Below, piece by piece: positions 1-64,000 of a stretch of DNA of 64,000 nucleotides; the stretch's first letter is position 1, and every line of letters begins with the position of its first letter. Under the pieces are notes generated by a model. That model was not told the origin of the DNA, made no database searches, and saw only the letters and a list, made by a program, of their open reading frames with translations. The position numbers and the translations under genes were made by a program. Origin of the DNA: Bacteroidia bacterium. GTDB lineage: Bacteria > Bacteroidota > Bacteroidia > Flavobacteriales > Flavobacteriaceae. The stretch covers positions 62,001 to 126,000 of the forward strand of contig JAUIBP010000009.1 in the NCBI GenBank assembly GCA_030427735.1, given 5' to 3'.

Positions 1-366
1 GAAGATGCCGAAATATTAGGTTCGGGCATAGAAAAGGCATTTTTCAAAAAAAGCGATTATGTTGGCTTTACCGAAAACACAAAAAACAGCATTACATTTA
101 CGGTTACACCAGGGGTGGCCAATATTTATTTAATGCGATTCCGATACATGAATTTGAACGATCATCCTGTAAAAGTGCGTTTAAAAATCGAGGATGCTAA
201 CGGCATTATTTTAAGAAATGATGATATCGAGTTTCCTGTAAGAAAGGATAAATGGAAAATTTTAAACACCACTTCTGGCGGGTATATTAATGCCGGAACT
301 TATAAAATAACCTTAGAATCTGATATTATGAAAGGCATTCGATTAGAGTCGTTTGAATTTCAATAA
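1..366 (+). CDS. C-terminal end of a secreted carbohydrate-active enzyme (5' end outside window)
   Basis: The reading frame is open from base 1 to the TAA at 364-366, so the gene starts upstream of the window. The visible 121 residues open with an AEILGSG stretch followed by a YVGFTENTKNSITFTV segment and end in a beta-rich tail. This resembles the jelly-roll carbohydrate-binding (CBM6/35-like) domains found at the C-terminus of flavobacterial glycoside hydrolases. The catalytic domain is not visible, so the enzyme class is unknown. It ends 21 bp before the GH2 gene on the same strand, which fits a shared operon for glycan breakdown. The ATG and GTG codons inside the frame are not needed as starts. 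Confidence 0.7.
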   Translation, partial: EDAEILGSGIEKAFFKKSDYVGFTENTKNSITFTVTPGVANIYLMRFRYMNLNDHPVKVRLKIEDANGIILRNDDIEFPVRKDKWKILNTTSGGYINAGTYKITLESDIMKGIRLESFEFQ

Positions 367-387
367 ACCATCAGAATTACAAATACT

Positions 388-2814
388 ATGAAGTACAATT
401 TATATAGAATTACCGTTTTATGTTTATCTGTTTTGTTTCTTGCTTGTGGTAACGACAGTCGCGAAGTAAGAATTGTTGAAGATTTTAATTTCGATTGGCA
501 ATTTAAATTGGGCGATTATCCAGAGGCCAAAACAACTGCTTTTAAGACAGACGATTGGCGAACCTTAAATTTGCCACACGATTGGAGTATTGAAGGCGAA
601 TTTAGCAAAGAGCATCCTGCCAAACCAGAAGGCGGTGCATTGCCAACAGGGGTAGCGTGGTACAGAAAGCCTTTTACCTTACCAGAAGATTTTAAAAATA
701 AAAGCATCAGCATTGAGTTCGATGGGGTGTACCGTAAAAGTGAAGTTTGGATAAACGGACATTATTTAGGAATTCGTCCTAATGGTTACATAGCGTTCGC
801 TTACGAATTGTCTGAATTTTTAAAGTTTGGAGAACAAGAAAATATTATTGCCGTAAAGGTCGATAATTCCGAACAACCTAATTCCCGATGGTATTCTGGT
901 TCTGGAATTTATAGAAATGTACGTTTAGTAACTACCGAAAAATTGCATGTCGCCCATTGGGGAACTTATGTTTTTACTCCAGAAGTATCTAAGGACAACG
1001 GAAAGATAAAGCTCGAAGTTACTGTAAAAAACGATGCCGCTAAGGCAAAACATTACAGTGTAGAAACATTGGTTTTAGATGCCAATAACCTAGAAGTGGC
1101 AGCGGTAACCACACAGGCCGATGTAACTGCAAAGGCCAAGAATAAAACTATGCAGACTATTCAGGTGTTTAACCCCATACTTTGGGATGTTAAAACGCCG
1201 TATTTGTACACCTTACAAACCAATATTTACGAGGGCGAAACCTTGGTTGATAATTATAAAACGCCACTTGGATTTCGCTTTTTTGAATTCGATGCCCAAA
1301 ACGGATTTTCGCTTAATGGTGAACCAACAAAAATTCATGGGGTTTGTTTGCATCACGATAACGGTGCTTTAGGCGCTGTGGCCAATCGTGCTGCCATTAA
1401 AAGAAAACTTCAGATTATGAAAGATATGGGGGTAAATGCCATTCGCGTATCTCATAATCCGTCGTCTGTAGAGTTGTTAGAATTATGCGACGAAATGGGG
1501 TTTATCGTTCAGGTAGAAGCTTTTGATGTTTGGAAGAAGAAGAAACTTAAAGCTGATTACAATATGTATTGGGACGATTGGTATAAACAAGATTTACAGG
1601 ATTTTGTAAAGCGCGATCGCAATTATCCATCGGTTTTTATGTGGAGTATTGGTAACGAAATTCGTGAACAGTTCGATAGTACAGGAATAGCCATGACCAA
1701 AGATCTGGTTAAAATTGTTAAAGCTCTAGACAAAACAAGACCGGTAACCTGTGCCTTAACAGAAAATATTCCGGAGAAAAATTTTATTTATCAGTCAGGT
1801 GCTTTAGATCTTTTAGGATTTAATTACAAACATGAAGATTACGGCACATTCCCTGAAAATTTTAAAGGACAAAAAATAATTGCTTCCGAAAGTGTATCGG
1901 CTCTAGAAACGCGAGGACATTACGATGCGATATCTTCAGAAATTAAATTCTGGCCGCCAGCACATAACGAACCGTTTGATGGTAACGACGATTATACGGT
2001 TTCAGCTTACGATAATGTAGCAGCATATTGGGGAACCACTCACGAAGAAAATTGGAAAACGGTTAAAAAGCTAGATTACATAGCAGGCACGTTTATTTGG
2101 ACAGGTTTCGATTATTTAGGCGAACCAATTCCGTATCCGTACCCAGCGCGCAGTTCGTATTTTGGAATTGTCGATCTGGCAGGTTTGCCAAAAGATATTT
2201 ACTACATGTACCAGAGTGAGTGGAGCGATAAAAATGTTTTGCATGTATTACCGCATTGGAACTGGAATGCAGGAGAGAAAGTCGATGTTTGGGCGTATTA
2301 CAATAATGCCGATGAGGTGGAGTTGTTTGTTAACGGAACATCGCAAGGTGTAAAGTCTAAACAAGGTGAAGATTTACATGTGTCTTGGAACGTGCCGTTT
2401 GAAGCTGGAACTCTAAAAGTGGTGTCTAGAAAAAATGGAGAAGTGGTTTTAGAAAAGGAAATACATACCGCAGGAGCTGCTTCAACTATAGAATTAGAAG
2501 CAAATACATTGAAGATTAAAAATGATAATTACGACTTGGTTTACGTAACTGTTAATGTTCAAGACAATCAGGGTAATTTAGTGCCAAATGCCGATAACGA
2601 TATTCATTTTGAAGTTTCTGGTGGTGGGAAATTAGTTGGTGTCGATAACGGTTATCAGGCTAGTTTGGAGTCGTTTAAAAGCAATCAGCGTAAAGCGTAT
2701 AACGGTAAATGTATTGCAATTATTCAATCGAATGGTAACGCTGAAACTATTCAAATTAATGCTACTTCAAAAGGTTTAAAATCGGCAAGCATTCAAATTA
2801 AAGTAGAACAATAA
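388..2814 (+). CDS. Glycoside hydrolase family 2 lipoprotein (beta-galactosidase-like)
   Basis: 808 residues with a lipoprotein signal (lipobox Cys20), so it is probably anchored in the periplasm or outer membrane. Domain order is the GH2 one: jelly-roll sugar-binding domain (about 30-190), Ig-like domain (about 190-300), TIM barrel (about 305-600) and C-terminal beta domains that include a DUF4982-like segment. The acid/base Glu is visible as E424 in SIGNEIR, and E501 in ASES is the likely nucleophile. The family cleaves terminal beta-galactosides, and less often beta-glucuronides or beta-mannosides, from non-reducing ends. Substrate specificity cannot be read from sequence. The following genes handle a deoxy-sugar, so it probably acts on a galactose/fucose-type heteroglycan. 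Confidence 0.9.
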   Translation: MKYNLYRITVLCLSVLFLACGNDSREVRIVEDFNFDWQFKLGDYPEAKTTAFKTDDWRTLNLPHDWSIEGEFSKEHPAKPEGGALPTGVAWYRKPFTLPEDFKNKSISIEFDGVYRKSEVWINGHYLGIRPNGYIAFAYELSEFLKFGEQENIIAVKVDNSEQPNSRWYSGSGIYRNVRLVTTEKLHVAHWGTYVFTPEVSKDNGKIKLEVTVKNDAAKAKHYSVETLVLDANNLEVAAVTTQADVTAKAKNKTMQTIQVFNPILWDVKTPYLYTLQTNIYEGETLVDNYKTPLGFRFFEFDAQNGFSLNGEPTKIHGVCLHHDNGALGAVANRAAIKRKLQIMKDMGVNAIRVSHNPSSVELLELCDEMGFIVQVEAFDVWKKKKLKADYNMYWDDWYKQDLQDFVKRDRNYPSVFMWSIGNEIREQFDSTGIAMTKDLVKIVKALDKTRPVTCALTENIPEKNFIYQSGALDLLGFNYKHEDYGTFPENFKGQKIIASESVSALETRGHYDAISSEIKFWPPAHNEPFDGNDDYTVSAYDNVAAYWGTTHEENWKTVKKLDYIAGTFIWTGFDYLGEPIPYPYPARSSYFGIVDLAGLPKDIYYMYQSEWSDKNVLHVLPHWNWNAGEKVDVWAYYNNADEVELFVNGTSQGVKSKQGEDLHVSWNVPFEAGTLKVVSRKNGEVVLEKEIHTAGAASTIELEANTLKIKNDNYDLVYVTVNVQDNQGNLVPNADNDIHFEVSGGGKLVGVDNGYQASLESFKSNQRKAYNGKCIAIIQSNGNAETIQINATSKGLKSASIQIKVEQ

Positions 2815-2824
2815 AAATAAGCAC

Positions 2825-3838
2825 ATGAAATATATAGTTTGCGAAGAACCAACAACATTCGCATTAAAAGAAAAAGCACAACCTGTTCGAGACGCTAATC
2901 AGGCGTTAATAAAAATTCACCGTGTTGGCATTTGTGGTACAGATTTGCATGCCTACTCTGGTAATCAGGCCTTTTTTACCTACCCAAGAATTTTAGGTCA
3001 CGAACTTGCTGCCGAAATTTTGGAAATTGGAGATAACACTCAAAATTTAAAAGTAGGCGATAAGGTAATTGTAATGCCTTATGTTAGCTGTGGCGAATGT
3101 ATAGCGTGTAGAAAAGGAAAAACCAATTGCTGTAGTAATATTAAAGTGTTAGGGGTGCATGCCGATGGCGGAATGCAGGAAATAGTAGCGGTAAGAACCG
3201 ATTTGTTAATTCCAGCAAACCAATTGTCGTACGAGGAAATGGCTATAGTAGAACCTTTGGCAATTGGGGCACATGCCATTCGCAGGGCTAATATTGAAGC
3301 AGGCGAATATATTGTAGTTGTTGGTTGTGGCCCTATAGGTATTGGACTAATGAAACTGGCACAAATTAAAGGCGCCGAAGTTATTGCGATAGATGTAGAC
3401 GAATCGCGCTTAGCATTTGTTAAAAATGAAATAGGCGTGAAGCATGTAGTTAAGGTTTCGGAAACAGCTGCCGAAGACGTATCTAAAATTACTCAAGGCG
3501 ATTTAGCTACAGCCGTGTTCGATTGTACGGGTAACAAACGTGCTCTTGAAGGCGGAATAGCCTATATGGCGCATGGCGGGCGTTATGTTCTTGTGGGATT
3601 ATCTAAAGGTGAGTTGGTGTTTAGTCACCCTGGAATTCACGCTAAAGAATCTACAATCATGTGTAGTAGAAATGCGACTTTAGAAGATTTTCAGTTTGTA
3701 ATTGATAATCTTTCCCAGTTTCCAACCGATAAATTTGTAACCCATCAAGTTAATTATACCGAAATGATCGCGAATTTTGACGCTTGGTTAGACCCAAAAA
3801 ATGGTGTTATTAAAGCTATGGTAAATTTTAATGAGTAA
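2825..3838 (+). CDS. Zinc-dependent medium-chain alcohol/polyol dehydrogenase
   Basis: 337 residues of the MDR family. Catalytic zinc ligands are Cys37, His59-Glu60 and Glu143. The structural zinc site is complete (Cys89, 92, 95 and 103). The NAD(P)-binding fold carries GCGPIG at 167-172. The closest groups by eye are L-threonine/sorbitol-type and L-galactonate or L-gulonate 5-dehydrogenase-like proteins. In this operon it probably oxidises a hydroxyl of a sugar acid made by the lactonase and SDR next door, but the exact step is inferred. It starts 10 bp after the GH2 stop codon, so it is almost certainly cotranscribed. Confidence 0.88.
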   Translation: MKYIVCEEPTTFALKEKAQPVRDANQALIKIHRVGICGTDLHAYSGNQAFFTYPRILGHELAAEILEIGDNTQNLKVGDKVIVMPYVSCGECIACRKGKTNCCSNIKVLGVHADGGMQEIVAVRTDLLIPANQLSYEEMAIVEPLAIGAHAIRRANIEAGEYIVVVGCGPIGIGLMKLAQIKGAEVIAIDVDESRLAFVKNEIGVKHVVKVSETAAEDVSKITQGDLATAVFDCTGNKRALEGGIAYMAHGGRYVLVGLSKGELVFSHPGIHAKESTIMCSRNATLEDFQFVIDNLSQFPTDKFVTHQVNYTEMIANFDAWLDPKNGVIKAMVNFNE

Positions 3839-3873
3839 ATTAACCGCATAAATTTAATTTCGTTTTTAGAATT

Positions 3874-4701
3874 ATGAGAATTGATAGCCATCAGCATTTT
3901 TGGATTTATAATAAAGCACAACACGATTGGATAGACGATGCAATGTCTGTTATACGGCGAGATTTTTTACCCGAAGATCTTCAACCGATTTATGCATCAG
4001 AAGGAATTGATGGTTGTGTTGCGGTTCAGGCAGATCAAACGCTTCAAGAAACCGATTTTTTGCTGCAACTGGCAGAAAAGCATAAGTTCATTAAAGGCGT
4101 TGTTGGTTGGATCGATTTGAGAGCTGATGATCTGGAAACTCAGTTATCTAAATATGAAGGAAAAGACAAATTAAAAGGTTTTCGCCATGTTGTTCAAGGC
4201 GAGCCAGATCATAATTTCTTATTGCGTCCTGACTTTTTAAAGGGGATTTCCCTCCTGGAAAAACATAATTACACTTACGATATTTTGGTGTTTCCACACC
4301 AGCTTGGTGCTGTTCTAGAGTTTGTAAAACGCTTTCCAAATCAGAAATTCGTAATTGATCATTTGGCCAAACCGTATATTAAAGATGGTTTTTTTGATGG
4401 CTGGGCAACATTAATTCGGGAAATAGGAAAACATAAAAACGTATTCTGTAAACTGTCTGGAATGGTTACCGAAGCCGATTACAATACTTGGGCAGCAGAA
4501 CAAATTCACCCGTATATGGATGTGGTTTTAGAGGCTTTTGGTGCTGACCGTGTATTATACGGCTCCGACTGGCCCGTGTGTCTTGTCGCGGGAAATTATT
4601 CAGAAATAAAAAACTTAGCAACTAATTATATTGCAAAACTAACACCTGTAGAACAAGCCCAAATTATGGGTGAAAATGCGGTGCAATTTTATAATCTTTA
4701 A
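3874..4701 (+). CDS. Amidohydrolase-family sugar lactonase (L-fuconolactonase-like)
   Basis: 275 residues of the amidohydrolase_2 (COG3618) group. The metal-binding HxH is His6/His8 near the N-terminus. Downstream histidine motifs (DHLAKP) and the terminal YGSDWPV aspartate motif are present. COG3618 members hydrolyse sugar lactones such as L-fucono-1,5-lactone and L-rhamnonolactone to the open acid. It lies between two dehydrogenases and a fucose-type permease, which supports L-fuconolactone or a similar 6-deoxy lactone as substrate. Only 2 bp separate its stop from the next gene. Confidence 0.85.
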   Translation: MRIDSHQHFWIYNKAQHDWIDDAMSVIRRDFLPEDLQPIYASEGIDGCVAVQADQTLQETDFLLQLAEKHKFIKGVVGWIDLRADDLETQLSKYEGKDKLKGFRHVVQGEPDHNFLLRPDFLKGISLLEKHNYTYDILVFPHQLGAVLEFVKRFPNQKFVIDHLAKPYIKDGFFDGWATLIREIGKHKNVFCKLSGMVTEADYNTWAAEQIHPYMDVVLEAFGADRVLYGSDWPVCLVAGNYSEIKNLATNYIAKLTPVEQAQIMGENAVQFYNL

Positions 4702-4703
4702 CT

Positions 4704-5489
4704 ATGGATTTAAATTTAAAAGATAAAGTAGTCGTGGTAACCGGAGCTGCTGGTATTGAAGGCAGTATAGGGAAAACTATAGTAGATGCTTTGGCTGATG
4801 AAGGCGCTATTCCTGTGCTTGTTTGTAGAAACGATCGCGGATTTACGTACGAGAAACAGTTGCAGGATAGAGGTATTGATTCTGTGTTTTATAAAACCGA
4901 CATGTCCGATCCTGCTCAGGTAGAAGCCACGGCAAAAAAGATAGGCGAGAAATATGGTCGGGTAGATGCGCTTATTAATAATGTAGGCGTAAATGATGGT
5001 GCAGGTCTGGATGCTTCTGTAGAAGACTTTATGAAGTCTATAAAGCTTAACTTAACAAGCTTTTTTGCGATGACCAAGTTTTGCCTGCCATATCTTAAAA
5101 AAGTAAAAGGAAATATTTTAAATATCGGGTCTAAAGTAAGTTTAACTGGGCAAGGAGGAACGTCGGGCTATGCTGCTTCTAAAGGCGGTGTACTTGGTTT
5201 AACCAGAGAATGGGCGGTAGATTTATTGGATTTTGATATTAGAGTTAACGCTATTATTATTGCCGAAAGTTGGACACCAGCTTACGATGCGTGGATACAA
5301 ACTTTACCAGATGGTAAAGCGCGATTAGAAGCCATTGTAAATAAAATTCCGTTAGAGCATAGAATGACAACACCTCAAGAAATTGCAGACACTTGTTTGT
5401 TTACCATTTCGGAAAAAGCTTCGCATACTACAGGACAGTTTTTGTTTGTAGACGGAGGCTATTCTCATCTAGATCGTGCAATTTCATAA
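4704..5489 (+). CDS. Short-chain dehydrogenase, probable L-fucose (6-deoxy sugar) dehydrogenase
   Basis: 261-residue classical SDR. It has a glycine-rich TGAAGIEGSIG cofactor loop (14-24), NNVG at 92-95 and the Ser143/Tyr156/Lys160 catalytic triad (YAASK). The glycine loop is two residues longer than in typical SDRs. Order and neighbours resemble the oxidative fucose loci of Campylobacter and some Bacteroidetes, where an SDR oxidises L-fucose at C1 to the lactone. That would place it upstream of the lactonase in the pathway. A role as a keto-deoxy-acid dehydrogenase later in the same pathway is the main alternative. Confidence 0.85.
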   Translation: MDLNLKDKVVVVTGAAGIEGSIGKTIVDALADEGAIPVLVCRNDRGFTYEKQLQDRGIDSVFYKTDMSDPAQVEATAKKIGEKYGRVDALINNVGVNDGAGLDASVEDFMKSIKLNLTSFFAMTKFCLPYLKKVKGNILNIGSKVSLTGQGGTSGYAASKGGVLGLTREWAVDLLDFDIRVNAIIIAESWTPAYDAWIQTLPDGKARLEAIVNKIPLEHRMTTPQEIADTCLFTISEKASHTTGQFLFVDGGYSHLDRAIS

Positions 5490-5502
5490 ATAAAAAACAC
5501 TA

Positions 5503-6810
5503 ATGAACCAACTAACTAATTCACCTAAAGTAGTCGATAAAAAAATAATTGTTCCTTTTATATTAGTCACCTCACTATTCGCACTATGGGGATTTGCCAA
5601 TGCAGTAACAGATCCTATGGTGCAAGCTTTTAAGAAAGTATTAGAATTGTCGAATTCGCAGGCAGCGTGGGTGCAAATGGCATTTTATGGCGGCTATTTT
5701 TGTATGGCTTTACCCGCAGCATTATTTATTATGCGGTTTTCGTACAAAGTAGGCATATTAATAGGTTTAGCTCTGTATGCCATTGGGGCATTACTGTTTT
5801 ACCCTGCTGCGATAACAGAACAATTCTGGTTTTTTTGTTTGGGTTTATACATTTTAACGTTTGGTCTGGCATTTTTAGAAACCGCTGCAAATCCATACAT
5901 ATTGGCTATGGGAGATCGCAGAACGGCAACTCAGCGTTTAAATCTTGCTCAGGCTTTTAATCCTGTTGGGAATATTTTAGGATTATTTGTGGCCCAACAA
6001 TTTGTACTTAAAAATTTACAATCTGATGATATTGCAGATTTTTCAAATTTAGATGAAGCTTCAAAAATTTTAATCAGAACTTCAGATTTAATGGTAATCC
6101 GAGATCCCTATGTGATTTTAGGCTTGGTATTAATTGGAGTTTTCGTGTTGTTTTTAGTGAATAAAATGCCACAGTCTAAAGATGAAGGAGCCAAGCCTAG
6201 TGTAGCAACAACTTTCAAAATTCTAGGTAAGAACAGGAAGTACGTTTTAGGCGTAATTGCACAAATATTTTATGTAGGTGCCCAAATAATGTGCTGGACC
6301 TATATTTATCAATATGCAGAAGCTTTAGGGATAGATGGTGTAACAGCAGGTTATTATCAAATGGCTGCTTTTGTGTTTTTCGTTGTCGGAAGAGCAATAG
6401 GCACTTATTTATTAAAATTTTTAAGTTCAGGTAAGCTGTTAATGTACTTTGCAATTTTAGCAGCTATATTTACTCTAGCCACCATGTACATGACTGGAAC
6501 CTTAGGTTTATATTGTTTAGTAGGTATTTCGTTTTTTATGTCGTTAATGTTTCCGACCATTTACGGAATAGCTTTAGGCGATTTAAGCGAAGAAGAATCT
6601 AAAATTGGATCGGCAGGTTTAATTATGGCTATAGTTGGAGGAGCTTTATTACCAAAGTTACAAGGTAATATTATCGATATTGGCGGACATGGTGTTGCCG
6701 ACACTAAAATATTGGGGGTAACAGAAATTAATTTTTCATTTGTGTTACCGCTATTGTGTTTTGCCTACATTGCTTGGTATGGCTATCATATTTTTAACAA
6801 GCATGAGTAG
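5503..6810 (+). CDS. fucP: L-fucose:H+ symporter (FucP-type MFS transporter)
   Basis: 435 residues with about 12 hydrophobic segments and the typical FucP features: LFALWGFANAVTDPM in the first helix, the ETAANPY segment in helix 4/5 and AQAFNPVG. The family imports L-fucose and sometimes related sugars by proton symport across the inner membrane. It is the last gene of the operon, 13 bp after the SDR, and a weak terminator follows. Together the genes give release (GH2), import (FucP) and oxidation (SDR, lactonase, zinc dehydrogenase). The dehydratase and aldolase/hydrolase expected in the same route are not in the window and would be upstream. Confidence 0.9.
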   Translation: MNQLTNSPKVVDKKIIVPFILVTSLFALWGFANAVTDPMVQAFKKVLELSNSQAAWVQMAFYGGYFCMALPAALFIMRFSYKVGILIGLALYAIGALLFYPAAITEQFWFFCLGLYILTFGLAFLETAANPYILAMGDRRTATQRLNLAQAFNPVGNILGLFVAQQFVLKNLQSDDIADFSNLDEASKILIRTSDLMVIRDPYVILGLVLIGVFVLFLVNKMPQSKDEGAKPSVATTFKILGKNRKYVLGVIAQIFYVGAQIMCWTYIYQYAEALGIDGVTAGYYQMAAFVFFVVGRAIGTYLLKFLSSGKLLMYFAILAAIFTLATMYMTGTLGLYCLVGISFFMSLMFPTIYGIALGDLSEEESKIGSAGLIMAIVGGALLPKLQGNIIDIGGHGVADTKILGVTEINFSFVLPLLCFAYIAWYGYHIFNKHE

Positions 6811-6888
6811 TAGGTTTTTTGAAGAATTAAGAACAATAACTTTATGGAAGTTATAGAAAATTAAGCAGTTCTAATTTGGGAAGCTTAC

Positions 6889-6910
6889 AAAGGGGCATGT
6901 GGCCCTTTTT
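6889..6910 (+). terminator. Putative terminator after the sugar operon
   Basis: A 6-bp stem (AAAGGG at 6889-6894, CCCTTT at 6903-6908) with an 8-nt loop runs into a short T tract. It lies about 80 bp after the fucP stop. The stem is short, so this is a modest call. Confidence 0.45.
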
Positions 6911-6991
6911 GAACATAATGTTTTTGCTGGTCTATCATTGGTGGATTTAATATGAAATTTCGATAGTTAGTTTAATTTTTAATGGAATAAT

Positions 6992-7413
6992 ATGGTGAGA
7001 TTTTGTGTTGTGTTACTAGTTTTGATGTTCTTTTAAGTAGTTGTAATAATGATGATTCTCCGCCAGATTGCGGTTGTGATTCTGAGCCTTGGACTACAGT
7101 TAAGGATGTTGTGGGAACTTTGTCATATAAGATTCAAATAGATCTTCTAGACGATTTTTATTACGATAAATTTGTACTGGGAATTACATTTTCTGATTGT
7201 GGAAATTGTAGCCAAGGGTTTGTCGTGTGTAATGAAAAGATGCTCGAGGATTATAAATATCTTATTAGAAAAGAAGGCGTTACAGGAGAGAGGGGTACCT
7301 GTCAAGTTTTCTGGAAGTGTGCATGACGTGTGCATGACGCGTGCCAGGGATATACAGCTCCTGCAGGTGTGTCAATAAATAGAATAGCATTAACTTCAAT
7401 AGAGAAACAATGA
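6992..7413 (+). pseudogene. Frameshifted small Cys-rich lipoprotein (relative of the gene at 42910-43410)
   Basis: The signal peptide starts at ATG 6992 (MVRFCVVLLVLMFF) and hits TAA at 7034. The lipobox and body (SSCNNDDSPPDCGCD ... DCGNCSQGFVVCN) continue in another frame, and the tail (VKFSGSVHD) in a third. The end (VSINRIALTSIEKQ, stop 7411-7413) returns to the body frame. Three small changes would restore one frame: one extra T in the T run near 7031-7034, one G fewer in GGGG near 7292-7295, and removal of one copy of an 11-bp tandem duplication. The repaired protein matches the 166-residue lipoprotein at 42910-43410 in its NDD, CGC, GNC, VCN and KEGV motifs. It is best read as a dead paralogue. 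Confidence 0.75.
7317..7338 (+). repeat. 11-bp perfect tandem duplication that breaks a reading frame
   Basis: GTGTGCATGAC occurs twice back to back (7317-7327 and 7328-7338). Deleting one copy joins the VKFSGSVHD frame to the terminal frame of the lipoprotein pseudogene, so the duplication itself is one of its inactivating lesions. Confidence 0.9.
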
Positions 7414-7527
7414 GAAAAATATTTTAGAATTAGGAATTCAATTATATTTTCTACATCATTTTAGACTGAAGTTGCGGGGCACTTAAATTTATCTTGTATG
7501 TTCGCAATAAAATATTAATTAAAGGTT

Positions 7528-8046
7528 ATGGCTGAGATTTATAAGTTAACCAACTCATCTAAATGGAAATATTTTTATAAAATTCTTCTAGTAACGTTTT
7601 TATTTCATGCTTTTGGAGGTATTGTTTTATTATTTTATAAAAATGTAAAAGAAATTGATTTATTTCTTAAAGTACTTTTAATGATATTACTTGGTTGGTT
7701 TGTGTTATTTGCTCTTCCTACTTTTTTATTATATTTTAATCATAAAAAAAGGAGTAAAGACGTGATTTTAAATCAAAATAAAGGATTATTTACTTATGTA
7801 GATAGTAGTAAAGTTTCTGAATTTAAATTAGCGGAAATCGAAAAAATAGAATTGTATTTATCTCCTCCTTCATATGATAATAGATTAGATATTATGTATT
7901 TTGGAATATATAATTATACAGTTTTCTATATCAAAAATGGAGATGTAATTGATATTTCATGTCTTGTTTTTGATCAAACAGAGGAAGTCTTTTCAGAAAA
8001 ATTAATAGGAAGGAAAAAGAAATCATTTCCTGTTATGAAAAAATAA
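7528..8046 (+). CDS. Small membrane protein of unknown function with two TM segments
   Basis: 172 residues. Two hydrophobic segments lie at about 18-38 (ILLVTFLFHAFGGIVLLFY) and 47-70. They are followed by a basic linker and a soluble beta-rich C-terminal half. This layout resembles small two-TM proteins with a PH-like cytoplasmic domain, but no family motif is decisive. It stands alone, about 115 bp after the lipoprotein pseudogene, and is followed by a strong hairpin at 8196-8220. Confidence 0.6.
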   Translation: MAEIYKLTNSSKWKYFYKILLVTFLFHAFGGIVLLFYKNVKEIDLFLKVLLMILLGWFVLFALPTFLLYFNHKKRSKDVILNQNKGLFTYVDSSKVSEFKLAEIEKIELYLSPPSYDNRLDIMYFGIYNYTVFYIKNGDVIDISCLVFDQTEEVFSEKLIGRKKKSFPVMKK

Positions 8047-8195
8047 GGTGTAAATTGATTGTTCATTAATTAGAATTCGACATTAATTTATCTACTCTTT
8101 TCAAGAGTATAAATATTAATATCAAGCACTGTAAGATGTAAAGCATAACAATAAGACCAGAATTAAGGTTAGTAATAAAATCTTAACTTAACACG

Positions 8196-8220
8196 ACCGC
8201 TCAACGAGCGGTTTTCTTTT
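8196..8220 (+). terminator. Strong rho-independent terminator
   Basis: Perfect 7-bp GC-rich stem ACCGCTC (8196-8202) and GAGCGGT (8206-8212), 3-nt loop AAC, then TTTCTTTT. It is about 150 bp after the membrane-protein stop and is the only clear terminator for that transcript. Confidence 0.75.
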
Positions 8221-8243
8221 AGGTAAGACTTTAGTTTCTTTCT

Positions 8244-8270
8244 AGCAGAGAAAGAAGAACAGTTTAAAAA
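8244..8270. repeat. Imperfect direct repeat, left copy (pairs with 13337-13363)
   Basis: By eye 22 of 27 bases match 13337-13363 (core pattern GAGAAAGA...ACAGTT.AAAA). Both copies lie just downstream of a terminator hairpin, and both resemble the reverse complement of a tRNA 3' end. They bracket the beta-propeller and TPR/LuxR genes. This could mark an old integration, but no recombinase is nearby. Confidence 0.4.
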
Positions 8271-8488
8271 GTTGAACTGCCCAGGGTATTTTTGTAGGGT
8301 ATTTATAGTAAACGGCATTTTAAAATAGTTGTCCATTGGCTGGGCCATATAATTCGATTGGCATTCTTTTAATAAGGCAGCAGGTGATTTTTTAAAATCC
8401 TGAATTCCTCTAGTATTCCACTTTTCATAACACAGATTTAATCTTCAATTTTTAATATGTCAACACCATTGTCAACACCTAAATCCGC

Positions 8489-8516
8489 TTTGTAACTGCT
8501 TAAAATACTATGTTTA
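8489..8516 (+). promoter_or_regulatory. Weak Bacteroidetes-type promoter match for the propeller gene
   Basis: TTTG at 8489-8492 and TATGTTTA at 8509-8516 resemble the Bacteroidetes -33 (TTTG) and -7 (TAnnTTTG) elements. They lie 26 bp before the ATG at 8542. The spacer (16 nt) is shorter than usual and the last base of the -7 box differs. Confidence 0.3.
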
Positions 8517-8541
8517 CCAACACCAACAAATTATTTATGCT

Positions 8542-11500
8542 ATGAAATTTACAACTAAATTTATTTATGGATTACTGGTTTTAATTGGGCTGCCATTAGC
8601 AAGTGTAGCACAAAGTAACCTTAAAAGTGAAAGCGGCTATCAAGCTTCAAAAACTAGCGGAGCAATGTCATCGTTAATGAAATGGCGCACCTTAAAAACT
8701 CAAAAAGGAAGTGCACCTGTAATTAATCCACAACAAAAAGTGTTACGTCAATTAGGGATTAATCCTGCAAATGAACGTTCCTCCACCGATAAAGATTATG
8801 AATTTTACGCAGGAGAGGCTTACAAAGGTAACAATCTTCCTTATGCGGCGATTACCGATAGTTCAGGTAATACATATGTTACTGGCGGAAGTTCCAATGA
8901 AAATCAACCTTCAGGAGACTTTTTTACTCTAAAGATTGGGGTTAATGGGGAAACTTTGTGGGAAAAACGAGAACAGGCCGAAATGTATGCCGTAGAATAT
9001 GGAATGCAGATGGCTTTTGACAACATGGGTAATATTATAGTTTCAGGTCTTAAGTGGAATGGAAACGATATGGATATTCGTGTTATCAAATATTCAGTAG
9101 ATGGTGATAAGCTTTGGGAGAGTACTTTCAACAATGGTGCTGAAGGCATGGAAATACCAAATGCTCTGACAACCGGAACAGATGGAAGTATTTATGTAAC
9201 AGGTATTACCTGGTCGGGGAGTTCGGTAGATTATTTAACCATTAAATTTAATAGTAGCGGCTCAAAAGAATGGCATCGTACAGAAAATCCTAATGGTGGC
9301 GAAACTTGGAATGAGTCAACAGCTATTACTGTAGATACCAACAATAATGTTTTAGTTACAGGATTCAGTCCGAATACTGATGGATGGCTTAACTACCACA
9401 CTATAAAATATGATGGGCATGGAGCAAAACTTTGGGAACATGGGTTTAATTATCAAAATACAGATCCCAACAATACATCTGCTGTAACTAACTCCACCCC
9501 TTATGCGATAATTACCGATGATGACGATAATGTGTATATTACTGGAACTTTTGATACGTTCCTAAATCGCATTGGAACAGTAAAATATAATGAATCTGGA
9601 GAATTACAATGGACTAAAACCTATAAAAATAGCACAGATGAAACCAATGGCTGGAAAATAGCAATTAATGATAACACAGTTTATGTTGAAGGGAGTCATT
9701 CTGGAGGGTTTTTAGACGATGGAACAGTACTAATATCTTATAATACGGATGGAACACAAAACTGGGTTCAGGAAACCAATGATTTGATTCAAACGTCTAA
9801 TGGAACACTTGCTTTTGATGCGGAAGGTAGTATTATTATATCGGCTAGCGGAATGACCCAAGGTGAAGAAGAATGGTTACAAGATGTTGCTGCTCGCGCA
9901 TATAAATACGCTCCAGAAGGTAATTTATTGGGCCAGTCAGCTTTTATCATATCTACCACTTATGGCACAGCTAGTATGGGTAATATGGCAGGAACAGGGT
10001 TGGATTCTGAGGGAAATGTGTACTTCTCTGTCAATTCTTACTATACGGAAAAAGGTAATGTTTTTGAAACCGTTAAATCGACGTTTGGCAGCACCAGTCC
10101 ATCAATTAAATGGAGTGCCCAATATGCTAATCTAGGATCGCCTGCAGCAACTATGCTTAATACATTTGCTGATGGTAAAGGAAATACATTTTCTACTGGA
10201 ACTTACAACGATTATGATAATGAAATACTTAATAATAACTACTATGTTGTAAAACACGATGCCGAAGGTAGCGTTGCATGGGAGGTCGTATTTAATGCCG
10301 AAAATGGTAACCCAGCCGAAGGCATTATTGGGCGAGCAGATGCCGAAGGGAATGTATACCTGTGTCTATTGCCTGGTTATGAAGTTTATCCACCATCATT
10401 AAAAATAATAAAGTCATCACCAGAAGGTAAGCAACTTTGGGCAACTAAAACAGAACTTTATAGCCCAGCAGTTTATGTTATGGAACCTCAAGCAGATGGT
10501 TCAGTTTACATTGGAGGAACTGCCTACGAGAACGAAGCTAGTCAGTCAGCTTCTTTCCTTGGTGTAAAGTTTAATGCAGACGGAACTGAGGCGTGGAAAA
10601 CTTATATGCCGGGTATTGCGGGTAATAATATCGTTCAAGTAAATGCCGGAAAAGTAGATAGCAAGGGCCAACTGATACTTACAGGAAAACATGGTAGTGG
10701 AAACTTTATGGCACAAGAAGCAAACCTAACAGTAATACAATTTAATGCAGATGGATCGGCAGGATGGATTGCCCCAGTAGTTGTTGAAGGTGAAACGTCT
10801 TCAGGAACAGATTTGTATCTTGATCCTGATGGTAGTATTTATGTTAACGGATTTACACAAAATAATACTACTTACAATCAAGATATTTTAATAGCAAAAA
10901 TAAATGCCGCAGGAGAGGAGGTATGGTCTACTATTTTTGGTGATGCAGAAAAAACAGAACGCTCTTATACGGTTAAGCCTTTCAGTAATGGCGATATTGG
11001 CATAGTGGGATATAGTCTTGCTGTTAGTGGAGAAATACATAATGTACTATTAAAATATAATTCTAGTGGTAGTTTATTGTGGGATTATACATCAGAAAGT
11101 ATGCGTTATTACAATGACTTTTACATAGACGGATCGGATGTGTGCTACATAATGAATCAGGTAATTGTAGATCCTTTTCCGCACAGATTGTCAGAATCTA
11201 ATTTTCCAATAGCTTCACTTATAACTGTAAATGAGAATGGTGAAAATATAGATGAAGCATTTTTTATTGGTCCTGAATATTCAGAATTTATAGGTAAAAA
11301 ATTGGTTCCACACAGCGATGATAGACTGTTACTGGCTGGAAGTGTAAGAAATCAAGCTTTTTTTGAAGGTAGCTATTTTTTTGAAACACAGAAAGACGGT
11401 TCATTAGGTATTCCTGAGGAATTAAATCCAGATGTATCACATAATTCATTAGGTCAGAATTTCCCGAATCCAGCGCATGAATTTACAGTAATACCTTTTA

Positions 11501-11697
11501 CCCTTGTTCATGGAGGTAAAGCTGTTATAAAACTTTATAGTAGTCAGGGCAGACTAATAAAGATAATTGCAGCAGATGATTATGCTCCGGGTAGTAACAC
11601 AGTTGAATTTAATACCAAAGGCTTAGCACCTGGTATATATTTTTATCAGATAAACTCCAACGGCTATAAACAGGCTAGGAAATTGGTTAAAAAGTAA
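8542..11697 (+). CDS. Secreted beta-propeller-like repeat protein with T9SS sorting domain
   Basis: 1051 residues. A signal peptide (cleavage near ASVAQ) is followed by a long series of repeats of about 50-60 residues. Typical units read as D-x-x-G-N-x-Y-V-T-G with W or TIKF pairs, as in SBBP/delta-60-type propeller repeats. The last ~75 residues (LGQNFPNPA ... GIYFYQINSNGYKQARKLVKK) are a type A T9SS C-terminal sorting signal, so the protein should cross the outer membrane and be cell-surface bound or released. No enzyme motif was found. A binding or adhesion role is an inference from fold only. A strong terminator follows the gene. Confidence 0.85.
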   Translation: MKFTTKFIYGLLVLIGLPLASVAQSNLKSESGYQASKTSGAMSSLMKWRTLKTQKGSAPVINPQQKVLRQLGINPANERSSTDKDYEFYAGEAYKGNNLPYAAITDSSGNTYVTGGSSNENQPSGDFFTLKIGVNGETLWEKREQAEMYAVEYGMQMAFDNMGNIIVSGLKWNGNDMDIRVIKYSVDGDKLWESTFNNGAEGMEIPNALTTGTDGSIYVTGITWSGSSVDYLTIKFNSSGSKEWHRTENPNGGETWNESTAITVDTNNNVLVTGFSPNTDGWLNYHTIKYDGHGAKLWEHGFNYQNTDPNNTSAVTNSTPYAIITDDDDNVYITGTFDTFLNRIGTVKYNESGELQWTKTYKNSTDETNGWKIAINDNTVYVEGSHSGGFLDDGTVLISYNTDGTQNWVQETNDLIQTSNGTLAFDAEGSIIISASGMTQGEEEWLQDVAARAYKYAPEGNLLGQSAFIISTTYGTASMGNMAGTGLDSEGNVYFSVNSYYTEKGNVFETVKSTFGSTSPSIKWSAQYANLGSPAATMLNTFADGKGNTFSTGTYNDYDNEILNNNYYVVKHDAEGSVAWEVVFNAENGNPAEGIIGRADAEGNVYLCLLPGYEVYPPSLKIIKSSPEGKQLWATKTELYSPAVYVMEPQADGSVYIGGTAYENEASQSASFLGVKFNADGTEAWKTYMPGIAGNNIVQVNAGKVDSKGQLILTGKHGSGNFMAQEANLTVIQFNADGSAGWIAPVVVEGETSSGTDLYLDPDGSIYVNGFTQNNTTYNQDILIAKINAAGEEVWSTIFGDAEKTERSYTVKPFSNGDIGIVGYSLAVSGEIHNVLLKYNSSGSLLWDYTSESMRYYNDFYIDGSDVCYIMNQVIVDPFPHRLSESNFPIASLITVNENGENIDEAFFIGPEYSEFIGKKLVPHSDDRLLLAGSVRNQAFFEGSYFFETQKDGSLGIPEELNPDVSHNSLGQNFPNPAHEFTVIPFTLVHGGKAVIKLYSSQGRLIKIIAADDYAPGSNTVEFNTKGLAPGIYFYQINSNGYKQARKLVKK

Positions 11698-11703
11698 ATT
11701 TTA

Positions 11704-11736
11704 AAAACACCTCGGATACTATATCTGAGGTGTTTT
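11704..11736 (+). terminator. Rho-independent terminator after the T9SS cargo gene
   Basis: AAAACACCTC (11704-11713) pairs perfectly with GAGGTGTTTT (11727-11736) around a 13-nt loop and sits 7 bp after the stop. The symmetric A/T ends would allow action in both directions. Confidence 0.85.
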
Positions 11737-11794
11737 GTTAAGTCATTTAGCTTTAAAAAATTAAATTTGGACATTTTTTAAACGTATAGACGGT

Positions 11795-13258
11795 ATGATA
11801 AGAGGCATTTTTAAAATATTTTTTCTGTTTGGTATAGTACTCGTTTCAGGATGTACTAATAATACTGCCTCAAAAAAAGCCTCAACTCCAGATAGCTCGG
11901 TAGATTTTACTAATCTTGGTAATGAGCAATGGCGCATGGGTAATTACCAGAATGCACTAAACTATTTTACTAAATCTTATAATAAGGTAAAAGCTTCTGG
12001 TAATGAAGTAGAGATAGCTACATTACTTAATAATCTTGGATTGGTACATTGGCGTCTCGAAAATAATACAGAAGCCATGGAGTGCTATGAAGAATCCGCC
12101 ATTTTAGCCCAAAAAAATGGAATGATTAGGCTTCTGGGGCTTACCCATACCAACCGGGCATTGATCCTAAAAGAACAACGTAATTTTAAGGCCGCTTTTG
12201 ATCAAAACAATGAGGCGATTAGACTATTTAAGGAAATCGAAGAGCCGCATGATCTGGCCATAGCGTATAATAATCAGGGACAGATATACCGATTTTCCGA
12301 AGCATTCGATATGGCTTTAAAATACTATCTTCTGTCCTTAGAAGAATGCGAAAAAATAAACTATACCGAAGGCATGGCTACTGCGTATCAAAACCTAAGT
12401 ACCATTTATGCCAAACAAGGTAACAAAAACAAAGCCCTATTAGCAGCACACAAATGTTTAAATCTTAGCTATAAGGTTAATAGTAAAGTGCGGGTAAGTG
12501 AAGGTTTACGCGAACTCTCAAATAATTACGACCAGTTTAATGTTCCAGATTCTGCGTTATATTATTTTAAGAAGCACTATCATGTGGAGAAGGAAATCAT
12601 GGAAGCCAATCAGAGTAATTTGTTATCTCAATATCAGGCGAATCTTGGTTTTGAGGTTAAAAAGCTAAGAATTAAGAATCTTCAGATTGAAAAGGAAATG
12701 GCTAATAACCGTATTCTTCTTCTTATTTTTAGCATTATATCTATATTGCTTATTTCAGGATTTTTTATTTACAGATATCTGTCCAATATCAAATTCAGAA
12801 AGAAACAACTTGAACTGCGACTACAAAATTCATTGCAACTTATACAGGTAAAAGAAGAAGAACTTAAGACCTACATTGTAGATCTTGCTCATAAAAATAA
12901 GGTCATTAATAAGCTACAGGAACCATCAAAAAAAAATACTCCTAATACAGATTATGATGTACATGAATTGTTAGAAGAAAAGATATTTACAAATGATGGT
13001 TGGGATAAATTCAAGACACGTTTTAGAGCCATTTATCCTGATTTTTTTAGTAGAATTAATGACAGTGCAATTCCCGTAACTGAGGCAGAAATCAGGCTTT
13101 TGGTTCTTATGCGCCTTCAGCTAAATAGTACTGATATGGCAAGCATTTTGGGTATTTCTCCTCAAAGTGTAAGAGCTTGTAAAATGAGATTGAAGAAAAA
13201 GCTAAAGCCTAATGGTTATAAAAATGTAGAACAATATCTACATTACATCATATCATAA
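11795..13258 (+). CDS. TPR lipoprotein/membrane sensor with LuxR-type HTH
   Basis: 487 residues. The N-terminus looks like a lipoprotein or TM signal (SGC, Cys20). Five to seven tetratricopeptide repeats follow (about 35-270), then a single TM helix (about 310-330, RILLLIFSIISILLISGFF), a coiled-coil segment and a C-terminal LuxR/GerE-like helix-turn-helix (about 435-480, AEIRLLVLMRLQLNSTDMAS then ILGISPQSVRACK). This architecture is common in Flavobacteriaceae and is read as periplasmic TPR sensing joined to cytoplasmic DNA binding. No kinase or receiver domain is present. It may regulate the adjacent T9SS protein, but that rests only on adjacency. Confidence 0.8.
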   Translation: MIRGIFKIFFLFGIVLVSGCTNNTASKKASTPDSSVDFTNLGNEQWRMGNYQNALNYFTKSYNKVKASGNEVEIATLLNNLGLVHWRLENNTEAMECYEESAILAQKNGMIRLLGLTHTNRALILKEQRNFKAAFDQNNEAIRLFKEIEEPHDLAIAYNNQGQIYRFSEAFDMALKYYLLSLEECEKINYTEGMATAYQNLSTIYAKQGNKNKALLAAHKCLNLSYKVNSKVRVSEGLRELSNNYDQFNVPDSALYYFKKHYHVEKEIMEANQSNLLSQYQANLGFEVKKLRIKNLQIEKEMANNRILLLIFSIISILLISGFFIYRYLSNIKFRKKQLELRLQNSLQLIQVKEEELKTYIVDLAHKNKVINKLQEPSKKNTPNTDYDVHELLEEKIFTNDGWDKFKTRFRAIYPDFFSRINDSAIPVTEAEIRLLVLMRLQLNSTDMASILGISPQSVRACKMRLKKKLKPNGYKNVEQYLHYIIS

Positions 13259-13302
13259 GTTTAGATTTCACCTTACAGAAACTGTACAAATAAGAAATTA
13301 AA

Positions 13303-13333
13303 AAACCCCGTAAATCCTGAGATTACGGGGTTT
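13303..13333. terminator. Bidirectional terminator hairpin
   Basis: Perfect 11-bp stem AAACCCCGTAA (13303-13313) and TTACGGGGTTT (13323-13333) with a 9-nt loop, 45 bp after the TPR/LuxR stop. A and T tracts on either side make it usable from both strands. Confidence 0.8.
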
Positions 13334-13336
13334 AGT

Positions 13337-13363
13337 GCGGAGAAAGAGGGACAGTTGAAAATG
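13337..13363. repeat. tRNA-3'-end-like direct repeat, right copy (pairs with 8244-8270)
   Basis: GCGGAGAAAGAGGGA (13337-13351) reads on the - strand like the T-arm/acceptor end of a tRNA (TCCCTCTTTCTCCGC), but the rest of a tRNA is missing. Many integrases use tRNA 3' ends as attachment sites, so this is a candidate att remnant at the left edge of the accessory region. The identity is not proven. Confidence 0.35.
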
Positions 13364-13576
13364 TCCAATTTCCCGTATTTAACAGGCTTTTTTCTTCGTT
13401 AAATTTATTGGTGACACCGAATTAGCCACCTTTTAACTAAAAATTAACAAAACTGACAAGTTTTGTATGTCTTAGATTACAAATATTGTCAAATGGATTG
13501 AAATTTTATTATCTACTTTTCGGATTATGGATTTGAAGAATCATATATTCTTATGAGTATTACAATTTGAAATTTA

Positions 13577-13785
13577 ATTCTAATTTTATGAGCGATGCCT
13601 AGCAGCCAACCTTCAGGAATTAGTTCATCGAAGAAAGGAAATAGGTATTCCAAACTAAATGGTTCTTCCTGTAAAGGCAAAGACAAACTTACAGCCAATA
13701 CGTTTTGATTTTGTAGGTATGCATTTTCATCCTCTGTTAATATTCCGGCCTAGCTTCTATTTACCCAGATTTCTCCTTGTCTTAT
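13577..13785 (-). pseudogene. Truncated hipA N-terminal domain (HipA_N) remnant
   Basis: The - strand frame reads RQGEIWVNRS, a stop, then AGILTEDENAYLQ ... VSLSLPLQEEPF ... LFPFFDELIPEGWLL, which is the HipA N-terminal signature. The expected start ATG is now ATA, one TAG lies in the first 15 codons, the region after EDEN looks shortened, and the sequence leaves the family after GWLLGIAHKI. No kinase domain follows. It is a dead fragment of the toxin half of a HipBA-type module, and its start overlaps the end of the hipB remnant. Confidence 0.7.
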
Positions 13786-13991
13786 CGCTTATAGGTTTTG
13801 GTGTTTAATGTGTGTCCAAAAAATAACAGAACCTGATTTACTTTATTGGTCATTACATTTGGTTTTCTCTGTTCGAGTTCGCGTACAAAACGTAAGCCTA
13901 CACCAATGAAGTCAGATAACTCTACTTACGTTAGGTTTTCTTTTTTACGTCTATCCCTTACAAATTGGGCAATGGGTTTTCTCTATCCCAT
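13782..13991 (-). pseudogene. hipB-type antitoxin/XRE regulator remnant
   Basis: On the - strand the frame reads KPIAQFVRDRRKKENLT, stop, VELSDFIGVGLRFVRELEQR and KPNVMTNKVNQVLLFFG. This is the helix-turn-helix of the HipB/y4mF family, which normally reads LTQxELADF..GLRFVRELEQGKP. A TAA replaces the expected Gln of LTQ and a TAG follows the apparent start MG. Its terminal TAA overlaps the lost start of the hipA fragment, the usual ATGA-type coupling of these modules. Both halves are therefore broken. Confidence 0.7.
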
Positions 13992-14324
13992 ACCATATTG
14001 TTATACCTTTATGGGTATAATAAAGTAGATAGTTTTATTGATTATACCTGAAAGGGTGTATTGAGGTTTCTGTTTCTTAATTGTTGAGGTTAGATCCATT
14101 GGGCTCCAAAGCAGTGTAAACTGTGAGTAACAAAATGAGTAAGTTCTAAATTAGCAATTGTTCAAAACAAGTCTATCCCATTTCCTCGTTTTACTAAATT
14201 AAAAACACATTTTAGCTATCTATTGTTCATAACAATTCGTTTATTTTATAGAAAACCATAATGAAGTATAATATGGAATCCCTATTTTTAAGAATTGTTA
14301 AAATTAAATTCACATTCCATATAA
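13992..14324 (+). promoter_or_regulatory. Upstream region of hsdM with short inverted repeat
   Basis: No gene was found here. ATTGTT (14222-14227) and AACAAT (14231-14236) form a perfect 6-bp inverted repeat about 90 bp before the hsdM ATG. A related half (AATTGTTC) occurs near 14157. It may be a regulator site for the restriction locus. No convincing promoter boxes were recognised. Confidence 0.35.
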
Positions 14325-15908
14325 ATGGCTAAAACAGCTAAAGCAAAAAACAACACCAAAAATCAAAAATCTATAGAGGAAGCCCTTTGGGATTCTGCCA
14401 ATAAATTAAGAGGAACCGTAGAAAGTTCGGAGTACAAACACGTGGTACTCGGACTTATTTTTTTGAAGTTCGCCAGTGATAAATTTGAAGACCGAAGGCA
14501 GGAACTTATAGCAGAAGGTAAAGAAGAATACTTGGAGATGGAGGCCTTTTATGCCATGAAAAACGTGTTTTTCCTGCCCGAAGACAGTCGCTGGTCGTAT
14601 GTTATTGGGCGTGCGAAACAAGACGATATTGCACTAATTGTAGATACGGCTTTACACACCATAGAAAAAAATAACAAGTCTTTAAAAGGCGCTTTGCCAG
14701 ATAACTACTTTTCAAGGTTGAATCTGGATCCAAGTAAGTTAGCTGCTTTATTAGATACCATCAATAATATCGATACGACAAGCGATGAAGAAGAAGATGT
14801 GGTAGGCCGTATTTACGAATACTTTTTAGGGCGTTTTGCCGCTGCCGAAGGAAAGGGTGGTGGTGAATTTTACACCCCAAAATGTATTGTTAACCTGATT
14901 GCTGAAATGTTGGAACCTTACAAAGGGAAAATATACGATCCCGCCTGTGGTTCTGGGGGGATGTTTGTACAAAGTATCCAGTTTGTAAAAAGTCACCAGG
15001 GCAATACCAAGGACATTTCTATATACGGACAGGAATACACTGCCGTAACCTATAAACTGGCCAAGATGAACCTCGCCATTCGTGGTATTTCTGCCAATTT
15101 GGGCGACGTGCCTGCCAATACCTTTTTTAAAGATCAGCATCCAGATTTAAAGGCCGATTACATCATGGCCAATCCACCGTTTAACCAAAGCCAATGGCGC
15201 GAGAAGAACGAGTTGGAAGACGATCCGCGTTGGAAAGGCTATCTGGCGCCACCCACAGGCAATGCCAACTATGGGTGGATTTTGCACATGTTAAGCAAAC
15301 TCTCCGAAACAGGAACTGCTGGCTTTGTATTGGCGAATGGGTCTATGAGTAGTAATACCTCGGGCGAAGGCGATATTAGAAAACAATTGGTAGAAAACGA
15401 TTTGGTGGACTGTATGATTGCCTTACCGGGGCAGTTGTTTTACACCACACAAATTCCCGTGTGTTTATGGTTTATGACCAAAAATAAAAGTGAAGATCCC
15501 GAACATGGTTACAGAAACCGTAAGGGCGAAACCCTGTTTATCGATGCCCGAAATATGGGCACAATGATAGACCGTACCCAAAAGGAACTGACCAAAGACG
15601 ATATTGAAGCCATTGCCAAAACCTACCACGCTTGGCGGTCTGAGTCAGACGGGCAGGCAAAAGAAAAATACGGTGAATATACCGATGAAGCAGGTTACAG
15701 TAAAGCCGCCACTTTAGACGATATACAGAAAAACGATTATGTGTTGACGCCTGGGCGTTATGTTGGTGTTGCCGAAGAAGAGGATGATGGCATCCTGTTT
15801 GAGGATAAAATGACCGACTTAAACACCACCCTAAAACAACAAATGGCAGAAGCTGAAAGCTTAGATGCCGCCATTCGTGAAAATTTAAAGTTGTTGGGGT
15901 ATGAGTAA
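14325..15908 (+). CDS. hsdM: Type I restriction-modification DNA methyltransferase subunit
   Basis: 527 residues. HsdM N-terminal helical domain (about 10-140), then an N6-adenine methyltransferase core with the AdoMet motif DPACGSGG (205-212) and the catalytic NPPF (283-286). It modifies adenine in the bipartite target recognised by HsdS and forms the M2S core of the enzyme. The stop overlaps the hsdS start by 8 bp (ATGAGTAA), so the two are translationally coupled. A short 13-bp palindrome at 15638-15650 falls in a variable C-terminal loop and keeps the frame. Confidence 0.95.
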   Translation: MAKTAKAKNNTKNQKSIEEALWDSANKLRGTVESSEYKHVVLGLIFLKFASDKFEDRRQELIAEGKEEYLEMEAFYAMKNVFFLPEDSRWSYVIGRAKQDDIALIVDTALHTIEKNNKSLKGALPDNYFSRLNLDPSKLAALLDTINNIDTTSDEEEDVVGRIYEYFLGRFAAAEGKGGGEFYTPKCIVNLIAEMLEPYKGKIYDPACGSGGMFVQSIQFVKSHQGNTKDISIYGQEYTAVTYKLAKMNLAIRGISANLGDVPANTFFKDQHPDLKADYIMANPPFNQSQWREKNELEDDPRWKGYLAPPTGNANYGWILHMLSKLSETGTAGFVLANGSMSSNTSGEGDIRKQLVENDLVDCMIALPGQLFYTTQIPVCLWFMTKNKSEDPEHGYRNRKGETLFIDARNMGTMIDRTQKELTKDDIEAIAKTYHAWRSESDGQAKEKYGEYTDEAGYSKAATLDDIQKNDYVLTPGRYVGVAEEEDDGILFEDKMTDLNTTLKQQMAEAESLDAAIRENLKLLGYE

Positions 15909-17367
15909 GGAGTGGAAGGAGGTTGTCTTAAGTGATGTTGCAACTATTGATACCGGGTTTCCTTTTAAAAGCAAATTTTATGAGGAACAAGGAAATCTTC
16001 GAGTTATAAGAGGTAAAAATGTTACCGAAGGGAATTGTAGATGGGGGACAGATGCAAAATTTTGGAATCATTCTTTAGATAAATTAGGAAAGTACAAAGT
16101 CCAATTAAGTGACATAGTGATAGGAATGGATGGCTCTAAAATCGGGAAAAATAGAGCCCTTGTAAAATCGGGTGATTTACCCGCAATCCTAGCTCAACGA
16201 GTTTGTAGAGTGAGAGCAAATTCTAAGAGTGAGCAAAAGTATTTGTGGCAGATTATCAATTCAAATGGATTTGAGAATTATATTGATCTAATAAAAACAG
16301 GTACTTCGATACCTCATATTAGTTTAGGGCAAGTTGGTAAATTCTCTTTCAAAATCCCACCTCTCCCAGAACAAAAAGCAATAGCCCACATTTTAGGGAC
16401 GTTGGATGATAAAATAGAGCTCAACCGCAAAACCAACGCAACCTTGGAAGCCATGGCGCAAGCCCTGTTTAAAAGTTGGTTTGTAGATTTCGATCCTGTG
16501 TTGGACAATGCACTTGCCGCAGGAAATATCATTCCAGAAGCATTGCAAGCCAAAGCGGCGAAAAGAAAGGCTGTTTTAGACCGTCATTCCGCACGCGATG
16601 CGGAATCTGCTAGTATAGAGAACGGAACTCCTTTGCTCTATACCAATCCCAAATTAGCCGCTTTGTTTCCCTCAACTTTTGTGTTTAACGAGATTTTGGA
16701 GAAGTGGATTCCTGAGGGGTGGGAGGTGAAGAAGATTAAGGATGTAGGGAATGTGATAACAGGAAAAACTCCTTCGTCTAAAACTCCAGAACACTTTGGA
16801 GATGTTTATCCGTTTGTAACACCAACTGATTTTAAAAATTATTTTAAAATCGTTATTGATTCTCAAAGAAAATTATCTTCCCTTGGTTTTGAAAATAATA
16901 GGAAAAGGGTGCTTCCTAAAGATTCAGTTTTAGTTACTTGTATTGGTTCTGATATGGGAAAAGTAGTGATGAATAAAGTTGAGTGTATGACAAACCAACA
17001 AATAAACTCAGTTGTACCAAAAGATGACGGTGTTTCAGGGCAATATTTGTATCACTTTTTTAATTGGAATTATGAATTATTGAGGACATTAGCTTTTGGA
17101 GGTTCAACAATGCCAATTTTAAATAAAAGCGAGTTTGAGGGTATTGATATTCTAGTGCCAGATAGATTGGTAGCTTCTGAGGTTAGTAGAAATTTTAGAG
17201 AAAGTGATGAAAAAGTACTTTTCAATTTAAAACAAACCGAAGTATTAACGAAACTTAGAGATAATTTGTTGCCGCAGTTGATAAGTGGAAAGGTGAGGGT
17301 GCCAGGGGAAGCGATAGTGAAGGTAGAGATGCTAGAGGATATGAAGGATAGTATGGATTTTTTATAA
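15901..17367 (+). CDS. hsdS: Type I restriction enzyme specificity subunit
   Basis: 488 residues with two target-recognition domains (about 1-150 and 255-425). They are separated by the conserved helical spacer (PPLPEQKAIAHILGTLDDK ... NATLEAMAQALFKSWF) and closed by the terminal spacer with LLPQLISGKV. It sets the DNA sequence read by the complex. The central linker carries a short palindromic insertion (RHSARDAES) that looks like an in-frame repeat element. Codon use and base composition drop toward AT inside the domains, as usual for exchanged specificity modules. Confidence 0.93.
   Translation: MSKEWKEVVLSDVATIDTGFPFKSKFYEEQGNLRVIRGKNVTEGNCRWGTDAKFWNHSLDKLGKYKVQLSDIVIGMDGSKIGKNRALVKSGDLPAILAQRVCRVRANSKSEQKYLWQIINSNGFENYIDLIKTGTSIPHISLGQVGKFSFKIPPLPEQKAIAHILGTLDDKIELNRKTNATLEAMAQALFKSWFVDFDPVLDNALAAGNIIPEALQAKAAKRKAVLDRHSARDAESASIENGTPLLYTNPKLAALFPSTFVFNEILEKWIPEGWEVKKIKDVGNVITGKTPSSKTPEHFGDVYPFVTPTDFKNYFKIVIDSQRKLSSLGFENNRKRVLPKDSVLVTCIGSDMGKVVMNKVECMTNQQINSVVPKDDGVSGQYLYHFFNWNYELLRTLAFGGSTMPILNKSEFEGIDILVPDRLVASEVSRNFRESDEKVLFNLKQTEVLTKLRDNLLPQLISGKVRVPGEAIVKVEMLEDMKDSMDFL
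16586..16606. repeat. REP-like palindrome inside hsdS
   Basis: ATTCCGCA (16586-16593), CGCGA, TGCGGAAT (16599-16606): a perfect 8-bp-arm inverted repeat encoding part of RHSARDAES in the linker between the central helices and the second recognition domain. GC-rich palindromes of this kind are normally intergenic repeats in Flavobacteriaceae. Here one is translated without breaking the frame. Confidence 0.6.
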
Positions 17368-17383
17368 ACATTAAATATTTATA

Positions 17384-19759
17384 ATGAGTATATTTTCTGA
17401 CTGGTTTAAAGTTGATTTACATATCCATACAGATGATAGTAGAAAGACCAAAACCAACGATTATCAAGGGAACTTTGATATATCTGAATTAAAACAAAAG
17501 TTAATAGAAAATGATGTGAAACTATTTTCTTTAACAGATCATAACATAATCAACGTTGAAGCTTATAAAAATTATTATACGAATTATAAACAAGGTGATC
17601 CGAAGCTTTTAATTGGTTGTGAATTTGATATTGAGGTACCTGAATCAGGTAAAACAATTACATACCATAGTTTGCTGATTTTTGAAAATGAAACTATCGA
17701 GGATGTTGAATTAATTTCTGATAAAGTTGAAAACTTATTTTTATCAAAAGGTTCAGTCATAACTGATAGGAAACTTACAATAGATGATTTGTACGATTTG
17801 TTTAATGATTTTAATTACTTCTTTATACCGCATGCAGGAAATACCAAAAGTATTTTAGACCCTTATAAAGGCTATGACATGAAGCTTTGTCAGCAAATGG
17901 TTTTGCTGATGCCTAGTGCTTTTGAAAAGGTAAAGGAAAGTGTTAGGCAGATTTACAACCAAGGTTTTGATCGTTTGAAGGAATATGATTTCCAAGCAAA
18001 AGACGATATTCCATATATTAATTTTTCTGACAATCATAATTCTCATAAATATCCTTGTACTAATAAAAATGGAGAAGATCATGAGTTTTATTGTATAAAG
18101 GGAAAGCCCTCGTTTGAATCGATAAGGTTTGCGTTTATTGATCCAAAATCAAGAATAAAAAAATATGCTGAAGTTGAGGAGTTAAAAAGATATGCAGAGT
18201 ATGTTAGAACAATAAATTTCAATGGACTTGAATCAGTTAAGGATACTGAAATATTTTTTTCGCCAAATTTGAATGTAATAATTGGAGGAAGGTCTAGTGG
18301 GAAAAGTCTTTTATTTAGTGTTTTAGGAAGTAAAATAAACAGTCCTAAAAACAATAGTAAAAAATATAATTTGGACTTGAGTAAGGTCAAAATTAGTGGT
18401 TCTTTGGATTCTGGAGAAAAATCTATTATAAGTTTTAATAAAGGAGATTTGGTTTATATTAATCAAGGAGACATTGTAAATTATTTTGAAAATAATTCGC
18501 TCAAGGATCTTATTCAGGAATCAGGAAAAGAGGATTCTTATAAGGAGGCTTTAAGTTTTTTTGGTCAAAAAAAACAAGAATTTGAGTGCGTTATTGATGA
18601 GTTGATGGACATATATGAGCAATTTAAAAACAGTGTGATTGCAAATTTTACCATTCATGATAAAGATATAGATTCCATTCTCGATTCAAGTTATTATTTT
18701 AAACGAATAGAAGATATTACTGATAAAACGGAACAGTTTAGTGAGGCTAACGAGATACTTTTGGGGTTGGATGATTACATTGAAAAGTTTAAAAAAAATG
18801 ATAATTGGGTATTTTCTTCAGAAGAAAATAAAACAATAGAGGCTTTTCAAACACTTGTTAGTGAAAAATCTGAATTATTTAATTTAGATAAGGTTGAGCA
18901 TTTGCGAAAGGTAAGCTTCATTGAAGAAGTTAAAGAGTTAATTAATAACCAAAATGCAACTTTAGATACTAAGGGAAGAGAAAAGGATTCTGCAAATAGC
19001 AGGTTAAGATCTTTAAAGGGAAGTTTAAGAGAAATATTGAATTTGGCTTTAAAATTTGCAAATAAATGCAAGGAGTTAGAAAGCTACGGTTATAACTTTA
19101 AAAGGGAAATAATAATTAATGATGATGTTGCTGTTGTACTAGAGATCCAAGAGCAGGAGGATTCAATAAAAGATCTCATTCTTGCAGGTCTAAGCCCTGT
19201 GTCTAATGCTGAAAGCTTATATGATAATTTACTTAAAGTTGTAAATGATGACATTAAAATTAAAAATTACCCTGATAATACCGTCAATAGTTTAAAAAAG
19301 AAGGTGAACTCACAGGTAAAAAAGCTGAAAGAAGCTTTTGATAAGCCAATTGAATTTTTGAAATATTCAGAGAGTAGTACTTCTAAAAATAATTCTCCTG
19401 GGTACAATTCGGAAAAGTATTTAGAGACAATCTTGAAAAATGGAAAATCAAAAATAATTTTGATTGATCAGCCAGAGGATAATTTAGGTAACAAATTCAT
19501 TTCGGAAAATCTAATAGATATATTAAGGGAGCTGAAGTTTGAAAAACAAATTTTTCTGGTAACTCATAATCCGTCTATAGTAGTTTATGGAGATGCGGAA
19601 AATGTTATTATGGCAACAAACAATAGTAATCAGATAGAATATAAACAGTTTGTCTTGGAGGAAAAAGAGCATCAAGTTGAAATTTGTAATACTTTGGATG
19701 GTGGTAGATACATATTTGAGCAAAGGGCACGGAAATATAATATTAAAAAACTTATTTAA
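17384..19759 (+). CDS. PHP-domain/SMC-like AAA ATPase (TrlF-like), putative defence effector
   Basis: 791 residues. The N-terminal PHP phosphoesterase domain (about 8-260) keeps its metal motifs: DLHIHTDDS (His13, His15), LTDHN, IPHAG and SDNHNSH. An ABC/SMC-type ATPase follows: Walker A GGRSSGKS (301-308), a long coiled-coil region (about 380-650), Walker B ILIDQPEDN (Asp695) and the THNP switch. PHP plus ATPase proteins of this build are annotated as TrlF-like and occur in defence islands. A nucleic-acid or nucleotide phosphodiesterase gated by ATP is the likely activity, by inference. It starts 16 bp after hsdS and is followed after 2 bp by a small acidic gene, so the pair looks like one unit inserted in the RM operon. 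Confidence 0.85.
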   Translation: MSIFSDWFKVDLHIHTDDSRKTKTNDYQGNFDISELKQKLIENDVKLFSLTDHNIINVEAYKNYYTNYKQGDPKLLIGCEFDIEVPESGKTITYHSLLIFENETIEDVELISDKVENLFLSKGSVITDRKLTIDDLYDLFNDFNYFFIPHAGNTKSILDPYKGYDMKLCQQMVLLMPSAFEKVKESVRQIYNQGFDRLKEYDFQAKDDIPYINFSDNHNSHKYPCTNKNGEDHEFYCIKGKPSFESIRFAFIDPKSRIKKYAEVEELKRYAEYVRTINFNGLESVKDTEIFFSPNLNVIIGGRSSGKSLLFSVLGSKINSPKNNSKKYNLDLSKVKISGSLDSGEKSIISFNKGDLVYINQGDIVNYFENNSLKDLIQESGKEDSYKEALSFFGQKKQEFECVIDELMDIYEQFKNSVIANFTIHDKDIDSILDSSYYFKRIEDITDKTEQFSEANEILLGLDDYIEKFKKNDNWVFSSEENKTIEAFQTLVSEKSELFNLDKVEHLRKVSFIEEVKELINNQNATLDTKGREKDSANSRLRSLKGSLREILNLALKFANKCKELESYGYNFKREIIINDDVAVVLEIQEQEDSIKDLILAGLSPVSNAESLYDNLLKVVNDDIKIKNYPDNTVNSLKKKVNSQVKKLKEAFDKPIEFLKYSESSTSKNNSPGYNSEKYLETILKNGKSKIILIDQPEDNLGNKFISENLIDILRELKFEKQIFLVTHNPSIVVYGDAENVIMATNNSNQIEYKQFVLEEKEHQVEICNTLDGGRYIFEQRARKYNIKKLI

Positions 19760-19761
19760 AA

Positions 19762-20079
19762 ATGGATAGTATAATAGTTGAGAATTTTATTGATGAAAAT
19801 GAAATTAGTGTAAGTTTTGATTTAATATCTGGGGAGTTGGCTTTTCCTCCAATAACTTTAAGTATAGAAGGGGATATAGATTTAAATCCATTGGTTTTGG
19901 AATTAACCAAACTAGTGAAATTTAATAAACCAATTGATTATAAATATAATGATGATGCGGGTTTAATAGATTCGAATCTAAAAATAAAATTAATAAAAGA
20001 AACTTTGGATGATTTATTTGTAGCATTTAATGAAAATTTAGAAGTAGCTAGTGAGGGTGATGAATTAGAGATTGAATAG
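19762..20079 (+). CDS. Small acidic protein, partner of the PHP-ATPase
   Basis: 105 residues, strongly acidic (ends EGDELEIE), with alternating beta-like segments (VSFDLISGELAFPPITL) and a C-terminal helix. No family was recognised. It begins 2 bp after the ATPase stop with no room for its own promoter, so the two are cotranscribed. By analogy with other two-gene defence modules it could be a regulator, inhibitor or sensor subunit, but nothing in the sequence shows which. Confidence 0.7.
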   Translation: MDSIIVENFIDENEISVSFDLISGELAFPPITLSIEGDIDLNPLVLELTKLVKFNKPIDYKYNDDAGLIDSNLKIKLIKETLDDLFVAFNENLEVASEGDELEIE

Positions 20080-20377
20080 TTGAATACTAGATACATAGAG
20101 GCTAAATAATATTTTTATAATTTATACTGAAAACTAGTTTTATAGAGTGTTAGTCTGAAATATCTTCAATTTTCAATTAGGGAAAAGTATTAGAATTAGA
20201 GATTGATGTTTGTTTTATTAAGACCACAAGACTGTTTATAGTGTTTTTTTGGTAACCGACTAAGTCAGCGACCAATTCGAATTAAAAATTTTATAGGAGT
20301 ATCTATATTATGTAATGTTTGTTATGAAAAGAGAAGAGTATTGTAAACCAAAGGATAATTAGTTTAAAAAATCGAAG
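20080..20377 (+). promoter_or_regulatory. AT-rich spacer before the AlbA_2 gene
   Basis: No gene was found. GGTAACCGACTAAGTCAGCGACC (20251-20273, 23 bp) is described here only as an interrupted dyad, with arms GGT/ACC and GACT/AGTC; it lies about 105 bp before the next start. GTTTGTTATGAAAAG near 20316 recurs near 22080 upstream of abiEi, so the two spacers share ancestry. A promoter for the AlbA_2 gene probably lies here, but no clear boxes were seen. Confidence 0.35.
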
Positions 20378-21736
20378 ATGTCAGAAACAAACCGTATAGA
20401 ATACAAAGCACAACTTACCAAAGATTTAGATTTGGAAAAAGAAGTGGTAGCCTTTTTAAACTACCACGAAGGTGGTTTGGTTTATATTGGTATCGATAAA
20501 AATGGCCATACGCTTGGTGTTTCAGATCCAGATGCCGATATGCTTAAAATAAAAGACCGCATTAAAAACAACATCGCTCCTTCGGCTATGGGCTTATTTG
20601 ATGTAGTGTCAGAAGAAAAGGACGGTAAGTCTATCATAAAAATTATTGTGGCCAGCGGTAGCGAAAAACCCTATTTCAAGAAAAAATACGGAATGACCGA
20701 AAAGGGCTGTTACCTGCGTATTGGAACAGCTGCCGAGCCTATGCCTCAAAAAATGATAGAAGAATTGTTTGCCTCCCGTACTCGTAATTCTATAGGTAAA
20801 ATAAAGGCGAACCGGCAAGACCTTAGTTTTGCACAATTACGTATTTATTACGAAGAAAAACGAAAACCACTTAACCAACAGTTTAAAAAGAATTTAGAAT
20901 TGCTTACCCCACAGGGCGATATTAATTATGCAGGTTATTTGTTGGCAGACGAAAATAATATTTCGGTAAAAGTAGCCAAATACAAGGGCAATACGCGAGT
21001 AGATTTAATAGAAAGTAACGAATATGGCTATGTGTCGCTCATTAAAGCTACGAAAAGTGTACTCGATAAAATAGAATTGGAAAACCGTACGCTTACTCAA
21101 ATTACCAGTAAAGAACGGTTAGAAAAACGGCTTTGGAGTAGTATTGCACTTCGTGAAGCTATTATCAACGCCTTTGTACATAATGATTATACAAGAGAAG
21201 TAGCGCCTAAATGTGAAATATTCCAAGATAGAATAGAAATTACTTCGGTAGGTTCTTTGCCTGAAGGATTAAGTGAAAGTGAATTTTTTGAAGGCTTTTC
21301 CATTCCTCGAAACAAGGAGCTAATGCGGGTTTTTAAAGATGTAGACTTGGTAGAACAATTGGGGTCTGGTATTCCAAGAATACTGGAAACCTATGGTAAA
21401 GAATGTTTTCAATTTTCTACAAATTTTCTGCGTATGGTCTTTCCTTCGGCAGAACCAGTTTATAACGCACAAAAAGAAGCGTTGGTAAATGGGGTGGTAA
21501 AAGAGTTGGTAATAAACTTGGTAAAAGGATTGGTAAAAGAACTTTCAGATACACAAATAAAGATACTGAACTTGGTAAGTGAAGATAAGTACATTACCAA
21601 AAGTAACATGGCTAAACAAATAGGAACAAGTACAACTACAATAGACAATCACATAGAAACATTAAAAAATAAAAATGTTTTACAACGTGTAGGTGGCAGG
21701 AAAACGGGCTATTGGGAAATTATTGAACAAGAATGA
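20378..21736 (+). CDS. AlbA_2 (Schlafen-like) / GHKL-type ATP-binding / HTH protein
   Basis: 452 residues. N-terminal AlbA_2 domain (about 5-120, NRIEYKAQL ... EVVAFLNYHEGGLVYIGID), then the HATPase_c_4-type region common to COG2865 proteins (REAIINAFVHNDY, EQLGSGIPRI), then a repetitive linker and a winged HTH (about 390-450, KSNMAKQIGTSTTTIDNHIETL). COG2865 proteins are putative DNA- or RNA-binding regulators and are frequent in restriction and toxin-antitoxin loci. The linker consists of five in-frame 12-bp repeats. Function is not established. It lies alone between the PHP module and the relic hsdR start. Confidence 0.8.
   Translation: MSETNRIEYKAQLTKDLDLEKEVVAFLNYHEGGLVYIGIDKNGHTLGVSDPDADMLKIKDRIKNNIAPSAMGLFDVVSEEKDGKSIIKIIVASGSEKPYFKKKYGMTEKGCYLRIGTAAEPMPQKMIEELFASRTRNSIGKIKANRQDLSFAQLRIYYEEKRKPLNQQFKKNLELLTPQGDINYAGYLLADENNISVKVAKYKGNTRVDLIESNEYGYVSLIKATKSVLDKIELENRTLTQITSKERLEKRLWSSIALREAIINAFVHNDYTREVAPKCEIFQDRIEITSVGSLPEGLSESEFFEGFSIPRNKELMRVFKDVDLVEQLGSGIPRILETYGKECFQFSTNFLRMVFPSAEPVYNAQKEALVNGVVKELVINLVKGLVKELSDTQIKILNLVSEDKYITKSNMAKQIGTSTTTIDNHIETLKNKNVLQRVGGRKTGYWEIIEQE
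21482..21541 (+). repeat. Five-copy 12-bp tandem repeat inside the AlbA_2 gene
   Basis: Five units of consensus TTGGTAAAAGRR at 21482, 21494, 21506, 21518 and 21530 encode LVNG, VVKE, LVIN, LVKG and LVKE. The period is a multiple of three, so copy-number change would alter linker length between the ATP-binding region and the HTH without a frameshift. Confidence 0.85.
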
Positions 21737-21751
21737 GAAAGTTTACAGGAT

Positions 21752-22001
21752 AAAAATTAGAAGAGGCATTTAACATTACAATATGAAAAAATTTACTGAA
21801 GCCCAGTTAGAACACGTATTTGCTGAATTATTAGAAGATCAAGGCTTTCCGCATCTTTTAGGAGAAGCGATAAACAGAAGTCCTGAAGATACAGATAGTA
21901 ACCGAAATAGCACCTTAGAGTGGTTATCTTCAAATTGTCAAGTCATTATTAAAGGAGCTTCAGGAAAGCTTCAGTTTAACTTCAGAAAAGCTTTCATGTA
22001 A
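21752..22001 (+). pseudogene. Truncated duplicate of the hsdR 5' end
   Basis: From ATG 21783 the first 36 codons match hsdR at 23755 with 7 base differences, only one of them changing a residue (Ala/Val). After EDT the frame runs into unrelated sequence and stops at 22001. The ~31 bp before the ATG also match the end of abiEii before hsdR (one base shorter). It is therefore a relic of an abiEii-hsdR junction from a second allele, not a gene in its own right. A 72-residue product is possible but unlikely to function. Confidence 0.8.
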
Positions 22002-22108
22002 AAGAATATCAAATAGCTTTCTAATTTTCCTCCTATTAATGTTTGATGAAAGTATTATTGCAGAGTAAATTTCGCAAAAGTTTGTTATGAAAAGTGAGCG
22101 TGTTTTTT

Positions 22109-22135
22109 GTCACAAATATTTACTAAATTTGTGAC
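22109..22135 (+). promoter_or_regulatory. Inverted-repeat operator upstream of abiEi
   Basis: GTCACAAAT (22109-22117) and ATTTGTGAC (22127-22135) are perfect 9-bp arms with a 9-nt spacer, ending 26 bp before the abiEi ATG. AbiEi-type antitoxins are known to repress their own operon by binding inverted repeats, so this is the likely autoregulatory site. Confidence 0.65.
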
Positions 22136-22161
22136 ATATTATACTAAATTATATGTTGTAA

Positions 22162-22770
22162 ATGCCTAATTTTAAAATAGAACATAAAATTTCGAAAGCG
22201 ACCAGAGGGCGTTTGTTTTTTTCCGAAGATTTTACAGGCTATGCGTCTCAGGATGCTATTAGGCAAAGTTTGTCAAGGTTGGAAAAAGACGGTGTTTTGA
22301 CGCGATTGGCTCAGGGTATTTACTTAAAACCTCAGATAGATGATTTATTAGGGGTGATCTATCCTAAAATAGAAGATGTCGCTAAGCAAATAGCTAAAAG
22401 AGATAAAGCTCGCATTGCGCCAACAGGCGTTTACGCACTATATACTTTGGGATTAACCACACAAATTCCTTTAAAGATTACCTACTTAACCGATGGGTCG
22501 CAACGCGATATAAAAATTGGTAAAAGTGTTATTAAGTTTAAAAAAACCGTTCCTAGAACCTTTGCAATAAAAGATGAATTGTTACAGCTAATTGTGCAGG
22601 CCTGTAAAGAAATAGGGCAAAAAAATATTACCGAAACATTTATTAAACAATTACAACCCAAGGTGCAACAACTTCATAAAAATATTGTGGCAAAAGAACT
22701 GAAATTTGCTCCCGTTTGGATTCAGAAACTAATTCAGGAACTTTATAATGATTCAAACTATGTGGATTAG
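22162..22770 (+). CDS. abiEi: AbiEi-type antitoxin / DUF6088 transcriptional regulator
   Basis: 202 residues. An N-terminal winged helix (about 20-65, DAIRQSLSRLEKDGVLTRLAQ then GIYLKP) is followed by a C-terminal domain typical of the DUF6088/AbiEi group. These proteins repress the operon and neutralise the AbiEii nucleotidyltransferase. It overlaps abiEii by 23 bp, showing tight coupling, and carries its own operator just upstream. Confidence 0.85.
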   Translation: MPNFKIEHKISKATRGRLFFSEDFTGYASQDAIRQSLSRLEKDGVLTRLAQGIYLKPQIDDLLGVIYPKIEDVAKQIAKRDKARIAPTGVYALYTLGLTTQIPLKITYLTDGSQRDIKIGKSVIKFKKTVPRTFAIKDELLQLIVQACKEIGQKNITETFIKQLQPKVQQLHKNIVAKELKFAPVWIQKLIQELYNDSNYVD

Positions 22771-23758
22771 TCTACCCATTAATCAGCAGGAGCAGGTCTT
22801 ACAACAAGTGAGTACTGCTACAGGGTATCCTACCTATGCCATTGAAAAGGATTGGTGGGTTTGTATGGTATTACGTGCCGTGTTTCAAACAAGATATGCC
22901 GATTCCATTATTTTTAAAGGGGGGACTTCACTTAGCAAAGGCTATCAGCTTATAGATCGTTTTTCAGAAGATATAGATCTTATTATAGATAGACACTTGC
23001 TTGGCTTTGATGTGTTAGATTCTAAAACAAAAATTAAAAAACTAAGAAAAGCTTCCGGAGGGTTTATTGTGAATGCGTTTCGAGAAGAGTTGATGTCTCA
23101 ATTAGACGCTCTAGGTATTAATAAAGAGCTTTACGAAATTCACTATAACGAACATGTAGATGATACTAGCGACCCGAATTCTCTGGAAATTTATTATCGT
23201 TCGGTAACAACCCATACTAACGACTATATACAACCGCGGGTATTATTGGAAATGGGAGCCCGTTCTTTAACAGAGCCTAGTGAAAAGCGAGCTATTGTTT
23301 CATTTATAGACGAACAATTTAAAAGTTTGCCTTTTGCTCAGCAAGCCTTCGATGTGCAAGTAGTGTTACCAGCAAGAACTTACATTGAAAAAATATTGTT
23401 ATTACATGAAGAATTTTCTAAGCCTGTCGAAAAAATAAGAACAGAGCGATTAACACGCCATCTTTACGATTTAGAAAAATTAATGGATACGTCGCATGGA
23501 AAATTAGCAGTGACCAATGATGAATTATTTAAGGCTATTGTGGCACATCGTCAATCCGTTACACCGTTAAGGGGACTAGATTATTCTAATCATGTTAAAG
23601 GAAAATTAAGTATTTTACCTCCTGAGTCTATTTTGAAATCCTGGGAACAAGATTATAAAACGATGCAGGATAATATGATTGTAGGAGAAAGCTTAACTTG
23701 GACAGTATTACTAGAACGTATCAAAAAGATAGAAGATGCATTTAACCAGACAATATGA
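22748..23758 (+). CDS. abiEii: AbiEii-type nucleotidyltransferase toxin
   Basis: 336 residues of the AbiEii/AbiGii family. The nucleotidyltransferase motif is intact: FKGGTSLSKGY (from Lys57) followed by RFSEDIDLII with the metal-binding aspartates. Family members are type IV toxins that modify RNA with nucleotides and cause phage abortive infection. It overlaps abiEi by 23 bp and hsdR by 4 bp (ATGA), so restriction and TA genes are in one operon. Confidence 0.88.
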   Translation: MIQTMWISLPINQQEQVLQQVSTATGYPTYAIEKDWWVCMVLRAVFQTRYADSIIFKGGTSLSKGYQLIDRFSEDIDLIIDRHLLGFDVLDSKTKIKKLRKASGGFIVNAFREELMSQLDALGINKELYEIHYNEHVDDTSDPNSLEIYYRSVTTHTNDYIQPRVLLEMGARSLTEPSEKRAIVSFIDEQFKSLPFAQQAFDVQVVLPARTYIEKILLLHEEFSKPVEKIRTERLTRHLYDLEKLMDTSHGKLAVTNDELFKAIVAHRQSVTPLRGLDYSNHVKGKLSILPPESILKSWEQDYKTMQDNMIVGESLTWTVLLERIKKIEDAFNQTI

Positions 23759-23862
23759 AAAAATTTACCGAAGCCCAGTTAGAACATGTATTTGCTGAAT
23801 TATTAGAGGACCAAGGCTTTCCGCATCTTTTAGGAGAAGTGATAAACAGAAGTCCAGAAGAC
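23723..23862 (+). repeat. Right copy of the abiEii-end/hsdR-start repeat
   Basis: Matches 21752-21890 over about 140 bp. Similarity ends sharply at codon 36 of hsdR on the right. The coding differences are nearly all synonymous, which implies the two copies diverged as working genes before meeting here. Confidence 0.8.
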
Positions 23863-26800
23863 GTACTTATCAAAGAGGATCTTAAAGCCTATCTTGAAAG
23901 CCGTTATGAAAAGGAGGGCATCACTTCAGGGGAAGTGGATCAGATTATTCGACAGTTAGAAGCTTATCCTGCCTCCGATTTGTACGGGAGTAATAAAGCG
24001 ATCATGAGGTTGGTTTCGGATGGTTTTATTTTAAAACGGGAAGATCGGTCTAAAAAGGATCTTTATATTCAGTTACTAGATTATAACGGACTTCAAAACG
24101 CTTTAGAAGTCGATAATCATGTTTTGCAGAACCAGGCCGCAGAGCCAAATAATAACTATCCTAAAACAGATGTTAATTGCTATAAATTTGTTACACAACA
24201 AGAAATTATAGGCTACGAAAAGCGCATTCCAGATGGTATTTTATACATCAACGGATTACCGCTAGTCGTGTTCGAGTTTAAATCGACCATTCGAGAAGAA
24301 GCTACATTATTTCAAGCATACGAGCAGTTAACTGTGCGTTACCAAAGAGATATTCCAGAACTATTTAAATACAATGCTTTTTGTGTGTTGAGCGATGGAG
24401 TAAATTCTAAAGCAGGATCATTTTTCGCAGGTTACGATTTTTATTACGCCTGGCGAAAAATTTCGGGAGACGATATCAAGGAAGTCGATGGTATACAGGC
24501 CATGTATACGATGGTGAAAGGGATGTTTGATAAAAATAGATTACGCGATATTATTCGAAACTTTATTTATTTTCCTGATACGTCTAAAAAAGATGAAAAA
24601 ATTGTCTGTCGTTATCCGCAGTATTATGCTGCCACAAAATTGTATACCAATGTTGTAAAGCAACAAAAGCCGTTGGGAGACGGTAAAGGAGGGACTTATT
24701 TTGGCGCTACAGGTTGTGGTAAAAGTTATACCATGTTGTTTTTAACGCGTTTATTAATGCGAAGCGCTCATTTTGCCAGTCCTACCATTGTGTTGATTAC
24801 GGACAGAACGGATTTGGACGATCAATTATCTAGCCAGTTTCAGAATGCTAAAGGTTATATAGGCGATAATAATGTGATTAGTGTTGAAAGCAGAGCAGAG
24901 CTTCGGGAAAAACTACAAGGACGACAAAGTGGTGGTGTGTTTTTAACCACCATACACAAGTTTACTGAAGATACCGAATTACTAACCGATAGAACCAATG
25001 TGGTGTGTATTTCGGATGAAGCCCACCGCAGCCAGATCAATCTGGAACAAAAGGTTAAAATTACCGAAAAGGGTGTAAAGAAAACCTATGGATTTGCAAA
25101 ATACCTTCATGATTCCTTACCAAATGCCACTTTTGTAGGCTTTACAGGAACGCCAGTAGACGCGACTTTAGATGTGTTCGGTGATATTGTAGATTCCTAT
25201 ACTATGACGGAGTCTGTAAACGATGAAATTACTGTACGTTTGGTGTATGAAGGTCGTGCAGCAAAAGTGTTGCTAAATAGTACTAAGTTACAGGAAATTG
25301 AAGAGTACTACAGTCAATGTGAAGCCGATGGTGCTAATGAATATCAGATAGAGGAAAGTAAGAAGGCCACCACGAATATGAATGTCATTCTTGGCGATCC
25401 TGACAGAATTAAAGCTGTAGCCGAAGATTTTGTGAAGCATTATGAAAAACGTTTAGAAGAAGGGGCGACCGTAAAGGGGAAAGCCATGTTTGTGTGTAGT
25501 AACAGACAAATCGCTTTTGAGTTTTATAAAAATGTGTTGGAACTCCGTCCAGCATGGGGTGAAGTGCGGGCTTGTGAAGCTGGTGCAGAACTGACCGAAA
25601 AGGAACAAAAAGAAATTTTACCTATAGAACGTGTGAAAATGATCATGACCAGAGGTAAGGATGATGCTAAGGAGTTATGGGATTTATTAGGAACTAAAGA
25701 GTATCGTAAAGAACTGGACAGACAGTTTAAAAACAGTAAATCTAATTTTAAAATTGCTATTGTGGTGGATATGTGGTTGACTGGTTTCGACGTACCGTTT
25801 TTAGATACCATTTATATCGATAAGCCTATCCAGCGTCATAACCTGATTCAGACCATTTCGAGAGTGAACAGAAAATTTAAAGGCAAGAAGAAGGGGTTAG
25901 TAGTAGATTATATTGGTATTAAAAAGCAAATGAATCTAGCCTTGGCGCAATACAGCAAGGCCGATAGTCAGAATATTGAAGATGTAGAAACATCTGTGGT
26001 GGTGGTGAAAGATCATCTGGATTTATTGGAAAAGCTGTTTCATAAGTTTGATGCGTCTGATTATTTTAACGGATCGTCGGTAGCGCAATTAAACACTTTA
26101 AATCTGGCTTCGGAGTTTGTTTTGCAAACTGAGCAAACAGAAAAACGGTTTATGCAAATGACCAAGCGTTTAAAAGCGGCCTATGATGTTTGTGTAGGTA
26201 GTGAAAAATTAACGCAGAAACATCGCGATTATATCCATTTTTATTTAGCCGTGCGTTCTATTGTGTTTAAACTGACGAAAGGAACGGCGCCAGATATAGC
26301 ACAAATGAATGCCAGAGTTCGGGAAATGATGAAGGAAGCTTTGGCTAGTGATGGGGTAGAAGAGATTTTTAAGTTAGGGGATGAAAGCGAATCTCAAATC
26401 GATATTTTTGATGCAGATTATATCGATCGTATCAATAAAATTAAACTACCAAATACCAAAATCCAGATCCTGAAAAATCTATTGGCTAAAGTGATTGAAG
26501 AGTTTAAAAAAGTGAATAAATCCAGAGGAACAGACTTTTCAAAGAAAATGCAGGCCTTAGTTGAAAAATATAACGAACGTAAAGAACAGGATGTGTTTAA
26601 CGCCGAAGAATTTGATATCATTGCCACAGAACTAACAGAACTTATCATTGCAATAAAACAGGAATTTAGTGCAGGTGATGATTTAGGAATTAGTTTCGAA
26701 GAAAAGTCGTTTTACGATATCCTTAAAACCTTAGCTCATAAATACGATTTTGAATACCCTGATGATAAATTGGTATACCTGTCTAAAGAAGTCAAGAAAA

Positions 26801-26979
26801 TAGTAGACGACAAATCCAAATACACCGACTGGAGCAAACGCGATGATATAAAAGCTGAATTAAAAGTAGATTTAATAATTTTACTTGGCGAAAATGATTA
26901 CCCACCTGTAGACCGAGACGAGGTGTACAAGGAAATTTTTGAGCAGGCCGAGAACTTTAAGAAGTATCAGAGGGTATGA
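23755..26979 (+). CDS. hsdR: Type I restriction enzyme endonuclease/translocase subunit
   Basis: 1074 residues. N-terminal PD-(D/E)xK nuclease (PDGILYINGLPLVVFEFKS, about 160-180), then an SF2 helicase with Walker A GATGCGKS (317-324), DEAHR, TGTP and the later QTISRVNR motif, and a C-terminal assembly domain. It translocates and cuts unmethylated DNA together with HsdM and HsdS. It lies 6.4 kb from hsdS instead of adjacent, with at least five genes between, and starts within the abiEii stop. Confidence 0.95.
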   Translation: MKKFTEAQLEHVFAELLEDQGFPHLLGEVINRSPEDVLIKEDLKAYLESRYEKEGITSGEVDQIIRQLEAYPASDLYGSNKAIMRLVSDGFILKREDRSKKDLYIQLLDYNGLQNALEVDNHVLQNQAAEPNNNYPKTDVNCYKFVTQQEIIGYEKRIPDGILYINGLPLVVFEFKSTIREEATLFQAYEQLTVRYQRDIPELFKYNAFCVLSDGVNSKAGSFFAGYDFYYAWRKISGDDIKEVDGIQAMYTMVKGMFDKNRLRDIIRNFIYFPDTSKKDEKIVCRYPQYYAATKLYTNVVKQQKPLGDGKGGTYFGATGCGKSYTMLFLTRLLMRSAHFASPTIVLITDRTDLDDQLSSQFQNAKGYIGDNNVISVESRAELREKLQGRQSGGVFLTTIHKFTEDTELLTDRTNVVCISDEAHRSQINLEQKVKITEKGVKKTYGFAKYLHDSLPNATFVGFTGTPVDATLDVFGDIVDSYTMTESVNDEITVRLVYEGRAAKVLLNSTKLQEIEEYYSQCEADGANEYQIEESKKATTNMNVILGDPDRIKAVAEDFVKHYEKRLEEGATVKGKAMFVCSNRQIAFEFYKNVLELRPAWGEVRACEAGAELTEKEQKEILPIERVKMIMTRGKDDAKELWDLLGTKEYRKELDRQFKNSKSNFKIAIVVDMWLTGFDVPFLDTIYIDKPIQRHNLIQTISRVNRKFKGKKKGLVVDYIGIKKQMNLALAQYSKADSQNIEDVETSVVVVKDHLDLLEKLFHKFDASDYFNGSSVAQLNTLNLASEFVLQTEQTEKRFMQMTKRLKAAYDVCVGSEKLTQKHRDYIHFYLAVRSIVFKLTKGTAPDIAQMNARVREMMKEALASDGVEEIFKLGDESESQIDIFDADYIDRINKIKLPNTKIQILKNLLAKVIEEFKKVNKSRGTDFSKKMQALVEKYNERKEQDVFNAEEFDIIATELTELIIAIKQEFSAGDDLGISFEEKSFYDILKTLAHKYDFEYPDDKLVYLSKEVKKIVDDKSKYTDWSKRDDIKAELKVDLIILLGENDYPPVDRDEVYKEIFEQAENFKKYQRV

Positions 26980-27095
26980 TGCTATTGATCGTAAGTGATA
27001 GAAATAAATTTCAATATAGTTTTTAATATTGAATATCGGGTATTAAGTGATTTAGCTGTTGTTTTGTTTATTTTAGTTGGTTTAACTATACAATT

Positions 27096-27557
27096 ATGGA
27101 TACTATTTTACAATCTCTAAAAACAGGTAAATCAGATGTGCTTAAAACGCTAAGTTTGTATAGAGCACAGGGGGTTGATATTCAGCTACTAAATATAGAT
27201 GCCGATAACGTATTAAAAGTCAAAGTTTCCCAGAGTCGATTGATAAATGGTTATATATTAAATCAAAAACAATTAGTTGAACGAGGTAAAAAAGCTTTTG
27301 AGCCTACAGGTTTGAAAATAATAGTTGTACCCGTTGTGTTTTCTCTTCAGGTGGATAGTATAACCTTGGATTGGATTGAATGTAAAATGAAAGAATTTGG
27401 TTTAAAACGCAAGGATTTAATAAAGCAACTAGCTATAGACAAATCTAGTTTAAGTTTAATATTGAAAGGCAAAAGGGAATTGTCTAAGCCTATGCGTGCG
27501 ACTTTCTATTATTACTTTTTAACTTATGAGTTAAACAGGGACTTTAGAGAGTTTTAA
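27096..27557 (+). CDS. Small XRE-like HTH protein
   Basis: 153 residues. The C-terminal part (about 90-140) reads as a helix-turn-helix: LDWIECKMKEFGLKRKDLIK followed by QLAIDKSSLSLILKGKRELS. The N-terminal half has no recognised domain. It is probably a DNA-binding regulator at the edge of the RM locus. It converges on rtcB and shares a terminator with it. Confidence 0.65.
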   Translation: MDTILQSLKTGKSDVLKTLSLYRAQGVDIQLLNIDADNVLKVKVSQSRLINGYILNQKQLVERGKKAFEPTGLKIIVVPVVFSLQVDSITLDWIECKMKEFGLKRKDLIKQLAIDKSSLSLILKGKRELSKPMRATFYYYFLTYELNRDFREF

Positions 27558-27632
27558 TTAATTTGGGATTCGAATTATTCATTAAGATCATAATTAATGA
27601 GATAAAAATGCAATTTTGTATAAAAATATCAA

Positions 27633-27661
27633 ACCGTAGACTTAAATTTTAAATCTACGGT
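27633..27661. terminator. Shared bidirectional terminator between the HTH gene and rtcB
   Basis: ACCGTAGA (27633-27640) pairs with TCTACGGT (27654-27661). The interior is also nearly palindromic (28 of 29 bases in the dyad apart from one C/A pair). It lies in the 3' gap of two convergent genes, 5 bp from the rtcB stop. Confidence 0.75.
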
Positions 27662-27666
27662 AGCTA

Positions 27667-29112
<1,446 letters not shown>

Positions 29113-29161
29113 TTAATAGTATAGCACTATCATTGTTTAATATTGATAACAAATTTGAAAT

Positions 29162-29190
29162 ATAACTACGCAATTAATTTGCGTAGTTAT
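29162..29190. promoter_or_regulatory. Perfect inverted repeat in the rtcB/WYL divergent promoter
   Basis: ATAACTACGCAA (29162-29173) and TTGCGTAGTTAT (29179-29190): 12-bp perfect arms, 5-bp spacer. It lies 36 bp before the WYL ATG and about 100 bp before the rtcB start. No T tract follows, so an operator fits better than a terminator. The WYL protein is the obvious candidate ligand-responsive binder. Confidence 0.75.
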
Positions 29191-29225
29191 TTGTTTTGTT
29201 TAATTTTCTTGAAATATTTAAGACA

Positions 29226-30239
29226 ATGGCTCAAAATAAAAATGCATTAATCCGATACAAAACGATAGATAAGTGCTTACAGAATCACTTTAGGGCATGG
29301 ATGCTAGACGATTTAATTGAAGCTTGTTCTCAGGCTTTGTATGAGTATGAAGGGCGCAGTGTAAATGTTAGTAAGCGTACGGTTCAATTGGATATTCAAC
29401 TCATGAGAAGTGATAAATTGGGATATAATGCGCCCATTGAAGTCTATGAAAAAAAGTATTATCGCTATTCCGATCCAAATTTTTCTATTACAAATATTCC
29501 AATCTCAGAAACAGATATGAAGGTACTTTCTGAAACCATAGCCATGCTAAAGCAGTTTCAGGATTTTTCGTTATTTGGGGAATTGAAAGGACTATTCAAT
29601 AAGTTGGAGGATAAAATTTATACCGAAAAAACGAATAAGTTTTCAATCATTCACTTAGATAAAAATGAAGATTTAAAAGGGTTGGAGTTTTTAGATGAAA
29701 TTTACCAGGCCGTCATAAAGGAAGTGGTATTACTGATAAAATATAAGCCATTTAAATCGACGCACCCCAGTATCATAGTTTTTCATCCTTATTTTCTAAA
29801 GGAATTTAATAACAGATGGTTTGTTGTCGGTAAACCGCATGCTGAAGATCGATTACTTACCTTAGCATTAGACCGTGTTGTGTCCATCGATTATAATTTC
29901 AATCTTAAATATCAACCGACTGATTTAAACCCTGATACTTATTATAAAAACACTATAGGAGTAACGGTGTTGGATCATCACAACCTAAAGCACGTACGAT
30001 TAAAAATTGACAGAAAAAATGCGCCCTATGTTTTAACCAAGCCCTTACATAATTCTCAAACCGTTTTAAGTACGAATCCAGATGGCAGTGTAGTTATAGA
30101 AATAGTTGTGCATTTAAATTTTGAGTTGGAACGTCTTATTCTAGGATTTGGAGATGCTATTGAAGTACTGTCTCCAAAACAGTTGAAACTTAAAATAATT
30201 AAGAAATTAAATGCGGCTTTAAACCATTACGGTATATAA
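29226..30239 (+). CDS. WYL-domain transcriptional regulator
   Basis: About 337 residues from ATG 29226 (MAQNKNALIRYKTID). A TTG-initiated form 30 bp longer is possible but less likely. N-terminal winged HTH (about 5-80), then a WYL domain (about 150-240, LLIKYKPFKSTHPSIIVFHP then YFLKEFNNRWFVVG) and a C-terminal WCX-like extension. WYL regulators sense nucleic-acid or nucleotide ligands and often control DNA/RNA repair and defence. Divergent pairing with rtcB suggests control of RNA repair. Confidence 0.88.
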   Translation: MAQNKNALIRYKTIDKCLQNHFRAWMLDDLIEACSQALYEYEGRSVNVSKRTVQLDIQLMRSDKLGYNAPIEVYEKKYYRYSDPNFSITNIPISETDMKVLSETIAMLKQFQDFSLFGELKGLFNKLEDKIYTEKTNKFSIIHLDKNEDLKGLEFLDEIYQAVIKEVVLLIKYKPFKSTHPSIIVFHPYFLKEFNNRWFVVGKPHAEDRLLTLALDRVVSIDYNFNLKYQPTDLNPDTYYKNTIGVTVLDHHNLKHVRLKIDRKNAPYVLTKPLHNSQTVLSTNPDGSVVIEIVVHLNFELERLILGFGDAIEVLSPKQLKLKIIKKLNAALNHYGI

Positions 30240-30480
30240 TTAATTGGTTGATTTAATATGAAATAGCGTTTGTGTTCGAAGAAATTATCAAGTTTAGTGA
30301 ATAGGGAAATACATATTACATATACAATATTTAACAAAGTTAAACCCGCAACATATTTCTCGGAAAAGGGACGGCATAAAGCCGTTCCTGCGTCACTATT
30401 TATTCCGTTTCCTTTCCACTCCAAAATGTTGTCTTACGTTTGGTGATAGCTCCATATTGTTTAATCTAAATATTTAAATT

Positions 30481-30885
30481 ATGGAAGCAAAAACAAAACC
30501 AAGCAACAATGGTATTCAGGAGAAAACCACAGTTAAAAAGGATGTTCAAAAGCAACTCACCAATGCAGCCATTGGTAAGGGTGAAGCAAAACCTGCCACT
30601 CCAGTGGCCAAGACAGAAATCAATTTGGATGACCGCATTCAAAAGTTTGAAAAGTTAAAGGGCTTGGCGACCCAACGGGAGCGTCTTACCGAAACCCTGA
30701 ACGACCTGACCAAATTTAATTACAATCAGGATGGCTCGGCCTCTTTTCAAATTCGTGATTCGCACCATTTGGAATTCAAGACCACGAATTCAAACCTAAT
30801 CAAATTGGTGACGACACACTTGCAATTGACCTTGGAACAGCGTAAGGCTGAAATTGAATCCGCAATTGTAGCTTTCGAGCTTTAA
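30481..30885 (+). CDS. Conserved hypothetical protein of the conjugative element
   Basis: 134 residues. The first ~45 are Lys/Thr/Pro-rich and look disordered. The rest is helical (LDDRIQKFEKLKGLATQRER ... LTLEQRKAEIESAIVAFEL). It is the first gene of the mobilisation block. No function was recognised. A terminator follows directly. Confidence 0.7.
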   Translation: MEAKTKPSNNGIQEKTTVKKDVQKQLTNAAIGKGEAKPATPVAKTEINLDDRIQKFEKLKGLATQRERLTETLNDLTKFNYNQDGSASFQIRDSHHLEFKTTNSNLIKLVTTHLQLTLEQRKAEIESAIVAFEL

Positions 30886-30909
30886 GTGAGCAACCGTTCA
30901 CAATGTTTC

Positions 30910-30941
30910 AAGCCTGCCCAGCACTTTGGGTGGGCTTTTTT
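30910..30941 (+). terminator. Rho-independent terminator
   Basis: AAGCC (30910-30914) and CCCA (30917-30920) pair with TGGG (30927-30930) and GGCTT (30933-30937) around a 6-nt loop, followed by TTTTT. Confidence 0.75.
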
Positions 30942-30972
30942 ACTTACATGTTAAATTAAAAAACAAATTCCA

Positions 30973-31812
30973 ATGTACTTAAATCAATTACAACACGATG
31001 ACCTTTACGTGCCAACCGCTGTGGTACCATTAAAGGATTTGACCCAAATGCCAACGCGTAGAGGTCTTGAACAGGCTATAATCTCCAATGGTAGGATTGT
31101 AAATGTAGTCTCAAAATCATATGGCCATATTCCAAATGACCTGTTTTTTAAACAGGCGGAACAATTGTTACACGATGCGGAATTATCTTTTGAGACGCGC
31201 AGTATCAATAGGGAAGACCGTTCCTTTGTGATGGATATCATCATCAAGGACGCCAATCAGTTTACCGTAAAGCATGAAGCAGATGCCATACTACCTATGT
31301 TGCGTTTTAAAAACTCGTATGACGGAAGTGAAAGGACTTCGGGACACTTTGGATTTTATAGAAAAATCTGTAACAATGGACTACATGTTGCACAATCGGA
31401 AATCGACTTTGCTATTAAGCACAATAAGAACAATACGACCTTAATACTTCCGAAATTAAATCACCTGTTCCAAAAGTTCTTGGATAATGAGTTTTATAGC
31501 ATAGTCGATAAGTTTAACCGCATGAAATCCGTTAAGATTATGGATACCGAAGCTTTTGTAAAGGCTGTATTGGAAGAGCATAAATTGTTTCGCTATGAAT
31601 GTAGTGATACCAATGATAATCCATCCAAGCGTTCGCGGATGGTTATCGATATTATAGACCATGAGTCACTACTGCTTCAAGAATCTCCAAACCTCTGGTT
31701 AGGTTATAATGCGTTTAATGAGGTGCTTCATAATACCTTAAAACGTAGTTTTTCCCAACAGGAACGTCTGGATAGAAGACTCTTTGATACGGTATTGAAC
31801 ATGGCAACATAG
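30973..31812 (+). CDS. DUF932/DUF945-type phage/plasmid-like protein
   Basis: 279 residues. The family signature is visible as SGHFGFYRKICNNGLHVAQ (about 120-138) and the surrounding alpha/beta pattern. DUF932 proteins are common on plasmids, phages and conjugative transposons, where they lie near ssb and replication or mobilisation genes. Their role is unknown. It opens the ssb-proximal part of the element and is followed by about 800 bp without large genes. Confidence 0.75.
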   Translation: MYLNQLQHDDLYVPTAVVPLKDLTQMPTRRGLEQAIISNGRIVNVVSKSYGHIPNDLFFKQAEQLLHDAELSFETRSINREDRSFVMDIIIKDANQFTVKHEADAILPMLRFKNSYDGSERTSGHFGFYRKICNNGLHVAQSEIDFAIKHNKNNTTLILPKLNHLFQKFLDNEFYSIVDKFNRMKSVKIMDTEAFVKAVLEEHKLFRYECSDTNDNPSKRSRMVIDIIDHESLLLQESPNLWLGYNAFNEVLHNTLKRSFSQQERLDRRLFDTVLNMAT

Positions 31813-32007
31813 TCATAACCAAGGTTGCTCCAGTACCTTAAACTGGAGATTTACGGGATAATAGGCAAAGGCCAACAAGACCAAGACCATGGGATGCCGT
31901 ATGCACTGTATCCCCCGGTATAGGACGTGTTGGCTAAGGTCTTGAACCTCTCTTATTTCGTTTTAAAGTTTGTAATCATGAAATGAGGTCTTACATAGCA
32001 TTAGCCT
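31813..32007 (+). other. Structured non-coding stretch after the DUF932 gene
   Basis: Contains a perfect 7-bp hairpin CTCCAGT/ACTGGAG (31828-31834, 31842-31848, 7-nt loop) without a T tract, and widely spaced GCCAACA/TGTTGGC arms (31871-31877, 31928-31934). No protein was supported. It could be a structured RNA or part of a transfer-related region. Confidence 0.35.
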
Positions 32008-32133
32008 TCAAATAATTAAGAATGTAAAGAGACGTTCGCTTTTTAAGCGGTAGCGGTACCCCGCTGCGTTTGGGTTCATGAAGCACATGACCACGACATT
32101 CCGCTCGGCTGCATGTCGGATCAAGAGCTTCAT
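32008..32133 (-). CDS. Possible 41-residue protein
   Basis: ATG at 32131-32133 to TGA at 32008-32010. The product starts MKLLIRHAAERNVVV and is basic with a hydrophobic end. It overlaps the nested inverted repeat at 32075-32136, so the open frame may be a by-product of RNA or DNA structure. No family was recognised. Confidence 0.3.
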   Translation of the reverse strand: MKLLIRHAAERNVVVMCFMNPNAAGYRYRLKSERLFTFLII

Positions 32134-32136
32134 GAA
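32075..32136. repeat. Nested inverted repeats
   Basis: Outer arms TTCATGAAGC (32075-32084) and GCTTCATGAA (32127-32136) are perfect over 10 bp. Inner arms CGACAT (32094-32099) and ATGTCG (32113-32118) are perfect over 6 bp. Transcribed RNA would form a two-level stem. Confidence 0.6.
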
Positions 32137-32209
32137 AAGGTCTTGAACAGCCCTATGGCGCTACACTCCTTCATACCGTTACCTTGCCACATGGGGCAAG
32201 ACACAGTAT

Positions 32210-32365
32210 TCAGGAGCCGCCCCAAAGGGCAGTTCGCCTAGTATTTTCGGTTTTGAACATGTTTGTTCTGTTGCCATCAATGCTGTATTTCAATACGTGC
32301 ATTTCGTCTACTTCCAGAGCCACCCTGTACTCTTTTTTGGTCAGCAAAATAACAACATTTTTCAT
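32210..32365 (-). CDS. Small conserved-looking protein (51 residues) of the element
   Basis: ATG at 32363-32365 to TGA at 32210-32212. Product starts MKNVVILLTKKEYRVALEVD. The alternating beta-like pattern looks like a real small protein, and it is favoured over the overlapping + strand frame. It is divergent from the 58-residue gene at 32417. Confidence 0.4.
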   Translation of the reverse strand: MKNVVILLTKKEYRVALEVDEMHVLKYSIDGNRTNMFKTENTRRTALWGGS

Positions 32366-32416
32366 GGTACGACTGCATAACCGGTCGCGTACCGCTCCCT
32401 TTTATAAGTCTTAACC

Positions 32417-32593
32417 ATGAAAAATATTGTGAAATATCCAGCAACAAAAAAAGGTGACAGTGACGGCTCTATGGGAAGTAAATCAAAAGCAACTATTATG
32501 AAATCATACAGCATCAATAAAACGGCAACAGAACAACAGTTAAAAACAAAACAAAAGGAAAACGTTCTGGATATAATAAGTAAATCAATTTAA
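32417..32593 (+). CDS. Small basic protein (58 residues) upstream of ssb
   Basis: ATG 32417 to TAA 32591-32593. Lys/Ser/Thr-rich, beginning MKNIVKYPATKKGDSDGS, probably disordered. It lies 24 bp before ssb on the same strand and may be cotranscribed. No family was recognised. Confidence 0.4.
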   Translation: MKNIVKYPATKKGDSDGSMGSKSKATIMKSYSINKTATEQQLKTKQKENVLDIISKSI

Positions 32594-32617
32594 TATTAAT
32601 TTTTAAATCTTTTCATT

Positions 32618-32965
32618 ATGGGAACTATTAAAAACCATGTACAGTTAATTGGAAACATTGGACAGGATCCAATTATAACCACGCTAGAGAGCGGCAAGAA
32701 AGTAGCACGATTTTCTTTGGCTACCAATGAGCATTACAAAAATGCTAAGGGCGAAAAACAGACCGAAACCAGTTGGCACACCATTGTGGCCTGGGGGCGT
32801 ACTGCGGATATTATTGAGAAATATACATCCAAAGGTAAAGAGGTTGGAGTTGTAGGGAAATTGAAATCCCGTAGCTATGAAACCAAGGACGGACAAACAC
32901 AGTATGTGATAGAGGTCGTAGTAGATGATATTCTACTGATGGGAGCTAAGCCCGATAAGGACTAA
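32618..32965 (+). CDS. ssb: Single-stranded DNA-binding protein
   Basis: 115 residues, one OB fold: NHVQLIGNIGQDP at the start, WHTIVAWGRTADIIEKYTSK and the KSRSYETKDGQTQYVIEVV segment. It lacks the long acidic C-terminal tail of the chromosomal SSB and ends MGAKPDKD, as in many element-borne SSBs. It probably protects transferred single-stranded DNA. A terminator follows. Confidence 0.92.
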   Translation: MGTIKNHVQLIGNIGQDPIITTLESGKKVARFSLATNEHYKNAKGEKQTETSWHTIVAWGRTADIIEKYTSKGKEVGVVGKLKSRSYETKDGQTQYVIEVVVDDILLMGAKPDKD

Positions 32966-32979
32966 TCCCCAAGTATTTC

Positions 32980-33012
32980 AAGAGGGAGCAAACCCTAAAC
33001 TCCCTCTTTATT
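32980..33012 (+). terminator. Terminator after ssb
   Basis: AAGAGGGAG (32980-32988) and CTCCCTCTT (33000-33008), perfect 9-bp stem, 11-nt loop, followed by TATTAATT. Confidence 0.75.
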
Positions 33013-33035
33013 AATTCACCTTAATTCTTTTAACA

Positions 33036-33416
33036 ATGAATTCTAATAGTAACACTTTGGAAACCGCCCTACAACAGTTTATTGGGTCGTCGGTATTTTA
33101 TCGTATCCCTTTAATTAATCTTAAAATTACTGAGGGTATTGCCTATTTGGCTGAACATGGCCACTGTCATTGGTTTGTTAACGACGCCTTAATTATGTGT
33201 AAAGGGCTTCAACACAAATGCCCCTTTATAGTAATAGATTTTAAACGCCTGACCCAACAGGAACAACAGGGTCGAGGTTATGAGGCTCAAGTAAACTATA
33301 GTGATGGCAATGCAAATGTATTGGAAACGCAACCCTATAAAATCACGGACTTTCCCATGGACTCGTTGCGTATGTATTTTGTAAATGAAATGCTGATGTT
33401 ACCTCGGGAATATTAA
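33036..33416 (+). CDS. Conserved element protein, possibly DUF6876-like
   Basis: 126 residues, compact alpha/beta: ALQQFIGSSVFYRIPLINLK, GIAYLAEHGHCHWFVNDALI and IVIDFKR. The pattern recalls the DUF6876 group of plasmid/conjugative-element proteins (F-x-G-[ST]-x-x-Y-R ... YLAE-x-x-x-x-[YW]), but the match is from memory. It stands between ssb and the mobilisation genes with its own terminator. Confidence 0.65.
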   Translation: MNSNSNTLETALQQFIGSSVFYRIPLINLKITEGIAYLAEHGHCHWFVNDALIMCKGLQHKCPFIVIDFKRLTQQEQQGRGYEAQVNYSDGNANVLETQPYKITDFPMDSLRMYFVNEMLMLPREY

Positions 33417-33439
33417 ACCGGGGAGCGATTAATAGCGAT

Positions 33440-33476
33440 AAAGGAGTTTTTTAAACCACTAAAAAGCTCCTTTTAT
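33440..33476 (+). terminator. Terminator before the mobilisation region
   Basis: AAAGGAGTTTTTTA (33440-33453) pairs with TAAAAAGCTCCTTT (33460-33473), one T/G pair, 6-nt loop, followed by T-rich sequence. Confidence 0.8.
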
Positions 33477-33563
33477 TTTGCGCAATTTGCAAAGAAATAT
33501 GCCTTTGGATCGCTAATATTTTAAAGCGTTTGTTTCGTACTCTTAAAATGTTAAGGAATAGTG

Positions 33564-33672
33564 ATTCCGAAGCAGACCTGTACTATCTTAAGATACGGCT
33601 GGTCGGAATTTTGTCCCGCTCGCGCGGGACGAAATGGAGGAGCAAGAGGGTAACCCGCAACGGCGTGGTTAC
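33564..33672. other. Candidate origin of transfer (oriT)
   Basis: Three stacked dyads just upstream of the mobilisation genes. ATTCCGA (33564-33570) and TCGGAAT (33603-33609) enclose the 12-bp palindrome TATCTTAAGATA (33584-33595). GTCCCGC/GCGGGAC (33613-33619, 33624-33630) is a 4-nt-loop hairpin. GTAACC/GGTTAC (33650-33655, 33667-33672) follows. This density of inverted repeats before bfmA, relaxase and coupling protein is what an oriT looks like. The nick site is not identified. Confidence 0.5.
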
Positions 33673-33753
33673 AGTGATTTTAAATAATGCAACACACTGA
33701 TTGTTAGTAAGTTACGATTGTGTGTGGAGTTTTGAACTGAAATCAGCTCCTTG

Positions 33754-33810
33754 TTTTTTACTAAAAAACGTTTCCAGCCCAATAAAATCAAAGGATTTTT
33801 TACTAAAAAA
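33754..33810 (+). repeat. Two copies of a 15-bp dyad before the BfmA-like gene
   Basis: TTTTTTACTAAAAAA occurs at 33754-33768 and 33796-33810, 42 bp apart (about four helical turns), the second copy touching the start codon region at 33812. Each is symmetric apart from its centre base. They look like paired operator or relaxosome binding sites. Confidence 0.6.
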
Positions 33811-33811
33811 G

Positions 33812-34204
33812 ATGGATAAAGGTTTTGAAAAAGAGGGATTTGTAACCCTGAAAATAAAACAGTCTGTAGCCAAGCAATTTAAGTCTTACAGCAAACGTTT
33901 AGGGAAATCTCACTCGATCTCCTTATTGTTGATGCTGGAATTCTTCGACCGAAGCGGCCTGTCCCCAGAAGAACAGCTTGGGCCAAATATGCAAACTTTA
34001 GAACTTGCGATTAAACGCAGGCTTAATGCCATGATTGCCATTATCAAGGATATTGAGAAGCATCAGACCAAACCCACAGCGGCCATGTTACAAGCGCTTT
34101 TTGAATCGGCAGCAACAAACCCTCAATCCCCAATGCGGGTAGAACGTAAAGAAAATACGTCAGCACCTAAATTTCAAGAACGCATAATTAACGAAAGGGA
34201 ATAG
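33812..34204 (+). CDS. BfmA/BtgA-family mobilisation accessory protein
   Basis: 130 residues from ATG 33812 (MDKGFEKEGFVTLKIKQSV). An upstream TTG frame exists but the ATG fits the family. The family binds oriT and helps the relaxase; the N-terminal segment VTLKIKQSVAKQFKSYSKRL is ribbon-helix-helix-like. It is first in the operon bfmA-relaxase-coupling protein and may autoregulate through the two dyads upstream. Confidence 0.75.
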   Translation: MDKGFEKEGFVTLKIKQSVAKQFKSYSKRLGKSHSISLLLMLEFFDRSGLSPEEQLGPNMQTLELAIKRRLNAMIAIIKDIEKHQTKPTAAMLQALFESAATNPQSPMRVERKENTSAPKFQERIINERE

Positions 34205-34208
34205 CATC

Positions 34209-35237
34209 ATGTACATTACCATTAGTCCTCAAAAAATAGGCGGCCAGTATGCCAAAAGTGTAGCAGATTTTGTGAACTACCTGGAGAAGGAAAATAAAGA
34301 GGTTGCTCCAGAAGAGGAGGCACATTTCTTTAACCATCAGGGCGAGGAAATCACAGCTCGGGACGTGGTTAAGGCCATTGATGGAAATACAGCCAAACTG
34401 AAAACCAAAGAACCTAAATTTTATAGCATTACCGTCAATCCCAGTCAACGTGAACTCCGGGCCTTGGAGCGAGGGGACATGGATCTGAAACAATACACGA
34501 AAGGGCTCATGGAGGAATATGTCAAGTGTTTCAATCGCGAGATCGATAATAGACCACCACAAATTCAGGACATCCTCTATTTTGCCAAGATCGAACAACA
34601 CAGACGTTTTAAACCGACCGACAAGGAGGTGCGGGAGAATCAAGTATATGCCTCGAAAATTTTGGAATGTAAAAATGAAATCCGAAAGATAGAGAACTGA
34701 TTAAAAATCGGTAAGGTTAATGATTATCAGAAGCTAATTCTAAAGTTGGAGCAGCAGGCACCACACAAACAGGAAGGGCAGCGTATCGTTCCAGGAATGT
34801 TGAAAACTGGTCGGCAAAGCCACGTCCATATTATTGTTAGTCGTAAAGATGCCTCCAATAGGTTCAGTTTGTCTCCTGGCAGTAAAAATAAAGGTTCAGA
34901 AGTAGAGATCGATGGTAAATTGGTAAAGCGGGGATTTGATCGGGATCAGTTTTTTCAATTGGCGGAACAACGTTTTGATGCCATGGCAAACTATCAACGC
35001 AATTATGTGGAATCCTATTCCGGAAGGAAAACCGCCCTGTTAAACCCAAAGTTATTTTATGCCACCTTATTAGGTCTGCCAACTTCCGAACGGGCATTGG
35101 CCATGAAACTGCTCAATCGGGCAGGCATGCGTATCCCTGCCATTCCGACTTCCAAAGTCCAGCTGGCAACTCAGGTCCTGCAACAATTAAAACGGGGTCT
35201 AGGCATGGCTATGAAATCTGGAAGTATTGAATATTAA
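34209..35237 (+). pseudogene. Relaxase/mobilisation protein (DUF5712-like) interrupted by one TGA
   Basis: A single frame of 343 codons with one internal TGA at 34698-34700 (codon 164). The first part (MYITISPQKIGGQYAKSVAD ... FYSITVNPSQRELRAL) and the second part (GMLKTGRQSHVHIIVSRKD, SLSPGSKNKG) together match the Bacteroidetes mobilisation protein family that carries an HxH (HVH) motif for nicking. The stop falls before that motif, so the short product would be inactive. The second part has no ATG start of its own near 34746. A sequencing error or recoding are alternatives. It starts 4 bp after bfmA. Confidence 0.75.
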
Positions 35238-35247
35238 ATTAACAATC

Positions 35248-36831
35248 ATGAGCATAATATACGTCTATCTTATTTCGAATGGCCTAATGTTAGGGATGTT
35301 TTTTGGTATATATTGCTGGACAAAACATGCGTTTTGGGTAAATCTATTGCTGGTTTTTTGCCTCTTGTTGGGTGGATATATTTCTGGAGTTGCTGAATTT
35401 CCAGAACTCATTCTCTATAGCATCTGTCCATTAATACTAGTAAATATTTTGGGTCTAATGTTTTTGCATCGACCAACAGAAGCTAATGGGGCAACACGAT
35501 ACCGCGTGCTTTTTAAATTGAAAAAGGGACATTTAATCCTGGAAGATATCAGACGTGGGGTTTCAATTATTGGTGCTGCCGGAAGTGGTAAGACCGAAAG
35601 TGTCGTATTCCGTTTGATGCAACATTTTAGCCAACAGCAATTTTGTGGGATCATTCATGATTATAAACACTTTGAACTTACCGAAATAGCCTATCCACTA
35701 TTTGAAAAACAAGGGGTAGATTTTAGGATAATTGCCTTTGATCAGATTTTTGATCGGGTAAATCCTATCGCACCGAGATATTTACAAAAAGAAGAGAATG
35801 TTAATGAGGTGGCACGTGTTTTAATTGAAAACCTTTTGGAACAGAAGGAGGCCGGGAGTACAGGCAGCTCTAAATTTTTTATTGATGCCGCTGAGGGTCT
35901 GATGGCTGGGCTCATTTGGAAATTAAAATGTTCTTATCCAAAATATTGTACCCTGCCACACCTTATAGCCCTATATCAATATTTGGATACCCAGAGCTTG
36001 ATCGCTTTTTTAAGTAGTAACAGTATTTCCAGAGTCATGGCAGATGCCTTTATCAGTGGTCGGGATTCCGAACGACAAACCGCAGGGGTGCGGAGTACCT
36101 TGGCCAATGCGCTAAAGAAAATGAGTACCCAAAGTATTTTTATGGTGCTGACTGAGGATGCGGTAGACCTTAACGTCAATATTGCAAAATCTGATACTGT
36201 TGTGGCCGTAGTGAATAACCCGAAATATGAAACAGCTTATGCTCCTGTAATTGCGACCATCATACATACCATGACCAAACAGATGAGCGTACGTGGAGCC
36301 AAACCTTCTTTTTTGCTCATGGAAGAGGCGCCCACCATTCGATTATTGAATATGCACCGGATTCCCGCCACCCTGAGAAGTTATGGCATCAGTACGGTCT
36401 ACGTTTTGCAGGATAAAGTACAAAACGATATCATGTATGGGGAAAAGGCCAGTCGGGCTATTTTGGGTAATTTGTCTTATCAATTTTTTGGGAAGGTAAA
36501 CGATCCAGATACCGCTAAATATTATGAGCGCTTTTTTGAACTGGTTAAACGGAAAACAACCAGTATCAGTCGAGGGTTTAATTTGAATTTTGATACTAGA
36601 GTGACTACCGGGGAACGGGAGGTCGCCAAAATTCGTGCTGAAGTATTTTTTAAGTTAAAGCCTGGAGGTTTCGTCGTCTTTACAGATGGACAGGAACAGC
36701 AGGTGCAATTCCCTTGGCAGCCCTTGGAAAAGCGCTTGCCAACACCAGAAAAAAACTATACGCCTCAGGATTTACAAGCTAATTTTGATCGGGTATTTCA
36801 GGAAGTCAAAACCTTATTTAAAGAAAATTGA
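35248..36831 (+). CDS. Type IV coupling protein (TraG/VirD4-like, MobC-type)
   Basis: About 527 residues from ATG 35248 (an upstream TTG is less likely). Two or three N-terminal TM helices (about 1-75), Walker A GAAGSGKTES (from about 109), a VirD4 core with DYKHFELTEIA, and Walker B FLLMEEAPT. It docks the relaxase-DNA complex to the mating pore at the inner membrane. It overlaps no gene but follows the relaxase closely (11 bp). Its pore partners are 19 kb away on the other strand. Confidence 0.88.
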   Translation: MSIIYVYLISNGLMLGMFFGIYCWTKHAFWVNLLLVFCLLLGGYISGVAEFPELILYSICPLILVNILGLMFLHRPTEANGATRYRVLFKLKKGHLILEDIRRGVSIIGAAGSGKTESVVFRLMQHFSQQQFCGIIHDYKHFELTEIAYPLFEKQGVDFRIIAFDQIFDRVNPIAPRYLQKEENVNEVARVLIENLLEQKEAGSTGSSKFFIDAAEGLMAGLIWKLKCSYPKYCTLPHLIALYQYLDTQSLIAFLSSNSISRVMADAFISGRDSERQTAGVRSTLANALKKMSTQSIFMVLTEDAVDLNVNIAKSDTVVAVVNNPKYETAYAPVIATIIHTMTKQMSVRGAKPSFLLMEEAPTIRLLNMHRIPATLRSYGISTVYVLQDKVQNDIMYGEKASRAILGNLSYQFFGKVNDPDTAKYYERFFELVKRKTTSISRGFNLNFDTRVTTGEREVAKIRAEVFFKLKPGGFVVFTDGQEQQVQFPWQPLEKRLPTPEKNYTPQDLQANFDRVFQEVKTLFKEN

Positions 36832-37064
36832 CAGGTTTTGATATTGTTTAACCTTTATTAGTGTAATAACAAATTACTACTCGATGCTTTTGCCTAAAGT
36901 TTCAACTTACTCTAATAGCTTGAAAATAACAATAATAAATAATGGGAAGTGATTAAATGAATATAAAATCTCTATGTTTTGACCTTTTAAAAAATAAAGT
37001 GCAAACTTAAATCAATAGTGCCTTAAGTGGCTTGTGTAGGCTATTTAATAAAAATGAAGGTAAA

Positions 37065-37096
37065 GAGGGTTTAGCTAAAATTAAGGCTAAACCCTC
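37065..37096 (-). terminator. Terminator of the barrel-gene pair
   Basis: Perfect 11-bp arms GAGGGTTTAGC (37065-37075) and GCTAAACCCTC (37086-37096), 10-nt loop, 25 bp after the stop of the - strand gene at 37122, with a short T run following in - orientation. Confidence 0.7.
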
Positions 37097-37121
37097 GATA
37101 GTTTGGGCTTTTTAAAGTCAT

Positions 37122-37676
37122 TTATATGTCAAATCCAAAATTTAATTGTAACATAATTGGGTAAAACCCACTATTACCTTTAGTGTCAAAATAAATTATA
37201 GGTCCCATGTCAAATAAGAAGTGAATCTTATTGTTATAGCTTCTTTGAAGTCCCCAAGTAGGTCCTACTGAAAAGTCGAAATTAGATGTTCTAGAAAAAT
37301 TATCGGCTATTGAATTTCCCCTTGTAAGAAATCTGGCTGAAATGAAATTTCCTGAATTATTGCTTGTATTCTTTTCTTTGATATGACGTTTTTCAAAATT
37401 ATAAAACCATTTTTCTTGTACATCTATAAAAGGAGCTATCATATATACAAATCCATTATTGCTATAACTTAAGTTTGGGTAAGCTCCTCCATATCCAATG
37501 CCTACTCCTGCGGAAAAAGTAGAATAACGACCTGTAGGTAATTCTAATTCTACTGAGGGATTTAGAATATTAATTCTCCAAACTTTTGTAGAAGTGGTTT
37601 CCTGAGAATGTAAATTAAAAACGATCCCGAGGAAGAATATTAAGAGAAAAGAGCAAGTTTTTATTTTTAAATTCAT
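37122..37676 (-). CDS. Secreted outer-membrane-barrel-like protein
   Basis: 184 residues. Signal peptide (KTCSFLLIFFLGIVFNLHSQ), then aromatic-rich alternating strands (AGVGIGYGGAYPNLSYSNNG ... LNFGFDI). It ends with the aromatic-rich strand typical of small barrels. No specific family was recognised. It is cotranscribed with the neighbouring barrel gene (5 bp apart). Confidence 0.65.
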   Translation of the reverse strand: MNLKIKTCSFLLIFFLGIVFNLHSQETTSTKVWRINILNPSVELELPTGRYSTFSAGVGIGYGGAYPNLSYSNNGFVYMIAPFIDVQEKWFYNFEKRHIKEKNTSNNSGNFISARFLTRGNSIADNFSRTSNFDFSVGPTWGLQRSYNNKIHFLFDMGPIIYFDTKGNSGFYPIMLQLNFGFDI

Positions 37677-37681
37677 GTTTT

Positions 37682-38242
37682 CTATTTTTCTAAATGTATC
37701 TGAAAACCAATTCCTAATGTCAATGATTTTGTGTCTAAATCGCTTGAATTGGTGTTCAATTGATTTAAATTGTAATTCAATGACAATTCTAAGGCTACAC
37801 TATTGTTGAAAAATAGAGCTGTTCCTGCCTTTACTTCATAGTTATTAGAATTAGAATCTGAATTTTGGTTGCTAATTCCTTTTCCAAAAGAACAATTAAG
37901 CTCTCCAAATACATTAATAATTTTATCTGTATTGAGGAAGTAGTATCTTGCGAAAGGCCCTATTTGGTATCCCCAGCTACTATTGTTACTTCCAGAGGGG
38001 TTGTTGACAGTGAAATTTAAAACAAGCCCCGCAGCAAATTTATCTGCTAAAAAATAACCTATATCTGGTGAAATTGTAAAATGCATGGATTCAAATTCCT
38101 GAATGTTTCCATTTGAAGTTGTATTTTTTATTTTAGATTTTTGGAAATCACCTGTGCCTCCCACAAGCCAATTACCTTTGGTAATTTGACTAAATAAACT
38201 TGAAGAAATTGTAAAAATGATTAGGAAAAAAAATGTTTTCAT
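37682..38242 (-). CDS. Small outer membrane beta-barrel protein
   Basis: 186 residues. Signal peptide (MKTFFFLIIFTISSSLFSQ), then the OMP_b-brl pattern: GNWLVGGTGDFQKSK, FTISPDIGYFLADKFAAGLV, YQIGPFARYYF and terminal LTLGIGFQIHLEK. Probably an outer-membrane barrel of unknown role. First gene of a two-gene transcript, 65 bp downstream of the 16-bp palindrome at 38307. Confidence 0.75.
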   Translation of the reverse strand: MKTFFFLIIFTISSSLFSQITKGNWLVGGTGDFQKSKIKNTTSNGNIQEFESMHFTISPDIGYFLADKFAAGLVLNFTVNNPSGSNNSSWGYQIGPFARYYFLNTDKIINVFGELNCSFGKGISNQNSDSNSNNYEVKAGTALFFNNSVALELSLNYNLNQLNTNSSDLDTKSLTLGIGFQIHLEK

Positions 38243-38306
38243 TGTATTAATTTAATTATTAAATGTATTATGTTAATTAGGTTTCCTTTGTAAAAGGAGG
38301 ACTGTT

Positions 38307-38322
38307 GATAGTTTAAACTATC
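38307..38322. promoter_or_regulatory. 16-bp perfect palindrome upstream of the barrel genes
   Basis: GATAGTTTAAACTATC is perfectly symmetric and lies 65 bp upstream of the barrel-gene start on the - strand. It is a candidate operator. The rest of 38243-38717 holds no gene. Confidence 0.45.
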
Positions 38323-38515
38323 GAATTTTTAGGTTTCATTTTAATGTTTTAGAGACTAATTAATTTGGTTAAATTTTGGTAAATCTATACTTATAAGTTC
38401 GTGTTGCGTTTTTATGAAATAGTAATTCTTAATATTTGTCTTAGACCTGAAACAAGTTGTAACATTTTTTCAGGCTAAATAAGTTTAAAAAAAGAATGAT
38501 TTAAAGTTAAACAAG

Positions 38516-38535
38516 TCTAGATTCATGAATGTAGA
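38516..38535. promoter_or_regulatory. 20-bp near-palindrome shared with 47234-47253
   Basis: TCTAGATTCATGAATGTAGA is symmetric at 9 of 10 pairs. The same 20 bp, within a perfect 24-bp match, occurs in opposite orientation at 47233-47256. Both lie upstream of genes for exported proteins (270 bp and 390 bp away). A TetR- or AraC-type regulator in the same cargo could bind both. Confidence 0.55.
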
Positions 38536-38717
38536 GAGGCTATTTATGAATATAGGGTGTAGATTATAAAAATAGGGGAGTTCTACTTTAATTGGCCTGG
38601 GTCTATAAGAAAAATTTATACATGTAATCTGAATAAAACGTCATGTGCTCAATAGCTCAAAACAACAATTTTATTGTAGACTAAACCGATTATGATACGG
38701 TTGAATTCAATTATTAT

Positions 38718-41387
38718 TTAAAACCTATATTTTACACTAACAAAAAAATACCTTGGAAGCAACTGTATTTGAGATTGATAAGTTGTAAATTGGTCTATGA
38801 ACTCATTTTCAAAACTTTGTTCATTAGTTAAATTATTAAGCATGAGGCTATAAGAGAATGAAGATAATTCTGGTTGATAGCTAATCATGGACTTTATAAA
38901 ATAGTATGAATTATTAGTCATCTTATAATAGTCGTTAATGATTTCAGCATGCCATTCTTTTGATATATTATAATTGACATTTAAAGCTAAGTTAGTCCAA
39001 TCAACTTTAGATGTTACATTATTAAAATTAGACTTGCTGTAATTTAAATTAGCCTTAACTTTAAAGTTAAAGGGCATTTTAAAATAGGTTGTCGCAGAAA
39101 ATAAATAGGTTGCCGAATAGCCATTTAACATTTTAAAACCTTCCGAATTTGCCAAAATGGGTTGTCTTGTCCAATTTTGTGAAGAACTAAAATTTGTAGA
39201 AAAATTTAAATCGTCGAAAAAGGAAGTGAAATTCGCGCTAGCCGATAATTTCTCTGATCCTTTCACAAATTGATACATTGAGAACTTAATATTTTCTCCA
39301 ATTTCATTGATTGAAGAATATTCTCCTTCAAAATCCTCATATTTTATTCTTAAGCTGAAAGCTTGTGATTCTAAATCATTGGCCCATTTATAATAAAACC
39401 TGTATTCCTCTCTCTTTATTATATCTAAATTATTTGTGCCTCTCACAAATGAATTATAATTATTTAACATGAAATTGGGTAAAAACAAATAGGAGTCTGG
39501 AATAGAATAACCTTTTTCATATCCAAAAATGAACCTACCTATCTTAAGTTTGCTTAAATCTAGTTCTAATTGAGGTTTAAAAATCCATTCTTCTACTTCA
39601 TGAAAATTTGCATATAACGTAACATAATCTAATGCTATACCCCCTCTTAACTTCACCCTATCGGAAAGCTTATAGTTCAATTTTGTTAGTATTGTAAATT
39701 TATTACTCCTATAGTCAAAACTATTCTTTAAGCTATCTATCTGGTAGGAGTCAGTTTCCTGAATAGGTTCAATATTAAATTCCCTTACCTCTTCAACTGA
39801 TTCATACCCGAATTCAATTCTACTTGTTAAGTCTCCATAGTCAGAAAACAAATTAGAATTGATTCCAACCACTTTTAAAAGATCCTTGGTGTTCTGTTGA
39901 ATATCTGAATCTTCCTGTAAGGAGAAAATATCATTAAGTATAGGTGAATTGATTAATACATCTTGGGATATATTGTTTTTACCAACATATAAATAGTTGT
40001 GTAATACACTTTTTTTACTAACCGCATAACTGTAATTTAAATGGTTATATATCGAATATTCCTTTTTATTTAAACTTTGGGATATTTCATCTTCACCATT
40101 AAAAATTAATTTATTGTTTAAATTTTCAGGTTGATTGTTGTAGGACAATACATTTCTTAAATAAGAGCGATTACCTCCTGTATACTTTATTTCTAACTCA
40201 CCTGTTCCTATATTGTTTTTATGAAAAGTCTTACTGCTCTCTGTATACTCAATAGGATCTTCTTCCACATTAAAAATGGATCTAGAAAAGAAAGGTTGTT
40301 CTTGATCATCTCTCGAGAATGAACTTGTTAATCTTAATTCAAGATTTGGTTTTAATTTAGTAACCACCCCTAATGAATTCATTAATGCTTTATTAAAAAT
40401 ACTCTGGTCACTTTTTAAAATTTGATTTTCATTTTTATTAATAGCATAGACAGGTGTTATTTTGGGTTCTATAGTTATTTCCTTATATACAGAAGAAAAA
40501 TTAAATGACCCTGGTGTACTATTTACTTGATCGGATGCTTTATTTCCTAGGTTGTTATAATTTGCCAAATAAAAAAACTTAATTTTCTTTTTTAAAAGCC
40601 CAATGTTAGCCGCTACATTATTTCTCTCTTCCGTACCCAAACCTAAAGACGAATTTCCAAACCAAATATTTTTAAATTTATCTTTTAACTTTAAATTTAA
40701 AGCTACATCATCTGAATCCAATACTTTTGCTAGTACAGGGTTATCCTGGAATTCATCTAAAATTTGTACGGCATCGATAGTTTTAGCATCTAGATTTTTA
40801 GTCAACATTTTATAACCATCAGCAAACATATCATCCCCGTCAATCATTAATTTCTTAATAAATTTACCATGGGCTTTGATGTTTCCATCTTTAGTTACCT
40901 CGATGCCTGGTAACTTTTTAAGTACATCTTCAACAGTTTGTTCGGATTGATTTAAAAATGGAGTAACCTTTATTGTCGTAGTATTGCCTTCATTTGATAT
41001 TTTTTCTCCTGGTTTCAATAATATTTCATTTAACTTTTCTAGTTTCTGTTTTAACCGTAAACTCAAGTTATAATTATTATTTACCTTATCGATAGTTATC
41101 GTCTCTGTGACTTGCTCATACCCCAATAGGTTAACTCTTAGAAGGTATACTGTTTGTTCATTTTTAGACTCTAATTCGAATTTAAATGTTCCATCTGCAT
41201 TTGAATAGGTATATTTAATAATACTATTATTTTCAGAATCTAGTAATACCACACTTGCATCTTGGATTGTGAGTCCATCAACACTTAAAATTTTTCCTGC
41301 TATAGTAGTTTGGGCATAGATGAAACATGTGAAAAATAAAAATATTAAACTGGTTAAAAATAGCTCTTTTCTTGTATCCGTTGTCAT
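38718..41387 (-). CDS. TonB-receptor-like outer membrane barrel protein with carboxypeptidase-like N-domain
   Basis: 889 residues. Signal peptide (SLIFLFFTCFIYAQ), a CarboxypepD_reg-like beta-sandwich (about 27-110), a plug-like region (TVEDVLKKLPGIEVTKDGNI) and a long barrel (about 240-889) ending ARYFFVSVKYRF-like (PRYFFVSVKYRF), a classical C-terminal aromatic. It belongs to the 'outer membrane beta-barrel family protein' group that pairs with GLPGLI proteins. There is no clear SusC TonB box. It probably forms a receptor or export barrel. It starts 2 bp after the GLPGLI gene. Confidence 0.85.
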   Translation of the reverse strand: MTTDTRKELFLTSLIFLFFTCFIYAQTTIAGKILSVDGLTIQDASVVLLDSENNSIIKYTYSNADGTFKFELESKNEQTVYLLRVNLLGYEQVTETITIDKVNNNYNLSLRLKQKLEKLNEILLKPGEKISNEGNTTTIKVTPFLNQSEQTVEDVLKKLPGIEVTKDGNIKAHGKFIKKLMIDGDDMFADGYKMLTKNLDAKTIDAVQILDEFQDNPVLAKVLDSDDVALNLKLKDKFKNIWFGNSSLGLGTEERNNVAANIGLLKKKIKFFYLANYNNLGNKASDQVNSTPGSFNFSSVYKEITIEPKITPVYAINKNENQILKSDQSIFNKALMNSLGVVTKLKPNLELRLTSSFSRDDQEQPFFSRSIFNVEEDPIEYTESSKTFHKNNIGTGELEIKYTGGNRSYLRNVLSYNNQPENLNNKLIFNGEDEISQSLNKKEYSIYNHLNYSYAVSKKSVLHNYLYVGKNNISQDVLINSPILNDIFSLQEDSDIQQNTKDLLKVVGINSNLFSDYGDLTSRIEFGYESVEEVREFNIEPIQETDSYQIDSLKNSFDYRSNKFTILTKLNYKLSDRVKLRGGIALDYVTLYANFHEVEEWIFKPQLELDLSKLKIGRFIFGYEKGYSIPDSYLFLPNFMLNNYNSFVRGTNNLDIIKREEYRFYYKWANDLESQAFSLRIKYEDFEGEYSSINEIGENIKFSMYQFVKGSEKLSASANFTSFFDDLNFSTNFSSSQNWTRQPILANSEGFKMLNGYSATYLFSATTYFKMPFNFKVKANLNYSKSNFNNVTSKVDWTNLALNVNYNISKEWHAEIINDYYKMTNNSYYFIKSMISYQPELSSFSYSLMLNNLTNEQSFENEFIDQFTTYQSQIQLLPRYFFVSVKYRF

Positions 41388-41389
41388 TA

Positions 41390-42172
41390 TTAAAAAGACT
41401 CAATATAAATATCACTAAATTTTGGCTTTTCAGGTTTTTTAGAACCATTTTTTTCCGCTCTAAGTATCATTCCGTTATAAGCTTTAGTTATACTATTTCT
41501 CAGCATATTTTCAAAATCTTCTATAGTCTGCCAATCTTTTGAATCAGTTTCTAACCTTTTCACTTCGGATATGGTTGTTTTATTCGTTGTAGGGTATTCT
41601 AAACTTTTAAAATAGATAACCATTTCATCACGTTCATCGCGAGCCTCTAGGATTAAACCAGGTAAGCCTTGTAATTTCCATGGGCCATATGGCAATGGAA
41701 CTTCCAGAGTATACCATACGGTGTAAGTTCTACCCCGAAATTCACAACTAGCTTTATTCACACTGAACTTACCTATTTTTTTTGTTTCTGGTAGTAGCTT
41801 CCAATCAATAGCAGGTTTTTTCTCAGCAATATAAATATTGCCACCGAAACGTTGACTCCACCATAAACTGTCTTTTTCTCTGTTGTATAATACCTGCTCT
41901 CCGTACCTATATGTTTTATTGCCATTATATGCAGCAACTTTCTCGCCATCACCTTTATATAATGATCTGTTGTTATAAGAGTCTTTTTCGAGAGAGTCTT
42001 TTGCCGTCACATAATACGCTTGATGTTTATTAAATATCAGGTATGAGTTTAAATCTGGACCAGCAGCACTCCTCATCCCAGGACTTTTTATTTGTCCATA
42101 ATAAACAATACCTTTTTGACTATAACTTTTAGAAACAAATACTAAAAGAATAAGAATAATTTTAAGTTTCAT
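41390..42172 (-). CDS. GLPGLI family protein
   Basis: 260 residues. Signal peptide (MKLKIILILLVFVSKSYSQ) and the family-naming motif in PYGPWKLQGLPGLILEARD (about 170-188). GLPGLI proteins are exported, of unknown function, and usually encoded directly before a TonB-receptor-like barrel, exactly as here. Together they form a two-gene module. Confidence 0.88.
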   Translation of the reverse strand: MKLKIILILLVFVSKSYSQKGIVYYGQIKSPGMRSAAGPDLNSYLIFNKHQAYYVTAKDSLEKDSYNNRSLYKGDGEKVAAYNGNKTYRYGEQVLYNREKDSLWWSQRFGGNIYIAEKKPAIDWKLLPETKKIGKFSVNKASCEFRGRTYTVWYTLEVPLPYGPWKLQGLPGLILEARDERDEMVIYFKSLEYPTTNKTTISEVKRLETDSKDWQTIEDFENMLRNSITKAYNGMILRAEKNGSKKPEKPKFSDIYIESF

Positions 42173-42223
42173 TTATAGATGTTATTAGGGTTTTATTGTG
42201 TGTTATTTAAATATTTGATTTTT

Positions 42224-42249
42224 GTGCGCCCCTAAATATAGGGACGCAC
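42224..42249. repeat. 26-nt hairpin between cargo genes
   Basis: GTGCGCCCCTA and TAGGGACGCAC pair with one C/A mismatch around a 4-nt loop. It lies between the ends/starts of two - strand genes. No T tract in - orientation, so its role is open. Confidence 0.45.
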
Positions 42250-42443
42250 GTATGGTGCCTTTTTTCGAGGCGAGCTGGTTTTACTTATATTTTTTCAAAA
42301 GAAATAACGAATATTTTATGCAATACCATTATAGTGACTGATTTCTAAAATCATGAACGTCTACTTTAATTATGTATTTGTTTATGGTGTCAAATCACCT
42401 CAGTAAATATTTATTTTACAAGACTTCTTATTTTATTATGACA

Positions 42444-42902
42444 TCATGGTTTTGTAAAATATAAAAACATTGCATCTGGAGAATTATAATGTATTGTCAA
42501 AGTATCATTATAGATACCATCAATAACAAAATGTTTTGGATTTCCTTTTTTATCATAAAATTCCATAATATAAGTTTCTCCAGCATAATTGTCTTGTCCT
42601 TTTATCCATGTAATTTTTGTGTCAGCTTCTAGAGGCTCTAGATAAGCCATTATCCTATCTTCATTGCTTGAAAAATCAAACTCCCAATAGTCATTATTTC
42701 CCCAATCATGAATTAAATTAGCAATAAATCCACCTTTACCATAGTGTAGTTGCCATTTACCCTTTAGGTTAGCCTTAATTACGGGCAGAGGTTTGTCGTA
42801 AAGGTCTTTGGTGGCGTGTTGTACTTCATCAGTTACATCGTCATCATTTTGACAACTGCAAATTATAGAAGCCGTCATAAAAAATAGTAAAAAATTTTTC
42901 AT
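42444..42902 (-). CDS. Small surface-type lipoprotein
   Basis: 152 residues. Lipobox Cys17 followed by QNDDDVTDEV, an acidic mature N-terminus that fits the Bacteroidetes lipoprotein export signal. Body: LKGKWQLHYGKGGFIANLIH and TWIKGQDNYAGETYIMEFYD, a beta-rich, lipocalin-like pattern. The signal plus tether is nearly identical to that of the unrelated lipoprotein at 43427-43885, so the N-terminus has been shuffled. Function unknown. Confidence 0.7.
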   Translation of the reverse strand: MKNFLLFFMTASIICSCQNDDDVTDEVQHATKDLYDKPLPVIKANLKGKWQLHYGKGGFIANLIHDWGNNDYWEFDFSSNEDRIMAYLEPLEADTKITWIKGQDNYAGETYIMEFYDKKGNPKHFVIDGIYNDTLTIHYNSPDAMFLYFTKP

Positions 42903-42909
42903 AAGTTTT

Positions 42910-43410
42910 CTATTTTAATTCTATTCTATTTAATTTTATTGTTGCATAGTACATATCGGCAAGAGCGATAAAAGGTTCTACACATTCGCTATCAGACTTA
43001 ACATCTCCAAAAAACTTTACCGCAATTGAATCATATACACCTTCCTTTTTCAAATAAGTAAATTCTTCTCCAACTAAGTCATCATTGCACACAATAAACA
43101 CCCTTCGGCAATTTCCACAGCCTTCCGTTCCTTGAAAAATCCAAAACTTGTTCCTAAATTCTTCAACGTGGTCTGCATAACCATCCACAATTTCGGTATG
43201 CTTGTAGTACAATAGTCCTGTCGTTTGCTTTTCGGGAGTAATCCCATATATTTCTTCGAATTCTTCGTTTGGTAAGGTATATTGTGTTTCGGCATCACAA
43301 CCACAATTTTCAGGAGTACCGTCGTCACTATTGCAACTACTACATAATAATACTGTAAACGCTAGTAGGAAAAGGTAATTTGCCATTTTTTTGGGGGAGT
43401 TTGTTTTCAT
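42910..43410 (-). CDS. Cys-rich surface-type lipoprotein
   Basis: 166 residues. Lipobox Cys26 (CSSCNSDDG) then CGCDAETQ, ... GCGNCRRVFIVCNDDLV ... YLKKEGVYDS. Six further cysteines in CGC, CGNC and VCN clusters may be disulphide-linked. It is the intact relative of the pseudogene at 6992-7413. Function unknown. It lies 7 bp before the 42444 gene in the same direction and is preceded by 43427. Confidence 0.75.
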   Translation of the reverse strand: MKTNSPKKMANYLFLLAFTVLLCSSCNSDDGTPENCGCDAETQYTLPNEEFEEIYGITPEKQTTGLLYYKHTEIVDGYADHVEEFRNKFWIFQGTEGCGNCRRVFIVCNDDLVGEEFTYLKKEGVYDSIAVKFFGDVKSDSECVEPFIALADMYYATIKLNRIELK

Positions 43411-43426
43411 TTCAATTTATTTTACT

Positions 43427-43885
43427 TTACTTCTTAATCATAATGTCCTTATTATCTGATTTTGGTATTTTTATGATAATAAAGGGCTGGTTAATGACAT
43501 CGTACCCCTCGCTAGTGGATGTTTTTTTGTAATTAACAATAACTTTGTTAGATGTCTCCTGGATGGTAGTAATTGTGACAGCATAGTGTGTTCTTGCTCT
43601 TATGCTGTCAAAAATGGCAAGAACTGTTTCGGATTCAAAATCTATGTCATCATTAAATGTATTTGTTACCTTATGATAAGAATCCATTTTGGTAGTAAGT
43701 TCAATCCAAGTGGATGAATCTTTTATTATTAAGGCAGATGGCTCAATTTCCTCCTGTCCATTTCCATATAATTCACCTTCTCCAATTATGGAATAGTTGA
43801 CTTCATCGGTTACGTCATCATCATTTTGACAACTGCAAATTATAGAAGCCACTATAAAAAATAGTAAAAAATGCATCTTTCTCAT
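43427..43885 (-). CDS. Surface-type lipoprotein, possible PrcB-like fold
   Basis: About 152 residues from the second in-frame ATG (MRKMHFLLFF), which aligns with the paralogue at 48851; a start 21 bp upstream is possible. Lipobox Cys then QNDDDVTDEVNYSIIGEGEL. The C-terminal part (KVIVNYKKTSTSEGYDVINQ) recalls PrcB C-terminal domains (IxxGYxV), but this is weak. The protein is about three-quarters identical to 48851-49309, which sits in opposite orientation on the far side of the regulators. Confidence 0.75.
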   Translation of the reverse strand: MRKMHFLLFFIVASIICSCQNDDDVTDEVNYSIIGEGELYGNGQEEIEPSALIIKDSSTWIELTTKMDSYHKVTNTFNDDIDFESETVLAIFDSIRARTHYAVTITTIQETSNKVIVNYKKTSTSEGYDVINQPFIIIKIPKSDNKDIMIKK

Positions 43886-44065
43886 TTCAATATATTTTGG
43901 TTTCATTATGGTTATAATAAAATCTACATTAACAATATTAAGTGCTTAAAAATAAATAGGCCAAATTTTAAAAACAGTAGATTTACCATATCACTCTAGC
44001 CATACTAAAGACATTAAGTGAAATTTTTATTTTCTTTTTTAAGTTCTTTATTTATGCAATTATAT

Positions 44066-44093
44066 AAAATTTTCCCGTTAATGGGATAATTTT
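44066..44093. promoter_or_regulatory. 28-bp near-palindrome between divergent cargo genes
   Basis: AAAATTTTCCC (44066-44076) and GGGATAATTTT (44083-44093), one mismatch, 6-nt centre. It lies 180 bp upstream of the - strand lipoprotein operon and 306 bp upstream of the TetR gene. It is a candidate operator for the TetR protein. The rest of 43886-44399 has only a 29-codon open frame at 44212-44301 (MVTHTIEHLDK), not supported as a gene. Confidence 0.45.
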
Positions 44094-44399
44094 ACAGGTA
44101 AATTGTTGAAAATTATATTAGAGATTGTATATCAACGATATGATATAACATTCACTAACCGAAAACATAGATGTTTCTTTTCATCATTGTTATCAGCTTT
44201 TCTTTAGTCTTATGGTAACCCACACTATAGAACATTTGGATAAAGCACTAAACGGTTTTGAATATGTCAATCAGGAGTTGAATATTTCTACTAAAAAATG
44301 ATTGTTTTTAACTTTACAGGTTTGGTTGAAGAATTTATTTGATGTAGCCTTTATCTTTTATAAGAATATTTTTTATTTTCATGAGGATTAAAACAAACG

Positions 44400-45038
44400 A
44401 TGAATAGGGTGAGAAAAACATATCAAGGAGAAATTAATAATAAAGAGCGTTCAAAACAAAAGCTTATAAGCGCAGTTGGAAAGGTGCTTAAAACGAAAGG
44501 CTATATAGGATTGACTGCAACCAATATTGCCAACGCCGCTGGATTAAGCCGTCGTCTTATAACCACGTATTTTGAATCTGTAGATGAATTAGTTGAAACT
44601 TATGTTAGAAGTAAAGATTATTGGATTGAAGCCTCGGGGATAACGAAAGAAATGATCTCAGAAAACAAGGGTGAAGAAACGAAGGAGTTGTTAAATAATC
44701 TATTACAAAATCAGTTAGATTTTTTTTATAATAGCCCAGAGATGCAAAAACTTGTTTTATGGGAAATAAGTAAAAAATCAAAAATCATGTATGAAGTATG
44801 TGATGAGAGAGAACAGTTAGGCAGTCAAGTATTTGAATTAATAGATAAAGAGCTACAAGACAATAAAACAGATATACGCGCCATATCTGCTTTATTGGTT
44901 GCTGGTATCTATTATATGGTATTACATGCTAAATCGACCGACACAACTTTCTGTGAAATTGATATTAACGAACCCGAAGGGATGCGGAGAATTAAAAATG
45001 CAGTAAGTTTAATTTTAGATATGTCTTATCACAATTAA
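44400..45038 (+). CDS. TetR/AcrR family transcriptional regulator
   Basis: 212 residues. N-terminal HTH (about 20-65, KLISAVGKVLKTKGYIGLTA then TNIANAAGLSRRLITTYF), followed by an all-helical ligand/dimer domain. Such proteins are usually repressors that bind 15-30 bp palindromes. The dyads at 44066, 38516 and 47234 are candidate sites. It converges on the AraC-type gene. Confidence 0.88.
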   Translation: MNRVRKTYQGEINNKERSKQKLISAVGKVLKTKGYIGLTATNIANAAGLSRRLITTYFESVDELVETYVRSKDYWIEASGITKEMISENKGEETKELLNNLLQNQLDFFYNSPEMQKLVLWEISKKSKIMYEVCDEREQLGSQVFELIDKELQDNKTDIRAISALLVAGIYYMVLHAKSTDTTFCEIDINEPEGMRRIKNAVSLILDMSYHN

Positions 45039-45151
45039 TTATTTAAAAATAGAAATTCTTTCGGAATATATTTTTCGGTAGTTGTTAGTTAAAATATTAA
45101 GGGATAATATCATTTTTTGAAAAGCTCTTTGTGTTATATATAGTTAGTAAT

Positions 45152-46804
45152 TTACTCCCTTTTTTCCAGTTCTTTAATAAAAAGAGAAGGTTTTATTTCT
45201 GTTATTTTAGTAAATGATTTCGAGAATGATTCAGCAGAGTTAAATCCAGACTCTTCCGCAATTGCTTTTACGGTATATTTTCTGAAAACAGGATCCGATT
45301 TCAATCGGGAAATACAATGGGTTATCCGTAAGTCGTTAAGATAATTTGAAAAGCTTTTCCCTTTATGGTGATTGATGATTTTGGATAAATAGTTAGCATT
45401 CGTATTTAATTCATTAGCAAGGCTATTAATCTTTATTTGAGAATTTAAAAAGCCCTTGTTCTTTTCAAAATCATTTAGTTTGGTTATAACTTCTAGGACT
45501 ATTTCTTCTTTTATATTTAAGGATTTAGAATCTGATTTTGTGTTAACGATGTCTTTTTTAGGAGTCGTTGTGTCTTCTTCTAAAAGTTCCTGTAATTTTT
45601 TTCTATAGTGGCGTCTCTTATATAGTATCCAAATTAAGAGTAACAAAATGAGTGATGCGCAAAAGAAAATAAAAAATAAATATGACTTTTTTTCTTTTTG
45701 TAAACTTAAAACTAGTCGATCTCTATCTTTTAATAGAATTGGGGTGTTGTATTCTTTATTAAGTCGTTGTGTTAAATTTTTATAACGTTTGTTAAGTACA
45801 TTATCTATTTCAAGTAAGCGTCTAACATACTTTAATTCATTAGCGACATCTTCATTTTTATGGAAATGATCTATTAAGGCTTCATATCCGTTTCGAAATT
45901 CAGGTTCTAAATCATTAATGAGGTATGTTATGGAATCTAGTTTTACAAAGGAATTTACAAAATCTTTTGTTTGATTTAATTGCTTTGCACTCATACCCAT
46001 AAAATAATAGCACATCGCTAAATTAGATAGGTCTTTATTATTTATAAATTTAGGCCTTACTTTTTTGAGACTATCGTAACTCTTTTGATAAGCAAAATTG
46101 TCGTAATTAATACAGGCTTCATTCAGTTTAAAATAGGGGATAAGTTCTTGTTTGTCATAATGAACGGATTCTTTTAAGCCCAAATTATTGTATAAAATTG
46201 CAGAATCTAATGCTTGCAAATGTCTGTAAGCATCACTTATGGCGTATAGGGAAATTAGATAGTCATTATAATTTTCTTTTTCTATAAATTCATTTTTAGC
46301 ATGTTTAAAAATCGTTAGAGCTTCTTGGTAATACCCTAATCTCGATTTAATTAATGCAATATTGAAGTCTACATCTGTGTTATCTGAAAGCGCTTTGGAT
46401 TTTAAATAATAAGTCAATGCATTATCGTATTCTCTGCTATCGTAATAAATACCTCCTAAAACATAATATACTTCGGATAATTCTGATAAAAACTGCTTCT
46501 TGTTTTTGGATTCTTTTAATAGGTTTACTACGCTGTCCTTATACTGTGTTCTTTTCGTGTGTTTTATATAATATTTGTATCCTGATATCAGATTAAAAGT
46601 ATCATTATGGCTTTTAGCTTTTTTTACATATGCTTTTATATTCTGAAGAAGACATGTGGTATCCGATTTACAATTTTTAATCTTTTCTTTTAAGATATTA
46701 TAATCATATTCCTCTGATAGTTGAATATCTTGAATTTGTCCAAAAAGAAGGTTTAAAAGAGTAGAATAAAGGAATAGGGTAATAATCAGGGCGCACTTCA
46801 TCAA
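45152..46804 (-). CDS. TPR/TM sensor with AraC-type DNA-binding domain
   Basis: 550 residues. Signal/TM N-terminus, TPR repeats (about 90-330), one TM helix (about 375-397, YLFFIFFCASLILLLLIWIL) and a C-terminal AraC HTH (about 450-550, KINSLANELNTNANYLSKII ... VKAIAEESGFNSAESFSKSF). Flavobacterial sensor-regulators of this layout sense in the periplasm and act on nearby genes. It lies within the cargo of exported proteins, which it probably regulates. Confidence 0.85.
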   Translation of the reverse strand: MMKCALIITLFLYSTLLNLLFGQIQDIQLSEEYDYNILKEKIKNCKSDTTCLLQNIKAYVKKAKSHNDTFNLISGYKYYIKHTKRTQYKDSVVNLLKESKNKKQFLSELSEVYYVLGGIYYDSREYDNALTYYLKSKALSDNTDVDFNIALIKSRLGYYQEALTIFKHAKNEFIEKENYNDYLISLYAISDAYRHLQALDSAILYNNLGLKESVHYDKQELIPYFKLNEACINYDNFAYQKSYDSLKKVRPKFINNKDLSNLAMCYYFMGMSAKQLNQTKDFVNSFVKLDSITYLINDLEPEFRNGYEALIDHFHKNEDVANELKYVRRLLEIDNVLNKRYKNLTQRLNKEYNTPILLKDRDRLVLSLQKEKKSYLFFIFFCASLILLLLIWILYKRRHYRKKLQELLEEDTTTPKKDIVNTKSDSKSLNIKEEIVLEVITKLNDFEKNKGFLNSQIKINSLANELNTNANYLSKIINHHKGKSFSNYLNDLRITHCISRLKSDPVFRKYTVKAIAEESGFNSAESFSKSFTKITEIKPSLFIKELEKRE

Positions 46805-46854
46805 TCTATCGTTTGAAATATTCTGTTTATCGATTTATGTATATAACTTGATAA

Positions 46855-47025
46855 CTAAGTTTTAATTGCCGTCGCAAGATATAGTGCTGAAGCTATAAAT
46901 TCAACTTTAACATCATAATTTTTAATAAGGAATTTATCTCTAACAGATGTAATACTTTTACAGTTTTTCTCTAAACCTTTAGCAATTATTCTTGCGTTTA
47001 ACCCTTTATTGGTTTTGAAGGTTAT
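46855..47025 (-). other. Unassigned open stretch, possible gene remnant
   Basis: A 56-codon frame without stop reads KGLNARIIAKGLEKNCKSIT ... KVEFIASALYLATAIKT, stop TAG at 46855-46857. It looks protein-like but has no start codon and a stop directly upstream. The rest of 46805-47643 has no gene. It includes a run of 14 T (47395-47408) and the operator-like dyad at 47234. Confidence 0.25.
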
Positions 47026-47233
47026 CTAATCTAATATGGGATATCAAATTTACTAAAGGAATGACACTTTATAATTATGCAAATTTATCATGGATTGGAT
47101 TTTAAATGAATAAAAAGGAAGTATCTCACTAAGTGTGTAAAGTTTAAATATCGAGGGTTAAATGTGTTTAGCTGTTTTATTGACTGCAAAGACAGGAGCA
47201 TTTATCTATACCTTGTTTTCATAAATATACCAC

Positions 47234-47253
47234 TCTACATTCATGAATCTAGA
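47234..47253. promoter_or_regulatory. 20-bp near-palindrome, second site
   Basis: TCTACATTCATGAATCTAGA, the reverse complement of the site at 38516-38535. Weak similarity continues on the left for about 60 bp. A related half-site, ATTCATGAA, occurs at 47328-47336. It lies about 390 bp upstream of the thioredoxin-like gene. Confidence 0.55.
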
Positions 47254-47643
47254 CTTAATAGCTTTCGATTTTCATTTTTTTTAATCTTATTTCGCTCTCA
47301 GAATAAATTTGATCCGTTCATTAATATATTCATGAACTATAAATTGAAATTAAATGGTCATAGATGTTAAAATGACAGTTGTTGAGATATATGATTTTTT
47401 TTTTTTTTGATAATGCTCATGTTATTCTTAAGTTCATTTATCTGACAATGATATTTAGTCGTATGAAAGTAAAATTTCTAAATATGATAAGTGTGTCATG
47501 AATATGGCGTATCAAAAAAAAATAAGAATTAATGCTAATAGGAACATTAATAATTCCTTCAATTTGGCTTTTTAATAGGTTATAAGTTGTAGTGTACTAG
47601 ATTTTCCTACTAAAATAGTAATGATTAATTTGAAAAATATTTT

Positions 47644-48765
47644 ATGTCAAAAAATAAATTTATAAGTATTATAATTTTTCTTAATATTTTTTCTTGTAAA
47701 AATTTAGAAGAAAAATTCAGTCTAAACGGTACGATTACAGTTGAAGGTGTTAAAGACTTAGCATTGGCAAGTGGATTTATCTCAGGTGATTTCTATGATT
47801 ATAAATTTAATAAAGAGGTTACTAAAGTTTATAACAAAAGGTTTGAAATAGAAGGGGAAATGAATGTGCCCCATGCCTTTTATTTCATCACCAACACAGG
47901 AGGTATCTCTGGCCTCTTTTTTCTTGATGAAGTAGAGCAGACTTTATTGATCGATACGTTAAGTATGAATATAACCCCAAAAGTTATTAATTCTAAAACT
48001 AACGATGAATATTTATATAAATATTTGCCACGTACGGAAAAGTTAACAGAAAGAGATGAAATATTAAAAAGCCAATGGAATGATTCAATTTCAGATTTAA
48101 AAAAAGAACAGATTCGAAACGGAAGAAGAAAAATTAGAGAAAAAAAAGATGAAGTCCTACTGAATTACGTAAAAGAGTACCCTTCCTCAGTAGTTGCCAT
48201 GTGGTTAATTGCAAGAAACTTTACTATATACGGATTTAAAGAAATATACCATACTGCATATAGTCACTTATCCTTTAATTTAAAAGAGACTTATTGTGGT
48301 AAAGCATTAGAATCCAAATTGAAAATAGCTAGTATTACTTCAATACATGGAATATTACCAGATGCATTTCTTAAAGAATATCAAGGTGTTAGTAAGTCAA
48401 TTTCATTTAAAGAACTTCCTTCGCGGTACACTCTTGTCGATTTCTGGGCAAGTAATTGTGAACCTTGCATAAAACAATTTCCTGCTTTGAAGGAATTGTA
48501 TGAAACAACAGATCGAAATTATTTTGACATTATTGCAATTTCCACAGATTCAGAACGAACTGCTGAAAATTGGGAGAGGATTATACAGGATAAAACATTA
48601 ACGTGGAATCAGTTTCTTGATGAAAATGGAGATTTTTCTAAAAAACTTATGATTAATGCTGTTCCTGCAAATTTTTTATTAGATAACAATGGAAAAATTT
48701 TATTAAAAAATTTTTCTGTCGAAGAATTGAAAAATTTTCTTAGCACTAATCAGAAAAAGGTATAA
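47644..48765 (+). CDS. TlpA-like thiol:disulfide oxidoreductase lipoprotein
   Basis: 373 residues. Lipoprotein-like N-terminus (FLNIFSCKNLEEK), an N-terminal DUF4369-like beta domain (about 25-115), a helical linker and a thioredoxin fold (about 255-370) with the redox motif WASNCEPCIKQFP (CEPC) and cis-Pro AVPANFL. Bacteroidetes members reduce disulphides or cytochromes in the periplasm. Here they could serve the Cys-rich lipoproteins of the same cargo. Confidence 0.88.
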   Translation: MSKNKFISIIIFLNIFSCKNLEEKFSLNGTITVEGVKDLALASGFISGDFYDYKFNKEVTKVYNKRFEIEGEMNVPHAFYFITNTGGISGLFFLDEVEQTLLIDTLSMNITPKVINSKTNDEYLYKYLPRTEKLTERDEILKSQWNDSISDLKKEQIRNGRRKIREKKDEVLLNYVKEYPSSVVAMWLIARNFTIYGFKEIYHTAYSHLSFNLKETYCGKALESKLKIASITSIHGILPDAFLKEYQGVSKSISFKELPSRYTLVDFWASNCEPCIKQFPALKELYETTDRNYFDIIAISTDSERTAENWERIIQDKTLTWNQFLDENGDFSKKLMINAVPANFLLDNNGKILLKNFSVEELKNFLSTNQKKV

Positions 48766-48850
48766 GTAAACAATTCATAGGTGAAATTTGTTGTGTATAA
48801 TTTTGACGCAACCAAAACCGAAATTAAGCATCTTATAAATAAATAACATT

Positions 48851-49309
48851 ATGAGAAATTGGATATACTTACTTTTTTTGACTCTTGTACTAGTATCTTG
48901 TAGCAATGAAGATGATGACATAACCGATGAAGTCAACTATTCCATAATTGGAGAAGGTGAATTATATGGAAATGGACAGGAGGAAATTGAACCATCGAAC
49001 TTAATAATACAAGATTCAGCTTCGTGGAGTGCACTTACTACAAAAATGGATTCTTATAGTAAGATAACAAATACATTCGATAATGATATCGATTTTAGTT
49101 CTGATATGGTTCTGGCTATTTTTGACAGTATAAGGGCAAGAACATTTTATACTTTTACAATGACTACAATTCAAGAAACATCAACCAAAGTTATTGTAAA
49201 CTATAAGAAGACAACAACTAACCAGGGGTACGATGTCATTAACCAGCCTTTTATAGTTGTAAAAATACCAAAATCGAGTAATAAGGAAATTTTGTTTAAT
49301 CAAAACTAA
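48851..49309 (+). CDS. Surface-type lipoprotein, paralogue of 43427-43885
   Basis: 152 residues. Lipobox Cys17 followed by SNEDDDITDEVNYSIIGEGE. It matches 43427-43885 along its whole length apart from the signal peptide (for example YGNGQEEIEPS, IFDSIRARTFY, GYDVINQPFI). The pair flank the TetR and AraC regulators in inverted orientation. Function unknown. Confidence 0.75.
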   Translation: MRNWIYLLFLTLVLVSCSNEDDDITDEVNYSIIGEGELYGNGQEEIEPSNLIIQDSASWSALTTKMDSYSKITNTFDNDIDFSSDMVLAIFDSIRARTFYTFTMTTIQETSTKVIVNYKKTTTNQGYDVINQPFIVVKIPKSSNKEILFNQN

Positions 49310-49490
49310 TAGTCTTAGATTAAACAAATTCGTTGTCTTTGCGTTTTCAATTTATATCCTTTTTTACAAGATAAAATTCAAAATTGGGTTGGGTAGGAAG
49401 GCAAGTTATCTACGAACCCATTTAAAATAGGTTGTAGCCAATATAACGCAACCAAATAGAACTTCTATTATCTACAAATAAATAGTACTT

Positions 49491-49961
49491 ATGAAAAAAA
49501 TAATTTTAGGGTTTTTGACAATTGGCATTTTGTTGTCTTGCAGTAGTGATGATGATAACGAATTCAATACCAACGAACAAAATTTTCTTGTTTTTGGGCA
49601 TTTTTATGGAGAATGTTTTGGAGAAAAATGTGTAGAAACATTTAAACTAACCGATACATCGCTTTTTGAAGATACAGTTGACGACTACAACGGAGAGAAT
49701 GCCGAATTTGTTGAATTAGAACATGATTTGTTTAAACAAGTTAAAAACATAACGGATTTTTTCCCTAATCAACTTCTCAATCAGAATGAAACAGTTTTTG
49801 GTTGTCCAGATTGTACTGACGGAGGAGGATTATTTATTCAATATTCAGAAAATGGGAATTTAAAACGTTGGAGAATTGACCAAGTCAAAGATAATGTTCC
49901 TGATTATTTACATATTTTTATTGATAAAGTGAACGAAAAAATAGCACTTATAAACGAATAA
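49491..49961 (+). CDS. Small surface-type lipoprotein with Cys pairs
   Basis: 156 residues. Lipobox Cys17 then SSDDDNEFN. Body has CFGEKC and CPDC motifs, suggesting disulphides or a metal site. No family recognised. It stands 180 bp after the 48851 gene. Confidence 0.65.
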   Translation: MKKIILGFLTIGILLSCSSDDDNEFNTNEQNFLVFGHFYGECFGEKCVETFKLTDTSLFEDTVDDYNGENAEFVELEHDLFKQVKNITDFFPNQLLNQNETVFGCPDCTDGGGLFIQYSENGNLKRWRIDQVKDNVPDYLHIFIDKVNEKIALINE

Positions 49962-50125
49962 AAAATGGCTTATGAGAATGATGTATCTAGCTGATCGCAG
50001 CTGAATTCCTTATTGAAATTCTATGCTTATTTAGAGTCTTACCGCACCGATGTCTTACCGAAACCATTATCGTCAATTTTAAATGTTACCAAACTAAGAA
50101 AATAGGTTTATAAAATATTAAAAAC

Positions 50126-50659
50126 ATGAAAAGCAGAATTCTTATTATTAGTTTATTGTTATTAAGTAGCATAATTTCATCTTGTTCTTCAGATGATGGT
50201 TTTAATTATCAAAGTGATTTTGAAAATAGCCGAAATGCTTGGTTGAATTTTAAATCATCATCAAATAATTCATATAAATATACCGTAAATGGAGGTTCAG
50301 TTTTTACTACTTATGGTTGGGAGACTACTATTACAGTGTCTAAAGGCGTAATAATTGGACGTGCTTTTAGATACACAAATGGGGCAGAAGATTTTATTCC
50401 AGTAGACCAATTGGAATGGACTGAAAATGAAAATGAAATCAACAGTCTCGAGCATGAGCATACAAGCGCATTTACCGCTGTAACCTTAGATGCTATATAT
50501 ATCAAAGCTGAATACGAATGGTTAATAAAGAGGGATAATGCAAATTCGGTTTTTAAAAGTGATAACGATGGGATGATTTCAGCTTGTGGATATTATTTTA
50601 ATGATTGTCAAGATGATTGTTTCCATGGGGTGCATATTAAAACTATAGAAACCCTTTGA
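50126..50659 (+). CDS. Small surface-type lipoprotein
   Basis: 177 residues. Lipobox Cys20 then SSDDGFNYQ. Body: FENSRNAWLNFKSSSNNSYK and ITVSKGVIIGRAFRY, with a C-terminal CGYYFNDCQDDCFHG cluster of three Cys. The DUF6174-like YxYTV-type pattern is possible but uncertain. Function unknown. Confidence 0.65.
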   Translation: MKSRILIISLLLLSSIISSCSSDDGFNYQSDFENSRNAWLNFKSSSNNSYKYTVNGGSVFTTYGWETTITVSKGVIIGRAFRYTNGAEDFIPVDQLEWTENENEINSLEHEHTSAFTAVTLDAIYIKAEYEWLIKRDNANSVFKSDNDGMISACGYYFNDCQDDCFHGVHIKTIETL

Positions 50660-50667
50660 AATTCCGG

Positions 50668-50784
50668 ATGGGTAAAACATTTGAAAATTTAAGTAATCCT
50701 GCTATAGGTAAGAAATTTTTGGAAGACGGTAAAAATGATGTTTTAATAGGAAACACATGTAATGAAGCGTCTCTCTATATATAA
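50668..50784 (+). CDS. Possible 38-residue protein
   Basis: ATG 50668 to TAA 50782-50784, beginning MGKTFENLSNPAIGKKFLED. It lies in the gap before the amidohydrolase gene (14 bp to its start). It may be a fragment of a larger lost gene. No family recognised. Confidence 0.25.
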   Translation: MGKTFENLSNPAIGKKFLEDGKNDVLIGNTCNEASLYI

Positions 50785-50798
50785 ATTTATTAAAGCCA

Positions 50799-52073
50799 AT
50801 GAAAAATATAGGCGTAATATTATTGCTTCTATCAGCTATGTTTGCAGCAGTTTCTTGTAAAGAGAAGGAGACGATTGATTTATTAATTAGTAACACTAGC
50901 ATAATTTCTGTTGAGAATGAAGCTATTGAAGAGAATAAAGATATTTTAATCAAAGAAGGGAAGATCTTCGGTATTAGTAATCATAAAAAAAGTTATAATG
51001 CTTATACCATAAAAGAAAAAATTAATGCAGAAGGTAAATTTGTAATGCCTTCTCTTATAGATATGCATGTGCATATTCCTGATGGTTTAAGCAAAACAAT
51101 TTTACCAATGTATTTTGCAAATGGTATAAGCTTGGTTAGATCAATGCGGGCAGTGGATAGTTATTCAAAAATTAAAGAGGGGCTTTCAGATAAATATTAC
51201 TATCCAAGTATTTATTTTTCATCACCTACAATAAGCAGAAAATTGGACTTTGATAGCGAGGAAGTAGATTCTCTCTTTTCAAAATATGCGATAGATGGTT
51301 ATGATTTCACAAAAATACTAAGTGTTAAAGATTCTACAGTATTTAAAAATATAGTTACGTCTGCTGAAAAGTATAATATAGAATTAGCAGGACATTATCT
51401 CCCTAATATTCCTAAGAGTTTGTTTTATAAGGCTAATTATAAAACAGTTGAACATTTGGGTGGATTTATACACAATGATTCTTTGGATTTATCTTCATTA
51501 AAGGAATTTATAACTAGAAATATATATATGTGCCCTACCTTAAATTGGTATTATATTTCGGATAAAATTATAGAGGAAAATCAAATTTTAAATAAAGAAG
51601 AGTATAGTAGATTTATACCAAATAATATTCTTGAAATTTGGAAAGAACGATATATTTCAAAAAATAAAAATGTGACAGATTATACCAATAGAATAAAAGC
51701 AGTAGAGAATATAAATGCCGTAGCCCCAGAGCTTATTATAGCTGGCGGTGACTCTAACATCTATATTGTACCAGGCTTTGGTCTGTATGATGAGCTTAAT
51801 CGTCTAGAAGATGCAGGGTTATCTCCTTTTCAAATATTAAAAACAGCAACGGTAAATTCTGCAAAGTGTTTAAATATATTTGATAAAACAGGATCAGTCG
51901 ATATAGGTAAAGAAGCAAGTTTGTTGATTCTAAATGAAAACCCAATAATGAACTTGTCTTCGCTAAAGAACATCTACGGGATTTTTTATAAAAATAGGTA
52001 TTCAGATAGAACAACTTTAGATTTAATTTTAAAAAAGTCAATAAGTGAATTGAAAAAGACCGACAGATGGTAA
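50799..52073 (+). CDS. Amidohydrolase-family lipoprotein (imidazolonepropionase-like)
   Basis: 424 residues. Lipobox Cys20 (AAVSCKEKE). The amidohydrolase core shows DMHVHIPDG (HxH), FTKILS (candidate carbamylated Lys), AGHYLPN, VEHLGGF and the metal Asp in GGDSNIY. The family hydrolyses cyclic amides or Xaa-Pro peptides. Exported forms act on peptides in the periplasm. Substrate unknown. Its presence in the lipoprotein-rich cargo is consistent with scavenging or processing, but that is inferred. Confidence 0.82.
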   Translation: MKNIGVILLLLSAMFAAVSCKEKETIDLLISNTSIISVENEAIEENKDILIKEGKIFGISNHKKSYNAYTIKEKINAEGKFVMPSLIDMHVHIPDGLSKTILPMYFANGISLVRSMRAVDSYSKIKEGLSDKYYYPSIYFSSPTISRKLDFDSEEVDSLFSKYAIDGYDFTKILSVKDSTVFKNIVTSAEKYNIELAGHYLPNIPKSLFYKANYKTVEHLGGFIHNDSLDLSSLKEFITRNIYMCPTLNWYYISDKIIEENQILNKEEYSRFIPNNILEIWKERYISKNKNVTDYTNRIKAVENINAVAPELIIAGGDSNIYIVPGFGLYDELNRLEDAGLSPFQILKTATVNSAKCLNIFDKTGSVDIGKEASLLILNENPIMNLSSLKNIYGIFYKNRYSDRTTLDLILKKSISELKKTDRW

Positions 52074-52135
52074 ACAATTATAGAATCTTAACTTATCTAA
52101 TTTTTTAAGAAATCATTAAAAAAGTAAACCAAGCT

Positions 52136-52681
52136 ATGAAAAAATTATTATTAATTTTAACAGTCTTAACAACATTATACTCGTGTAGTGAAGATGATGA
52201 TCAACCAACAAATCCTATCGACCAATTACCTCCTGTCACCCAAACAGGCGAACAAACTTTTGGTTGCTTAATTAATGGTGAACCATTTGTGCCTCCAGTA
52301 TTTGGTCGTAATGCGCCAAAGGCGTTTTATCAGCTTGTAGATGGTGCTTATTTTTTAGGAATTTCTGCATCAATTAATTCCAGTCCATTAAAAAGTTTAG
52401 GTATTGGTGCTGATGCAATTTCAATCAAGGAGAATATGTCTTATACATTCACGCAGGAGGATAAGGATAATCCAGCCTTTTATGCTAGATATCTTTTAGG
52501 TGGAGGGATAAATGCGGAATATACAACTACAATAGTTCATAGTGGCATAATTAATATATCAAAATTCGATGAAGATAATTTTATTATATCTGGAACATTT
52601 GAATTTGAAGCAGAAGAAATTAATACAGGAGAAATAATTCAAGTTTCGGAAGGTCGATTCGATCTTAACTATACCAACTAA
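52136..52681 (+). CDS. Tandem lipoprotein family, copy 1 (DUF6252-like)
   Basis: 181 residues. Lipobox Cys17 followed by SEDDDQPTNPIDQLPPVTQT, then the shared GxQTFGCLINGEPFVPP motif and a C-terminal GTFEFEAEE ... GRFDLNY. The pattern fits the DUF6252 family of Bacteroidetes exported lipoproteins. Its signal peptide differs from those of copies 2-5, but the tether and GCLINGEPF module match copy 2. Confidence 0.75.
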   Translation: MKKLLLILTVLTTLYSCSEDDDQPTNPIDQLPPVTQTGEQTFGCLINGEPFVPPVFGRNAPKAFYQLVDGAYFLGISASINSSPLKSLGIGADAISIKENMSYTFTQEDKDNPAFYARYLLGGGINAEYTTTIVHSGIINISKFDEDNFIISGTFEFEAEEINTGEIIQVSEGRFDLNYTN

Positions 52682-52687
52682 ACTATT

Positions 52688-53230
52688 ATGAAGCATTATA
52701 TTTTATACCTATTGTTGGGTTTGAGCTTAGCAGGCTGTTGTAACGACGACGACCAACCCGAAAACCCTAAAGAACAATTACCACCTGCTACGCAAACCGG
52801 CGAACAAACTTTTGGTTGCTTAATTAATGGCGAACCATTTGTGCCACCAATATTTGGTCGTAATGCGCCTAAGGCGTTTTATCAATTTGTAGATGGGGCT
52901 TATACCTTGAATATTAGTGGTAGCAATGGAGGAGGTTCTACTTTGCAATCAATTTCCATTGGTGCTATTGATACTCCTTTTATAATAGAAGAAACCACTT
53001 ATGCTTTATACGAGGAAAGTGAAGGGAAATATTATGGTAAATATAATATAGGAGGAGGAATCACTTATAGTGGAACTTCATCCGAGGAACTCCCAGGCAC
53101 ATTAACCATAACAAACTTCGACCCAAAGAACTTTATTATTTCAGGAACGTTTGAGTTTACAGTTTTAGATGATGACGGCAACGAAATCAATATTACCGAT
53201 GGCCGTTTCGATATGAATTATACCAATTAA
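52688..53230 (+). CDS. Tandem lipoprotein family, copy 2 (DUF6252-like)
   Basis: 180 residues, 6 bp after copy 1. Signal MKHYILYLLLGLSLAGC then CNDDDQPENPKEQLPPATQT. It shares GCLINGEPFVPP and FGRNAPKAFYQ with copy 1, and the signal with copy 3. C-terminal FIISGTFEFTVLDDDGNEIN then ITDGRFDMNY. It appears to be a mosaic of the two. Confidence 0.75.
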   Translation: MKHYILYLLLGLSLAGCCNDDDQPENPKEQLPPATQTGEQTFGCLINGEPFVPPIFGRNAPKAFYQFVDGAYTLNISGSNGGGSTLQSISIGAIDTPFIIEETTYALYEESEGKYYGKYNIGGGITYSGTSSEELPGTLTITNFDPKNFIISGTFEFTVLDDDGNEINITDGRFDMNYTN

Positions 53231-53236
53231 ACTTTT

Positions 53237-53806
53237 ATGAAGCATTATATTTTATACCTATTGTTGGGTTTGAGCTTAGCAGGCTGTTGTAACGACGACG
53301 ACCAACCCGAAAACCCATTAGACCAACTCCCACCAGCAACGCAAACTGGAGCCAACACTGCTGGCTGTTTGGTGGATGGTGAAGTTTTTTTACCTAATAA
53401 CAAGAGTATGCAACCATTAATTTGTAACTACCTTGATGGAAAAGATTTTTCGATTGTGATATCAAGAAAAATTGATGGAATCACATATAAAATCTACATA
53501 TATATAGGAGACACACAATTAGAAGTTGGTCAAACTTATGAACTTCGGGAGGAGATAGATGGAACCTCAAAATTTGGATGGTACTATATTCAATATCCAC
53601 TTCCTGATTTATATACGTTTAATTATAAAACAAAATCAACAATAATAGGCGAATTAGTTATTACACATCACGATTTTGATAAGGCCATATTGAGTGGTAC
53701 CTTTTGGTTTGATGCTCAATTTAATAGTTCTGAATATTATAATGGAGAAGTTAATGAGAACAAAATTATTAAAGTCAGAGAGGGTCGTTTCGACATGGAA
53801 TATTAA
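53237..53806 (+). CDS. Tandem lipoprotein family, copy 3 (DUF6252-like)
   Basis: 189 residues, 6 bp after copy 2. The signal peptide is identical to copy 2. After TQTG it switches to ANTAGCLVDGEVFLP as in copies 4 and 5. It ends AILSGTFWFDAQFNSSEYYN ... REGRFDMEY. The middle differs from all other copies. Confidence 0.75.
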   Translation: MKHYILYLLLGLSLAGCCNDDDQPENPLDQLPPATQTGANTAGCLVDGEVFLPNNKSMQPLICNYLDGKDFSIVISRKIDGITYKIYIYIGDTQLEVGQTYELREEIDGTSKFGWYYIQYPLPDLYTFNYKTKSTIIGELVITHHDFDKAILSGTFWFDAQFNSSEYYNGEVNENKIIKVREGRFDMEY

Positions 53807-53946
53807 AGAATATATAAAACCTAAAATTCAAAAACAAATTCCCTATGATAAAGCGCAAAGCAGAAAAGACTATTTACTAGGTAAACAGTCTTTTCAAGAA
53901 TTCAAATTAAACAATATCTCACAATTATTTATTCTCAAACAAAATT

Positions 53947-54474
53947 ATGAAGCATTATATTTTATACCTATTGTTGAGTTTATCCTTTACAGCCTGTTGT
54001 AACGACGACGACCAACCCGAAACCCCTATAGACCAATTACCTCCTGCCACCCAAACTGGAGCCAATACTGCTGGTTGTTTGGTGGATGGTGAAGCTATAT
54101 ACTCAAAAGGACGAAATTTAACATTTCAATTATTTTATAATGATGGAGAAGATTTTGGTCTTTTAGTAAGTAATGAGAAAAATAATATAGACAGGGTTAT
54201 TCATGTAGCGTCATATAATGAGTCTATGGAAGTAGGTCAAGTTTACCAACTTGTTGGTTATGGTATAGATTCAAAATTTGGGGAGTATGTTATTCAATAT
54301 CCAGATTTTACAAATAAAGAATATCAAACAACTTCAATTGTTACAGGAGAATTAATTATCACCCATCACGATTTTGACAATGCCATTATTAGTGGCACGT
54401 TTTGGTTTGATGCCATTGATAGCAAGGGTAATGTTGTGCAAATTAGGGAAGGGCGATTTGATGGAGAGTATTGA
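53947..54474 (+). CDS. Tandem lipoprotein family, copy 4 (DUF6252-like)
   Basis: 175 residues. Signal MKHYILYLLLSLSFTACC, tether NDDDQPETPIDQLPPATQTG, then ANTAGCLVDGEAI. The middle is divergent (YSKGRNLTFQLF ...), but the last ~45 residues (VTGELIITHHDFDNAIISGT ... NVVQIREGRFDGEY) match copy 5 almost exactly. It follows a 140-bp spacer that is itself repeated. Confidence 0.75.
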   Translation: MKHYILYLLLSLSFTACCNDDDQPETPIDQLPPATQTGANTAGCLVDGEAIYSKGRNLTFQLFYNDGEDFGLLVSNEKNNIDRVIHVASYNESMEVGQVYQLVGYGIDSKFGEYVIQYPDFTNKEYQTTSIVTGELIITHHDFDNAIISGTFWFDAIDSKGNVVQIREGRFDGEY

Positions 54475-55350
54475 TAACATTATAAAGGTTAAGTCTAACA
54501 GGAAATTCAGAAACAAATTTCCCATGATAACATAAAGTCACAAAACAGGAAAGACCATTTACCAAGTTTTAAGAAAACTTCATCACTTAGGAATATTCGT
54601 AAACAGTGCGAATTCAGGAATTCAAATTAAACAATATCTCACAATTATTTAATCTCAAACAAAATTATGAAGCATTATATTTTATACCTATTGTTGAGTT
54701 TATCCTTAACAGCCTGTTGTAACGACGACGATCAACCCGAAACCCCTATAGACCAATTACCCCCTGCCACCCAAACGGGAGCCAATACTGCTGGTTGTTT
54801 GGTGGATGGTGAAGCCATATTTCCGAAGGGATCAGGGCTAATTTTTCATTTATTCTATACCGACGGTTTAAATTTTGGATTGGGTATAGGTAATGAGAAA
54901 GCAAATGTTGACAGAATAATCAATATAGCTTCTTTGAACGAAAATCTTCAAGAGGGGCAAACTTATCAGCTAAGTCAACATGAAGCAAACGGTAAATATG
55001 CTTCATATTCCATTGGTGCCACCCCTCCTCCTAGAGAAAATTTTTTTGAAACAACTTCTACTATTACTGGAGAATTGACTATCACCCATCATGATTTCGA
55101 TAAGGCCATTATTAGTGGCACGTTTTGGTTTGATGCCATTGATAGCAAGGGTAATGTTGTGCAAATTAGGGAAGGGCGATTTGATGGAGAATATTAATAA
55201 CATTATAAAGTTTAAGTCTAACATAAAATTCAGAAACAAATTTGCATGAAAACATAAAGCCACAAAACAGGAAAAACCATTTACCAAGTTTTAAGAGAAC
55301 GTCATCTTTTAGGAATATTTGTAAACAGTGCGAACTCAAGAATACATTTG
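54475..55350 (+). repeat. Repeated spacers after array copies 4 and 5
   Basis: The ~150-bp spacers after copy 4 (54475-54625) and copy 5 (55198-55345) are alike (for example AACATTATAAAG, AAGTCTAACA, CATTTACCAAGTTTTAAG). A shorter relative follows copy 3. The duplication unit therefore spans gene plus spacer. Confidence 0.6.
54667..55197 (+). CDS. Tandem lipoprotein family, copy 5 (DUF6252-like)
   Basis: 176 residues. N-terminal ~45 and C-terminal ~40 residues are nearly identical to copy 4; the middle (FPKGSGLIFHLFYTDGLNFG ...) differs. Last gene before the tra operon, with which it converges. Confidence 0.75.
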   Translation: MKHYILYLLLSLSLTACCNDDDQPETPIDQLPPATQTGANTAGCLVDGEAIFPKGSGLIFHLFYTDGLNFGLGIGNEKANVDRIINIASLNENLQEGQTYQLSQHEANGKYASYSIGATPPPRENFFETTSTITGELTITHHDFDKAIISGTFWFDAIDSKGNVVQIREGRFDGEY

Positions 55351-55413
55351 ATTCTACCTCAAATGTGTTTTAATATGTTTTTAGTTGTTGTTGGTGTAAA
55401 TAGTGGAGTACTG

Positions 55414-56235
55414 CTAATGAGGCTGATTGATGATTTTGTGATTTAATGCCAAAGTAAGATGGCGTTCTCCATGGGCCTCATTTAGAGTGATAAGTATCTC
55501 ACGGGCTTTGGATATCGAGAATTTAGGAACTGCATAGACTACCCTTGCTTTTTTATGTTGCTTTAACATTTTCGGGAGTTGGTAGGTATATACGGGTTTT
55601 AATATGGATTTTTGCATGGAACTGTGTTGCCCACGTTTTTTAATGGTAATGGCTACTTCTAAATAATTAATGGTATAGTCTAATGTTGATGCATTATGTA
55701 GATCCAAAACAAAGTAAAGCACCCCTTGACGGTATACTATGTTTTGAAGGCTCATGGAGACATCGTATTTTTTTCTGGTTTTTATTGGGGCTTGGGATAA
55801 GGTGTTTATTAGTTCTTGACAAATCACGTCATAGATAGGAACCGATAAGGGGCGAAGGCTGTCTTTTGGTATGGGATCTGTTTTTGGGTAGGCATACCCT
55901 ATGGCCGATGTCCCAGAAATGAAGTAATTATAGACCTTCAATTCCTTACAGTATTTTAAATAGTAAGCGTAGACCTCTCCTGATTGACTGATCAATAGAA
56001 GGTTGCTATCCTTACCTGGGCTCGCTTGTAGTAAACCAAAATATTCGCTCTGCTCTCGATTGTAACTGAAAACAAAATGTTTAGATCCCGTAATGCCTTG
56101 CTTTATGGGATGTTGAAAAAATAGTCCTACGGTCTGGTAATCGTTTGCAAAAATAGTATCCAAAGGTTTGGGGTGCTGTGCTTGAAGCATAGAGTAAAAG
56201 CTTAGGGCAAGGATAAGGATATAGCTACGTTTCAT
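55414..56235 (-). CDS. traN: Conjugative transposon protein TraN (DUF4138, VirB9-like)
   Basis: 273 residues. Signal peptide (ILILALSFYSMLQAQ), then the TraN pattern: SKHFVFSYNREQSEYFGLLQ, KTRKKYDVSMSLQNIVYRQG and LYFVLDLHNASTLDYTINYL. Family members sit in the outer-membrane core of Bacteroidetes-type T4SS. Last gene of the visible tra operon. TraO, TraP and TraQ do not follow; unrelated cargo does. Confidence 0.88.
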   Translation of the reverse strand: MKRSYILILALSFYSMLQAQHPKPLDTIFANDYQTVGLFFQHPIKQGITGSKHFVFSYNREQSEYFGLLQASPGKDSNLLLISQSGEVYAYYLKYCKELKVYNYFISGTSAIGYAYPKTDPIPKDSLRPLSVPIYDVICQELINTLSQAPIKTRKKYDVSMSLQNIVYRQGVLYFVLDLHNASTLDYTINYLEVAITIKKRGQHSSMQKSILKPVYTYQLPKMLKQHKKARVVYAVPKFSISKAREILITLNEAHGERHLTLALNHKIINQPH

Positions 56236-56255
56236 GAGATTTATGTTTAGCGTTA

Positions 56256-57182
56256 TTAATTCGGTTTTAAAATCAATTTGTAGTTGTTTACAATCTTAAT
56301 TTTAAGATTGCGATTGGTGCGTTGAAATACGGTTTTAAGGCCACTTACCTGTGGGATTCCAGCGATATTAATGTCGTCTACAATGTCACCAAGAACTTCA
56401 GATTGCGCTTCAGCACGAAAACTGTGCTCTACATAAATGCCTTCATTACCATCGGTTAAGTCGAATGCTTTTAATCGTACAGGCTGGTGATTGATATTGA
56501 AAATATTCAATAAGGCCCGATTGGGTTTAAAGCTCACAAAACCATATACCGGTGTGTTTTTGGGGAAGACCTGATTATTAAAATGTACAGGTTGCGCCAA
56601 ACGCATACGTAAGCGTTGGTTGGCCTTTAGGGTTTGGTTTCCATCGACGACAACAATGATGGAGCTGTCCTTAGTCTTGTAAACAGGTAAAGTCTCGGGG
56701 TTTGAAGCGAAAAAAAGTTGGTGCTCCAAGCTTTGTTGTTGGGCTACTAATAGGAAATCAACCACAGCTTTAGCATCTGGGTTAACAGCTAAAGTATCGG
56801 TAGTGGAAATTTTGGTTGCTATTTCTGGTGTCCTATAGGATTGTTTATCATAATCCAAAGCGCCCAAACGGAATATACTATCAATAATATGGTCTTTGTT
56901 TTTGTCCAATAATTCATTATCGAAAAAACCAAAGGAATCCAATAGCTTTTCATCGTATATACTTGGGGCATTGGTCTGTTTGACTTCTTTTAATTGGTTA
57001 ATGGCTTCCAATTTTGATGAAAAGGTTTCTTGTTCCTTTTCTAATTGTGGCAGTTCAGGTTGCAGTAATTGTGGAGTGTCCTCTGGTGCTTCCTGAAGAA
57101 CCTGCCACGCATAAGCACCAATAAACAGAAGAACCAAGATGATAATGGTTATAAATACGAGTTTGGGTTTGGATGCTGTCAT
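56256..57182 (-). CDS. traM: Conjugative transposon protein TraM (VirB10-like)
   Basis: 308 residues. One N-terminal TM (about 8-27, VFITIIILVLLFIGAYAWQV), a Pro/Glu-rich coiled linker and a C-terminal beta domain (about 165-300, LRMRLAQPVHFNNQVFPKNT ... VYGFVSFKPNR). It spans the envelope as the VirB10-type scaffold. Spacing 5 bp to traK. Confidence 0.9.
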   Translation of the reverse strand: MTASKPKLVFITIIILVLLFIGAYAWQVLQEAPEDTPQLLQPELPQLEKEQETFSSKLEAINQLKEVKQTNAPSIYDEKLLDSFGFFDNELLDKNKDHIIDSIFRLGALDYDKQSYRTPEIATKISTTDTLAVNPDAKAVVDFLLVAQQQSLEHQLFFASNPETLPVYKTKDSSIIVVVDGNQTLKANQRLRMRLAQPVHFNNQVFPKNTPVYGFVSFKPNRALLNIFNINHQPVRLKAFDLTDGNEGIYVEHSFRAEAQSEVLGDIVDDINIAGIPQVSGLKTVFQRTNRNLKIKIVNNYKLILKPN

Positions 57183-57187
57183 AATAA

Positions 57188-57811
57188 TTAATTTTTTGGT
57201 GTGTCTGATGCCACTTTACGAAGTTGTTGTTCAAAATAATTGGTAATCAATAGGCCATGGGTATTGTGGGGAAAATGGCGATCGACGTGTATCAATTGTC
57301 CTGTAGATTGTAATTCGTAAGTATCTACTACGGTTCCTCGGTTAATTTCAAAAACCGTTGTAGTCGTAAAACGGTAGGGGTCTTGCGTAAGATCCACCTG
57401 GGATTCGATGCTTACCACGTGTTGCACCAAGGAATATTGAATCAGACGGTTATAGACGCCGTCAGCGCGTTTTTGGCGGTACAGATCATCCACCGAACTA
57501 TTGCCCAGCCAGAGTGCCTTTTCAAGGTGGTTTTCGAAGTTACTGGCATCAATATTATAAAAATAACGATGGAACAAATCTAGGTGGGCTAGCACTTCAA
57601 CCTCTAAATTCTCTCTTTGAGAGACCCATTTTAAAGGAATCACACTGCCATCTGTACTAATGGCGAAAGCATTGTTCAGGGATTTTTGATGCATATCGTA
57701 AACGACCCAAGCTGCACTAAGCGTGCTTATAAGTGCAAACCCTATGACGGCCAAAACAATGATGCGATTCAGTCTGAGAACGGTATATATATTTTTAATA
57801 GGAGTTTCCAT
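57188..57811 (-). CDS. traK: Conjugative transposon protein TraK (VirB8-like)
   Basis: 207 residues. Short cytoplasmic N-terminus, one TM (about 17-37, IIVLAVIGFALISTLSAAWV), then the periplasmic domain with LDLFHRYFYNIDASNFENHL. VirB8-type assembly factor of the inner-membrane complex. It abuts traJ directly. Confidence 0.9.
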   Translation of the reverse strand: METPIKNIYTVLRLNRIIVLAVIGFALISTLSAAWVVYDMHQKSLNNAFAISTDGSVIPLKWVSQRENLEVEVLAHLDLFHRYFYNIDASNFENHLEKALWLGNSSVDDLYRQKRADGVYNRLIQYSLVQHVVSIESQVDLTQDPYRFTTTTVFEINRGTVVDTYELQSTGQLIHVDRHFPHNTHGLLITNYFEQQLRKVASDTPKN

Positions 57812-58642
57812 TTAAGTAAAAAGTCTAAAGGTGAATGAAGTAGCGCGACGGTATAATTTGAATTTTAATAAAATGATGAAAGCAATACTGCCCAATTCCA
57901 CCACTGGAGCAAACACTCGGTGACCAACGTCAGTGCCGAAAAGATTGCTCCAAAACGAGGCGTTCAGTTCGGTATAAATGGCATTGATGAAAATATTGAC
58001 CATAAAAAATGCGGGAACAAGCATGTAAACCGCAGCATATAATTTAAAAAAGGTATAGGCCAAAGTGCGGAATTTCTCAAATACTGCTAAACTAATGACC
58101 AGGGGAAAGAAAGCCTGCATAATGGCCAGTAAGAAATAGCGCTCTGCTAAAAACAAGGGATAGAGGAATAAATCCAAAATCCAGAGACTAAGACTCAATA
58201 TAAAAGCGAAAATTTTCCAGCCATACAGCGGAGTTACCAGTGCCTCATAGAGAACCGAAAGGGCTCGGCTGGCAGCCTCGACCACATTAACATCTTCTTC
58301 CATTGGCAGTTCCTGTAGCTGTAGGGGCAGCAGAGCAGGAGCCGTATCTCGGTATTGGGTTTCTATGGCTACCAGAATACCGTCAAACACCGATAATAAT
58401 TGCGAAGAAAAGATAACTAGCAGTACCACTACAAAATTTTTGATCAAATCTGTAGGGGTCAAACCCCAAGAAACACCATCTTGGTTCGTAGCGCCCTCAC
58501 TGTATTTTTTTATAATATTGACCAAAAAGAATACCACGGCCAAAGTTTTCATACCTGTAATGGTGTATTGCGAAAAATCACTGCCTTTAATGGTTTCAAA
58601 GATGGCATCCACGTATTCCAATCCAATTCCTAATAGTATCAT
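57812..58642 (-). CDS. traJ: Conjugative transposon protein TraJ (VirB6-like)
   Basis: 276 residues, polytopic: about six to seven TM segments (for example KNFVVVLLVIFSSQLLSVFD, IFAFILSLSLWILDLFLYPL, LLAIMQAFFPLVISLAVFEK). TraJ is the inner-membrane channel protein of this T4SS type. It is shorter than some TraJ proteins (over 300 residues). Confidence 0.88.
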   Translation of the reverse strand: MILLGIGLEYVDAIFETIKGSDFSQYTITGMKTLAVVFFLVNIIKKYSEGATNQDGVSWGLTPTDLIKNFVVVLLVIFSSQLLSVFDGILVAIETQYRDTAPALLPLQLQELPMEEDVNVVEAASRALSVLYEALVTPLYGWKIFAFILSLSLWILDLFLYPLFLAERYFLLAIMQAFFPLVISLAVFEKFRTLAYTFFKLYAAVYMLVPAFFMVNIFINAIYTELNASFWSNLFGTDVGHRVFAPVVELGSIAFIILLKFKLYRRATSFTFRLFT

Positions 58643-58653
58643 GATTTTACGGT

Positions 58654-59223
58654 TTAATAGTTGGTATCACGATGGTTTACGAGATCCTGCATTTTCCGAA
58701 ATGCAATAATGTCGCGGTAACGTTCTGTTTTTAACTGTAAATCAGAGACCATAGCTTTAGAGGCCTTTTCCCGCTCCTTTAAAATAGCCGTGCGTTCGCC
58801 ATCGGTCATCTTAAGAAGGTCGCTGGATAGGATTTGGTCTATAAAGTCCAGATCATCCAAGGCTTGGTCTAAAATGGCATTAAAGGATTGACTGATACGT
58901 TCCACCTCTTCAGGTTTTACATACGGCGAGTCCAGGATATTCCGGAGATCATCACGTACCATATTGAACAGGCGCTGGTTGTTTTCAGTCAGGGCTTTTA
59001 CCGCCTTGAGCTGTTTTACAATAGCATTGACCTTTTCGATGTTTTCCTTTTGGTCTTTTAAAAAATTGACCGTTTGGATGAGCTGGGAGGTTTGTTTCGC
59101 AGACTCGATTAAGGACTTTGCTAGACTGATGAAGTTGGTGTTGTCGTACACGGGCATGCCCTGGGCAAAGCAATGGTGCTGTATGTTAAGCACAAGTACT
59201 AAAGTTAAGAGTAAAGGTTTCAT
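58654..59223 (-). CDS. traI: Conjugative transposon protein TraI (DUF4141, VirB5-like)
   Basis: 189 residues. Signal peptide (LLLTLVLVLNIQHHCFAQ), mature start GMPVYDNTNFISLAKSLIES, then a long coiled coil (KQTSQLIQTVNFLKDQKENI). This is the DUF4141 pattern of periplasmic conjugation proteins. It overlaps the traG stop by 4 bp. Confidence 0.88.
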   Translation of the reverse strand: MKPLLLTLVLVLNIQHHCFAQGMPVYDNTNFISLAKSLIESAKQTSQLIQTVNFLKDQKENIEKVNAIVKQLKAVKALTENNQRLFNMVRDDLRNILDSPYVKPEEVERISQSFNAILDQALDDLDFIDQILSSDLLKMTDGERTAILKEREKASKAMVSDLQLKTERYRDIIAFRKMQDLVNHRDTNY

Positions 59224-61634
59224 AGGCGTTGGTTTTTGTTGGTATAGGCAGTGATGGCTTTTTCCATACAGCCGTAATTTTCATATAAGGCCATGATGGC
59301 ATCGTTCTCTGGGCCATCCGTCAGATATGCGGCGTACACTGAAGCCGGTACTTCCAAGCGGAACACATTGCTCTCACGTCCAATTTTAATGAACATTTCG
59401 GTGTATTTTAAAGGACCCGATAAATTGTTCTTAATTGACTTGAGTTGGTTCAGGTCGTGTTGTGATAGTTTTAAGCGCTGCTGAAGGTCATCATAGCCCT
59501 TTTCATTGTTCAAGCTATATATGATCTGTGTGTTCTCTAGAATGCTGGCCGAAGTTGCCGTATTGGGTAATTGGTTGATGGATTGTAGTATGATGCCAAT
59601 AGCACCATTTTGCTTGCGAATGGCTTGATAATAGAACTCGACACTTTCTAAAACATTGTCGAATTTTAACTGTTTTGCAAATTCATCAAAAAGTATGATG
59701 CCTCGTTCCGAACGGTTTTTCCAAATAGTACGCTGGATGGCCGATTTGATGAGCTTGAGCATCACCGAGAGTATTTCCTTATTGTTTTTCACTTCATCCA
59801 GTTCAAATACAATCAGGCGCTTATCCTCCAATTTATAGGTTTGGTCTTCGGTTACCTTAAACAGAAAACTGTACAGGCCATCTCCAACGTATTCCGAGAT
59901 AATATGGAGGAAATTAGTGATGTTGAAATAGTCCTCATGGATTTTTAGGTGTTTTAATAAATCTTTTTGTTGGCTTTCGATAAAGTGATAGAGGGATTCT
60001 AAAGAATGTTCCTGAGCCACGTTTTGATAGTAAAAGGCCAGTATTTTTTTGAGGGCAACGGTTTCTGCCTTATTAGGTGCAGCATTGGCGGCAAAGAGCT
60101 CGGAAAGGAAAATGGAAAGATCCTCCAATCGTTCAGGTCCCAAGTCACTGTCCTTGCTGATGTAGAAGGGATTGATACCGAGGTTGCGCCCGGTTTCATA
60201 CCGTAAAATGGTGTGGTCGTTAGGGTAGAGCTTCGCAAATTTGGTGTAGGAACCCCCAAGATCAATGATAACCAAGCGTACTCCAGATTCAAAATACTGT
60301 CTTAAAATATTATTGGCCAAAAAGGATTTGCCCTCACCTGTAGGAGCGAAAACAGCAAAGTTTCGAGCCTTGATGCGCTTCTTGGACTCATCCCACACAT
60401 CTTTGAAAACGGGTAGGTTATGGCAACGTTCATTAAATAGGATGCCTTGAGGATCTGATCGGTAGTTGCTGGTTTGAATTAAAAGACAAAGGGCGTGTTT
60501 TAAATCGGTGACATAAAGGTCGGTGTTGGAAAAATTGGAGGCAAAACAACAATAGCTATTTAAAAGGTAATTTTTACGCGCTTCACCTTTGGGGTAATAG
60601 GGAGTCATTTCCAATTCCTTAAATTCTGTTTTAATCTGTGTCCCCAATCGGTCCAAATCACTCAGGGATTTGTCCCAATACACGACGTTTAGTTGTCCTC
60701 GAATGATGCGGGCTTGATCGTCGGCGTTGATCTGATGGAGGATTTCCTGAATTTTTTCTAAAATGACCTTATTCTGAGAACCAAAGTTGGCACTCTTTTG
60801 CAATTCCTCGACTTTCTTATCTAAATGTTTACGCCAGACTTGTCTATCATCCAGGTAGAACATTTGGTTGATCATATGGTTGCCATGGAGTTGCAGGCCT
60901 ATACCTTCTATGAACCCTTGATGAAAAGTGAACTCGTCAGAAGTAAATAGGGGATTTTGCTTACTGGTCTGCACAGCATCGTCAAAACAAAGCTCACTGT
61001 TAATGGCCAATACATCAAAAAAATGGTCACCAATCTGCGCGTGGCCTTGATCCAAGATTAAATCCGTATCAACATGGCTATTATAACCATTGAAAAAGTC
61101 GATTGTCAAGGTGTGGATCTCTGGAGCCTTTAACGGTATAAAGTTTAATTTTTTATGGGCGTTTAGACCAGCGACACTTTCTGAGACCGTTTTAATGAAC
61201 TGTTGCAGCTTATCATCCAGCTGTTTGACCTGGATGTTTGCTACAGTTTTAAACGGATTAATGAATTGGGACTGGCTCATGGTATTGAGTTTGGGTAAAA
61301 TGAAAAACACATAACAGTCATGGGATAGATATTCGCGCCCTTTAAAATGGGCGTAAGTGGCTTGTTCTAAAAACGTGTCATGTTTTAGATTCTCGGCCTC
61401 ATATACCCGTTTGCGATAGAGGTCCTGCTTATGGACGATAGTACCAGCAGGCAGGGTCTTGAGGGCTTGGAACCATGCACCATGTAATTCTTCATAATCT
61501 TTTTCCGAAAGCGTGTAAATTTCAGGAAGCTCTAAACGATAGGCTAACAAGGCATTGCCGTTGTTGGCCAGGACCAAATGGTCTTGAATGTCTACTATGG
61601 GGTAAATGGAGAATAAATTTAGTTTAGAAGCCAT
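59220..61634 (-). CDS. traG: Conjugation system ATPase TraG (VirB4-like)
   Basis: 804 residues. Walker A APTGEGKSF with preceding RNFAVF, the conserved VIIDLGGSYTKF, Walker B GIILFDEFAK and the arginine/Gln motif AIRKQNGAIGIILQSINQLP. The C-terminus (LRLE-VPASVYAAYLTD) is typical. It powers pilus assembly and substrate transfer. It overlaps traF by 11 bp. Confidence 0.93.
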   Translation of the reverse strand: MASKLNLFSIYPIVDIQDHLVLANNGNALLAYRLELPEIYTLSEKDYEELHGAWFQALKTLPAGTIVHKQDLYRKRVYEAENLKHDTFLEQATYAHFKGREYLSHDCYVFFILPKLNTMSQSQFINPFKTVANIQVKQLDDKLQQFIKTVSESVAGLNAHKKLNFIPLKAPEIHTLTIDFFNGYNSHVDTDLILDQGHAQIGDHFFDVLAINSELCFDDAVQTSKQNPLFTSDEFTFHQGFIEGIGLQLHGNHMINQMFYLDDRQVWRKHLDKKVEELQKSANFGSQNKVILEKIQEILHQINADDQARIIRGQLNVVYWDKSLSDLDRLGTQIKTEFKELEMTPYYPKGEARKNYLLNSYCCFASNFSNTDLYVTDLKHALCLLIQTSNYRSDPQGILFNERCHNLPVFKDVWDESKKRIKARNFAVFAPTGEGKSFLANNILRQYFESGVRLVIIDLGGSYTKFAKLYPNDHTILRYETGRNLGINPFYISKDSDLGPERLEDLSIFLSELFAANAAPNKAETVALKKILAFYYQNVAQEHSLESLYHFIESQQKDLLKHLKIHEDYFNITNFLHIISEYVGDGLYSFLFKVTEDQTYKLEDKRLIVFELDEVKNNKEILSVMLKLIKSAIQRTIWKNRSERGIILFDEFAKQLKFDNVLESVEFYYQAIRKQNGAIGIILQSINQLPNTATSASILENTQIIYSLNNEKGYDDLQQRLKLSQHDLNQLKSIKNNLSGPLKYTEMFIKIGRESNVFRLEVPASVYAAYLTDGPENDAIMALYENYGCMEKAITAYTNKNQRL

Positions 61635-61902
61635 GGCCTATAGATGGTTTTTTGTTAGAAATGAGTTTTGGAAATGACCGTTTATAAGTAAGGGCGGCGG
61701 GGCGGTTAGACAACCTCAGTAAACAGATATAAAGACTAACATTACAAAGCAGACACCCCAAGATCAACAAAGCGCCAAAAGAAAAGATTATGATCAAAAG
61801 GGAGGCGAGTATCGCCATCATCATCAAGGCAAAAAAAGGTAATGGTAGCCCATAGATCAATGCCTGCTTTCTAATGTTTCTGTAGATGGTAAAGCGTTTC
61901 AT
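61624..61902 (-). CDS. traF: Conjugative transposon protein TraF (DUF4133, VirB3-like)
   Basis: 92 residues, two close TM helices (about 15-60, YGLPLPFFALMMMAILASLL). DUF4133 members are VirB3-like and act with TraG. The start overlaps the traE stop (TAATG). Confidence 0.85.
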   Translation of the reverse strand: MKRFTIYRNIRKQALIYGLPLPFFALMMMAILASLLIIIFSFGALLILGCLLCNVSLYICLLRLSNRPAALTYKRSFPKLISNKKPSIGHGF

Positions 61903-62189
61903 TACACTACGATACCTATAAGGTAAGTGAAGATTCCAACTACAGCACCTGCTATTAATACAAATACGAGTACCCGGGTGATGCCCTTTTTTAAATCGGC
62001 ATTTTCACCAAAGAAATGCCCAGCATTAAATAAAAAACCAACAAGGAAAATCACCCCGAGAATGATGGGGAAAATAGACCTAATGGTGTTGGAAATATCG
62101 TTAACAGAGTCTTCTATGCCTCCTATTTGGGCAAAGGCAGGCATAGATGTAAAAATCAAAGCCAAAAATACGTACACAGATGTTTTCAT
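61902..62189 (-). CDS. traE: Conjugative transposon protein TraE (DUF4134, VirB2-like)
   Basis: 95 residues. Signal peptide (YVFLALIFTSMPAFAQ) and two TM helices (SIFPIILGVIFLVGFLFNAG, GITRVLVFVLIAGAVVGIFT). DUF4134 proteins are thought to be pilin-like. First gene of the operon. Confidence 0.88.
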   Translation of the reverse strand: MKTSVYVFLALIFTSMPAFAQIGGIEDSVNDISNTIRSIFPIILGVIFLVGFLFNAGHFFGENADLKKGITRVLVFVLIAGAVVGIFTYLIGIVV

Positions 62190-62362
62190 AATGATTAGGT
62201 TTAGGCCGTTAAGGCGGTTGTTATTCTGATCATTTATGAATGTATTTTGAACCTCCTCTTTTTATGGGAAATGCAAAAATATTAACGTTCTAAAGCGTTA
62301 AAATTTAAATACTTAACATGTGAATTTGGAATTGGTTGCATTTTGTGCAATAAAAAAACAAG
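62190..62362. promoter_or_regulatory. Divergent promoter region of the tra operon and amidase
   Basis: Contains TTAACG (62282-62287) and CGTTAA (62296-62301), a 6-bp-arm dyad near the middle. Promoters for both directions are expected here; no clear consensus box was recognised. Confidence 0.45.
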
Positions 62363-63016
62363 ATGAAAGCGATCAATCAGTATTTGAATTTAGCGGTATT
62401 CCTTTCGGTTTTAGGACTCTGTAATGGGTATAGTCAACAGCTCATAGATCAAAAATTTGTAGTGCTATTGGATCCAGGGCATGGGGGATCGGATTCTGGA
62501 GCCTGCTCCTTGACAGGAACAATGGAAAAGGACATCGTACTGCAAGTTGTCAACCAAATGCTTAATATCCAGCGTGACTACCCGTCATCGTCCTTGGAAT
62601 TATTAACTACCCGACAAGAGGATACCTTGTTGAAACTAGGCGTTCGTAGCCAAATGGCTATCGACCAGAACGTGGACTTTTTTATGTCAATTCATTGTAA
62701 TTATGCGGCTAGTAAAAACGCTCAGGGCATTGAAGTCTTTACGTATTGGAGTCCATCGAAAGTTGGCAAGATATCAATTTTATATGCCTTTGGTTTGGTA
62801 CAGGGCATGTCCCGCCACTTGGATTGGCCAAGTAGAGGTGTAAAGTTTGCGAATTTTAAGGTGCTTCGTGATCTTGATAAAACCGTGCCAAGCGTATTAG
62901 TGGAATTGGGATTTTTATCCCATCCCGAAGAGGGTATCCTATTAGCTAAACCTGAAACTATTCGTGATATTGCTCAAGGCTTATATTATATGTTAAACCA
63001 ATACTCAAAATTATGA
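62363..63016 (+). CDS. N-acetylmuramoyl-L-alanine amidase (Amidase_3)
   Basis: 217 residues. Signal peptide (LAVFLSVLGLCNGYSQ). Zinc ligands in DPGHGGSDSGA (His), the Glu in MEKDIVLQ and SIHCNYA (His); catalytic Glu in VLVELGFLSHPEEG. It cleaves the peptide from MurNAc. In conjugative elements it opens the cell wall for the pore. It is divergent from traE and overlaps the 27-residue gene by 4 bp. Confidence 0.92.
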   Translation: MKAINQYLNLAVFLSVLGLCNGYSQQLIDQKFVVLLDPGHGGSDSGACSLTGTMEKDIVLQVVNQMLNIQRDYPSSSLELLTTRQEDTLLKLGVRSQMAIDQNVDFFMSIHCNYAASKNAQGIEVFTYWSPSKVGKISILYAFGLVQGMSRHLDWPSRGVKFANFKVLRDLDKTVPSVLVELGFLSHPEEGILLAKPETIRDIAQGLYYMLNQYSKL

Positions 63017-63096
63017 ATACGTTTTATCATGCTTTACTGACCTGGTGCAACGAGCTGTTGAAGGCTTTAGGTGCCTGGCTACGATCGTTCAGGTAA
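63013..63096 (+). CDS. Possible 27-residue protein coupled to the amidase
   Basis: Starts at the ATG overlapping the amidase stop (ATGA) and ends at TAA 63094-63096. Product MNTFYHALLTWCNELLKALG then AWLRSFR is amphipathic/helical. Coupling favours a real small gene, but its 3' end overlaps the convergent Imm63-like gene by 18 bp. No family known. Confidence 0.4.
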   Translation: MNTFYHALLTWCNELLKALGAWLRSFR

Positions 63097-63630
63097 GGTT
63101 GTAGTAGATCGATACCTTAATGTTTTTGGAGACTTCTTAGGATATTTTTTAGCCACCAGATTCCGAATTTCCAATTCGGTATATCCTTGTTCCTTTAATT
63201 GATCGGTATAATCCATTCTTAAAAACATAAAATCATCAAAAGGGTGCTGCTCGATGTGATATTGATGTTCCAAATGTATACGTTGTCCCCATTTAGGGTC
63301 GATAAGGCTAAGTAAAACCTCCTGTTTGGAATAAATCATGCGTTTGCAATCCTGATTTCTATTTCGGTGCTTTAACTCATAAGCAGTAGCCATATAGTAG
63401 GTAATGGAGGAAAATATCCAATACAGGATTTCATTTTCCTCGGTGGTAGTTTTTCGTTTTAACTCTTGTCCACGTTCTGAAACCACAAAATGAAACTGGC
63501 CAGTCGTATCATATTCTATATGTGGTAATGCATCACCTCTTGGGATGTGGTAAGTGGGTAGCAAATGTGTCGGGGCATCTATTTTAAAAGCTAGACGTTC
63601 CACTCTGGTTTTTAGTTTGATTAATTGCAT
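63079..63630 (-). CDS. Imm63-family immunity protein
   Basis: 183 residues. The pattern RVERLAFKIDAPTHLLPTY ... PHIEYDTTGQFHFVVSERGQ ... KTTTEENEILYWIFSSITYY matches the Imm63 immunity family of polymorphic toxin systems. A cognate toxin is not in the window. It lies at the end of the mating-pore block and converges on the amidase. Confidence 0.75.
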   Translation of the reverse strand: MQLIKLKTRVERLAFKIDAPTHLLPTYHIPRGDALPHIEYDTTGQFHFVVSERGQELKRKTTTEENEILYWIFSSITYYMATAYELKHRNRNQDCKRMIYSKQEVLLSLIDPKWGQRIHLEHQYHIEQHPFDDFMFLRMDYTDQLKEQGYTELEIRNLVAKKYPKKSPKTLRYRSTTTLPERS

Positions 63631-63802
63631 GTGGTTAACAGATATTCATAGAGGTACAGCTGCTTCTGTTTTGTGGAAACACATTAAGAAGGAGTGTCTT
63701 ACTATGTTGATAATTTGGTTGTTAGCGTTTTGATGATGCCAATATCGGATGAAATTTTTTAATTAAAAATTTTTAATTGTCCATTAAAAGTGTAATACCA
63801 GG

Positions 63803-64000
63803 CTAGTGAAATTTTAGTTTGCCCCAGACCAAAGGATGGGAACTTGCCGCTTGTGTGCTATTTTTGATGCTCTTGTAATGGTGGAATTGTGGGCGGTGTT
63901 TTGGCCACATCCCTTTTCTGTTCAGGCCACTATCTACCAGGACCTCAAAGAGCCTTGGGGATAACAACATATAATCCGTTTGCTTAATGTTGACCCCTTT
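63803..64000 (-). CDS. C-terminal end of an element protein (5' part outside window)
   Basis: The - strand frame is open from the window edge to TAG at 63803-63805. The visible 65 residues include YMLLSPRLFEVLVDSGLNRK and GMWPKHRPQFHHYKSIKNST and look genuine. An ATG lies at 63970, so a start there is also possible. Family not recognised. It probably belongs to the conjugative element. Nothing else is visible in 63631-63802. Confidence 0.5.
   Translation of the reverse strand, partial: KGVNIKQTDYMLLSPRLFEVLVDSGLNRKGMWPKHRPQFHHYKSIKNSTQAASSHPLVWGKLKFH

Follow-up and report, generated by a model that had tools for sequence, protein, structure and literature searches.

Organization of the locus

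The stretch of DNA analysed here (64,000 nucleotides at its full length, hereafter the window) carries on its forward strand a module of two adjacent genes. The first (17384..19759; ATG start, TAA stop) encodes a protein of 791 residues in which a PHP phosphoesterase domain is fused to an SMC/Rad50-like ABC ATPase, as indicated by Pfam, by the structural model and by Foldseek. The second (19762..20079; ATG start, TAG stop) begins 2 bp after the stop of the first and encodes a protein of 105 residues in which acidic residues outnumber basic ones by 18 and whose relatives lie directly 3' of ATPases at other loci. The ORF coordinates and the motif alignment agree with the preliminary description of this DNA, which had proposed an intact PHP/SMC-like ATPase followed after 2 bp by a small acidic ORF.

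The module is surrounded by genes of a type I restriction-modification (RM) system on the same strand. Upstream of it lie hsdM (14325..15908; Pfam N6_Mtase and HsdM_N), for the modification subunit, and hsdS (15901..17367), for the specificity subunit, the latter being an ORF with BLAST relatives behind hsdM at other loci and ending 16 bp before the module; downstream lies hsdR (23755..26979; Pfam T1RH-like_C, SWI2_SNF2 and HSDR_N), for the restriction subunit. The placement of the pair between hsdS and hsdR was thus correctly described but is not the whole picture, given that the DNA between the module and hsdR also contains a gene for an AlbA_2 protein and a DUF6088/AbiEii pair. A 138-nt direct repeat (21752-21889 and 23724-23861, 91% identity) corresponds to the 5' end of hsdR in two copies, with the DUF6088/AbiEii pair (22162-23758) between them, and this layout is suggestive of an inserted cassette. 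Further downstream (29196-36831) lies what looks like a conjugative element adjoining the RM operon, with DUF932, DUF5712, a type IV coupling protein and, at 32618-32965, a short SSB that lacks the C-terminal tip.

The PHP-ATPase

The PHP domain of the window ATPase is recognized by Pfam at 29.8 bits (cut-off 26.4), and its metal-ligand positions D11, H13, H15, D52, H53, E80, H95, H150, D216 and H218 (17414..18037 from the D11/H13/H15 motif to D216/H218) are intact. The same holds for the ATPase head, with G301, G306 and K307 in the Walker A motif GGRSSGKS (residues 301-308, 18284..18307), S671 and G673 in the signature, D695, E698 and D699 in the Walker B region IILIDQPED (residues 691-699, 19454..19480), and H728. 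All these residues, which we take to have the catalytic roles usually given to such positions, are invariant in 42 aligned rows (window included) with the exception of H218, replaced by Tyr in 18/18 group-B rows, and S671, replaced by Thr in 3/3 group-C rows (groups A, B and C are named by the kind of partner that accompanies the ATPase). Since group B lacks the last PHP histidine, the PHP chemistry may differ between groups.

The AlphaFold model of the ATPase (mean pLDDT 88.2, pTM 0.72), made, like that of the partner, of the single protein, retrieves SMC, Rad50, RecN and AriA heads with Foldseek, among them that of the AriA-Ocr complex (8v45), together with a PHP phosphoesterase, and a profile search against PDB sequences ranks Rad50 and AriA first. 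Plasmid records yield 1048 matches to the ATPase, all of them below 60% identity and none covering 80% of the protein (the best 40 are mostly annotated as TrlF), and no match to the partner.

Conservation of the pair

Relatives of the ATPase were collected by scanning genome contigs (80 loci kept from 523 relatives; L034 and L054 extend beyond the ends of their contigs) and viral contigs (53 loci). Judged from these gene neighbourhoods, the pairing of the PHP-ATPase with a small ORF is real and conserved: a small 3' ORF follows each of the 46 full-length members of one branch (21 in group A, including the window, 22 in group B and 3 in group C), which come from many phyla and are about 760-830 residues long. 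These ORFs are mostly acidic and are placed from -26 to +14 nt from the ATPase stop in all 46 cases, one of them (L022) being shortened to 65 residues. By comparison, 27 TrlF-like relatives, mostly longer, show no small ORF, and no partner match of the A or B type was found at any of their loci (at L050 the DNA behind the gene extends for only 163 bp, and L057 is shorter, with 691 residues).

In a tree of 73 full-length ATPases, obtained with a quick search, groups A, B and C each occupy one side of a branch, and the three together stand opposite the 27 partner-less proteins with an SH-aLRT value of 99 and 3 label changes, the fewest possible. The tree omits short, duplicate or surplus sequences (L035, L051, L055, L056, L060, L066, L070, L077, L081, L083, L086, L089, L092, L093 and L096) and 46 of the 53 viral loci. 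Among the readable loci left outside it, the seven genome loci nearest to A or B all hold a partner match, the eight genome loci and 45 viral ones closest to the partner-less group hold none, and one viral locus (L147) is nearest to group C.

Within the order of the window's genome, the ATPase was found at E <= 1e-20 in 5/395 genomes, the window's included, and all five have a small ORF directly behind it. As the group labels had been set after inspection, a fresh sample of 398 genomes, drawn from the phylum to which G668 belongs (Bacillota by the label of its locus L028), was used as a check, in which seven matches at E <= 1e-40 were found, namely G668 and six new ones. The small ORF is present at the end of the ATPase in 4/4 new members and absent in 2/2 relatives of TrlF length (869 and 930 residues; all frames behind them were read). 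Of these four partners, one matches the A profile (G1153, 2.5e-27) and another the C profile (G1332, 2.6e-11, its ATPase being cut by the contig end), a third has 104 residues and no profile match better than 0.0045 (G1282), and the last has a GTG start and is B-like by eye, without an E-value (G1119). The distribution is patchy, with the ATPase in 4/394 other genomes of the order and 4/397 other genomes of the second phylum.

Searches were also started from the small protein. Among 298 genomes of the family, the search found the window's own copy, one extra genome (G624) with a partner 47% identical, in which the open frame of the ATPase covers only the C-terminal part and represents a shortened copy, and two hits of weak significance, one at E 0.0039 that has an internal stop and the other at E 0.0047 inside a 427-residue frame. 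A profile of 20 partners, run against 395 genomes of the phylum with at most 12 candidates scored per genome, returned only the window's own copy and one hit at E 4.8e-4, which was considered as a lone partner and taken as chance, lying as it does inside an 872-residue ORF that, in our reading, resembles an M16-type peptidase. Profile searches found no A- or B-type partner away from an ATPase in the loci examined, no natural fusion of ATPase and partner among the profile hits and, in the 53 viral-contig relatives, no partner with an A or B profile. Homologues standing mostly without the ATPase, which would have spoken against the preliminary description, were therefore not what was found, and no lone copy was confirmed, within the limited sensitivity of such searches for short proteins.

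The A and B profiles match each other weakly (E 1.3e-4, probability 54%, in one comparison), profile comparison gives no sequence link between the group-C partners and A or B, and the partners of group C, G1282 and L147 are linked more by position and size than by sequence. In L147, on a viral contig, an in-frame stop interrupts the ATPase frame near its C-terminal end, and behind the end of the homologous stretch lies a small acidic frame that resembles that of G1282 by position only. Damaged copies also occur, with ATPase fragments beside a partner or a partner fragment (L055 and L012).

The small acidic partner

The possibility that the small gene is not coding is contradicted by conservation, as homologous in-frame ORFs occupy the same place in many genomes and, among Flavobacteriaceae, dN of the partner is below dS (dS is infinite in 4/10 pairs and high in the others). 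In the 6/10 pairs with finite dS, dN/dS is 0.21-0.54 for the partner and 0.09-0.15 for the ATPase. Compared with the ATPase, the partner has a dN 1.6 to 2.1 times as high. To judge from these comparisons, the partner gene is coding and constrained and evolves faster than the ATPase gene. Only M1 and N90 are invariant in 20 group-A partners, which, together with the faster dN, leads us to read the partner as regulatory rather than catalytic.

Its AlphaFold model (pLDDT 81.8, pTM 0.71) has the topology b-b-b-a-b-a with a disordered acidic end. The protein is accordingly predicted to consist of a small alpha/beta domain and an acidic, disordered tail comprising residues 93-105 (20038..20076; pLDDT <50 from residue 99). 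The earlier claim that the protein belongs to no known family holds in the libraries queried: the window partner has no meaningful family match in Pfam, NCBIfam, PADLOC or PHROGs, and neither do other partners, six of which were compared with Pfam (best match GvpK, E 0.0075, below the cut-off), four with PADLOC and two with PHROGs. Foldseek gave no match to the partner fold at E <= 0.001 in the PDB or BFVD; weak leads to a ribosomal protein and to RNase H/RuvC-like folds were set aside as insignificant. In the literature searched, which leaves most subscription papers outside its coverage, no description of the small partner appears among the matches listed.

An SSB-like tip in part of the partners

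The tail of 9/21 group-A partners ends, after an acidic linker, in [DN][IL]PF, a tip that resembles DDDIPF, given as the C-terminal tip of bacterial SSB in PMC5872125. An [ILV]PF tip is present in 1/23 group-B partners (the tail count omits the shortened partners of L022 and L035). Among control ORFs of the same loci, an [ILV]PF end occurs in 3/1310 distinct ORFs of at least 150 residues and in 9/4558 of at least 60 residues, many of which are not real genes; one of these nine is a further group-B partner (L066), and three look like what we presume to be phage ssDNA-binding proteins. The comparison of 9/21 with 3/1310 gives a Fisher p of 1.8e-15, to be read with four of the nine partners being close relatives and six lineages counted. 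When the comparison is limited to ORFs whose last twelve residues include five or more acidic ones, PF is the end of 1/30 controls versus 8/14 group-A partners.

An SSB ending in [ILV]PF was found in 17/18 genomes that hold the pair (30/31 places examined), the exception being G624. In the 10 genomes with a tipped partner, the aliphatic residue is common to the partner and the SSB in nine (L-L in 7 and I-I in 2, against I-V in 1), an agreement that tracks phylum as well as function. Within the Marinilabilia/Prolixibacter group the tail varies (27-55% identity) and its last three letters are fixed. Two further proteins that look related, encoded near the pair (L029:4759-5226 and L030:1516-1851), also have an SSB-like DLPF end.

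The window partner itself ends in DELEIE and has no such tip. Its relatives L017-L019 also lack PF (two of them end in F), and since the Myroides (L020) and Algibacter (L021) partners keep the PF tip, the most economical explanation, in our view, is that the window's lineage lost it. The tip is missing in 12/21 group-A partners, the window's included, and in 22/23 of group B, and thus, as far as the sequences tell, it is not required by all partners. Pfam reports no SSB match in the window partner or six others, and the model, as far as its topology shows, is not an OB fold. The SSB-like tip suggests that some versions may be keyed to SSB-covered DNA or to SSB-binding proteins.

Association with type I RM genes

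The pair has type I RM genes beside it in 8/20 group-A loci, namely the window and seven of the other 19 (L020, L022, L024, L025, L027, L028 and L031), and in four of them (L020, L024, L027 and L028) the order hsdM-hsdS-pair-hsdR is found without other genes. This count omits L030 and includes some short flanks; in the remaining 12/20 loci no type I RM gene was matched in the flanking DNA, several of their flanks being short. Among the 132 flanking proteins scanned (of 165 flanking ORFs), one type I methylase model has 12 matches, and the listed specificity models have 7 each. In group B, HsdM/HsdR matches occur in only 2/16 loci. Because of the loci without a match in both groups, type I RM is probably best seen as a frequent home of the pair and not as a requirement. 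The adjacent RM genes support the putative defence role of the module only indirectly.

Proposed mechanism and alternatives

The reading that we prefer, with a probability of roughly 60%, is that the module is a two-component system related to the anti-phage nuclease Ppl, in which the first gene provides an NTP-controlled nuclease or phosphoesterase and the second a dedicated regulatory or docking subunit. Both genes would form one machine. The first product, taken as a relative of Ppl because of its same domains, and kin also to TrlF, would be an ATP/NTP-controlled, metal-dependent nuclease or phosphoesterase, with the PHP site on an SMC/Rad50-type head bearing a short coiled coil, and would attack phage nucleic acid; the second would be a non-enzymatic subunit that binds the ATPase and restrains or directs it. 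In the tipped versions, the tail would occupy or advertise an SSB docking site, so that SSB-covered ssDNA, or an SSB-binding phage protein, might switch the nuclease on, and the untipped partner of the window would act through its folded domain or acidic tail alone.

A bolder form of this proposal, which we put forward only tentatively, is that the partner is a dedicated SSB-tail mimic, a defence subunit of mobile nature that borrows the C-terminal peptide of the SSB of its host lineage, either placing or releasing the PHP-ATPase exonuclease at SSB-covered phage DNA or baiting SSB-binding phage proteins, the tip having been lost in lineages such as that of the window. If true, these partners would define a first family of regulators of PHP-SMC nucleases that are keyed by an SSB tail. 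The tip offers a concrete and cheap hypothesis for what PHP-ATPase nucleases sense.

A toxin-antitoxin system, with the PHP-ATPase as a nuclease that inhibits growth and the small acidic partner as its antitoxin, whose loss as an unstable protein during phage infection frees the toxin, would account for a partner that is small, acidic and faster-evolving, that neighbours the ATPase gene with an overlap or a gap of a few bases, and that was not confirmed alone in the searches made. We nevertheless hold it to be rather doubtful: the order is toxin first and partner second, which is less usual in type II toxin-antitoxin systems, and a pure antitoxin leaves the recurrent SSB-like tip unexplained. 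Moreover, single-gene relatives exist, such as Ppl (PMC12904381) and the partner-less TrlF-like proteins.

An accessory role in DNA repair rather than in defence, as an SSB-linked nuclease at host replication forks that is carried by mobile elements, is suggested by the resemblance of the tip to the host's own SSB tip and by the SMC/Rad50-like head, but the patchy distribution, the location beside RM and AbiE-like genes and the kinship with Ppl make it unlikely. Lastly, it is very improbable that the partner is a brake of the Ocr kind (a DNA mimic or inhibitor adapted to the surrounding type I RM enzyme) that the ATPase senses or relieves. The acidity of the partner, its place beside type I RM genes in 8/20 group-A loci and the AriA-Ocr match of the ATPase head would fit this reading, but the pair persists in the other 12 loci, without such a match in the flanking DNA, and in group B, where only 2/16 loci gave one, and Ocr is absent from the best 50 matches of either partner fold search.

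A whole branch of Ppl kin, represented in many phyla, thus has a second gene unknown to the libraries queried, for which reason screens that proceed one gene at a time would miss partner-bearing PHP-ATPases or clone only half of them.

Comparison with known systems

The nearest named family of the window ATPase is TrlF (NF045780, E 5.7e-75), with which it shares the order of a PHP domain and an SMC-like ATPase. The label "TrlF-like" given in the preliminary description is broadly apt but imprecise: the protein reaches 253.7 bits and stays under the NCBI cut-off of 350, as do all the partner-bearing proteins scanned (the six others score 175-273 bits), whereas two partner-less relatives pass it with 530 and 599 bits. 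On the basis of these scores, the partner-bearing ATPases are best described as a sister group that has a second gene of its own and not as TrlF in the NCBI sense. The 27 partner-less TrlF kin also differ in their surroundings, for they lack the small gene and some have an AlbA_2 gene behind them instead. In nine of the partner-less TrlF-like loci (L049, L053, L065, L075, L076, L079, L082, L089 and L141), the ATPase is followed, with an overlap of 4-19 nt, by an ORF of about 385 residues with similar starts, and the two of these that were scanned contain SLFN_AlbA_2 and HATPase_c_4, so that a two-gene module of TrlF and AlbA_2 is possible.

With Ppl (NF042955), the window ATPase shares the fusion of PHP and SMC-like ATPase (profile E 1.1e-21; best PADLOC hit, 1.3e-17), but at 76.6 bits it is far from the cut-off of 1000 and falls about 90 residues short of the 882-position model. 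The review PMC12904381 describes Ppl as a single-gene anti-phage system, an NTP-inhibited 3'-5' ssDNA exonuclease that requires nucleotide depletion and free 3' ends; unlike it, ATPases of the window's type have a constant second gene (46/46 full-length branch members). Spaf_1101 (NF045781) is matched over nearly its full length (E 7.8e-29), with 100.7 bits versus a cut-off of 475, and the PADLOC candidate PDC-M49A only partially (E 6.1e-13). Five small partners scanned against PADLOC gave no meaningful model match.

The ATPase head is alike, in fold and in profile, to that of AriA from PARIS. AriA, however, has no PHP domain, and its partner AriB is a TOPRIM protein; no AriB was found here, where the partner is without a family match and has a b-b-b-a-b-a model. 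SSB, finally, has a C-terminal tip like that of 9/21 group-A partners, the window's not among them, and an OB fold that is not evident in the partner model. Detection of phage SSB is listed, in PMC12904381, for Nhi, Retron Eco8, Hachiman and Septu.
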